Notes under the pieces: model-generated | Databases searched by the model: none | What the model was told of the DNA's origin: nothing | Seen by the model: the letters and a program-made list of their open reading frames with translations, nothing else | Assembly: GCA_011192005.1 (NCBI GenBank) | Contig: DUFB01000087.1 | Span: 1 to 34,480, forward strand | Reading direction: 5' to 3' | DNA from: Dehalococcoidia bacterium | GTDB lineage: Bacteria > Chloroflexota > Dehalococcoidia > Dehalococcoidales > RBG-16-60-22 | Length of the DNA stretch: 34,480 nucleotides | Position numbers and translations under genes: made by a program | Shown here: positions 1 through 34,480 of the stretch, piece by piece | How positions within the stretch are numbered: position 1 is the stretch's first letter | Layout of the letters: the number at the start of each line of letters is the position of its first letter

Positions 1-294
1 GTGAAATTTACGTGCGGTAAATTTCCGGTACAGGAGATAGGAATAGTATTATATTTAACCTTTCGTATACGGATATCTTCGGCTCTATAATAATATTGAT
101 AACTCCGGCGTTTGTCAAAAAAATCAGTTAACAATACCTACCTATTTTGCAGGCATCACGGGCTTTTATCTGTAAGCCGGGTAAAAAAGAATGTCCGTAT
201 CAGTGACATACTGATGGAAGATACATTGGCTGGAAAACTGGTCTGCGGAATTTTGACTGTCCGAGGTATCTGCTACCCGGATATTGGGTCGGGT
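1..294. other. AT-rich intergenic stretch without a supported gene
   Basis: I see no convincing gene in this stretch. An open frame from 112 to 432 on the plus strand has no ribosome binding site, resembles no family and runs antisense into the HTH gene, so I left it out. The notable element is the inverted repeat at 3-25, listed separately. A TATAAT-like hexamer at 86-91 has no matching -35 box at a usual distance. Confidence 0.5.
3..25. repeat. Perfect 9-bp inverted repeat
   Basis: GAAATTTAC and GTAAATTTC flank the 5-nt spacer GTGCG. No T-run follows, so it looks more like a protein-binding operator than an intrinsic terminator. Any gene it serves could lie outside the window to the left. 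Confidence 0.5.
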
Positions 295-510
295 CTATTG
301 CTGGTTATTGTTGAGAAATTTGGCGATTTCTTCGGGCTTGAATTTACGGTCGCGGCGGTAGCCGAAACGGCATACTTTAATCAGTCCGCTATCGCTCCAG
401 TGTCTTACCGTATTGGGATGCACGTTCAGTAGTTGGGCAACCTCTGATACTGTCAGTAATCTGTTTGTTACCTTTAAATCTATTCCATTCCCCTTTGGCA
501 TCGCCGTCAT
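295..510 (-). CDS. Small helix-turn-helix (excisionase/MerR-like) DNA-binding protein
   Basis: This 71-residue protein is almost entirely one winged HTH of the excisionase/HTH_17 type. Residues about 19-42 (LLTVSEVAQLLNVHPNTVRH) form the helix-turn-helix, followed by a W-x-D/S-G-L-I segment and a basic RRDRKFKPEEI wing, as in BldC- and MerR-type readers. It is therefore probably a sequence-specific DNA-binding regulator, with no effector or enzymatic domain. It is transcribed away from the glycan locus beginning at 723 and could regulate that locus, but this is inferred from position only. A second ATG three codons in (501) is possible. A TATAAT hexamer lies only 8 nt before the first ATG, pointing to a leaderless message. 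The family is clear; the target is unknown. Confidence 0.8.
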   Translation of the reverse strand: MTAMPKGNGIDLKVTNRLLTVSEVAQLLNVHPNTVRHWSDSGLIKVCRFGYRRDRKFKPEEIAKFLNNNQQ

Positions 511-518
511 CCGCCTGA

Positions 519-524
519 ATTATA
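519..524 (-). promoter_or_regulatory. Putative -10 box (TATAAT) of the HTH gene
   Basis: Read on the minus strand, TATAAT ends 8 nt before the ATG at 510, so transcription would start at or next to the start codon. No good -35 match is seen at 16-18 bp. Confidence 0.35.
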
Positions 525-590
525 TGGTAACCTGCTATATTTTTACTTTTATTAATATTACTTAACAACATAGTGAATATGTAAAAGGTG

Positions 591-606
591 TGGGGGTAAT
601 CCCCCA
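591..606. repeat. Perfect 6-bp hairpin between the HTH gene and wecB
   Basis: TGGGGG and CCCCCA flank the loop TAAT. It lies between two divergent genes and upstream of the wecB promoter, so it ends neither gene. It could be an operator. The string TGGGGGTAATCC recurs at 9192-9203. Confidence 0.45.
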
Positions 607-667
607 TTTCCTGCGGGTGCTCCGTAAATTTTTCGTCCGTTTCCCGGCACGCCGTTTCTTTGAAATC

Positions 668-697
668 TTGACCCCCGTTACCCCCAGTCCTTATAAT
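668..697 (+). promoter_or_regulatory. Sigma70-type promoter of the glycan operon
   Basis: TTGACC (668-673), an 18-bp spacer and TATAAT (692-697) make a near-consensus promoter. Transcription would start near 704, just before the wecB ribosome binding site. The alternative wecB ATG at 696 lies inside the -10 box, which excludes it as the start. Confidence 0.65.
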
Positions 698-722
698 GAC
701 GACAAGGGAGCAAGGTGCAGCG

Positions 723-1805
723 ATGAAGATAGCCGTAATTCTGGGAACACGACCCGAAATCATAAAAATGTCACCGGTCATCCGGGAGCTGGGAAAAAGG
801 CAGATCGAGTTCTTCATTCTTCATACCGGCCAGCACTACTCCTATAACCTGGACAGGGTATTTATAGAGCAGCTTAATTTACCACCGGCCCGGCATAATC
901 TTGAGGTGGGGTCCGCGTCCCACGCTGAACAGACCGGTAAAATCCTGGCGGGGGTGGAAAAGGTGCTGCAGCAGGAGTGTCCCGATATTGTACTGGTTGA
1001 AGGTGATACCAATTCGACTCTCGCCGCGGCTCTGGCGTCGGTCAAGCTGAATATCAGGGTAGGGCATATCGAGGCCGGACTCAGAAGTTATGACAGGACT
1101 ATGCCCGAAGAGATAAACCGCGTCCTGGTTGACCACTGTGCCGACTTCCTGTTCATTCCCACCGAGAAGTCCAAAGCCATCCTGCGGAAAGAGGGCATAG
1201 ACGAGGATAAGTTGTACGTCACCGGTAATACCGTGGTTGATGCCGTCAAGCAGAATCTTAAAATATCAAAGAGCAAGGTCTCCGTTATTGATAAGCTGGG
1301 GGTGCAGTACAAGAAATACCTGCTGATGACGATACACCGCCAGGAGAATGTGGACTATCGCGCCAGGTTTGCGTCGATTCTTGAAGGCGTTATTAAAACC
1401 AGCACGACGCTTGATTTACCGGTGATATACCCCGTTCATCCCCGCGCCAGGAAAATGATGACGGAGTTCCGGCTCAGGCCCCGGTCGCGGCAGATTATCC
1501 TCACCGAGCCGGTGGATTTCCTCGAGTTTTTACAGCTTGAGAGTAATGCCCGGATGATACTTACCGATTCCGGCGGTGTCCAGGAGGAAGCCTGCATCCT
1601 CGGCGTTCCCTGCGTCACTCTGAGAGATAACACGGAAAGACCGGAGACTATTGATGTCGGTGCCAATACTCTGGCCGGTACCGTCCCCGATAAGATAGTA
1701 GAATGTAGTAAAATTATGATGGAGAGAGAAACGGGCTGGAATAATCCCTTCGGCGATGGTAAAGCCGCGGTAAGAATTATTGACATTGTGGAGGGGAAAG
1801 CATGA
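723..1805 (+). CDS. wecB: UDP-N-acetylglucosamine 2-epimerase (non-hydrolysing)
   Basis: Converts UDP-GlcNAc to UDP-ManNAc in the cytoplasm, the first step towards UDP-ManNAcA; the next enzyme, WecC, is two genes downstream. Family signatures run in order along the full 360 residues: GTRPEIIKMSP at the N-terminus, HTGQHYS, VEGDTNST, HIEAGLRS followed by MPEEINR, TGNTVVDAV, IHRQENV, YPVHPR, and LTDSGGVQEEA with the RDNTERPET loop near the C-terminus. Length is normal for the family. I start at 723 because AAGGTG lies 5 nt upstream, the conserved N-terminus begins there, and the earlier ATG at 696 is inside the -10 box. Its last 4 bp overlap the next gene (ATGA), indicating translational coupling. 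The hydrolysing type is less likely given the WecC partner. Confidence 0.93.
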   Translation: MKIAVILGTRPEIIKMSPVIRELGKRQIEFFILHTGQHYSYNLDRVFIEQLNLPPARHNLEVGSASHAEQTGKILAGVEKVLQQECPDIVLVEGDTNSTLAAALASVKLNIRVGHIEAGLRSYDRTMPEEINRVLVDHCADFLFIPTEKSKAILRKEGIDEDKLYVTGNTVVDAVKQNLKISKSKVSVIDKLGVQYKKYLLMTIHRQENVDYRARFASILEGVIKTSTTLDLPVIYPVHPRARKMMTEFRLRPRSRQIILTEPVDFLEFLQLESNARMILTDSGGVQEEACILGVPCVTLRDNTERPETIDVGANTLAGTVPDKIVECSKIMMERETGWNNPFGDGKAAVRIIDIVEGKA

Positions 1806-2716
1806 AAATCCTGGTTACCGGTGGCCTGGGGGCGGTAGGCAAGCCTCTGGCGGCTGAACTGGAAAAACGGGGCAATGAAGTCTGGACTGCCGATAGAGCG
1901 CACTCCGACGAACCCTATTACGTCAGATGTGATATCGGTGAATTCCGCCAAGTCGAGAACCTGCTCGGGAATATGGATTTCGACTTCGTTTATCATCTTG
2001 CCGCCGAGTTCGGACGCCGTAACGGCGAGGACCACTATGAAAACCTCTGGAGAACGAATGTCATCGGCACCAAGCACATCATTCGCCTGCAGGAGCGCCT
2101 CAAGTTCAGGATGGTTATTACCAGCAGTTCCGAGGTCTATGGTGATTACCGCCAGGTTATGGCTGAAGAGGTGATGGATAAAGTACCTGTCCGGCAGATG
2201 AACGATTACGCCATGACCAAGTGGGTCAACGAGATGCAGGTTCTTAACTCCGCCGACCAGTTCGGCACGGAAACAGTACGGGTCAGGCTCTTCAATACCT
2301 ACGGTCCCGGTGAGTATTTTTCACAGTACCGCAGCGCTATCTGCGTGTTCGTCTACCGCGCTCTTCATAACCTGCCCTACACCGTTTATACCAGGCACAA
2401 GCGCACCTCGTCCTATATTGATGATACTGTCAGGACGCTGGCTAACATCTATCAGAAGTTCAAACCCGGCACGGTATACAACATTGCCGGCAGCGAACTG
2501 CATGATATGAAGGAGTGTTCGGATATCATCCTGCATTATCTGGGTAAAAATGACAGCATGGTGGAATACAGGGACGAACAGCCGGGTACCACCATGTTCA
2601 AGAGGGTGGATGTTTCCCGGGCAATTAATGACCTGGGGCATAAGAGCATGGTAAGTCTGGAGGATGGAATCCCCAGGACTATCGAGTGGCAGAGAGGCGT
2701 ATACCTCGGTGACTAA
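1802..2716 (+). CDS. NAD-dependent epimerase/dehydratase (extended SDR)
   Basis: A 304-residue extended short-chain dehydrogenase acting on a nucleotide sugar. The Rossmann motif is VTGGLGAVGKPLA at residues about 5-17. The catalytic set is the SSSEVYG serine region plus Y-A-M-T-K (YxxxK) further on, and the sugar-binding half contains FNTYGPGEY and a TSSYIDDTV segment. Substrate and product cannot be told from sequence; 4-epimerase, 4,6-dehydratase and decarboxylase all share this fold. It sits between wecB and wecC, overlapping wecB by 4 bp and wecC by 8 bp, so it probably works on the same glycan precursors. Its codon use and spacing look like its neighbours. Confidence 0.85.
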   Translation: MKILVTGGLGAVGKPLAAELEKRGNEVWTADRAHSDEPYYVRCDIGEFRQVENLLGNMDFDFVYHLAAEFGRRNGEDHYENLWRTNVIGTKHIIRLQERLKFRMVITSSSEVYGDYRQVMAEEVMDKVPVRQMNDYAMTKWVNEMQVLNSADQFGTETVRVRLFNTYGPGEYFSQYRSAICVFVYRALHNLPYTVYTRHKRTSSYIDDTVRTLANIYQKFKPGTVYNIAGSELHDMKECSDIILHYLGKNDSMVEYRDEQPGTTMFKRVDVSRAINDLGHKSMVSLEDGIPRTIEWQRGVYLGD

Positions 2717-3941
2717 AAAAATCGTTGTCATGGGCACCGGGTATGTCGGCTTGCCGCTGGCTGTCATGCTGGCACGTGTCGGTTACGAGGTTATCGGCGT
2801 TGATATCGAGGAAAACATCGTCAATGCCATCAACGAGGGCGTCCTGCACCTCGCCGAAGAGGACATTAAAGAAATATTCAAAGAACCGGAGGTAAGGAAA
2901 AACCTCCGTGCCCGGAAGACTCCCTGTGAAGCGGATGTCTTTATCATCTCCGTCCCCACCCCCCTCGATGAGGAAAAACGGGTGGCTGACCTCTCCCAGG
3001 TTATCAACGCGGTAGAGTCTATCGTCCCTTACCTTCGACCCGGCAATCTGGTGATTGTCGAAAGTACCGTCCCCATGCTTACCTGCCGCAATATCATCGC
3101 TCCGCTGCTGGAAAAGGGCGGCATGAAAGTTGGTAAGGACATCTACCTCTGCCATTGCCCCGAGAGAATTCTCCCCGGGGAGGTCTTCGAGGAAATCGTC
3201 AATAACGACCGCGTTATCGGGGGACTCGATGAAAAAACGGCCGAGATGACCCGGGAAATCTACGCTTCCTTTGTTAAGGGCAATTTATATCTGACCGATG
3301 ACGTTACTGCGGAGATGGTAAAGCTCATGGAAAATACCAGCCGTGATGTTAGTATCGCCTTGGCTAACGAGTTCGCCGCCGTGGCTGAAAAACTCGGCGT
3401 GGATATTATGGAGGCCATCGAGCTGGCAAACAAGCATCCACGGGTGAATATCCTCAAGCCCGGCATCGGCGCCGGCGGACATTGTATTCCCGTCGACCCC
3501 TGGTTTATCAAGGAAGTCGACTCCGTAAATTCGCGCTTGATACACATCGCCCGTCAGATTAACGATGAAGTTCCGCTGAAAATCGCCGCCAAAATCGAGG
3601 ATGCCCTGAATGATATTAAAAACCCCAGGGTAATCGCTCTGGGCATCACCTATAAACCGGACACTTACGATATCAGGAACAGCCCGGCTTTGAAGATTAT
3701 CGATATTCTCAAGAACCGCGGTTATGATGTGACCCCTTATGACCCGCTAGTGGAAGGTTATGAGTATAGCTCGATAACTGAGGTGGCTAAAGATGCTGAT
3801 TGCCTCGTGGTGCTTGTGGAACACCGCACCATTAAAGAAGAACTCGCTCAAAAAGAAAATGAAATCAAACAGACCATGCGTCATCCCCTGATAATCAGGT
3901 TCTATCCTGAAACACGGAAGCACAGGAAAAATATCCGGTAA
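2709..3941 (+). CDS. wecC: UDP-N-acetyl-D-mannosamine dehydrogenase (UDP-ManNAc to UDP-ManNAcA)
   Basis: A 410-residue nucleotide-sugar 6-dehydrogenase that oxidises UDP-ManNAc to the uronic acid using two NAD+. It has the N-terminal GTGYVGLPLA Rossmann motif, the SVPTP and ESTVP segments, a central EMVKLMEN with the conserved Lys (about 205), and the catalytic Cys (about 259) in GAGGHCIPVDP, which is the WecC/WbpA-type form; Ugd-type enzymes have GGSCLPKD. The C-terminal domain has the TYKPDTYDIRNSPA motif. An ATG at 2664 opens the same frame, but I choose GTG at 2709: the protein then begins right at the Rossmann fold, GAGAGG lies upstream, and the overlap with the previous gene is only 8 bp. 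WecB close upstream supports ManNAc over glucose or GalNAc as substrate. Confidence 0.9.
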   Translation: MTKKIVVMGTGYVGLPLAVMLARVGYEVIGVDIEENIVNAINEGVLHLAEEDIKEIFKEPEVRKNLRARKTPCEADVFIISVPTPLDEEKRVADLSQVINAVESIVPYLRPGNLVIVESTVPMLTCRNIIAPLLEKGGMKVGKDIYLCHCPERILPGEVFEEIVNNDRVIGGLDEKTAEMTREIYASFVKGNLYLTDDVTAEMVKLMENTSRDVSIALANEFAAVAEKLGVDIMEAIELANKHPRVNILKPGIGAGGHCIPVDPWFIKEVDSVNSRLIHIARQINDEVPLKIAAKIEDALNDIKNPRVIALGITYKPDTYDIRNSPALKIIDILKNRGYDVTPYDPLVEGYEYSSITEVAKDADCLVVLVEHRTIKEELAQKENEIKQTMRHPLIIRFYPETRKHRKNIR

Positions 3942-3953
3942 AAAAACAGCGAC

Positions 3954-5402
3954 ATGAAGATAACTCTGCTCAATCCGCGGCTCAGGACCTGGAGTCCCAA
4001 TGTCTATGTCCCCCTCGGACTAGGCTATATCGCTGCATCTCTGGAACAGGCGGGACACGAAGTTGAAATTATCGACCTCAATGTCCGCCGTATCGGGGAT
4101 AACAAGCTGCGAAAAAAAGTTGCCGCTGCCGATATCATCGGCATCACCGGCATGATTACCGAGTACGAGACGCTGCTCGGACTGGTCGATTCTGTCAAGA
4201 AAGCCAATCCCGGAGCGAGGGTGGTCCTCGGAGGACCCCTCGTGACGGCGCTTCCCCGCAAGCTGCTCCAGGAATCCGCGGCCGACTTTGCCGTACTCGG
4301 CGAGGGTGAAAAAACGATAGTAGCACTGGTATCGGCTCTGGAAAACGGGGAAGACGTTGGCGGTATCAGGGGTATCGTTTTCCGGGCTGACGACCGGATT
4401 ACCGTCACCGAGCCCGCGGAGCCCATCGCCGATATGGATACCATCCCGTTCCCGGCCAGGCACCTGCTGGATATGGAACGCTACATCAAGGACCATTTCC
4501 AGAGTTTCGGTATAAAAATCAGGGGATTTGGCAGGATAAGGAGCACCAACCTGTTGTCGAGTCGGGGCTGCCCTTACAGTTGCACCTTCTGCTTCAAGGA
4601 CATGTGGGGTCGCAAATGGCGGGGCAGGAGCCCTCAGAACATCATCCGGGAAATGGAATCGCTGTATGACACCTATCGCGTCAACGGTTTCTTCTTCAAC
4701 GATGATACCTTCGTTCTTGACCGGGAGAGGGTTATGGAGTTCTGCCGGCAGCTTATCGAGAAGAAATTCAGGATAGTCTGGTACTGCAACGGACGAGTCA
4801 ATCTGATGACCGAGGAGATGCTGAGAGCGATGTACGAAGCTGGCTGCCGCTGTATCGCCTACGGCATCGAGTCGGGAAACCAACGGATACTCGATTCCAT
4901 GAAGAAGAACGAGACGCTTGATCAGGTGCGGGAGGTCATCGCCTGGACGAAGAAAGCGGGCATACATGTCACCGGTTATTTCATGCTCGGCATGCTCGGC
5001 GAGACCAGAGACACAATCCGTGAAACGATGGCTTTCGCCCGGGAACTCAGGCTCGATTTTCACGGTTTCTCGCTGACGACACCCATCCCCGGCACGGAAC
5101 TGTACGATTCCGCTCTGGCGGCGGGCTTGATATCCGGGGATAAAACCGATATCGGCGAATGGAGCCTCCACACCAATGCTAATCTCACCCGGGACTGCAC
5201 CGATGATGAGCTCGTGGACTTTTCCAACGAGGCTTTCCGGGAGTTTTACCTCAGAAAGAGGTTCGGGAAATACTATTTCTTAAATCCGGCGTTGCTTAAA
5301 GAACAGGTAAAGGTCATTGCCGCCCTGAGAAACTCCGAGCAGGCACGCGAACTGTTCAGTAAAGCCAGGGGGATTCTCAGGTCGTATCGGAAGAAGGTAT
5401 AA
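3954..5402 (+). CDS. B12-binding-domain radical SAM protein
   Basis: A 482-residue class-B-type radical SAM protein. Residues 1-140 form a cobalamin-binding-like Rossmann domain (NPRLRTWSPNVYVPLGLGYIA start, VVLGGPLVTALP, LGEGE), although no DxHxxG cobalamin ligand motif is seen. Residues about 200-400 form the radical SAM barrel with the 4Fe-4S motif at C206, C210 and C213 (RGCPYSCTFCF), then GIESGNQRILDSMKK and a TGYFMLGMLGET strand. Such proteins methylate or rearrange unactivated carbons or phosphinates, and many act in secondary metabolism, lipid or glycan tailoring. Here it lies 12 nt after wecC inside the glycan operon, so a sugar- or lipid-modifying role is reasonable but unproven. 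A hairpin follows its stop. Confidence 0.85.
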   Translation: MKITLLNPRLRTWSPNVYVPLGLGYIAASLEQAGHEVEIIDLNVRRIGDNKLRKKVAAADIIGITGMITEYETLLGLVDSVKKANPGARVVLGGPLVTALPRKLLQESAADFAVLGEGEKTIVALVSALENGEDVGGIRGIVFRADDRITVTEPAEPIADMDTIPFPARHLLDMERYIKDHFQSFGIKIRGFGRIRSTNLLSSRGCPYSCTFCFKDMWGRKWRGRSPQNIIREMESLYDTYRVNGFFFNDDTFVLDRERVMEFCRQLIEKKFRIVWYCNGRVNLMTEEMLRAMYEAGCRCIAYGIESGNQRILDSMKKNETLDQVREVIAWTKKAGIHVTGYFMLGMLGETRDTIRETMAFARELRLDFHGFSLTTPIPGTELYDSALAAGLISGDKTDIGEWSLHTNANLTRDCTDDELVDFSNEAFREFYLRKRFGKYYFLNPALLKEQVKVIAALRNSEQARELFSKARGILRSYRKKV

Positions 5403-5404
5403 TT

Positions 5405-5420
5405 AAGGGTTAGCACCCTT
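5405..5420 (+). repeat. 6-bp hairpin after the radical SAM gene
   Basis: AAGGGT and ACCCTT flank the loop TAGC, two bases after the radical SAM stop. No T-run follows, so it is a weak terminator candidate or an RNA 3'-end stabiliser. Its last bases overlap the putative -35 box of the next gene. Confidence 0.4.
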
Positions 5421-5447
5421 GTTACCGCTTAGTATCTATGACATAAT
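5419..5447 (+). promoter_or_regulatory. Putative internal promoter before the STT3 gene
   Basis: TTGTTA (5419-5424), a 17-bp spacer and CATAAT (5442-5447). Four of six and five of six consensus bases match. The about 100-nt gap here is one of the larger ones in the operon. Confidence 0.4.
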
Positions 5448-5501
5448 TTACCGAACCTGAAGAAACGGGAGGCAGCTTTCCGGGCAGCGTTAAAAACTGC
5501 T

Positions 5502-7910
5502 ATGAACAGACTCTCACCGAATATTTTCACCAGTATATTCATCACGCTCTTTTGCGCTCTGTCTTTTCTTATCCGGACCCTTCTCCCTTTTGATAAAGTA
5601 TTCACCGGTGACTGGATTAAATTCTCCAGCATTGATGCCTATTATCACATGTACCTCGTTGATAATCTGGCACGCAATTTCCCCCAGCTTACCGGCTTCA
5701 GCCCGTTTTTCATCTACCCGGATGGCGTAGCAGTCTCCGGTGCCCATTTTTACAACTGGCTGCTTGGTGGTATCGCCTGGATGGTCGGTCTGGGTTCTCC
5801 TTCCCAGTATGCTGTCGATATTGTCGGCGTCTATTTCCCGGCTATCCTGGGAGCACTTGTAGTAATCCCGGTATTCTTCATCGGCAGGGCTTTATTCAAT
5901 AAGTGGGTGGGTATCATCGCGGCTGCCCTTATTGCCATTATGCCCGGGGAGTTTCTGGGGAGGTCCATCCTCGGTTTCACTGACCAGCATATTGCCGAGG
6001 TATTGTTCAGCGTCGTCGCCGTCCTCTTTTTCGTTTTAGCGATAAAGCAGGCTCGTAAAAACGAGCTTACCCTTGGTAGCGTTCTCCAGCGCGACTGGCA
6101 GGTTATCCGCAGGCCGCTGATTTACGCCCTGCTATCCGGGCTGTTCCTGGGAATTTACCTTCTTACCTGGCAGGGTGGTCTTCTCTTTGTTTTCATTATC
6201 GCTTTGTATCTCGTGATCCAGTTCATCATCGACCACCTCAAACGCAAGTCCACCGAATATCTCGGAATTATCGGCTTTATCGTCTTTCTTTTTGCTGCCG
6301 TTATCTTCTTACCGTATTCACCCTCCCGCGATATTTCTCTGGCTATCATCGCGGCGTTGCTGGTTCCGCCCGTTCTCGCGATTATTTCCTGGTTTATCAG
6401 CCGCCGCAAGTTCAGGCCAGCATATTTCCCCGCTACGCTGGTAGTAATCGGTGTTGTGATTCTTGTAATTTTCGCTCTGGCTTCCCCCGGTCTTTTCGAT
6501 ACGATGACGGAGAGGTTTACCATTTTCAATCCCGGAGGGGCTGAAGCTGAGACAACCATAGAGATGCAGTCCTTCTTTACTTACGAAGGAGAATTCACCA
6601 TCGCCAAGGCCTGGGGCAACTTCACCACTGGATTTTTCCTTACCAGAGATTTTGCCATACCCGGTTTTGGGATCATCGCCTTTGTAATATTACTGTGGCT
6701 GTATATCCGCCGTCGTGGTGATGATAATCACTGGCTGCTGTTCATCATCTGGACCCTGGTGGTGCTGGTGGCTACTATCGGACAGCAGCGTTTTGCCTAT
6801 TACCTGGCGGTTAATATCGCCCTGCTTACCGCCTTTATTTCCTGGCAGATTATCTGGGTTGCCGGACTGAAAAAACTCATCAAAAGCCCTGAATCCGATG
6901 ATGATACGCCGGCCGATAGGAATGGTAAAAACAAACCGGCCAGAAAGGGAAGCCAGGCCTATGAACGTGGTTATCGAGTTGCTGGTGTATTTGTGGTTGC
7001 GGTAATGGTATTATTTTTAACGTTTTTCTGGAATGTTGAGAAAGCGGTATCCCAGGCTAAGCCTGCCCCGTACGCCCCTTCCGACGGCTGGCAGGAATCT
7101 CTCCTCTGGATGAGAGACAACACCCCCGAGCCCTTTGGCGACCCCGATGCCTATTATGCTCTTTACGAAAGACCTCCCGAGGGAAAATCGTTTGTCTATC
7201 CTGAGTCGGCGTACGGTGTAACGTCGTGGTGGGATTACGGGTACTGGATTACTCGTACAGCACAGCGTATCCCTAATACTAATCCATCAAAGGTCGGAAA
7301 CACTACTGAAATGGTGGCTGCCTACCTGCTGTCCACCGATGTGCCCCACAATCAGGAAACCCTGGATATAATGCATGAGTTCGATACCCGCTATGTCATG
7401 ATTGATTTTGCCATGACGGTATCCAAATTCCACGCCATTGCTAACTGGGCGGACGAGCCGCTGGAGCAGTATTACGAGGTTTATCTGGTCCCGTACGAAG
7501 GGAAATTAACCTCTAAAGTAATCTACTATCCGGAGTATTACCGGACCACCTGTGTCCGGCTGTTCCATTTTGGCGGTGAAGCTGTTACCGATGAAAAACC
7601 CGTGGTGATAGATTTTGATGAGGTACGCGGCGATGATGGGAGCATCTACAAGCGGATAACTAAAATTGCTACGTTTACCAGTTATGAGGAAGCCCTGGAA
7701 TACCTCGAGTCCGAGGATGTGGAAAACCGCCGGCTTGTCGGTCTCTATCCGTTCATCAGCCCCATACCGCTGGAAGCGATGGAAGACTACCGGTTGCTCT
7801 ATACGTCGATAGGTGAGGTAGCTCACTACGACATGGATTTAATACCGGAAGTTGAACCTATCCGATTGCTGCTCCCTGAAGTAAGGATATTCGAATATAT
7901 CGGTAACTAG
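5502..7910 (+). CDS. STT3/AglB-type oligosaccharyltransferase
   Basis: An 802-residue membrane enzyme predicted to transfer a lipid-linked oligosaccharide to Asn of N-X-S/T sites on the outer face of the membrane. The N-terminal half is a long run of hydrophobic segments. The first loop has an acidic metal/catalytic site (SSIDAYYH, D45); the second has FTDQHIAE (D161, H163, E166), matching the FTDHHxAE of STT3/AglB/PglB. The soluble C-terminal half has the diagnostic WWDYG sequon-binding motif at 576-580, and YVMIDFAM (D635-M638) resembles the archaeal DxxM variant of the DK motif. Length is nearer archaeal AglB than Campylobacter PglB. The start at 5502 is the only canonical one before TM1; the only strong SD-like string (GGGAGG) is 29 nt upstream, which is odd. 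Neighbours supply sugars, glycosyltransferases and a flippase. Confidence 0.9.
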   Translation: MNRLSPNIFTSIFITLFCALSFLIRTLLPFDKVFTGDWIKFSSIDAYYHMYLVDNLARNFPQLTGFSPFFIYPDGVAVSGAHFYNWLLGGIAWMVGLGSPSQYAVDIVGVYFPAILGALVVIPVFFIGRALFNKWVGIIAAALIAIMPGEFLGRSILGFTDQHIAEVLFSVVAVLFFVLAIKQARKNELTLGSVLQRDWQVIRRPLIYALLSGLFLGIYLLTWQGGLLFVFIIALYLVIQFIIDHLKRKSTEYLGIIGFIVFLFAAVIFLPYSPSRDISLAIIAALLVPPVLAIISWFISRRKFRPAYFPATLVVIGVVILVIFALASPGLFDTMTERFTIFNPGGAEAETTIEMQSFFTYEGEFTIAKAWGNFTTGFFLTRDFAIPGFGIIAFVILLWLYIRRRGDDNHWLLFIIWTLVVLVATIGQQRFAYYLAVNIALLTAFISWQIIWVAGLKKLIKSPESDDDTPADRNGKNKPARKGSQAYERGYRVAGVFVVAVMVLFLTFFWNVEKAVSQAKPAPYAPSDGWQESLLWMRDNTPEPFGDPDAYYALYERPPEGKSFVYPESAYGVTSWWDYGYWITRTAQRIPNTNPSKVGNTTEMVAAYLLSTDVPHNQETLDIMHEFDTRYVMIDFAMTVSKFHAIANWADEPLEQYYEVYLVPYEGKLTSKVIYYPEYYRTTCVRLFHFGGEAVTDEKPVVIDFDEVRGDDGSIYKRITKIATFTSYEEALEYLESEDVENRRLVGLYPFISPIPLEAMEDYRLLYTSIGEVAHYDMDLIPEVEPIRLLLPEVRIFEYIGN

Positions 7911-7991
7911 ATATTTGACGTTATGTTTCCAGGATTCCACTCGCGTTTCAGCCTGAGTCCCTCTGATATAATATGTGTTGGGGCTACCTTC

Positions 7992-8000
7992 TGGTATAAT
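7992..8000 (+). promoter_or_regulatory. Extended -10 box (TGGTATAAT) before the GT4 gene
   Basis: A TGnTATAAT extended -10 ends 7 nt before the ATG at 8008, so the transcript would begin at or next to the start codon. No -35 match is seen. It contains the alternative ATG at 7999. Confidence 0.4.
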
Positions 8001-8007
8001 GGTGAAA

Positions 8008-9189
8008 ATGAATATCTTGCAGGTCTTCGACTTTTTTTCGCTGTCTCACGGCGGCGGGACAGTCGATATTCTTTATCACCTGTCACGTAGCCTGAGCAGT
8101 CGCGGCCATAACGTTGTTTTATACACCAGCGATTTCAAACTGGATAAGGATTACATTCAGTCTCTGGAGGGAGTAAAGGTATATCCCTTTCACAGCCGGA
8201 TAAACATGGCGGGACTGCACGTCATGCCGGGTATTATTGCCGCGTCGAGGAAAAGCATCAAAGACTTCGACGTGATTCATATGCACTGCTTCCGCAGCTT
8301 CCAGAATATTGTTTTGCATCATTATGCCACTAAGTTCAATATTCCTTATATCGTGGACGCCCACGGTTCCGCTCCCCGGATAACCGTCGGCAGGAAAGGT
8401 CCCATGTTTTATTTCAAGTGGCTCTACGATGTCCTCTTCGGCTACATAATTCTGAGGGACGCCGCCGGGCTGGTCGCCGAGACACAGGTTGGCGCTGCTG
8501 AATACGTCGAGCTGGGTGCCCGACCGGAAGCTATCACGGTTATCCATCCGCCCATTAATTCCGGTGAATTTGCCCATTTGCCCTCCCCGGGTAAGTTCCG
8601 GCAGAAATACAGCATAGCTGAGAAAAAAGTAGTTATGTTCCTGGGAAGAATCAACTGGATCAAGGGTATGGATTTTCTCGTCGACTCCTTTGCCCTGCTG
8701 GCAAGCCAGCGGGAGGATATTATACTGGTTATAGTCGGGACTGACGATGGCTATAAGCGGGTTCTGGATAAACGCATTGATGATCTGGGAATACGGGATA
8801 AGGTGATATATACAGGTTTTCTGGGCGGGAAGGATAAGCTCTCGGCTCTCGTTGATGCTGATGTTCTCGTGCAGCCTTCGATTTACGAGCAGGCCGCCCG
8901 GCCCTCACTCGAAGCTATCCTCTGCGACACTCCGGTAATCGTCAGTAAAAATACCGGCGCCGGCGAGGATATCCGCGAGATGGACGCCGGCTATCTGGTC
9001 GACCACGGTGATGTCAACGGAATGAAAGATGCTATCCTGCATATCTTCGCTAACCTGGATGAGGTCCGCGCCAAGACGCAGAGAGGTAGGGAGTATATCA
9101 AGAAGAATCTGTCATTAGATGCCCAGATGGATAGGTACGAGCAACTTTACCGGGAGGTTATCGAAAAGAATAAGGCAGGCCAGAGTTAA
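8008..9189 (+). CDS. GT4-family glycosyltransferase
   Basis: A GT-B fold retaining glycosyltransferase of about 393 residues, probably adding a sugar from a nucleotide donor to the lipid-linked glycan on the cytoplasmic face. The N-terminal acceptor half starts MNILQVFDFFSLSHGGG, with the Gly-rich loop typical of GT4. The C-terminal donor half has FLGRINWIKGMDFLV, VGTDDG, GFLGGKDKL and the E-x7-E motif in EQAARPSLEA. Start codons at 7975, 7999 and 8008 are in frame. I choose 8008 because the GT4 N-terminus begins there and the first two lie before or inside a TATAAT box; 7999 remains possible. It follows STT3 by about 95 nt and may start a sub-operon. Donor and acceptor cannot be read from sequence. 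Confidence 0.87.
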   Translation: MNILQVFDFFSLSHGGGTVDILYHLSRSLSSRGHNVVLYTSDFKLDKDYIQSLEGVKVYPFHSRINMAGLHVMPGIIAASRKSIKDFDVIHMHCFRSFQNIVLHHYATKFNIPYIVDAHGSAPRITVGRKGPMFYFKWLYDVLFGYIILRDAAGLVAETQVGAAEYVELGARPEAITVIHPPINSGEFAHLPSPGKFRQKYSIAEKKVVMFLGRINWIKGMDFLVDSFALLASQREDIILVIVGTDDGYKRVLDKRIDDLGIRDKVIYTGFLGGKDKLSALVDADVLVQPSIYEQAARPSLEAILCDTPVIVSKNTGAGEDIREMDAGYLVDHGDVNGMKDAILHIFANLDEVRAKTQRGREYIKKNLSLDAQMDRYEQLYREVIEKNKAGQS

Positions 9190-9341
9190 AGTGGGGGTAA
9201 TCCATCAGTTGAAATAAGGGTTAACCACCAAAAATTCGCTTGGAAAAACGGGGTTGGCGGTGTATCATTTTCACGGGTATTGCCCGCAGGAATATTAAAT
9301 AATCAAATTAGATAATCTGTCATGACAGGAAGAAATCTGGT
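9190..9341. other. Intergenic gap with regulatory-looking palindromes
   Basis: This is the largest gap inside the glycan locus. It holds TGGGGGTAATCC (9192-9203), shared with 591-602 before the operon, the palindrome GGTTAACC, an AT-rich stretch and the palindrome at 9317-9328. No gene is visible. Confidence 0.4.
9317..9328. promoter_or_regulatory. Perfect 12-bp palindrome overlapping the epimerase RBS
   Basis: CTGTCATGACAG directly follows a GATAAT hexamer (9311-9316) and runs into the AGGAAG ribosome binding site of the gene starting at 9342. This is a typical place for a repressor operator. No regulator can be assigned. Confidence 0.4.
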
Positions 9342-10256
9342 ATGAATATCCTGGTTACCGGCGCTACCGGTTTTATCGGCTCTTACCTATGTCGGGAAAT
9401 GGTGCGGCGGGGCAATAATGTGTTTGCCCTGTCTCACTCCGGTAAAACTCAAAAAGTGCAGCAGCTTCTTCAGCATAAAAAATTCCACCTCCTCAACGGC
9501 GATATAGTCGATGCTGACATGATGACTGCTGTCATCAGGGATAATCATATCACGGATGTTTTCCATCTGGCGGCAAAGCTGCCCGATGGTAGCAGTCTCG
9601 CCGATTTACAGGCATACTTCGATACCAATACCAGGGGTACGTTTAACACGCTGGAGGCAGCCTGTCAAAATGACGTAACCAGATTCGTTTATGCCTCCAC
9701 CATGAGCGTCTATTCGGAACCTCCGCAGTATTTGCCCGTCGATGAGAGCCACCTCGCGTCCCCCCTGACGCCCTACGGCATTACCAAGCTGGCCGGGGAG
9801 CATATATGCAACATGTTCTCCGAACGCTTATCTCTCGTTATTTTGCGCTTCGGTGGGGTCTATGGCATGTATCAAAATGAGAGAGATGTCATGCCTGTTT
9901 TTATCAAGCAGGCTTTACATAGTCAGCTGATAACGGTGTATGGTAACGGTGAGCAGTCCACTGACTTTGTCCATGTTGATGACGTAATCAGCGGCACGCT
10001 TTTAGCCTGGGAGAAGGGTGAACCGGGAGTTTATAATCTCGCTTCCGGAGAGGAGACTCGCATCATTGATTTGGCGGAGAAAATCAGGAGTATAGCAGGC
10101 TCAAAATCTGAAATAACTCTGAGTAATAACAATACTGACAGGCCGTTCCGGTTTGTCCTGGATATCAGTAAAGCGCGCCAGGCTCTGGGGTGGTCGCCCC
10201 GACCCCTGGCTGAAGGCCTGACTGAATATATCAAGGAATATAAAGCTGAGGTATAA
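9342..10256 (+). CDS. NAD-dependent epimerase/dehydratase (GalE-like SDR)
   Basis: A 304-residue extended SDR. The Rossmann motif VTGATGFIGSYL lies at residues 5-16, then HLAAKLPD, ASTMSVYSEPP with the catalytic Ser, YGITK as the YxxxK pair, LRFGGVYG, and a STDFVHVDDV segment typical of UDP-sugar 4-epimerases. It most likely interconverts a UDP- or dTDP-sugar feeding the glycan assembled by the neighbouring transferases; exact substrate is unknown. An AGGAAG ribosome binding site sits at the usual spacing before the ATG. The next gene begins on the base after its stop codon (TAA then ATG), so the two SDRs are translated together and may act in sequence. A dehydratase or reductase function is not excluded. 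Confidence 0.85.
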   Translation: MNILVTGATGFIGSYLCREMVRRGNNVFALSHSGKTQKVQQLLQHKKFHLLNGDIVDADMMTAVIRDNHITDVFHLAAKLPDGSSLADLQAYFDTNTRGTFNTLEAACQNDVTRFVYASTMSVYSEPPQYLPVDESHLASPLTPYGITKLAGEHICNMFSERLSLVILRFGGVYGMYQNERDVMPVFIKQALHSQLITVYGNGEQSTDFVHVDDVISGTLLAWEKGEPGVYNLASGEETRIIDLAEKIRSIAGSKSEITLSNNNTDRPFRFVLDISKARQALGWSPRPLAEGLTEYIKEYKAEV

Positions 10257-11273
10257 ATGATAAAAGATAAAAGAGTTCTGATAACCGGTGGCGGTGGATT
10301 TCTCGGGGTTTCTCTGGCGGAGAGGCTGGTGAAGGATAACTATGTGGTCCTTCTGGATACGAATTTCGATAGAAACACCTTCGCCTATTCCGATCTTAAA
10401 GGAAATAAAAACATCGAGCTGGCTGAGGTTGATATTCTGGACGCGCCGGAGGTCTCCAGAGTCACTAAAGATGCTCAAATCGTCGTGCATATGGCGGCGA
10501 TGGTGGGCGTTCAGGAGGTTCTCAGTAACGCCCTCTACACCCTCGATGTCAACTACATAGGCACCTCCAATTTGCTCAAGGCTGTCTCTCAAAATCCCGG
10601 TTGCCAGCGCGTCGTCTGCTTTTCCACCAGCGAGGTCTTCGGCGCCGGTGCTTTCGGTATCGCCGAGGACGGCAATACCGTCCTTTCCTCGGTGCAGGAT
10701 GTCCGCTGGTGCTACTGCATCAGCAAGCTGGCATCGGAGCACCTCGCCCTCAGCTACTACCGGCAGCAGAACGTCCCCAGTGTGGTTATCCGTCCCTTTA
10801 ATATCTTCGGTCCCAAGCGGGTTGGCGACCACGTTGTGCTCAGGTTTGTTCTCAAAGCTCTGAAAAATGAGGACCTGGAGGTCTACGGCGACGGTACGCA
10901 AATCAGGGCCTGGTGCTACGTTGACGATTTTATCGATGCTTTGCTCCGCTGCCTGGAAGTTAAAGAGGCCATCGGGCAGGCTTTTAATATCGGTAATGCC
11001 CGCAATACCCTGACGATTTACGAGCTGGCTAAAAAGGTAATCTCTTTATGCAACTCGAAGTCGAAGATTATTTTCAAGGCGCTCGATTTCACCGATGTCG
11101 ATATCCGTGTGCCCAATATCGCTAAAGCCAGGGATATCCTGGGATATGAACCTAAAGTCGACCTGGAAGAAGGTCTTGCCAGGACGATTGATTGGGTCAG
11201 GCCCAACGCCGCTGAGCTCGAATCGCGTGTTACCACCGAGCGTCGTACCTATATCCCCGGAAAAGGTGAATAA
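10257..11273 (+). CDS. NAD-dependent epimerase/dehydratase (UDP-glucuronate decarboxylase/epimerase-like SDR)
   Basis: A 338-residue extended SDR with ITGGGGFLGVSLAERL at residues 9-24, STSEVFG as the serine region, and a WCYCISKLASEH segment holding YxxxK. The arrangement of Tyr-Ser-Lys before a SEHL helix, IRPFNIFGP and the WCYVDDFIDALLRCL segment resembles ArnA/UXS-type and GDP-sugar SDRs. I therefore think of decarboxylation or epimerisation of a nucleotide uronic acid, which would fit the two uronate-making dehydrogenases in the window, but this is only suggestive. It starts directly after the previous SDR stop and its own stop overlaps the transketolase start by one base. Confidence 0.83.
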   Translation: MIKDKRVLITGGGGFLGVSLAERLVKDNYVVLLDTNFDRNTFAYSDLKGNKNIELAEVDILDAPEVSRVTKDAQIVVHMAAMVGVQEVLSNALYTLDVNYIGTSNLLKAVSQNPGCQRVVCFSTSEVFGAGAFGIAEDGNTVLSSVQDVRWCYCISKLASEHLALSYYRQQNVPSVVIRPFNIFGPKRVGDHVVLRFVLKALKNEDLEVYGDGTQIRAWCYVDDFIDALLRCLEVKEAIGQAFNIGNARNTLTIYELAKKVISLCNSKSKIIFKALDFTDVDIRVPNIAKARDILGYEPKVDLEEGLARTIDWVRPNAAELESRVTTERRTYIPGKGE

Positions 11274-12094
11274 TGCCGGAAAATACAATCGACTATAAAG
11301 CGTTTTCCACTCGCATCCGTGCTCAGGTTTTAAGGATGGTGCACCGGGCTCAGAGTGGCCATCTCGGCAGCTCACTCTCCATCGCCGATATCCTGGCGGT
11401 GCTTTATGGCCGCATCCTCAATGTCGACCCCGCCCAGCCTGACTGGCCCGAGCGCGACCGCTTTATTTTAAGCAAGGGACACGCCGTCTCGGCTGTCTAT
11501 GTCGCCCTCGCCGAGCGCGGCTTTTTCCCCCGGGATTGGTTGCTTAATTACTACCTGAACGGCTCGCATCTTCCCGGCCACATAACCTACGGCGTACCCG
11601 GTGTTGAGGCCTCCGCCGGCGCCCTGGGGCACGGACTCCCCATCGGCTGCGGTATGGCGCTGGCGGCGAAGTGCGACGATAAGAAATACCGTGTTTACGT
11701 CATTCTCAGCGACGGTGACTGTGACGAAGGCTCCACCTGGGAAGCGTTGCTGTTCGCCCACCAGCATAAGCTGGACAATATCGTGGCTATCGTGGACTAC
11801 AACAAGATACAGGGCTTCGGCAGGACGAAAGAGGTCCTCGACCTCGACCCGCTGGCGGAGAAATGGCACTCTTTCGGATGGTCGGCGCGTGAAATCGACG
11901 GTCATGACCACCGGCAGATTGAGCAGGCTTTACTGGGAATACCCTTTGAGTCGGAAAGGCCGAGCTGCATCGTCGCCCATACTGTCAAGGGCAAGGGAGT
12001 CAGTTTCATGGAAGATGACGTCGCCTGGCATTACCGTTCGCCGGACGATAAACAGTTGCGGGAAGCTCTCGACGAACTGGGGGTGTCCGAGTGA
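11273..12094 (+). CDS. Transketolase, N-terminal (TPP-binding) subunit
   Basis: A 273-residue protein matching the first third of full-length transketolase. It has the H-x-G-HLGSSLSIADILAVLYG start, SKGHAVSA, the GALGHGLPIGCGMALA turn, and the thiamine-diphosphate motif SDGDCDEGS ending in VDYNK. Together with the following gene it forms a split transketolase, a layout common in archaea and many anaerobes. Ordinarily this enzyme moves two-carbon units between ketoses and aldoses. Its place inside the glycan operon, with 1-bp and 4-bp overlaps on either side, suggests a dedicated role such as making an unusual sugar or attaching a two-carbon branch; that is inference. It could equally be the housekeeping pentose-phosphate enzyme. 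Confidence 0.88.
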   Translation: MPENTIDYKAFSTRIRAQVLRMVHRAQSGHLGSSLSIADILAVLYGRILNVDPAQPDWPERDRFILSKGHAVSAVYVALAERGFFPRDWLLNYYLNGSHLPGHITYGVPGVEASAGALGHGLPIGCGMALAAKCDDKKYRVYVILSDGDCDEGSTWEALLFAHQHKLDNIVAIVDYNKIQGFGRTKEVLDLDPLAEKWHSFGWSAREIDGHDHRQIEQALLGIPFESERPSCIVAHTVKGKGVSFMEDDVAWHYRSPDDKQLREALDELGVSE

Positions 12095-13020
12095 GAAAGG
12101 CATTCGTTCAGGCCCTGATGGACATGGCTGGTGATGACGAGCGCATTCACCTTTTCGCCGGCGACCTAGGTTTTTCCATTTTTGAGCCTTTCATGGAGAA
12201 ATTCCCGTCCCGCTATATCAATATGGGTGTCGCCGAGCAGAATATGATTGGCGTGGCCACTGGCATGGCTCTGAGCGGCAAGATTGTCTTCGTCTATTCC
12301 ATCGCCAATTTCCCCACCTTCCGCTGCCTCGAGCAAATCCGCAACGATGTCTGTTACCACAACGTTAATGTGAATATCGTCATGGGTGGCGGGGGGTTGT
12401 CCTACGGGTCTCTGGGTGTCACCCACCATGCCACCGAGGACATGGCGTTGATGCGTGCCCTGCCCAACATGACGGTTATCGCTCCCGGCGACCCCTTGGA
12501 AGCTGAGCAGGCGACGCTGGCCTGCGCCTCCTGGCCCGGACCGTGCTATCTCCGACTCGGCAAAACCACCGAGCCCGGGGTCCACGAGTCGTTGCCGTCC
12601 TTCAGCATCGGCAGGGCTATCATGGTAAGGGATGGCAAGGACGCAACCCTAATTTCAACCGGATGCATGCTGTATAGCAATGTCCAGGCGGCTGAGATAT
12701 TAGCCGGACGGGGTATTTCCGCCCGCGTGCTCAGTATGCCCACGGTGAAGCCGCTGGACAGAGACGCCGTGCTGGCGGCTGCTGGCGAGACCGGCGTTAT
12801 CGTGACTGTTGAAGAACACAGTATCATCGGTGGACTGGGCAGTGCCGTCGCCGAGGTGCTTGCCGAAGCGTCCGGTATCGACTGTAAATTCCGTCGGATG
12901 GGTGTCAGGGACACTTTCACCCATGATGTCGGTAACCAGGAGTATCTGCTCAAAGCCCACGGTTTATCGGTGGGTGATATTGTTAATACTGTAATCGACT
13001 TGAAAAAAGAAGGTCGCTGA
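12091..13020 (+). CDS. Transketolase, C-terminal (pyrimidine-binding) subunit
   Basis: A 309-residue partner of the preceding gene. It covers the pyrimidine-binding domain (FAGDLG, then INMGVAEQNMIGVATGMAL with the Glu that activates thiamine diphosphate) and the C-terminal transketolase domain (ATLISTGCMLYSNVQAAEIL, VTVEEHSIIGGLGSAVAEVL). The start is GTG inside the GTGA overlap with the N-terminal subunit, so the two chains are made in step. DXS-like and pyruvate-dehydrogenase E1 beta proteins share this fold, but the split size and partner favour transketolase. Its stop overlaps the methyltransferase start by one base. Confidence 0.88.
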   Translation: MRKAFVQALMDMAGDDERIHLFAGDLGFSIFEPFMEKFPSRYINMGVAEQNMIGVATGMALSGKIVFVYSIANFPTFRCLEQIRNDVCYHNVNVNIVMGGGGLSYGSLGVTHHATEDMALMRALPNMTVIAPGDPLEAEQATLACASWPGPCYLRLGKTTEPGVHESLPSFSIGRAIMVRDGKDATLISTGCMLYSNVQAAEILAGRGISARVLSMPTVKPLDRDAVLAAAGETGVIVTVEEHSIIGGLGSAVAEVLAEASGIDCKFRRMGVRDTFTHDVGNQEYLLKAHGLSVGDIVNTVIDLKKEGR

Positions 13021-13853
13021 TGCCCCTGACCGGAGCGCAATCGATACTGAAGAAACTGCTGCCGGGTAAGATTTTCCGGTTCGTCTATAACCTGGCTTCG
13101 GGCTGCTACGTGCTGTGGGTAAAGACCCTGGACGAGCTGTATTACTTCTTCGCTCATATCTACTACCTGTTGGCGAACGACCGCGAGAGACTTGCCAAGA
13201 TAAAAAGGATTAAGAAGATAAGAAAATATTCGATGGTCGGCCGGACCGGCCTCTTCAGGACTCACGATATCGCCGCCGCGATGGAAAAAGAGAAGGTTGA
13301 CGGTTGTTTCGTCGAGTGCGGTGTTGCCCGCGGCGGGTGTTCGGCTCTCATGGCGATGGTTGCCGTTGACCATGACAGTAATAGAAAGCTCTGGCTTTTC
13401 GATTCTTTCGAAGGCCTGAGCGAGCCCACCGCAGAGGACGAGTATCAGGAGTCTCTCCGGTATAAACCCGGCAACCGGTCGTCCGACCTCGTTGCGCCGG
13501 GATATTGCCTGGGTACGTATGAGGAGGTGGAAAGCCTTCTTTTCTCGAACCTTGGGTTGAGTCGCGATAATATTGCCCTGGTTAAGGGCTGGTTCCAGGA
13601 TACCCTGCCGGAGTTTCGCCGTAAGACCGGGCCCATCGCCGTCCTGCGCATAGATGGCGACTGGTATGAATCGACCAGGTGCTGTCTGGAAAATCTTTAC
13701 GATAACGTCGTATCCGGAGGCAGCGTTATTATTGATGACTACGAATCGTATGTCGGGGCTAAAAAAGCCACCGATGAATTTATTGAAAGTCGGAGTATTA
13801 AAACTGAGTTGAGCTTTGACGGTCGTGGCGGCTGCTATTTTACCAAGCCCTGA
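13020..13853 (+). CDS. TylF/MycF-like SAM-dependent sugar O-methyltransferase
   Basis: A 277-residue protein whose residues about 75-275 match the TylF (macrocin O-methyltransferase) family: FVECGVARGGCSALMA is the SAM-binding loop, LWLFDSFEGLSEP the next strand with its acidic residue, then VKGWFQDTLPEF, and VLRIDGDWYESTRCCLENLYD with the metal-binding DGD, followed by VIIDDYES. In macrolide pathways such enzymes O-methylate deoxysugars in a Mg2+-dependent way. Here it probably methylates a sugar of the surface glycan. The first about 70 residues are hydrophobic and basic and are not part of the core fold; they may bind the membrane near lipid-linked substrates. It overlaps the transketolase stop by one base. 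Confidence 0.85.
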   Translation: MPLTGAQSILKKLLPGKIFRFVYNLASGCYVLWVKTLDELYYFFAHIYYLLANDRERLAKIKRIKKIRKYSMVGRTGLFRTHDIAAAMEKEKVDGCFVECGVARGGCSALMAMVAVDHDSNRKLWLFDSFEGLSEPTAEDEYQESLRYKPGNRSSDLVAPGYCLGTYEEVESLLFSNLGLSRDNIALVKGWFQDTLPEFRRKTGPIAVLRIDGDWYESTRCCLENLYDNVVSGGSVIIDDYESYVGAKKATDEFIESRSIKTELSFDGRGGCYFTKP

Positions 13854-13891
13854 CTGTCGTTTGTCAGCACGGAAAAAGGGAGACTGTTCGG

Positions 13892-15097
13892 TTGAAAAAA
13901 GTCCTCATCATAGCACGCTATTTCGGTACCCGCATCCCGGCTCTGGTAAAGTACCTGCCCGGGTTCGGGTGGCAGCCCGTTCTCCTCACGACCGCTCTGC
14001 CGCCGGATAGCGATATGCCGCCTGAAATAGCCGTTATCGAGACGGGTAGCCGGACGGAAAGTCATTTTGCCCCTGCTGCCGGCCGGTCTATCCTCGACCG
14101 TTTTCTCGCTGTAGGCGGTGAAATCGTCAATTACCCCGATTCTTACAAAGGCTGGAAAGACTCTGCTATCAGGGCGGGAGATGATTTATTGAGGAAAGAT
14201 AATTTCGATGCCGTCATCAGCAGTTCTTCGCCGATAACTGCCCATCTCATCGCCGGTGAGTTAAAAAGCAGGCACGGACTTCCCTGGCTCGCCGACCTCC
14301 GCGACCTCTGGTCACAGAACCATAACTACTACTATAGCCCTTTAAGAAGGGCATTTGATAGAAGGCTGGAACACAAGACACTCTCGGCAGCTGACGCTCT
14401 CGTTACCGTGTCTCGTCCCTGGGCGGACAGACTCGCCAAGCTTCATCCGGGAAAGAAAATATATGCCATCACCAACGGCTACGACGCGGACATGACGAGT
14501 GTAACTCCGTCCGCGTTGACTTCTAAATTCACCGTCAGCTACACAGGCAATATTTACCGCGGTAAGCAAAGCCCCGCCAGACTCTTTACTCCTCTACGAA
14601 GTCTTATCTCTGAAGGTGCCATCACCCCGGATGATGTCGAGGTGAGGTTTTACGGCCCCGCGCTGGCATGGCTGGATAAAGAGATAAATAAAGCTGAACT
14701 GTCGGGTATCGTCAGGCAGTACGGCACGGTATCCCGGCAGGTTGCCGTCGAGAAACAGAGGGAGTCGCAAGTATTATGGCTCATGGACTGGGACGACCCC
14801 ACCGAGGACGGCTGGTATCCGCTCAAAATCTTTGAATATCTCGGGACGGGAAGGCCCGTCCTGGCTACGGGAGGCGCGGCGGGTAGCGCTGTCGACAGGT
14901 TGCTTGCAGCAACTAAAGGCGGCGTGCATGCCATTACGGTAGAGGATATAAAAAATACTCTCAGGGATTTATATAATGAATATAAGTTAAAAGGAGAAGT
15001 ATCCTGTTACGGTCTCCGGGAGGAAATCGGCAAGTACACCCACCGGGAAATGACCGGTAGATTTGTTACTGTCCTCGAAGGACTCCTGGAACGTTAG
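13892..15097 (+). CDS. Glycosyltransferase, GT4/GT-B type
   Basis: A 401-residue GT-B protein. The N-terminal half carries KKVLIIARYFGTRIPALVKYLPGFGW and a LADLRDLWSQNHNYY segment seen in WbuB-like/GT4 enzymes. The C-terminal half has VSYTGNIYRGKQSP, FYGP, and a donor-binding region (PLKIFEYLGTGRPVLATGG) in which the second acidic residue of the usual E-x7-E is not clear. The start is TTG at 13892, chosen because AAGGGAG lies just upstream and the Rossmann strand begins at once. It probably adds a sugar to the growing lipid-linked glycan. Directly downstream is the ABC flippase gene (gap 15 nt). Confidence 0.82.
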   Translation: MKKVLIIARYFGTRIPALVKYLPGFGWQPVLLTTALPPDSDMPPEIAVIETGSRTESHFAPAAGRSILDRFLAVGGEIVNYPDSYKGWKDSAIRAGDDLLRKDNFDAVISSSSPITAHLIAGELKSRHGLPWLADLRDLWSQNHNYYYSPLRRAFDRRLEHKTLSAADALVTVSRPWADRLAKLHPGKKIYAITNGYDADMTSVTPSALTSKFTVSYTGNIYRGKQSPARLFTPLRSLISEGAITPDDVEVRFYGPALAWLDKEINKAELSGIVRQYGTVSRQVAVEKQRESQVLWLMDWDDPTEDGWYPLKIFEYLGTGRPVLATGGAAGSAVDRLLAATKGGVHAITVEDIKNTLRDLYNEYKLKGEVSCYGLREEIGKYTHREMTGRFVTVLEGLLER

Positions 15098-15112
15098 ACC
15101 TGGTGAAAAAGG

Positions 15113-16912
15113 ATGGCAATAAAAGGTAGTTTCCATATTATACGTTATCTGCTGCGGCATGACAGGCTGCGGTTCGCCCGGGTTCTCTTACTCTCGCTGG
15201 TAACCGGCATCCTCGAGGCGGTCAATATCGCCGCTATCTATCCCATTCTTACCGCGGCGTTCGTCGATGGCGCCGGCGATTCTGGTATCATCAGTTCCAT
15301 GTTCGCCAGGCTGGCTGACCTCCTGCCTTTTGAGAATCAATTTATCAGCTATTGTGTCGTCTTCCTTATTATCACTGTATTGACCTTTATCTCCAGGATT
15401 ATCTTTATCAATTACCGGGTCAAGTTCGCTACCCGGCTGGTCCAGAGAAACCAGGAAGAAATATTTGATAAATATATGAAGGCGGATTACCAACACTTTA
15501 TTGACCACCAGCAGGGCGAGCTTATCTACAACGTCGTCACCGGCCCTAATCAGATCGCTCTCCTGGTCAGTTCAGTCACCGAGCTATTGCAGCAGGCTAT
15601 TATCTCCATAACTGTCCTGATTTTCCTGTTTTCGCTGTCCTGGGTAGGGGCGCTCGTGGTTATCGTCATCGCCATCGGGTATCATTTTCTCACTCGGTTT
15701 ATCGGCAGAAGAGTAGCCTATTATTCCGCGGCCGGCGAGCGCGAAGCGAACCGTGAGACTAACATTATCCTCAACGAGGTTATTACCGGCATCAAGCAGG
15801 TCAAGGTATATAACACCACTCTCGACTGGATAAGAAGGTTCAATAATGTCATCAGGAGACGCTGGGCGTACTACATCCGGAGGAATTTCTGGCAGAATGT
15901 GCCCGTTCCTTTCCTATTCCTGGTGCTGTATCTGGCTATCGGCGTCATTGCCCTTCTCATCAGTATTATGGCGCCCCTGACCTTTACGGAGTTAATCCCG
16001 ATTTACGGCACCTTCGGCTTTGCCATCTTCCGACTCTTTACCATGGTGGGCACGATGGGCACCTATTTCGTGCAGTTTATGAGCACCCTCCCCGATTGCG
16101 AAGCTATATATTCCATCCAGCACGAGAAAATAAGTACCATCGAGGATGGCAGCAGGGAGTTCAGCTCGTTTAACTCGGGTATCCGGTTCGAGGACGTTAA
16201 CTTCTCATACCAGGGCCGCACCAAGACCCTCAGGGATATCTCGGTAAGCTTTGAGAAGGGTAAAACGGTGGCTATCGTCGGGCGTTCCGGTTCGGGCAAG
16301 ACGACTATCGTCAGCCTCATACTGCGCCTGTTTCAGCCTGATGCTGGCGCTGTATTGATTGATGGCGTCGAATTAAAAGAGTACCGCCTATCTTCGTTGC
16401 TGGACAGGATAGGCTATGTTGACCAGGATACGTTTATCTTTAATGACACGGTACGGAACAATATCACCCTGCGCTCTGAAAAATACTCGGACGAGGAAGT
16501 CTTCAGGGCGGCTGGTTATGCCGACGCCCACGATTTCATCACCGATTTGCCGCAGGGTTACGATACCCAGGTGGGTGACAAGGGCGTCAGGCTCTCGGGT
16601 GGGCAGAAACAGCGTATTGCCGTCGCCCGGGCGATGATAAGGCAGCCGGATATTTTAATCTTTGACGAGGCCACCAACGCCCTCGATAGCGTCTCCGAGG
16701 CCGCCGTTCAGAAGGCTATCGACGAGATATCGAGAGACCACACCGTTATCATCATCGCCCACCGTCTTTCGACCGTTGTTAACGCCGATAAGATAATCGT
16801 CATGGTGGGGGGCAGAATCGCCGAAGAGGGCACGCACCGCGAGCTGTTGAACAACAGGAAAGAGTACTGGCAGCTTTACCAGGGACAGGTACGTTCGGAC
16901 GAATCAGTATGA
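15113..16912 (+). CDS. ABC transporter, fused permease-ATPase (PglK/MsbA-like lipid-oligosaccharide flippase)
   Basis: A 599-residue half-transporter with about six membrane segments in residues 20-330 and an ATPase domain after about residue 360. The Walker A motif is GRSGSGKTT, the Q-loop is in YVDQDTFIF, the signature is LSGGQKQR, Walker B is ILIFDEAT, and the switch His is in IIAHRLSTV. As last gene of the glycan operon next to an oligosaccharyltransferase, the best reading is a homodimeric flippase moving lipid-linked glycan from the inner to the outer face, as PglK does in Campylobacter. MsbA-like lipid or drug export has the same architecture and cannot be excluded. It converges on the ugd gene, with 30 nt between the stops. 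Confidence 0.87.
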   Translation: MAIKGSFHIIRYLLRHDRLRFARVLLLSLVTGILEAVNIAAIYPILTAAFVDGAGDSGIISSMFARLADLLPFENQFISYCVVFLIITVLTFISRIIFINYRVKFATRLVQRNQEEIFDKYMKADYQHFIDHQQGELIYNVVTGPNQIALLVSSVTELLQQAIISITVLIFLFSLSWVGALVVIVIAIGYHFLTRFIGRRVAYYSAAGEREANRETNIILNEVITGIKQVKVYNTTLDWIRRFNNVIRRRWAYYIRRNFWQNVPVPFLFLVLYLAIGVIALLISIMAPLTFTELIPIYGTFGFAIFRLFTMVGTMGTYFVQFMSTLPDCEAIYSIQHEKISTIEDGSREFSSFNSGIRFEDVNFSYQGRTKTLRDISVSFEKGKTVAIVGRSGSGKTTIVSLILRLFQPDAGAVLIDGVELKEYRLSSLLDRIGYVDQDTFIFNDTVRNNITLRSEKYSDEEVFRAAGYADAHDFITDLPQGYDTQVGDKGVRLSGGQKQRIAVARAMIRQPDILIFDEATNALDSVSEAAVQKAIDEISRDHTVIIIAHRLSTVVNADKIIVMVGGRIAEEGTHRELLNNRKEYWQLYQGQVRSDESV

Positions 16913-16919
16913 TTTCCCA

Positions 16920-16935
16920 CGCGCCTGTTAGCGCG
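16920..16935. terminator. Weak hairpin between convergent genes
   Basis: CGCGC and GCGCG flank a 6-nt loop in the 30-nt gap between two convergent stop codons. There is no T-run on either strand, so a bidirectional terminator role is only suggested by position. Confidence 0.3.
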
Positions 16936-16942
16936 GTATTTG

Positions 16943-18193
16943 CTACCAGCATACCCCTTCGTATATCCGGGCTTCTCTGGCTTTCTCGATTCTCCTGCCG
17001 TCGATGACGATTTTACCACGGTAATCGAGTTCCATGAATTCTTCCCACTCGGTCAGGATAATCACCGCGTCGCTGTCTAGGACCTCCTCTTTACTGGCGG
17101 GCAATACCTGGGGACATGTCTTTATAAAATTAGCTACTGCCAGCGGGTCGTAAACTTTTACCATGGCTCCCTCGGCCAGCAGTGCCTCCGCTACTTTTAT
17201 CGCTCGGGAATCCCTGATGTCGTCGGTACCCGGCTTGAATGCCAGACCAAGAATCCCCACCGTGGCACCCTGCAGCTTGATGTGTTTTTTCAGCAGTTCC
17301 ACCGGCTTTAACGCCTGGTTTTCGTTCAGGTTGGATACCTCCCGCAGCAGCTCGGGCTGGTATCCTGTTTCTCTGGCGCCCGATATCAGTATTCTCAGGT
17401 CCTTGGGCAGGCAGGAGCCGCCGAAGCCGATGCCAGCGTTAAGAAATTTATTGCCGATGCGCTCGTCGAGTCCCATGCCGCGGGCGACTTCGTAGGTGTC
17501 TATCCCCAGCTTCTTGCAGATGTTGCCTATCTCGTTGATAAACGAAATCTTCGTCGCCAGGAAGGCGTTTGATGCCAGCTTTATCATCTCCGCCGTGCGC
17601 AGGCTGGCGCGCATTACCGGTGCTTTCAGGCTCTGGTGCAGTCGTTCCAGCACGTCTCCCGACCGACCATCGTATTCCCCGATGATAATCCGCGATGGAT
17701 TCATGAAGTGATAGATACCCCGCCCCTCCTGGAGAAATTCGGGGGACATGCAAATGCCGAAGTCTTTCCCCGCTTTCCTGCCCGATTTCTCCAGCAGGGG
17801 TATGACCAGACTTTCCGTCATACCGGGCCCCACGGTACTCTTGACGGCCACGACGCAGTATTTTTGCTGCTTTTTCAATACTCCGGCAATATCGTTAGCG
17901 GCGTTTATGAGGTGTTCCGAGAATATGTTTCCGTTTTCGTCGGCGGTCGTGCCGACACAGACAAAAATCACATCCGAATCCACAGTCTTGCCGTAGTCAG
18001 TGCTGGTATCTATATGTACTTCTTCCAGGAGCTCCTGGAGTCCTTCCTCGTGGATGGGAAGGTCTTCTTTTTTGGCGATGGTCGCCAGTTTATCTGCGTC
18101 GATATCAATCAGGACGACGTCGTGCCCCAGTTTGGCGAAGCAAGCGCCACTGATAAGACCGACGTATCCGGCACCGATTATGGAGATTTTCAT
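16943..18193 (-). CDS. ugd: UDP-glucose 6-dehydrogenase
   Basis: A 416-residue enzyme oxidising UDP-glucose to UDP-glucuronate with two NAD+. It has ISIIGAGYVGLISGACFAKLG at the N-terminus, VCVGTT, VKSTVGPG, EFLQEG, the conserved Lys in EMIKLASNAF (about 205) and the catalytic Cys261 in GFGGSCLPKD, which is the Ugd form rather than the WecC form at 2709. The C-terminal domain has LAFKPGTDDIRDSRA. A strong GGGAGGG ribosome binding site precedes the ATG. It is the last gene of a minus-strand set behind the DrrAB-like transporter (37-nt gap). The product could feed the UXS-like SDR at 10257 or the same glycan; that link is inferred. Confidence 0.92.
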   Translation of the reverse strand: MKISIIGAGYVGLISGACFAKLGHDVVLIDIDADKLATIAKKEDLPIHEEGLQELLEEVHIDTSTDYGKTVDSDVIFVCVGTTADENGNIFSEHLINAANDIAGVLKKQQKYCVVAVKSTVGPGMTESLVIPLLEKSGRKAGKDFGICMSPEFLQEGRGIYHFMNPSRIIIGEYDGRSGDVLERLHQSLKAPVMRASLRTAEMIKLASNAFLATKISFINEIGNICKKLGIDTYEVARGMGLDERIGNKFLNAGIGFGGSCLPKDLRILISGARETGYQPELLREVSNLNENQALKPVELLKKHIKLQGATVGILGLAFKPGTDDIRDSRAIKVAEALLAEGAMVKVYDPLAVANFIKTCPQVLPASKEEVLDSDAVIILTEWEEFMELDYRGKIVIDGRRIEKAREARIYEGVCW

Positions 18194-18230
18194 CGTACCC
18201 TCCCTGTCATCCTGGATATTTTTCTGGTGT

Positions 18231-19019
18231 TTATTCCTGCCGCCCGAATGACCACATTGCCAGGATGCTCATGACCAGTCCGAAAGCCGCCATCACGCCA
18301 ATATTCTCCCAGATGCCCATGGCGTGCCCGAAGAGCGTGATGGTGAACGGCGAGTCCGGTGGATTCCCCAGCACTACCTGCCGAATGGCGGCGACCCCGT
18401 AGGAAGCCGGGTTTATCTTCACAATAACGCTCATCCAAGAGGGCAGGTTCTGCATCGGGAAAAACACCCCGGAGAGGAACATCATCGGGAACATCAGCAT
18501 CTGCATTATCGCCTGGAAAGCCTCGGTCGACTTTACTCGGGAGGCCAGCAGGATTCCCAGCGAGCCCATCGAGGCCGCCAGTAGGAAGGAAAGCGGTATT
18601 AATGCCACCACCATCCAGACGGTGAGCGAAACGTCCACGATAGGCGCCAGCACCAGAATCATTATTCCTTGGATGGTGGCTACCGTCGCCGAGCCCAGCG
18701 TTCTCCCCACCGCCACGGATATACGGCTGATGGGTGCTACCAGTACCTCTTTGAGGAAACCGTATTCGCGGTCCCAGACGATGGATACGCCCGACATGAA
18801 TGCCCCCATCAGGACGGACATGGCGATGATGCCGGGGTACATGAACTGGATAAAGTCGACACCTTCCGCCATCATGCCGATGCTCTGTGTCAGTCCCGCC
18901 CCGAAGATAACTAGAAAGAAAACCGGGAACAGCAGCGCGCTGAACATGCGTGCCTTGTCGTACCAGAAACGCAACACGTCGCGGTACCAGATGGTATATA
19001 CGCCGATGAGGTTGTTCAT
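18231..19019 (-). CDS. ABC-2 type transporter permease (DrrB-like)
   Basis: A 262-residue membrane protein with about six hydrophobic segments and the ABC-2 family hallmark region (EYGFLKEVLVAPISR followed by a SATVATIQG helix, then PMMFLSGVFFPMQNLP). It is the membrane subunit for the ATPase encoded just upstream (9-nt gap) and would export a lipid, drug or glycolipid. The C-terminal part after the sixth segment is short, as usual for DrrB/NodJ-type proteins. Because ugd follows, polysaccharide or glycolipid export is possible, but DrrAB-type pairs usually cannot be assigned a substrate from sequence. Confidence 0.87.
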   Translation of the reverse strand: MNNLIGVYTIWYRDVLRFWYDKARMFSALLFPVFFLVIFGAGLTQSIGMMAEGVDFIQFMYPGIIAMSVLMGAFMSGVSIVWDREYGFLKEVLVAPISRISVAVGRTLGSATVATIQGIMILVLAPIVDVSLTVWMVVALIPLSFLLAASMGSLGILLASRVKSTEAFQAIMQMLMFPMMFLSGVFFPMQNLPSWMSVIVKINPASYGVAAIRQVVLGNPPDSPFTITLFGHAMGIWENIGVMAAFGLVMSILAMWSFGRQE

Positions 19020-19028
19020 ATGTATTCC

Positions 19029-20009
19029 CTAATGTCTCATGGGACCGCCCCGCCTCAGGGCTTCCTTCAGGGTATCGCCCACTTCCTCGTCGCGGATTTC
19101 GTGTCCCGTTATTTTCAGGAAAACATCTTCCAGTGTCGGGTGGCGCAGGCTGATGCTGGTCACCTTGATGCCAGACTCGCTGATAAAGTCGGGGAGGAAT
19201 TCTTCCCCGTTATCCACGTCGAAGACGAGGGTGTCTCCGTCCTTCCGTACGTCTGTGCGGTAGCGTTCCCTGATATTTTCCGCCGCTTTTTCGTTATCTC
19301 TGGTTTTCACCGTGATTATATCCCGTGCTACCATTCGCTTCAGTTTTGCCGGTGTGTCCATCGCCACCAGCTTGCCGTGGTCGATGATGGCGATACGGTT
19401 GGCTTTTTCGGCTTCGTCCATGTAATGGGTGGTGAGAAATATGGTGGTCCCCTCGCGCTTACGCAGGTCAAGGATGTAGTCCCAGATGTAGTTCCGCGTT
19501 TGAGGGTCCAGTCCCAAAGTGGGTTCGTCCAGGAAGAGTACCTTGGGATAATGCAGCAGCCCCCTGGCCAGCTCCAGGCGACGTTTCATCCCTCCGGAAT
19601 ACGTCCGCACGAAATTCTTGCGTTTGTCCCAGAGGTCTACCATCCTGAGCACCTGCTCGATGCGTTCATCGCGTACGGATTTCGGTACGTTATAGACCAT
19701 GGCGTGGAAGCGCAGGTTATGCAGTCCCGTGAGTCTATCATCGAGACTGGAGTCCTGGAATACCAGCCCGATGGACTGGCGTACCTGGTTTTGCTGCTTG
19801 ACCACGTCGTAGCCGTCAAGAGTGGCTTTCCCCGAGGTTGGTCTGGCGAGGGTGCACAGTATGTTTATCGTTGTCGTCTTGCCGGCGCCGTTGGGCCCCA
19901 GAAAACCGAAAATCTCTCCCGATTCAACTCCGAAGCTTATATCGTTAACGGCTGCCAGCTGGCCGTACTTCTTTACGAGGTTTTCTACCTGGATGATGTA
20001 CTCGGACAC
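19029..20009 (-). CDS. ABC transporter ATP-binding protein (DrrA/CcmA-like)
   Basis: A 326-residue ATPase that powers the ABC-2 permease next to it. Walker A is GPNGAGKTTTIN, the Q-loop region is GLVFQDSSLDDRLTG, the signature is YSGGMKRRLELARGL, Walker B is VLFLDEPTLGLDPQ, and the switch His is in FLTTHYMDEAE. After about residue 225 comes the extra C-terminal domain with GEEFLPDFI, as in DrrA-type subunits. The start is GTG at 20009. A TATAAT box lies 9 nt before it with TTGATG 18 bp further up, so the message has almost no leader. Confidence 0.9.
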   Translation of the reverse strand: MSEYIIQVENLVKKYGQLAAVNDISFGVESGEIFGFLGPNGAGKTTTINILCTLARPTSGKATLDGYDVVKQQNQVRQSIGLVFQDSSLDDRLTGLHNLRFHAMVYNVPKSVRDERIEQVLRMVDLWDKRKNFVRTYSGGMKRRLELARGLLHYPKVLFLDEPTLGLDPQTRNYIWDYILDLRKREGTTIFLTTHYMDEAEKANRIAIIDHGKLVAMDTPAKLKRMVARDIITVKTRDNEKAAENIRERYRTDVRKDGDTLVFDVDNGEEFLPDFISESGIKVTSISLRHPTLEDVFLKITGHEIRDEEVGDTLKEALRRGGPMRH

Positions 20010-20018
20010 TTCTTCGTG

Positions 20019-20048
20019 ATTATATCATTAACCCGAATGCATCATCAA
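20019..20048 (-). promoter_or_regulatory. Promoter of the drrAB-ugd operon
   Basis: On the minus strand, TTGATG (20048-20043), an 18-bp spacer and TATAAT (20024-20019). The -10 box ends 9 nt before the GTG start, implying a leaderless or near-leaderless transcript. Confidence 0.5.
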
Positions 20049-20064
20049 AAGAAAGCGGGGTTCT

Positions 20065-20093
20065 TTGACATGCCCGACCGCGTGACTTACAAT
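20065..20093 (+). promoter_or_regulatory. Strong sigma70-type promoter of the first MFS gene
   Basis: TTGACA (20065-20070), a 17-bp spacer and TACAAT (20088-20093). Transcription should start near 20100, immediately before the GAAGGGA ribosome binding site at 20100-20106. Confidence 0.65.
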
Positions 20094-20113
20094 GATAAAG
20101 AAGGGAAACCGCC

Positions 20114-21304
20114 ATCAAAGTATCCAAAATTCGCTCCATTTTTAAGGGATTTCTTCCCGTTTTCATGCTGGCACACTTCGTTCATCATGTTATTACGGCG
20201 TTGCCGGTGCCGCTGTCCCCGTTTATTCGCGACGAGTTCAGCCTGAGCAACGCCCGTACGCTGCTCATTCAGTCGGTCTTCTCGTGGTCATACGCCGTAG
20301 CGCAGATACCCGCGGGATGGCTCGCCGACCGCATCGGCACCCGCATCCTCCTGATCGTTGGTATCTCCGGTCTCGCGGTGGCGGGCATTTTAATCGGCAT
20401 TTCCCAGACCTATGTTATGCTGCTGGCTTTCATGGTCCTCATGGGGATACTGGGAGGTGGCTATCACCCCTCGGCGGCGCCGATGGTTTCCGCGGCGGTC
20501 TCGCCGGCAGACCGGGGACGGGCTCTGGGCTTTCACGAGATTGGTGCCAGCGCCAGCTTCCTGGTAGCCCCGATGGTGGCGGCGGGTATCGCCACGGCGT
20601 GGAACTGGCGGGTCTCCTATATCAGCATTTCCATACCGATACTGGTGTTCGGTATCGTCATCGCCGGTTATCTGAACCGGGGGACAAAGGCATCGGGCAC
20701 AGGCACGGATCTCTCTGGTGCTTACGGCGATGCTGCCCGACCTAAAAGCAATTACCTCCGACTCGTCATGTTCCTGCTTCTGAGTATCTTTACCGGCGGA
20801 GTTGTCGGTTCGATCACGGCTCTGGTGCCGCTGTATGTCGTTGATGCATTCCAGAGCAGCGAGTTTGCCGGATCGGTCTACTTCACCGTCTTCGCCTCTA
20901 CGGGACTCTGGGCGAGTCCCCTGGGGGGTTATATTTCCGACCGGCTTGGCCGTGTTCCGTTGATAATCACGTTGTGCGTGATGTCCGGAGCTGGCGTCTT
21001 TCTGATGAGAATTGCACCTTCCGGCGTGGGCATCGGGGCGGTAATGCTGTTGCTGGGCATAACAACGTTCATGCGTATGCCGGTGTCCGAGGCGTATATC
21101 ATCGGCGAGACCACCGAGCGCAACCGCTCCTTCGTCTACGGTTTTTACTATTCAACGATGACCGGTACCGGTGCCGTCTTCGCCCCGATAATGGGCTATA
21201 TCAGCGAACGTTACACTTATGCTAGCGCCTTTACCTGGGCGAGTATCGCCATTATCGCCATGATACTGTTCTGCGCGTTCTTCCTGCGGGGTAGTCGTAA
21301 TTAG
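20114..21304 (+). CDS. MFS transporter, apparently starting at ATC
   Basis: A major-facilitator transporter of about 396 residues with some 12 hydrophobic segments. The loop 2-3 motif is GWLADRIGTR and its C-half counterpart GGYISDRLGR. It is clearly related to the MFS protein at 23021 (shared AH-x-x-HH in the first helix, GGYHPSAAP, GEWTTE-like loop). The first ATG in frame (20165) would cut into helix 1: GFLPVFMLAHFVHH here aligns with SALPFFIFAHAAHH in the paralogue, which has 20-odd residues before it. Open frame extends to an ATC at 20114, 7 nt after an AAGGGA box and just behind the promoter, and yields a basic N-terminus. No ATG, GTG or TTG lies between. Substrate unknown. If the ATC start is wrong, the gene starts at 20165. 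Confidence 0.85.
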   Translation: MKVSKIRSIFKGFLPVFMLAHFVHHVITALPVPLSPFIRDEFSLSNARTLLIQSVFSWSYAVAQIPAGWLADRIGTRILLIVGISGLAVAGILIGISQTYVMLLAFMVLMGILGGGYHPSAAPMVSAAVSPADRGRALGFHEIGASASFLVAPMVAAGIATAWNWRVSYISISIPILVFGIVIAGYLNRGTKASGTGTDLSGAYGDAARPKSNYLRLVMFLLLSIFTGGVVGSITALVPLYVVDAFQSSEFAGSVYFTVFASTGLWASPLGGYISDRLGRVPLIITLCVMSGAGVFLMRIAPSGVGIGAVMLLLGITTFMRMPVSEAYIIGETTERNRSFVYGFYYSTMTGTGAVFAPIMGYISERYTYASAFTWASIAIIAMILFCAFFLRGSRN

Positions 21305-21368
21305 TCGTCTCCGGGGGAACGGCTAGGTTTGATCAGGCACACGTAATGTTACCGACGATGAAACGCGG

Positions 21369-22760
21369 TCAGGAGCCGGTAATTATATTGAATGACAGGG
21401 TATAAGCACCCCCAATAAGAGACATATCTCTTACCATGATAATGTATTTTCCAGTCTCGGGAAGGACCTGGTCTGTTTGGACTGATTTGTTCCAGTGAAA
21501 ATCATAATCCTCGAAGATTAAGCTGCCGTCAGGGGCTACCAGAGTCAGCCAGGGATTTAAAAGACCGTCTTCGCTATCGACCAGACCCAGGTACACTGTA
21601 TCCCCGGCTTTGCCGTCGAATTCGAACCAGTGGACTGCTCCGCGGAAATCAAGGTTCCCCTGGATTGAGCCAGGTGTTATCGGTTGCACGGTTTGTGATA
21701 GCAGTGAAAAAGATAGTACATAGGGACCTGTTCCCAGGGCCTCATCTCTTATTCTTATAGAATAGCTTCCGTCCTGTTCCAGCCACCTGAATACTTGGAC
21801 CGAGCGTCCCCAGCTGAAATCGTAATCCTCCCAGACCATACTCCCGTCAGGGGCGAGCAGTCCCATCCACGGCACGAACGGGCCGTTTTCTGTATCATCG
21901 ATTAGAACGATGTATATCGCGTCACCGGCCTGGGCATCGAAAGTATACCAATGTACCTCTCCGGAGAAAGTTATCTCTCCCTGTATCGAGGTCCCGGACT
22001 GAAGTGTGCTTCCGATGAGTGATTTCCCGGATGACGTTGTCGTCGGGCCTGCTGTCGTTGTTACTCCTGCCGTTGTTGTTCCTGGTGTGACTGGTGGTGT
22101 TGTTGTCGATGTTGATGTTTCTCCTTGCGTCGTCGGTGTGGTTGCTGGCGTTGTCGTCGGACCGGACGCCAGCCCGTTGGTATCTTCGCCATCCCCGGAA
22201 CCTCCCACCGTCAGGATTATCACCACTACTATCACGGCTACCACAACAATTCCTGCCGTCACCCACAGTCTCGTTCGTTTTTTCTCTGTTGTGGTTCTGG
22301 TTTCTGGCTTGGAAGCTTCTTTCTTCTCCTCATCTCCCTCCTCATGTGGTTTCTCGAGTTCCGCCAGCAGGGTCTGTACTGTGTCGGCGAGTTTACGCAG
22401 GTGCTTTTCGAGGGGTGGGGTAATGGCGTCGAGCCAGTGAAGAGCGCTGAGGTAGTATTTTATGGCTTTGGAAGGTAGCACATTTTCGATACGGAATGGG
22501 ATGATGGGGATGCCCGTATCTACGGCTCTCTCGACTTCCCTCATTACCTGCGGTGAATCATTGGAGTTGGAGGAAAACACCAGCACCATGATTCTGCTCT
22601 CGTTTATAGCGTTGATAAGGGCTTCAGCGTAGGGAATACCGGATAGAACGTCCCGGGGGGCAATCCAGCAGCGGATCTTACGGTGTTCGAGTGTGGCGCA
22701 TACGGCGTCGGCTACTTTTTTGTCCTTTGATGAATAGCTGATAAAAACGTCGTGCGCCAT
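21369..22760 (-). CDS. Membrane-anchored TIR-domain protein with two PPC-like domains
   Basis: A 463-residue protein in four parts. Residues 1-135 are a TIR domain (HDVFISYSSKDK start, IRCWIAPRD box 2, VLVFSSNSNDSPQVMREVE with Glu75 where NAD-cleaving TIRs have their catalytic Glu). Residues 136-164 are a charged, basic stretch; 165-185 one membrane helix; 194-246 a Thr/Pro-rich linker. Residues 251-353 and 364-459 are two similar beta domains (each with VHW-(Y/F), AGD, APDGS, EDYDF-x-W and SxSI/YIIMVRD) resembling bacterial pre-peptidase C-terminal (PPC) domains. With KKRTR before the helix, TIR should face the cytoplasm and PPC the outside. The layout suggests a sensor that reports an outside signal to a TIR effector. 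AAGGGTG precedes the ATG. Function is inferred. Confidence 0.85.
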   Translation of the reverse strand: MAHDVFISYSSKDKKVADAVCATLEHRKIRCWIAPRDVLSGIPYAEALINAINESRIMVLVFSSNSNDSPQVMREVERAVDTGIPIIPFRIENVLPSKAIKYYLSALHWLDAITPPLEKHLRKLADTVQTLLAELEKPHEEGDEEKKEASKPETRTTTEKKRTRLWVTAGIVVVAVIVVVIILTVGGSGDGEDTNGLASGPTTTPATTPTTQGETSTSTTTPPVTPGTTTAGVTTTAGPTTTSSGKSLIGSTLQSGTSIQGEITFSGEVHWYTFDAQAGDAIYIVLIDDTENGPFVPWMGLLAPDGSMVWEDYDFSWGRSVQVFRWLEQDGSYSIRIRDEALGTGPYVLSFSLLSQTVQPITPGSIQGNLDFRGAVHWFEFDGKAGDTVYLGLVDSEDGLLNPWLTLVAPDGSLIFEDYDFHWNKSVQTDQVLPETGKYIIMVRDMSLIGGAYTLSFNIITGS

Positions 22761-22799
22761 TTATCACCCTTAATAGCCTTGGGGATTATTGCTGGCAAC

Positions 22800-22829
22800 A
22801 GCATACAATCCTCTGCTGGTTATTGTCAA
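22800..22829 (-). promoter_or_regulatory. Putative promoter of the TIR gene
   Basis: On the minus strand, TTGACA (22829-22824), an 18-bp spacer and TATGCT (22805-22800). The -35 is perfect and the -10 matches four of six. It lies 40 nt before the ATG. Confidence 0.45.
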
Positions 22830-22883
22830 ATCAGGCTCGCCGGTTGTTGCTGTCGCGATAAATATACCGGTCGCTTCGTCAAA

Positions 22884-22912
22884 TTGTAATTATAAGCCGT
22901 TCGTTATATAAT
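22884..22912 (+). promoter_or_regulatory. Promoter of the second MFS gene
   Basis: TTGTAA (22884-22889), a 17-bp spacer and TATAAT (22907-22912). It gives an about 100-nt leader before the TTG start at 23021. Confidence 0.55.
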
Positions 22913-22944
22913 TACCTTGAATCCTGTCCCACCTTCTTCGTAAT

Positions 22945-22959
22945 CCGATTATTAATCGG
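22945..22959 (+). repeat. Palindrome in the MFS leader, followed by T4
   Basis: CCGATTA and TAATCGG flank one base, followed by TTTT. It can be an operator or, as RNA, a small terminator-like hairpin about 27 nt after the predicted transcription start. Confidence 0.45.
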
Positions 22960-22981
22960 TTTTGGTTAGAAATCCATGTAT

Positions 22982-22999
22982 GCCGCATCCAGATGCGGC
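22982..22999 (+). repeat. Perfect palindrome upstream of the MFS RBS
   Basis: GCCGCATC and GATGCGGC flank CA. It lies 10 nt before the GAAAGG ribosome binding site, where a protein or an RNA hairpin could control translation. Confidence 0.5.
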
Positions 23000-23020
23000 T
23001 GGAGATATTGAAAGGCTGAT

Positions 23021-24271
23021 TTGACGACACAACCAGCAACCAAAAAGCATTCGTTCTTATTTTCCGCACTCCCATTTTTTATCTTCGCGCATGCTGCTCA
23101 TCATTTCTTAATGGCTCTCCAGCAGCCATTGTTCCCGGCGATTCGTGATTATTTTAAAATCGGGACTTATTTCGAGGCTTCTGCTGTTCCGGCTGCTTTC
23201 GCTTTCGCCAGCGCTACCGGACAGCTGCCGGCCGGATGGTTCGCCGACCGCTTCGGGCCCACGCCTTTGATTATCATCGGCACGCTCGGCGTGGCTGTAG
23301 CCGGTGTACTCGTCGGGATTTCTCCCAACTTCATTATGCTGCTTGTTTTTCTTATCCTTATGGGTCTCCTTTCCGGGGGTTATCATCCTGCCGCCACCCC
23401 GCTTATTTCTGCTTCGGTCGACCCGCAAATACGCGGTCGGGCGCTTGGACTTCACCTTATAGGTGGTAACGCTGCCTTCTTCGTGTCACCGATTATCGCC
23501 GGGGCTATACTAGGCGCTTTTGGAGAGGAATCCGGTTGGCGTTATTCGTACCTTATCCTGGCAATACCGACGGTCGTGTTCGGTTTGATTTTCCTGGTTT
23601 ATTTATCTAGGCGTGGCGGTAGTGCCCATGTAAAGGCGGTAAAGCAGCAGATTATCGTGGAAAAACCCCCGCAGCCCGGCTACAAGCGGCGTCTCATTGC
23701 CTTCCTCACCATGATGGTAATCGGTGGCGGTATCGGTATGTCGGTGCTGCCTTTCCTTACCCTGTATATGACGGATATACTGAAAGCATCCAACGCAACG
23801 GCCGGGGGGCTGATGTCCATTGTGTTTTCCTCTGGTCTCTGGGCGGGACCCCTCGGCGGTTATATCTCCGATAAAATCGGTAGTGTCAAGGTGATAATAG
23901 TAACCGGTATCTTGGGCGGGGTATTGATTTATATCTTTAAGCTGGTCACTTTAGGCCCCACGCTCTATATCTTGTTGTTTTTCCACGGTCTGGTCATGGC
24001 GATTCGCATGCCCGTGACCGAGGTTTTCATCATGACCCAGGCGCCTGCCAAGCACCGCTCCAAAATTTTCGGGGTATATTATTCCACGATGCAGTACACC
24101 GGAGCTATCTTCGCCATACCGGGTGGGTATTTCGTGGAGAGGTTCGGATTTGACACTATGTTCACCTGGGCGGCGGTCGGTGTAACCGCCGTGGCGATAA
24201 TTACGGCATTCTTTATCTTCGATGCCAATGACCACTACCACGCCGAAGCAGACAGTGCTGGCGGCGGTTAA
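23021..24271 (+). CDS. MFS transporter
   Basis: A 416-residue major-facilitator transporter with about 12 membrane segments. Motif A is GWFADRFGPT after helix 2 and its echo GGYISDKIGS follows helix 8; GGYHPAATP ends helix 4. It is a paralogue of the protein at 20114 and the two flank the TIR gene. TTG at 23021 is the start because GAAAGG lies 5 nt upstream, and the sequence then runs into helix 1 (LFSALPFFIFAHAAHH) after a short polar N-terminus. Two palindromes in its leader suggest regulation by a repressor. Its stop codon overlaps the sbcD stop on the other strand by 4 bp. Substrate cannot be told from sequence; drug, sugar or acid efflux are all possible. Confidence 0.88.
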   Translation: MTTQPATKKHSFLFSALPFFIFAHAAHHFLMALQQPLFPAIRDYFKIGTYFEASAVPAAFAFASATGQLPAGWFADRFGPTPLIIIGTLGVAVAGVLVGISPNFIMLLVFLILMGLLSGGYHPAATPLISASVDPQIRGRALGLHLIGGNAAFFVSPIIAGAILGAFGEESGWRYSYLILAIPTVVFGLIFLVYLSRRGGSAHVKAVKQQIIVEKPPQPGYKRRLIAFLTMMVIGGGIGMSVLPFLTLYMTDILKASNATAGGLMSIVFSSGLWAGPLGGYISDKIGSVKVIIVTGILGGVLIYIFKLVTLGPTLYILLFFHGLVMAIRMPVTEVFIMTQAPAKHRSKIFGVYYSTMQYTGAIFAIPGGYFVERFGFDTMFTWAAVGVTAVAIITAFFIFDANDHYHAEADSAGGG

Positions 24272-25500
24272 CCTTCCTGAAGCTCCTCTATCAGCTTCTT
24301 GCCGTATTCCAGCAATATCCTCTGTCTCTCTGCCGGAACTTTTTTAGATTCAAGGTAGGCTTTAAGGGCGTCGGTGGGCTTTATCTCCTCGGCGGTACGG
24401 TTACCCATTCTGAGTCGTGTTTCCCGCTGCACGTCCTGCGCGACCGTATAGTAATGGGCTTCCTTCAATGCTTCGCGGATGGCGGTGTCACTCACCTGAC
24501 TGGCTATCTGCGACGGCACACTGATATTCAAGCGCACGATGGCGTCTTTAACTTTCTCCCGCTGTCCAACTATTGCGTTCTGTAGCGTAACCGACGGATT
24601 AATATCGTCCTCCTCAAGCATAACGTTGACGGTAAGAAAACGCCGTGCGTTAACCGGATGAAATTCGTAGGTTGTTTTCCTGCCACCAGTGGGAGTCTCT
24701 ATCTCGACCACGTAAAAACCCTTCTCGTCGTTCTCTTCCCCGAAGTCGACCCGTTCCAGACTGCCCGAGTAGACCACCGGGGGGCTCTCGCTGAGCACCT
24801 GACGCTTGTGGATATGCCCCAGCGCCACGTAATCGTAGGCCGGCAGGGCGACGTTGCTGAGCAGCAGCGTATGCTCCTGCCCGATGGACATCATGCTCTC
24901 CGAACCTACCTTGGCACCGGTTACCCAGACATGTGCCGCCAGTACCGCCGGCAGCGTTGGGTCGAGCTTATTGGTAAGATTATCGACGATATTCGTCAGG
25001 GTCTCCTGGAGTTTCCGGTTTATCTGCTCCAGGCTCAGGTTCCTGGTATCGTCACGACTGAGCAAAGCACTCCGCCTCAGCCAGGGCAGGGCTGCTATTT
25101 GTATCGTACCGTCGGCCGTCTTGATGGTGTGGATATCCGGTCTGTTGGCTACGCAGACATTCTTTACTGCCAGCGTATCGAATATCTCGGTGGCGGTAGC
25201 TCGCCCGACGGCATTGGGCATGTCGTGATTGCCAGTGAGCAGGAAAACAGGTACGCCGTTGCTCGCCAACCGGTTGATGCGCCTGGCAAACTCCCGCTGC
25301 TGGGTCTGGGTCGGCTCCCGTGTTTTATAGGCGTCGCCGCAGAACAGGACGAGGTCGACCTTGTTCTCCAGCGCGTAATCCACGAGCTGGTCCAGAGCCG
25401 AAAGAAAATCATTGAGCCGCGAGGAAAGCCCGGTGGCTGGGTCAATCCGGCCGTAATTTTCCACGCCGAGGTGCAGGTCAGCAAAATGTATTATTTTCAC
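24268..25500 (-). CDS. sbcD: SbcD/Mre11-type DNA exonuclease subunit
   Basis: A 410-residue calcineurin-like phosphoesterase of the SbcD/Mre11 family, which cuts DNA ends and hairpins with its ATPase partner SbcC/Rad50. Metal-binding motifs appear in order: FADLHLG at residues 6-12, FCGDAYKT, LLTGNHDMP, AAHVWVTG and ALGHIHKRQ. After about residue 285 comes the capping/DNA-binding domain with two further regions. No sbcC gene is in the window, although the two are usually adjacent. The ATG overlaps the preceding selenoprotein gene by 4 bp (ATGA-type), so it is the last gene of the glyS operon. A general metallophosphoesterase is the alternative, but the length and C-terminal region favour SbcD. 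Confidence 0.88.
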   Translation of the reverse strand: MKIIHFADLHLGVENYGRIDPATGLSSRLNDFLSALDQLVDYALENKVDLVLFCGDAYKTREPTQTQQREFARRINRLASNGVPVFLLTGNHDMPNAVGRATATEIFDTLAVKNVCVANRPDIHTIKTADGTIQIAALPWLRRSALLSRDDTRNLSLEQINRKLQETLTNIVDNLTNKLDPTLPAVLAAHVWVTGAKVGSESMMSIGQEHTLLLSNVALPAYDYVALGHIHKRQVLSESPPVVYSGSLERVDFGEENDEKGFYVVEIETPTGGRKTTYEFHPVNARRFLTVNVMLEEDDINPSVTLQNAIVGQREKVKDAIVRLNISVPSQIASQVSDTAIREALKEAHYYTVAQDVQRETRLRMGNRTAEEIKPTDALKAYLESKKVPAERQRILLEYGKKLIEELQEG

Positions 25501-26249
25501 TCCGCTTTCACTTTCTTATGATTTATGACCGCTTCTAGGTAAGCCGCGATCAGCGGGTGGGGATTACTTTCCTCGGAGCTTAGCTGCGGCTGGTAAGCGG
25601 TGGCTATATAGAAGGTACGGTCGGGCAGCTCTATGATGCTGGTAATCCTGTTTTCGGTTGTCCCGCTTATCTTTACGCCGCGTTTTTCCAGTATCTCTTT
25701 ATACCCTGGGTTCATCTCGAAGTTGCATGAGTATGGCTCAACGATTTCGTCCTGACGGTAAATCCTGTATGCCAGTGAACCGGGCTTTACATTTATTTTA
25801 ATATTGCCCCAGAGCCGGGGCGTTCCTTCCGGTCTGCTCGCTACGGGACATGAAGCCAGTATGAACAGCGGATTTGATATATTCGGATCGTATTCCTGGT
25901 GTCCGATGTCCTCATCGCCGATGACGTTCATCATATACTCTAACAGAGCGTGCTGGTAGCCCCCTCAGGTGCCGATGAGGGGAAGGTTCGCCTCCCTGAC
26001 ACTGCGGATTCCCCTGATGGCACCCGCCATGCTCCTGTAAGGACTGCCCGGGCTTATCAGGAAGCCATCGTGCTTTCTGATTCGCTCCTCGCTGGCGTCG
26101 ATGAGGAAAGACGGCGTCGGCAGCCAGGTTATATTAGTAACGACACCAAGTCTCTTCGCGGCATGGTTCAGTGCCCGGTTCGTCGCCTGGTGCGAGGGCT
26201 TGCTTTTGTCATAATCCCCGATAATGCCGATGTTTAATTCCTGGCTCAT
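25497..26249 (-). CDS. CTP-synthase-C-terminal-like selenoprotein with in-frame UGA (Sec95)
   Basis: One 250-residue reading frame interrupted by UGA at 25967-25965. Residues 1-94 (IGIIGDYDKS, then LISPGSPYRSM) and 96-250 (GGYQHALLEY, PGSLAYRIY, CNFEMNPGYKEILE, NPHPLIAAYLEA) line up with the glutamine-amidotransferase domain of CTP synthase, lacking the synthase half. The UGA falls at the nucleophile position: ...LPLIGT-U-GGYQH. The frame stays intact on both sides. Databases use the name CTP synthase C-terminal region-related (seleno)protein for such a family. Residues 220-222 read QPQ where glutaminases have His-Pro-Glu, so amide hydrolysis is unlikely and redox or other chemistry is possible. 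Start 26249 has AAGGGG upstream. A pseudogene with a nonsense mutation is the alternative. Confidence 0.85.
25937..25949 (-). promoter_or_regulatory. Putative bacterial SECIS hairpin after the UGA
   Basis: Downstream of the UGA the mRNA can form a stem GCUCU/AGAGU (one G-U pair) closing the loop GUU. The loop G is 21 nt after the UGA, within the about 16-37 nt window known for bacterial SECIS, with G first in the loop. The stem is short, so support is moderate. Confidence 0.55.
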
Positions 26250-26264
26250 ACCGCCCCTTAAGGG

Positions 26265-26954
26265 TTATTTTACCAGATTCAGCACTTCCCGCAAGCGGGT
26301 AATCCTGGGACCGTCCCAGTCGTCCTCCCGTTCCATGACCACTTCATCGACCGTTTCGTCGGTGTGCCGGATCAGTACCGCTTGCATCCCCACTGCTCTC
26401 GCCCCGGTGAGTTCATGGCTGCTCCCATCGCCGACGTACAGGCAGTCCTCGGGTTTTATTCCCATCCGGTCGGTAGCCATTTTATAGATACGCGGGTCGG
26501 GCTTTTTCATGTTGACCTCGCAGGAGAAAATAGTTACATCAAAATATGGGGTGAAAGCAGTGCCCGGCCAGGCTTTTGGGGTCTCCGGGGAACAATCGCT
26601 GATAAGCCCCAGCTTTAAGCCCTGCTTCCGCAGTCTGGTCAATACCTGGACTGCTTCCGGCTTGGGTTTGAGGGAAAGTACCGTGTACTCCAGCCGTATA
26701 TCTGCGGCGTGCTGAGACTGCTCTTCGGTGACCGCCACGTCCAGGTCCTGGCAGATGATGCGGATGCTGTCTTCGTGAGTGAGGTGGGTGCCGTTAACGC
26801 GTTGGGTAAAATAGCCGCGCCAGAGTCTGGCAAAACCCTCCGCAGGTGCGTTGAGGACAGCGGCCATGTTCTCCAGTATTTTGGAGTATTCGGACATGGT
26901 GAAGTTATCCACCAGTGTCCCGAAAAGGTCGAACAACACTGCTTTGTATCTCAT
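26265..26954 (-). CDS. HAD-superfamily hydrolase (copy 1)
   Basis: A 229-residue haloacid-dehalogenase-like hydrolase. Motif I is VLFDLFGTLV with nucleophile Asp9; the acid/base Asp usually two residues later is Phe, as in haloacid dehalogenase-like and REG-2-like members, not in typical phosphatases. A helical cap follows (about 15-95), then LISDCS (motif II), MKKPDPRIY with the Lys (motif III) and YVGDGSSHELTGA (motif IV). Activity could be dehalogenation or phosphate-ester hydrolysis; nothing in the sequence decides this. It is a close tandem paralogue of the next gene upstream, 3 nt away, and precedes the selenoprotein gene by 15 nt in the glyS operon. Confidence 0.87.
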   Translation of the reverse strand: MRYKAVLFDLFGTLVDNFTMSEYSKILENMAAVLNAPAEGFARLWRGYFTQRVNGTHLTHEDSIRIICQDLDVAVTEEQSQHAADIRLEYTVLSLKPKPEAVQVLTRLRKQGLKLGLISDCSPETPKAWPGTAFTPYFDVTIFSCEVNMKKPDPRIYKMATDRMGIKPEDCLYVGDGSSHELTGARAVGMQAVLIRHTDETVDEVVMEREDDWDGPRITRLREVLNLVK

Positions 26955-26957
26955 TTT

Positions 26958-27680
26958 TCAGTCCAGTGAATTAATTAATTCCGGGAGACTGTTTATCGTT
27001 ACCACATCATTTCGAGTGTATTCTCTTTTGAGAATATCCGGCGGTTTGGCGGTTGTTTCCCGTTGTATCAGTACGGGTTGAATCCCGGCGGCTCGCGCTC
27101 CTATGATGTCTTCTTCGGCATCGCCGAGGTAGACGGCATCTTCCGGCTTTAGTCCTAGTTCCTCCAGTGCCAGGTGAAAAATCCTCGGGTCGGGTTTCTT
27201 AAATTCATAATCTCCGGAAATAACTATCGTGTTGAAGTATTTTTTCAGGTCCAGGTCGTTCAGCACGCGGTGTATGTAGGGTGGATGGTCGTAATTTGAT
27301 ATTACTCCCAGCCTATACTGCTGACTTAGTTCCTGTAGCAGTGGGTGACAATCGGGGTCGATAACAGCGTAATCGTTCCAGACTTCCAGTAACATCGCGG
27401 ATGTCTGCCTGATATCGGCAGTGCTTACTCGCAGTCCGGCACCGGAGAAGGCGGTCTGTATCCGGCGCTCGAAAATGGTTAGGTCATCGTTACCCGGGGG
27501 AGGCGGTTCCTGACCTATATGATGCAGGCAAAACTCATTAAAGGAATTCCGGGAGATATCAAGTCCGTGTGGTTTCATGCAGTCGTAGAAACATCCCAGC
27601 CAGGTATCCAACTCGGCTTCCATGTCCTCGATAACAACCAGCGTCCCGAAAATATCGAACAATACCGCTTTGTATTTCAT
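26958..27680 (-). CDS. HAD-superfamily hydrolase (copy 2)
   Basis: A 240-residue HAD hydrolase closely related to the gene at 26265-26954. Motif I is VLFDIFGTLV (Asp9; Phe at +2), motif II is VISNYD, motif III is FKKPDPRIF and motif IV is YLGDAEEDIIGARAAG. It has a helical cap like its copy. The region around its start (CTGGACTGAAAGATG) is nearly the same as that around the start of copy 1 (CTGGACTGAAAAATG), so the duplication took some upstream bases along. Divergence in the cap suggests different substrates. It lies between the nucleoside phosphorylase and copy 1, with 3-nt gaps on both sides. Possible roles include nucleotide or sugar phosphate dephosphorylation. Confidence 0.87.
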   Translation of the reverse strand: MKYKAVLFDIFGTLVVIEDMEAELDTWLGCFYDCMKPHGLDISRNSFNEFCLHHIGQEPPPPGNDDLTIFERRIQTAFSGAGLRVSTADIRQTSAMLLEVWNDYAVIDPDCHPLLQELSQQYRLGVISNYDHPPYIHRVLNDLDLKKYFNTIVISGDYEFKKPDPRIFHLALEELGLKPEDAVYLGDAEEDIIGARAAGIQPVLIQRETTAKPPDILKREYTRNDVVTINSLPELINSLD

Positions 27681-27683
27681 CTT

Positions 27684-28514
27684 TCAGTCCAGCCATTCGT
27701 CACAGAGAGTGTCCAGTATTATCCGGCTCAGCACCGATTTTCTGGTGGTACGGTATATCCACCTGTCAGCTTCCGTCCGACCTGAAAACAGGGATTTGTT
27801 GGTGGCTATTACGTCCGATACTATCAGCAGAGCGGTCGACGCAATGCCAACCAGTCGGGAGCAGTTGAATACCGCCGATGTCTCCATCTCGATGCCGCTG
27901 CAGCCGTATTTATCCCTCATTTCGTCCAGGTGGAAGAACTGCGAGACGATGGTATCGGAGGAGAAAATCCGCCCTTGATGGAGGGGGACGTTGCTCTCGG
28001 CGGCCAGCGCTGTCGCGTGCTCTTCGAGTAGCCCGTTGAGTTTGGCATCAGGCCCGGCGGGCTTCAGGAAAGCATGAGGAGCCAGATCTCCTTCTTTCAA
28101 ATAACTGGAATAGCCGTCGCCGCCGATGGACTCGGTAATCATCAGCAGGTCGCCGATGGACAGATCCGCCGTCAGGCCGCCGAACGAGCCGGTGAATATC
28201 AGGTAACGGCATGGCGTGCACCCCAGGGTCAGGACGACGTCTCCCGCCAACGGCGCGCCCATACCCGAGCGTATCAGCGTCATCTTCTGGTTTTTATAGG
28301 TAATCGTATAAACGCACGGCGAGAGATTTCGTTCGCAGAGAGCATCGACGCTATCAACCGACTCCGCCAGAAAATCGTCCTTGCTCCAGATGGGGGTTAG
28401 TATTACTTTTTCGCTGATGTCCTCCGGTTCGCAGCCCAGCATTAACCTGGTGACGTCTTCGGGTGAGATATTGTATTTCTTATGAGCGAAATATTCCGGT
28501 ATGCCTCTACTCAT
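27684..28514 (-). CDS. Nucleoside phosphorylase (PNP/UDP family)
   Basis: A 276-residue protein of the purine/uridine phosphorylase family, which splits a nucleoside with phosphate into base and ribose 1-phosphate. Signatures are LIRSGMGAP (phosphate loop), YLIFTGSFGGL, ISIGDLLMI-like DLSIGDLLMITESI, and CSGIEMETSAVF with the nucleoside-binding Glu pair. Base specificity cannot be settled; uridine phosphorylase-like and inosine/guanosine types share these motifs. It sits 3 nt after glyS and 3 nt before a HAD hydrolase, and such a pair could run nucleoside salvage (phosphatase then phosphorylase). An AMP nucleosidase or MTA/SAH nucleosidase is a less likely reading. Confidence 0.85.
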   Translation of the reverse strand: MSRGIPEYFAHKKYNISPEDVTRLMLGCEPEDISEKVILTPIWSKDDFLAESVDSVDALCERNLSPCVYTITYKNQKMTLIRSGMGAPLAGDVVLTLGCTPCRYLIFTGSFGGLTADLSIGDLLMITESIGGDGYSSYLKEGDLAPHAFLKPAGPDAKLNGLLEEHATALAAESNVPLHQGRIFSSDTIVSQFFHLDEMRDKYGCSGIEMETSAVFNCSRLVGIASTALLIVSDVIATNKSLFSGRTEADRWIYRTTRKSVLSRIILDTLCDEWLD

Positions 28515-28517
28515 TGC

Positions 28518-29891
28518 CTACCCGCCGCTATCCTGCTTCCATATCTGACCGCCCTCTGGCAGCACGAAAAGGTCCTCACCGGCCAGCTTGGCTTGCAGGG
28601 TATCTTTCAGCGAGGGGATGGGGATCCGTATCTGGTTCAGCGTATCACGCTCGCGGATGGTTGCCATGTTGTCCTCCAGCGACTGAAAGTCGATGGTAAC
28701 CGAGAAGGGCGTGCCCAGTTCATCCTGCCGGCGGTATCGCCGCCCGATAGCCTGGGTGTCATCGTACTGGGTCATGAAACAGGGACGCAGGTCGGCATGG
28801 ACGTTTTTTGCCAGTGCCACCAGGTTTTCCTTACGACTCAGCGGCAGTACGGCTACCTTAATGGGGGCGATATCGGGATGAAAATGGAAGAGCACCCGCA
28901 AATCGTCATTGACTACTTCCTCGTCGTAGGCATCGCAGAGAAAGGTCAGTATCACCCGGTCCACCCCCGCCGAGGGCTCAATGATATAGGGTACGTAGTG
29001 CTCGTTGGTCTCGTTGTCGTAGTACTCTAGAGCTTTGCCGGTGGCGACGCCGTGCTGCTTGAGGTCGAAGTCGGTACGGTTAGCGATTCCCTCCAGCTCC
29101 GCCTGGCCGTGGGGGAAAAGATATGTGATATCGGTGGTGTTCCGGGAGTAATGCGCCAGCTTCTCCTTGGGGTGCTCGTACAGCCCCAGGTTATCCTTCT
29201 TGATTCCCAGCTTAATATACCAGTTGAACCGTTCTTCCACCCAATAGTCGAACCACTCCTTGTCCGTCCCCGGCTTGACGTAGTATTCGAACTCCATTAT
29301 CTCGAACTCGCGACTGCGGAAGATGAAATTGCCGGTGGTTATCTCGTTGCGGAAGGCTTTACCTTGCTGGGCAACACCGAAGGGCAGGCGCTTGCGACTG
29401 GTGTTCAGCGCATTCTGGAAGTTGACGAACATACCCTGGGCTGTTTCCGGGCGTAGATAAACAATGGCGGCTTCTTCTTCCACCGGCCCGATGAAGGTCT
29501 TGAACATGGTATTGAATATCCGTTCCTCGGTAAGCTCGCCGCCGCAGGAGGGGCACTTTCTCTCGGCCAGTTCATCGGCTTTCCACCTCAAATGGCAGAC
29601 CCTGCATTCCACCAGGGGGTCGGAAAAGCTGGTAAGGTGGCCGCTGGCTTGCCAGACGCTGGAATTCATCAATATGCTAGTATCCAGTCCCACTATATCG
29701 TTGCGTTCCTGGACAATAGACCGCCACCAGGCTTCCTTGATATTCCGCTTGAGTTCCACGCCCACCGGTCCGTAGTCCCAGCAACCGGAAAGACCCCCGT
29801 AAATGTCACTGCTGGGGAAGATAAAGCCCCGTCGCTGGCAGAGTGAAACGAGCTTGTCCATGGTGAGTTTACCGGGGACCGGGTTTGCCAT
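28518..29891 (-). CDS. glyS: Glycyl-tRNA synthetase, alpha2 dimeric type
   Basis: A 457-residue class II aminoacyl-tRNA synthetase joining glycine to tRNA-Gly. It is the single-chain alpha2 type of archaea, eukaryotes and some bacteria, not the alpha2beta2 GlyQ/GlyS of E. coli. The N-terminus has KLVSLCQRRGFIFPSSDIYGG and DYGPVG; a zinc-ribbon insert has the CRVC and CPSC pairs; the catalytic core has LRPETAQGMFVNF, GVAQQGKAFRNEI and RSREFEIMEFEYY; motif 3 is EPSAGVDRVIL; the anticodon-binding domain starts at about 350 (KVAVLPLS). CAGGAG, within the stop region of the preceding gene, serves as its ribosome binding site 9 nt from the ATG. It is the housekeeping gene of the operon. Confidence 0.95.
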   Translation of the reverse strand: MANPVPGKLTMDKLVSLCQRRGFIFPSSDIYGGLSGCWDYGPVGVELKRNIKEAWWRSIVQERNDIVGLDTSILMNSSVWQASGHLTSFSDPLVECRVCHLRWKADELAERKCPSCGGELTEERIFNTMFKTFIGPVEEEAAIVYLRPETAQGMFVNFQNALNTSRKRLPFGVAQQGKAFRNEITTGNFIFRSREFEIMEFEYYVKPGTDKEWFDYWVEERFNWYIKLGIKKDNLGLYEHPKEKLAHYSRNTTDITYLFPHGQAELEGIANRTDFDLKQHGVATGKALEYYDNETNEHYVPYIIEPSAGVDRVILTFLCDAYDEEVVNDDLRVLFHFHPDIAPIKVAVLPLSRKENLVALAKNVHADLRPCFMTQYDDTQAIGRRYRRQDELGTPFSVTIDFQSLEDNMATIRERDTLNQIRIPIPSLKDTLQAKLAGEDLFVLPEGGQIWKQDSGG

Positions 29892-29894
29892 TTT

Positions 29895-30431
29895 TCATAA
29901 CTCCTGATTCTGTTTAACGTTTGACGCGTGAAATTGCCTGATGATTCGGAAGAAAAATATACCCAGAACTATGGTGCCCAATAACAAGACGACGATGATA
30001 ACAATCCATAGAGGTATGAGGCGTATATCGTATGCATTGTATAGGAAAATATCAAGCATTGCAAAGATAAGAATTATCTGGGGAAGAGCTACCATATTAC
30101 CCATTGCCATCAGCAGCTTTTTTATGTGGTTGCTGTCGGTGAGTTCGTATCTCCGGCTGATAATGGAACCGATACCGCTGATGGCCACCCCGATAAACAT
30201 CAGAAAGAACTGGGGAATTAGCAGCCACACCATGATGGCAGTGCGGCTGATTTCTCTATCGGGTACGTCACCGGAAAAATGATAGTACACCTCGGAGGGT
30301 AGCTTACTATAAAAAACCGCAGCCAGGATTACGGAAAGCAGAAAAAGCGCTACCGGCAATATTATATACAACCAGCGAAAGTATTTACCGCTTTGAATAC
30401 TGGCTATCTTTGTATCTTCACTCTCGTTGAT
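29895..30431 (-). CDS. DUF1648-like membrane protein, apparently starting at ATC
   Basis: An integral membrane protein with about four hydrophobic segments. An N-terminal segment is followed by KLPSEVYYHFSGDVPDREIS, which matches the DUF1648 pattern (LPxxxxxHF-x2-G-x-PD). Function of the family is not known; relatives include SdpI-like immunity/signalling proteins. Open frame runs from a stop just upstream of 30458; the only canonical start is TTG at 30371, which has no ribosome binding site and leaves helix 1 without its polar N-terminus. I favour ATC at 30431, preceded by GGGGG and a promoter with TTGACA at 30495-30490. The extended protein is 178 residues and begins with a charged NESEDTK stretch. 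If the ATC reading is wrong the gene is 30371-29895. Confidence 0.65.
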   Translation of the reverse strand: MNESEDTKIASIQSGKYFRWLYIILPVALFLLSVILAAVFYSKLPSEVYYHFSGDVPDREISRTAIMVWLLIPQFFLMFIGVAISGIGSIISRRYELTDSNHIKKLLMAMGNMVALPQIILIFAMLDIFLYNAYDIRLIPLWIVIIVVLLLGTIVLGIFFFRIIRQFHASNVKQNQEL

Positions 30432-30465
30432 GGCAACCCCCGGTAAAACCAGAAATAGTTATTCC

Positions 30466-30495
30466 AGATTACCAGCTTTCAGGCAGGGGTGTCAA
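30466..30495 (-). promoter_or_regulatory. Putative promoter of the glyS operon
   Basis: On the minus strand, TTGACA (30495-30490), an 18-bp spacer and TAATCT (30471-30466), preceded by TGG as in an extended -10. The -35 is perfect, the -10 weak. It would drive the DUF1648-glyS-...-sbcD genes. Confidence 0.4.
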
Positions 30496-30572
30496 AATAG
30501 TAGAGTTGATTGCGGTCATACTTCTACGGGCATGTATCAGTGGTCGTGGTGCCGGAAGTTTGTCGGTATCTC

Positions 30573-31250
30573 TTAGTCGAAGAAGCTCTTATTAAGGTTG
30601 CCTTCGTTGGAGTAGCCGCGACTCTCCCAGTAGCCTTCGTAGTCAGCGTTATCGGAAAGCTCTATCTGGGTTATCCATTTAATCCACTTATAACCCCATT
30701 TGCTCTCGGCGACGAGCTGGAAGGGAAAGCCCCGTTCCGGAGGCAGGGCAACATCATTCATCTTGTGGGCTATGATGATATCGTTATTCAGGACATAATC
30801 GAGAGAAAAAGAAGTCGTATAGCCATCATAGGCGTGAAATATAATAGTATTGGCCTCGGGCATAGGTGTAACTTTCTCCAGGATGTCCCTGACCAGGATG
30901 CCTTCCCAGAGTATATTCACTGCCCAGCCTTCGACGCAGTTTAACCTGACGACCTTTTTATAGTTATCAAAGTCATCGATAACTTCATCGTAAGTAAAGT
31001 TCGCCGGTTTTTCTGCCAGACCGGTTACCTGCAGTTGATAGTCTTCTATATCCACGTACTGGGGCCCTTTAATGGAATTCTCCCTGAAATCGTTAATAGA
31101 GGAAAGATTCTGGCCTTCGTATTCCCTCACCTCGACACCCTCCAATTCTTCGACATTGTTACTTTCAGGACCGAAGACGAATATACCTATCAGGAATGCC
31201 GCGACGATAAGAGCGATAATTATCAGTCCCGGAATTGACATTTTTCTCAC
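30573..31250 (-). CDS. Membrane-anchored sulfite-oxidase-like molybdopterin oxidoreductase
   Basis: A 225-residue protein with one N-terminal membrane helix (residues 7-27, signal anchor) and a molybdopterin-binding domain of the sulfite oxidase/YedY (MsrP) family at about 65-200. Cys105 in LNCVEGWAV is the expected molybdenum ligand; YQLQVTGLAEKP, DGYTTSFSLD and the LPPERGFPFQLVAESKWGYKWIKW region with VAES-KWGYK are typical. It lacks the dimerisation domain of true sulfite oxidase, so a periplasmic or outer-face reductase such as a sulfoxide reductase is more likely. GTG at 31250 is favoured by GGAGG 7 nt upstream. An inverted repeat precedes the gene. The electron partner is not visible. 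Confidence 0.85.
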   Translation of the reverse strand: MRKMSIPGLIIIALIVAAFLIGIFVFGPESNNVEELEGVEVREYEGQNLSSINDFRENSIKGPQYVDIEDYQLQVTGLAEKPANFTYDEVIDDFDNYKKVVRLNCVEGWAVNILWEGILVRDILEKVTPMPEANTIIFHAYDGYTTSFSLDYVLNNDIIIAHKMNDVALPPERGFPFQLVAESKWGYKWIKWITQIELSDNADYEGYWESRGYSNEGNLNKSFFD

Positions 31251-31265
31251 GACACCACCTCCGCT

Positions 31266-31271
31266 ATAATA
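31266..31271 (-). promoter_or_regulatory. Putative -10 box of the molybdoprotein gene
   Basis: TATTAT on the minus strand ends 15 nt before GTG 31250 and directly precedes the GGAGG box. No -35 match is seen; the inverted repeat at 31277-31300 lies where it would be, so an activator may act here. Confidence 0.3.
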
Positions 31272-31276
31272 CTGGA

Positions 31277-31300
31277 GTAAATACCAAGTCCTGTATTTAC
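31277..31300. promoter_or_regulatory. Perfect 8-bp inverted repeat upstream of the molybdoprotein gene
   Basis: GTAAATAC and GTATTTAC flank an 8-nt spacer. The centre lies just upstream of the -10 box, a usual place for an operator of a dimeric regulator. Confidence 0.5.
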
Positions 31301-31360
31301 CTCTGATTTAAGAGTAAAACGGAGAACGTGGAGTGTCTGCGACTTTTATCGCATCCACGG

Positions 31361-31408
31361 GCGGTTGAGCCTCTGGAAGGCCTGCTATTATCACTGGCGG
31401 CTATTACT
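31361..31408 (-). pseudogene. Possible remnant of a DUF763 gene 3' end
   Basis: Reading + strand, GGGCGGTTGAGCCTCTGGAAGG here corresponds to AGGCGGTTGAGTCTCTGGAAAG in the 3' end of the DUF763 gene (near 32008). The match continues weakly for about 45 bp with a 1-nt gap. It sits directly after the SRPBCC stop. The match is short, so chance is not excluded. Confidence 0.35.
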
Positions 31409-31410
31409 GT

Positions 31411-31848
31411 CTATGTTTCAATCAACCTTTTTAAATTCTGAACCAGCTTTGCATCCATTTTTTCCCAGTAACGTTTCATGAAAAGCATATCAAGTAGCGG
31501 GCCGACCAATGGCCACGGTTTATATTCCAGAGTAAACATAACACGGGTAGAGCCGTTCTCGGGAGTAAAACGCCAGTGTTTTTTAGCGCGTACTCCCATA
31601 AGTGGCGTAATTAATGTTAGGGTTTCATTTGGCACGTATTCCGCCATTTCCCATAAAGAGGATAGTGTCAGTCCCATGAATTTAACCCTAGTGGCAAAGA
31701 GTGCTCCCTCGCCGGTGGTTTTATTACTGGCCGGTTTTAATTCCTTAATATAGCCGAAATACTGCACGAAGTTCTGCCAGTTTGAAGTGAAATCGAATAC
31801 CCGGTCCGGAGGTGACTGAATAATAATATTGTGCTCGATTTTTGTCAT
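31411..31848 (-). CDS. SRPBCC-family (polyketide cyclase/START-like) protein
   Basis: A 145-residue protein of the SRPBCC/polyketide-cyclase fold, a lipid or hydrophobic-ligand binding helix-grip domain. It begins IEHNIIIQSPPDRVFDFTSNW, the usual opening of this family, followed by beta strands with MGVRAKKHWRFTPENGSTRVMFTLEYKP and a long C-terminal helix (FMKRYWEKMDAKLVQNLKRL). Ligand unknown. GTG at 31857 is in frame, but I choose ATG at 31848 because AGGTGA is 5 nt upstream and the conserved part begins soon after. It is followed downstream by the molybdoprotein gene on the same strand, 160 nt away, and the link between them is unclear. Confidence 0.8.
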   Translation of the reverse strand: MTKIEHNIIIQSPPDRVFDFTSNWQNFVQYFGYIKELKPASNKTTGEGALFATRVKFMGLTLSSLWEMAEYVPNETLTLITPLMGVRAKKHWRFTPENGSTRVMFTLEYKPWPLVGPLLDMLFMKRYWEKMDAKLVQNLKRLIET

Positions 31849-31986
31849 TCCGGTCACCTACTTTTATATAGTGCTAAAAAAAACTCAAAATGAAGATACT
31901 GAATTTGTTAGGATACATTAAATGGATAAATTGTATCACTTCCATGAGTTACTGTAAAGCAATAATGTCAATCGGGCGGGGTTGGA

Positions 31987-33081
31987 TTATCTCTGGTTTT
32001 CCAAACGCAGGCGGTTGAGTCTCTGGAAAGCTTTCTGTTTATCGCTCAAGCCTATTTTGGTGCGGTTTATTGCCCTGGAGAGCAGTTCGATACTTTTATC
32101 GTAGGTCTGTCTGTCCACTGGGTAGGGGATACCGTCTTTACCGCCGTGGGCGAAGCTGTAGCGGGCCGGGTCGCGGTAGCTTGGCTCGACGCCGTGGACC
32201 AGCTCGGCGATCAGGCTCAGGGCGCGTATCGTCTTGGCTCCAACCCCCGATAAGCCCAGCAGTCTTTCGAAGTCTTCCGGTTGGCGTTCGTAGGTGCTCA
32301 GGATAATCCGGCTCAAGCTATCGGGATGCAGGTCGCGGAGATATATCTGATGGCGGGCCGGCAGGTCCAGCGTTTTCAGCCTTTTAAGTTCGCCTATGAC
32401 CTTTTCAGGCTGTTCTTCGGTAATAATATCGGTGATAGTCGTCCGCGCCGGCAGGCTTTCACCTGCGGTCAGGTCGAGGGTCCGCCCTCTGGTTTCGGAT
32501 AAAATTGCCGCGTGAGGTTCGTTGACGAAATCACTGACCGTTTCACCCAGCCAGTGGTAACGGCGGGCGTAACGGTTGGACTCATTCATACCCTGCTGGA
32601 TAACCGTCCACGAGCCCCTGGCGGTAAATATGAAGCTGTGGTGATAAAGCTCGTAACCGTCCTGGACGGCGGCACTGTCCACCTTGGCGGACATACGGCT
32701 GGCGTAAACGAGAGGAGCGGGCTCTATGGCGATCTTTTCTCCCCAGCTTTCAATCTCGGAGGGCGTCTTGCGAGAGGTTTTACCCTTGCCACCGGCCGCG
32801 AAAAGGCCCAGGTCGCGCTCGATTCCCCTGATGCCCTCTTTCAACGCCCCGCAAAGCGTGGTCGTTACGCCGCTGGAATGCCAGTCGAAACCCAGGACGC
32901 ATCCGAAAGCCTGGAACCAGTAGGGATGGGAAAGTCGACGCAGCATCTCGTCGGGTCCGTAATCTGAGACGATAGCGATGGTAATCTCGCGGGCCAGGGG
33001 CACCATGCGGTCGAATAACCACCGCGGCGCTTTACCGCCGTGCAGCGGCAGGTTGGCAATACCTGTCCTCGAAGCAGGCAA
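31987..33081 (-). CDS. DUF763 protein with helix-hairpin-helix motif
   Basis: A 364-residue protein of the DUF763 family, found mainly in archaea and scattered bacteria. The characteristic N-terminus RTGIANLPLHGGKAPRWLF follows the TTG at 33081. An about 25-residue stretch FERLLGLSGVGAKTIRAL is a helix-hairpin-helix, as in DNA-repair proteins; the region before it holds DLPARHQIYLRDL. Nucleic-acid binding is therefore likely; biological role unknown. ATG at 33129 would overlap the FmdB gene; TTG has GGGAG 6 nt upstream and leaves a 26-nt gap. Its last about 15 codons resemble the sequence at 31361-31408. Confidence 0.85.
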   Translation of the reverse strand: MPASRTGIANLPLHGGKAPRWLFDRMVPLAREITIAIVSDYGPDEMLRRLSHPYWFQAFGCVLGFDWHSSGVTTTLCGALKEGIRGIERDLGLFAAGGKGKTSRKTPSEIESWGEKIAIEPAPLVYASRMSAKVDSAAVQDGYELYHHSFIFTARGSWTVIQQGMNESNRYARRYHWLGETVSDFVNEPHAAILSETRGRTLDLTAGESLPARTTITDIITEEQPEKVIGELKRLKTLDLPARHQIYLRDLHPDSLSRIILSTYERQPEDFERLLGLSGVGAKTIRALSLIAELVHGVEPSYRDPARYSFAHGGKDGIPYPVDRQTYDKSIELLSRAINRTKIGLSDKQKAFQRLNRLRLENQR

Positions 33082-33107
33082 ATTATACTCCCGGACTTCT
33101 AACAGGT

Positions 33108-33347
33108 TTACGATGCGCAGGTGCTGCAATTACCGGAGCTGCAGCTGGAGCAGGAACTCCCCCCGGTGCCGGCTATGGTCTTGGGGATGCCGCTGGCGCT
33201 GACGCTGAAAGCGGCGAAAGTGCTCATTTTGGGCCTGGATGGCTTCTTACATTTGGGGCAATTAGCCGTATTATTGGCCTGACTTAAAGGACGCAGCTGC
33301 TCGAACTTGCAGCCGCATTCTGTACATATATATTCATATATCGGCAT
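33108..33347 (-). CDS. FmdB-family zinc ribbon protein
   Basis: A 79-residue protein starting MPIYEYICTECGCKFE, with a second pair CPKCKK, so a one-zinc ribbon of the FmdB/CxxC_CxxC_SSSS type. The C-terminus is a Ser/Cys-rich tail (SSCSSCSSGNCSTCAS) typical of this family. Such proteins have been linked with regulation of formamidase/amide genes and may bind nucleic acid or protein, but function is not firmly known. A TTG two codons upstream is in frame, but ATG at 33347 fits an AGGAG box 7 nt upstream. It is the first gene of a two-gene set with DUF763. Confidence 0.87.
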   Translation of the reverse strand: MPIYEYICTECGCKFEQLRPLSQANNTANCPKCKKPSRPKMSTFAAFSVSASGIPKTIAGTGGSSCSSCSSGNCSTCAS

Positions 33348-33462
33348 AACCAATCTCCTGATTATAGTCTAGTAGGTTTAAGTCTGGCGGTCAAGTATCA
33401 TAATGCCAGCCTTGCCCGCGGGACGGTTCGGGTGTAGGATAGGGGATATAAAGGGGGATTCG

Positions 33463-33861
33463 TTGATTTACAAAGTTGACATAAAGACTATATCGAGGGT
33501 GGATTTTAAGGATATTACCCGGAGAGTGAATGAAATCGTGGCCAAGAGCGGCGTTATCAACGGTATCTGCTACATATATGTTCCTCATACCACGGCCGGC
33601 GTGATGATCAATGAGCACGCCGACCCCGATGTCGTGAGGGATATAGAGGCTCAGCTCGATGCCATGGTGCCGCAACACAGTGGGTACCGCCACCGTGAAG
33701 GTAACTCTCCGGCTCACATCAAGGCAACGCTTATCGGCGATTCTGAAACGCTGTTTGTCGAAGAAGGCAGGCTGGTACTGGGGACATGGCAGGGGATATT
33801 CTTCGCCGAGTTCGACGGACCCAGGAGTCGGCATATATTCATTAAAATTACGTCTGACTGA
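33463..33861 (+). CDS. YjbQ/UPF0047 family protein
   Basis: A 132-residue member of the YjbQ/UPF0047 family, some of which have thiamine-phosphate synthase activity in vitro. It has the family signature GICYIYVPHTTAGVMINE, then DPDVVRDIEAQLD, and the HREGNSPAHIKATLIG, TWQGIFFAEFDGPRSR and IFIKI segments. His residues of HTT and of SPAHIKA are conserved in the fold. TTG at 33463 is the start: AAGGGGGA lies 4 nt upstream and the family N-terminus begins there, whereas ATG at 33403 adds an unrelated stretch. It is divergent from fmdB. Function beyond the family is open. Confidence 0.87.
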   Translation: MIYKVDIKTISRVDFKDITRRVNEIVAKSGVINGICYIYVPHTTAGVMINEHADPDVVRDIEAQLDAMVPQHSGYRHREGNSPAHIKATLIGDSETLFVEEGRLVLGTWQGIFFAEFDGPRSRHIFIKITSD

Positions 33862-33903
33862 TAACTACGCATAACTCCAGCGTGGATATGTGCCTTTCAT
33901 CAA

Positions 33904-33912
33904 TGGTATAAT
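33904..33912 (+). promoter_or_regulatory. Extended -10 box (TGGTATAAT) before the last gene
   Basis: TG-G-TATAAT ends 9 nt before the ATG at 33922, so the leader would be at most a few bases. No -35 match. Confidence 0.4.
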
Positions 33913-33921
33913 TGATGGAAC

Positions 33922-34480
33922 ATGACAATCGTGGTTACCGGCGCGTGCGGGCACATCGGCGCCAACCTGGTACGCGCCTTAATTGATAGTGGTCGTCCGG
34001 TACGTTCTCTGGTGCACGTGCATGACCGGGGGATTGCCGGACTCGACACTGAACTGGTCAAGGGCGATGTTTGCGACCCCGAATCGCTATACCGGGCGTT
34101 TCGTGATGCTGAGGTTGTCTATCACCTCGCTGGTTGCATTTCTCTATCGATGAAAGATTGGTCGAAGCTGGAAGCAATAAATGTTATCGGCACGAGAAAT
34201 GTAGTCGAAGCCTGCCTGAAGACCGGTGTCAGGCGTCTTGTTCATTTCAGTTCCATCCATGCTTTACAGGAGGAACCGTTCTCGGTACCTGTCGATGAAT
34301 CACGTCCGCTAAAGGAATCGCCGGGTTTTCCTCCGTATGACCGCTCTAAAGCCCTCGGCGAGATAGAGGTACGACGGGCGATAGAAAACGGCCTTGATGC
34401 CGTGATACTTAATCCTACGGCAGTAGTCGGACCTCATGATTACGAGCCTTCCTATTTGGGCAGGGCGATACTGGATATGG
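33922..34480 (+). CDS. NAD-dependent epimerase/dehydratase, 3'-truncated by the window end
   Basis: The first 186 residues of an extended SDR. The Rossmann motif VTGACGHIGANLVRAL is at residues 5-20, DVCDPESL and VVYHLAGCIS follow, then the FSSIHALQ serine region and the YDRSK (YxxxK) pair, and LNPTAVVGPHDYEPS before the cut. The pattern HLAG/CxS, SSIHAL and PxxYDRSKALGE is that of dihydroflavonol-4-reductase-like/3-beta-HSD-like atypical SDRs, rather than UDP-sugar epimerases. A weak GATGGA ribosome binding site lies next to the -10 box. The end lies outside the window. Confidence 0.85.
   Translation, partial: MTIVVTGACGHIGANLVRALIDSGRPVRSLVHVHDRGIAGLDTELVKGDVCDPESLYRAFRDAEVVYHLAGCISLSMKDWSKLEAINVIGTRNVVEACLKTGVRRLVHFSSIHALQEEPFSVPVDESRPLKESPGFPPYDRSKALGEIEVRRAIENGLDAVILNPTAVVGPHDYEPSYLGRAILDM

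Follow-up and report, generated by a model that had tools for sequence, protein, structure and literature searches.

A likely selenoprotein of a Dehalococcoidia genome with the predicted fold, but very probably not the activity, of the CTP synthase glutaminase domain

We analyzed a 34,480-nucleotide stretch of DNA (the window) from a Dehalococcoidia bacterium of the phylum Chloroflexota (GenBank assembly GCA_011192005.1, contig DUFB01000087.1) and found a gene, interrupted by a single in-frame UGA codon, that is best explained as encoding a true selenoprotein: a retired glutaminase scaffold that likely serves as a selenol/thiol enzyme. The gene adds a divergent member to a predicted selenoprotein family that has already been published. 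Specifically, the deep-Sep study of 2025 predicted the family as a new selenoprotein in Desulfosediminicola ganghwensis under the name "glutamine amidotransferase (COG0504, PyrG)" (PMC12013277), and a 2026 review lists the family model NF004836 with the motif GxUxG (PMC13188914). The words "triad" and "histidine" are absent from the main text of the former, and the passage of the review that concerns the family does not discuss the triad. An earlier reading of the window, made from the sequence alone and without knowledge of these publications, had rightly held that a (seleno)protein family name is known but not what the family does; the name is that of NF004836, and our literature search found no functional study of this family.

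The gene begins with an ATG at 26249 and runs on the minus strand to a TGA stop at 25499-25497 (Table 1). Its 251 codons consist of 250 sense-frame residues and this stop, and the only stop codon inside the frame is the TGA at codon 95, in the residue context LIGT-U-GGYQHALLEY. Mechanical open reading frame calling cuts the frame into two pieces, at 25965-26249 (94 amino acids) and 25497-25934 (145 amino acids), as mechanical gene finding still does with selenocysteine (Sec) genes of this kind. The sequence-only reading, which did not give the strand, was right that this is one 251-codon frame with a UGA at codon 95, that gene calling splits it, and that conserved sequence flanks the context GT-U-GGYQHALLEY on both sides.

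Table 1. Coordinates of the Sec gene, its predicted elements and its immediate neighbors in the window
Feature	Position	Strand	Basis
Predicted Sec-containing protein resembling the CTP synthase glutaminase domain, 250 aa plus stop	25497..26249	-	NF004836 match, AlphaFold2 model, PDB matches
UGA codon 95, predicted Sec at the nucleophile elbow	25965..25967	-	TGA/Cys column, alignment with E. coli PyrG C379, model
Presumed SECIS hairpin	25934..25952	-	Core CTCT-GTT-AGAG (25938-25948), whose apical GTT loop lies 20 nt downstream of the UGA; motif common to Sec homologues
Cys134, near-invariant (100/104), absent from CTP synthase	25848..25850	-	Family alignment
Cys175, near-invariant (101/104), at the position of E. 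coli PyrG H469, beside the lost R470 (N176)	25725..25727	-	Family alignment
Q220-P221-Q222, where CTP synthases carry the catalytic H-P-E	25584..25592	-	Family columns; E. coli H515/E517
SbcD/Mre11-type nuclease subunit	24268..25500	-	TIGR00619, E = 1.4e-49; start (GTG) overlapping the Sec gene's stop
HAD-family hydrolase, upstream neighbor	26265..26954	-	Domain match

To place the read-through protein, we compared it with family models and known structures. With C substituted for U, it matched NCBIfam NF004836 over residues 6-241 (profile positions 2-227 of 228, E = 3.2e-70), and because this match spans the whole length of the protein, the UGA does not stand there by chance. The score of 235.8 bits lies under the curated cut-off of 260, which marks a divergent relative rather than an equivalog match. 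CTP synthase models matched more weakly than NF004836, and Pfam assigned the protein to GATase. The AlphaFold2 model (pLDDT 94.4, pTM 0.91), least confident in the Cys134 loop, places residue 95 between a strand (91-94) and a helix (96-110), which is the nucleophile elbow. The best PDB matches of this model were CTP synthase glutaminase domains, among them human CTPS2 (2vkt, TM-score 0.86/0.85, the value by target being 0.85), and the sequence search agreed; we are confident in assigning the model to the glutaminase-domain fold of CTP synthase. At 250 residues the protein comprises the glutaminase-like part alone, without an N-terminal synthase domain. Since the same genome also encodes a separate, full-length CTP synthase in which the RHRFE and FHPE motifs are intact, the Sec protein is not the glutaminase part of that genome's CTP synthase.

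We then collected homologues spanning the UGA, a check that the sequence-only reading had proposed. In a class-level search (393 genomes), TGA occupied this codon in each of the six sequences ranked next after the window gene; a phylum-level search (400 genomes) added three more TGA members, along with others that have Cys. Scanning 84,980 species genomes added members in Acidobacteriota, Bacillota, Thermodesulfobacteriota, Myxococcota, Rokubacteria, and Verrucomicrobiota. In the contig scan, a single-sequence query gave no match and a query alignment recovered members; viral contigs yielded two distant Cys relatives and no others. Column 95 of the resulting 104-row alignment holds Cys in 77 rows and Sec in 27, with no other residue, and after removal of duplicates it is TGA in 25 genes (the window gene included) and Cys in 76, again with nothing else. 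The in-frame UGA thus stands opposite a Cys in homologues, with sequence conserved on both sides. The 24 further non-redundant UGA homologues come from Chloroflexota, Thermodesulfobacteriota, Myxococcota, Rokubacteria, and Acidobacteriota, and recurrence of the same TGA in independent genomes of five phyla excludes a sequencing error in practice.

Among genomes with a Sec member, selA was above cut-off in 22 of 25; one more carries a split copy, and the other two have a tRNA-Sec above cut-off. Of the Cys-member genomes tested, 18 of 28 contain selA. One Sec-type gene with TGA (L064) lies in a genome (G477) that is 95% complete and has tRNA-Sec without a clear selA. Two Klebsiella pneumoniae plasmid records (L081 and L083) carry a free-standing 230-residue Cys homologue, labeled "CTP synthase", that adjoins DUF523 and DUF488 genes; a Sec form of DUF523 was reported by the deep-Sep study (PMC12013277).

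The source genome (2.13 Mb in 108 contigs, about 80% complete) encodes all four components of bacterial Sec synthesis and insertion, selA, selB, selC and selD, for which the earlier reading had also suggested looking. Specifically, a tRNA-Sec was found above the Rfam cut-off (73.4 bits) and called by ARAGORN as tRNA-SeC with anticodon TCA, and matches above cut-off were obtained for selB (353.5 bits), selA (564.4 bits), and selD (400.7 bits). The genes selC, selB, and selA share one contig (C75). The selD gene has its own in-frame UGA at the known place (GSGUACK), making it a second Sec gene in this genome; it lies on contig C69 (minus strand of locus L018, 1501-2427), and hairpin-forming sequence follows its UGA.

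The machinery also bears on the idea that UGA is generally read as Trp or Gly in the source organism, with no Sec insertion. An in-frame UGA is what such a reassignment would produce, but the sequence evidence is strongly contrary: tRNA-Sec, SelA, SelB, and SelD are all present, relatives without the UGA always have Cys in its place, and the gene holds one internal TGA in 250 codons and itself terminates with TGA, the ordinary stop role of this codon in the genome. We regard general reassignment as exceedingly improbable.

Next, we asked whether the RNA downstream of the UGA carries a Sec insertion signal. Of the 25 Sec genes, 21 have TTA or GTA as the eighth codon after the UGA, as against 2.1 expected from the codon use of the same genes (P about 1e-22, a value that ignores relatedness); just 1 of the 76 Cys genes does. 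This excess indicates that selection acts on a SECIS element in the RNA itself. The TTA/GTA codon sits within the motif CTCTG[T/G]TAGAG, which in most Sec genes forms an eight-pair hairpin with the loop GTT or GGT 20 nucleotides after the UGA; the eight-pair stem was present in six of the nine other Sec genes that we folded. Published criteria for a bacterial SECIS call for a loop 16-37 nucleotides after the UGA, a G in the first two loop positions, and a stem of at least four pairs at -7.5 kcal/mol or below (PMC13188914), and the hairpin of the Sec genes fits these rules. In the window the hairpin is weak: its five-pair stem consists of the CTCT/AGAG core and one G-U pair, its apical part reaches -4.0 kcal/mol versus -8.5 kcal/mol in typical relatives, and an unconstrained fold of 63 nucleotides prefers other pairing in which the hairpin is absent. 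RNAalifold found no consensus structure on a 42-nucleotide alignment, and an Rfam scan of the window gave no match. Covariation on the named helix was mild (its score was reached in 10 of 500 shuffles), which may be expected because the hairpin RNA also encodes conserved residues.

Taken with the Cys/Sec alternation, the machinery, and the selected hairpin, codon 95 is almost certainly read as Sec, as the sequence-only reading had it; SelB and tRNA-Sec would decode the UGA under the direction of the hairpin whose loop lies 20 nucleotides downstream. The opposing view is that the UGA is a true stop, whether in a pseudogene, between two genes or through a sequencing error, and that no full-length protein is made. 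Gene callers do split the frame and the local hairpin is weak in the source genome, but 25 non-redundant genes from several phyla have the UGA at this very codon and the other homologues have Cys, the protein is conserved on both sides of it, Sec machinery is present, and the eighth codon after the UGA is constrained to TTA/GTA. A true stop is very improbable on these grounds.

To examine what the protein could do, we aligned it to E. coli PyrG, in which C379, H515, and E517 form the triad and Q383, E403, and R470 the glutamine pocket, R470 gripping the glutamine carboxylate. Sec95 aligns with C379, which bears out the earlier placement of the UGA at the nucleophile position of glutamine amidotransferases, and Q99 and E119 align with Q383 and E403. 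H515, E517, and R470 are replaced by Q220, Q222, and N176, respectively. Across the 104 rows, column 220 is Gln in 87, Leu in 15, Val in 2, and His in none; column 222 is Gln in 87 and Glu in 17; and the R470 position is Asn or Ser in the window protein and the ten members compared. The other glutamine-pocket residues are retained (Q99 in 100 of 104 rows, E119 in 95 of 104). With the triad His and Glu and the Arg replaced, Sec95 does not belong to a Cys-His-Glu glutaminase triad and the canonical glutaminase mechanism is unavailable to the protein. Judged from these columns, the Sec protein is very probably not a canonical glutaminase, and the label "amidotransferase" in the sequence-only reading is not supported.

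It could still be a working glutamine amidotransferase or hydrolase if Sec stood in for Cys, another base (for example H20, H100, H117, or H231) stood in for the triad His, and ammonia passed to some acceptor. The conserved nucleophile elbow, the retained equivalents of Q383 and E403, and the published name, glutamine amidotransferase (PMC12013277), speak for such a protein. Against it, the equivalents of H515 and R470 are lost and that of E517 is replaced in 87 of 104 rows, the GG oxyanion stretch has become PG, the candidate His residues in the middle of the protein are variable (H117 and H100 each in 48 of 104), and no synthase partner was found adjoining the gene in relatives. We consider this activity improbable. 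As a replacement catalytic His, H117 had looked attractive because it was invariant among 19 sequences, and the larger set led us to reject it. Co-variation of residue 220 with Sec was likewise dropped: Leu or Val occurs there in 15 of 25 Sec genes versus 1 of 76 Cys genes, and independent pairs on the tree gave no support beyond shared ancestry.

In place of the lost residues, the family has two near-invariant cysteines (Table 1). The three rows without Cys175 are without Cys134 as well, and all three keep Cys95; this joint absence hints that the two cysteines act together. A Sec or Cys at position 95 of the nucleophile elbow, along with two conserved cysteines, suggests selenol/thiol chemistry with a resolving cysteine. 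We propose that the protein descends from the glutaminase domain of CTP synthase as a stand-alone form, in which the fold, the elbow, and the Q383/E403 equivalents would have been kept, the catalytic His, the triad Glu, and the Arg that grips the substrate would have disappeared, and Cys134 and Cys175 would be new. Such a protein would most likely not hydrolyze glutamine. Its Sec95 selenol (a thiol in Cys members) would probably be the reactive nucleophile, probably pairing with a cysteine, with Cys175 and/or Cys134 as the candidate resolving partner in a reductase- or peroxidase-like cycle. That the chemistry is of this redox or thiol-exchange kind is a plausible proposal from residue conservation that we hold tentatively. 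No conserved gene neighbor backing a redox role emerged across 92 other loci.

An alternative without catalysis is a regulator or sensor in which oxidation or modification of the Sec/Cys would alter the binding of a partner. By analogy, DJ-1-like proteins retain a nucleophile-elbow Cys without a full triad, and the Sec protein likewise has a nucleophile without a triad, in scattered gene neighborhoods with no pathway partner. However, retention of the costly Sec in five phyla argues for turnover chemistry, and the near-invariant Cys134 and Cys175 suggest a catalytic cycle; we think such a regulator unlikely, and a selenol/thiol enzyme remains our preferred reading.

Next, we characterized the family by its phylogeny. 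A maximum-likelihood tree separated 101 family rows from two CTP synthases with a split support of 100/100, in a bootstrap that had not fully settled, and the window protein grouped with members above the 260-bit cut-off, the CTP synthases falling outside. At least six Sec-Cys exchanges are needed on this tree. One row, L164, has Cys in column 95, and its Sec label on the tree stems from a stop elsewhere in its read. The acidobacterial Sec genes L107, L143, and L158 are nested in a well-supported Cys clade and have the same CTCTGGTAGAG hairpin motif; their placement may reflect repeated loss of an ancient Sec, transfer, or a return from Cys to Sec. A broader and still more tentative possibility, somewhat doubtful as it stands, is that the entire NF004836 clade left glutamine chemistry and became a selenol/thiol enzyme whose active site, newly formed, combines Sec/Cys95, Cys134, and Cys175; Sec would be ancient in the clade and repeatedly swapped with Cys.

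To determine if the surroundings point to a pathway, we carried out a gene neighborhood analysis. In the window the gene order is glyS - PNP - HAD - HAD - Sec gene - sbcD, and we rejected its reading as a nucleotide-metabolism operon because relatives carry glyS and sbcD without the Sec gene. Among the relatives examined, which belong to the same family and order, glyS remains linked to sbcD while the genes lying between the two vary; the nearest relative by sbcD (75% identity) has glyS - HAD - HAD - sbcD. The Sec gene is thus a lineage-specific insertion, and its neighbors should not be taken as pathway partners. Across the 92 other loci, no neighbor was convincingly common to several phyla; recurrent ones (a GIDE-domain protein, LemA, kynureninase, an amino acid permease, an F420-type protein, and SelR) mainly reflect synteny within an Acidobacteriota clade. 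Elsewhere in the window, a gene at 21369-22760 (minus strand) encodes an N-terminal TIR and a C-terminal bacterial pre-peptidase (PPC) domain, an unusual pairing that is possibly defense-related. An STT3/AglB-type oligosaccharyltransferase gene at 5502-7910 (plus strand) is followed downstream, around 9342-18193, by epimerase, glycosyltransferase, ABC transporter, and UDP-sugar dehydrogenase genes, a possible N-glycosylation cluster in a Chloroflexota genome.

These results suggest that the family's amidotransferase label is probably wrong about chemistry. They also offer a positive argument, drawn from the RNA, that Sec is inserted in members of several phyla, and they single out residues 95, 134, 175, and 220 for testing. 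If the redox reading is true, the protein would be a new enzyme type in a superfamily thought to do ammonia chemistry; to our knowledge, a selenol/thiol reaction type is not known in the class I amidotransferase superfamily.

Finally, we compared the Sec gene and its product with the systems that they most resemble. Like other bacterial selenoproteins that depend on SelB and a bacterial SECIS, the gene combines a UGA with SelA, SelB, SelC, and SelD and a presumed SECIS hairpin whose loop opens with G 20 nucleotides after the UGA; in this family, by contrast, the hairpin lies in sequence that encodes the conserved LLEY/LVEY, and it is short in the window genome. With NF004836 / PRK06186 (CTP synthase C-terminal region-related (seleno)protein) the protein shares the same domain end to end, the GT-U-GG context, the Sec position, and widespread Cys homologues, but it scores below that model's cut-off (235.8 versus 260 bits), and the loop from Cys134 to residue 146 is longer in the Chloroflexota set to which it belongs. 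CTP synthase (PyrG) has, in its glutaminase domain, the fold predicted for the Sec protein, the same nucleophile position, and the residues Q383 and E403 that have equivalents there, whereas the Sec protein stands without a synthase domain, has the His, Glu, and Arg470 replaced, carries two new conserved cysteines, and bears Sec in place of Cys.
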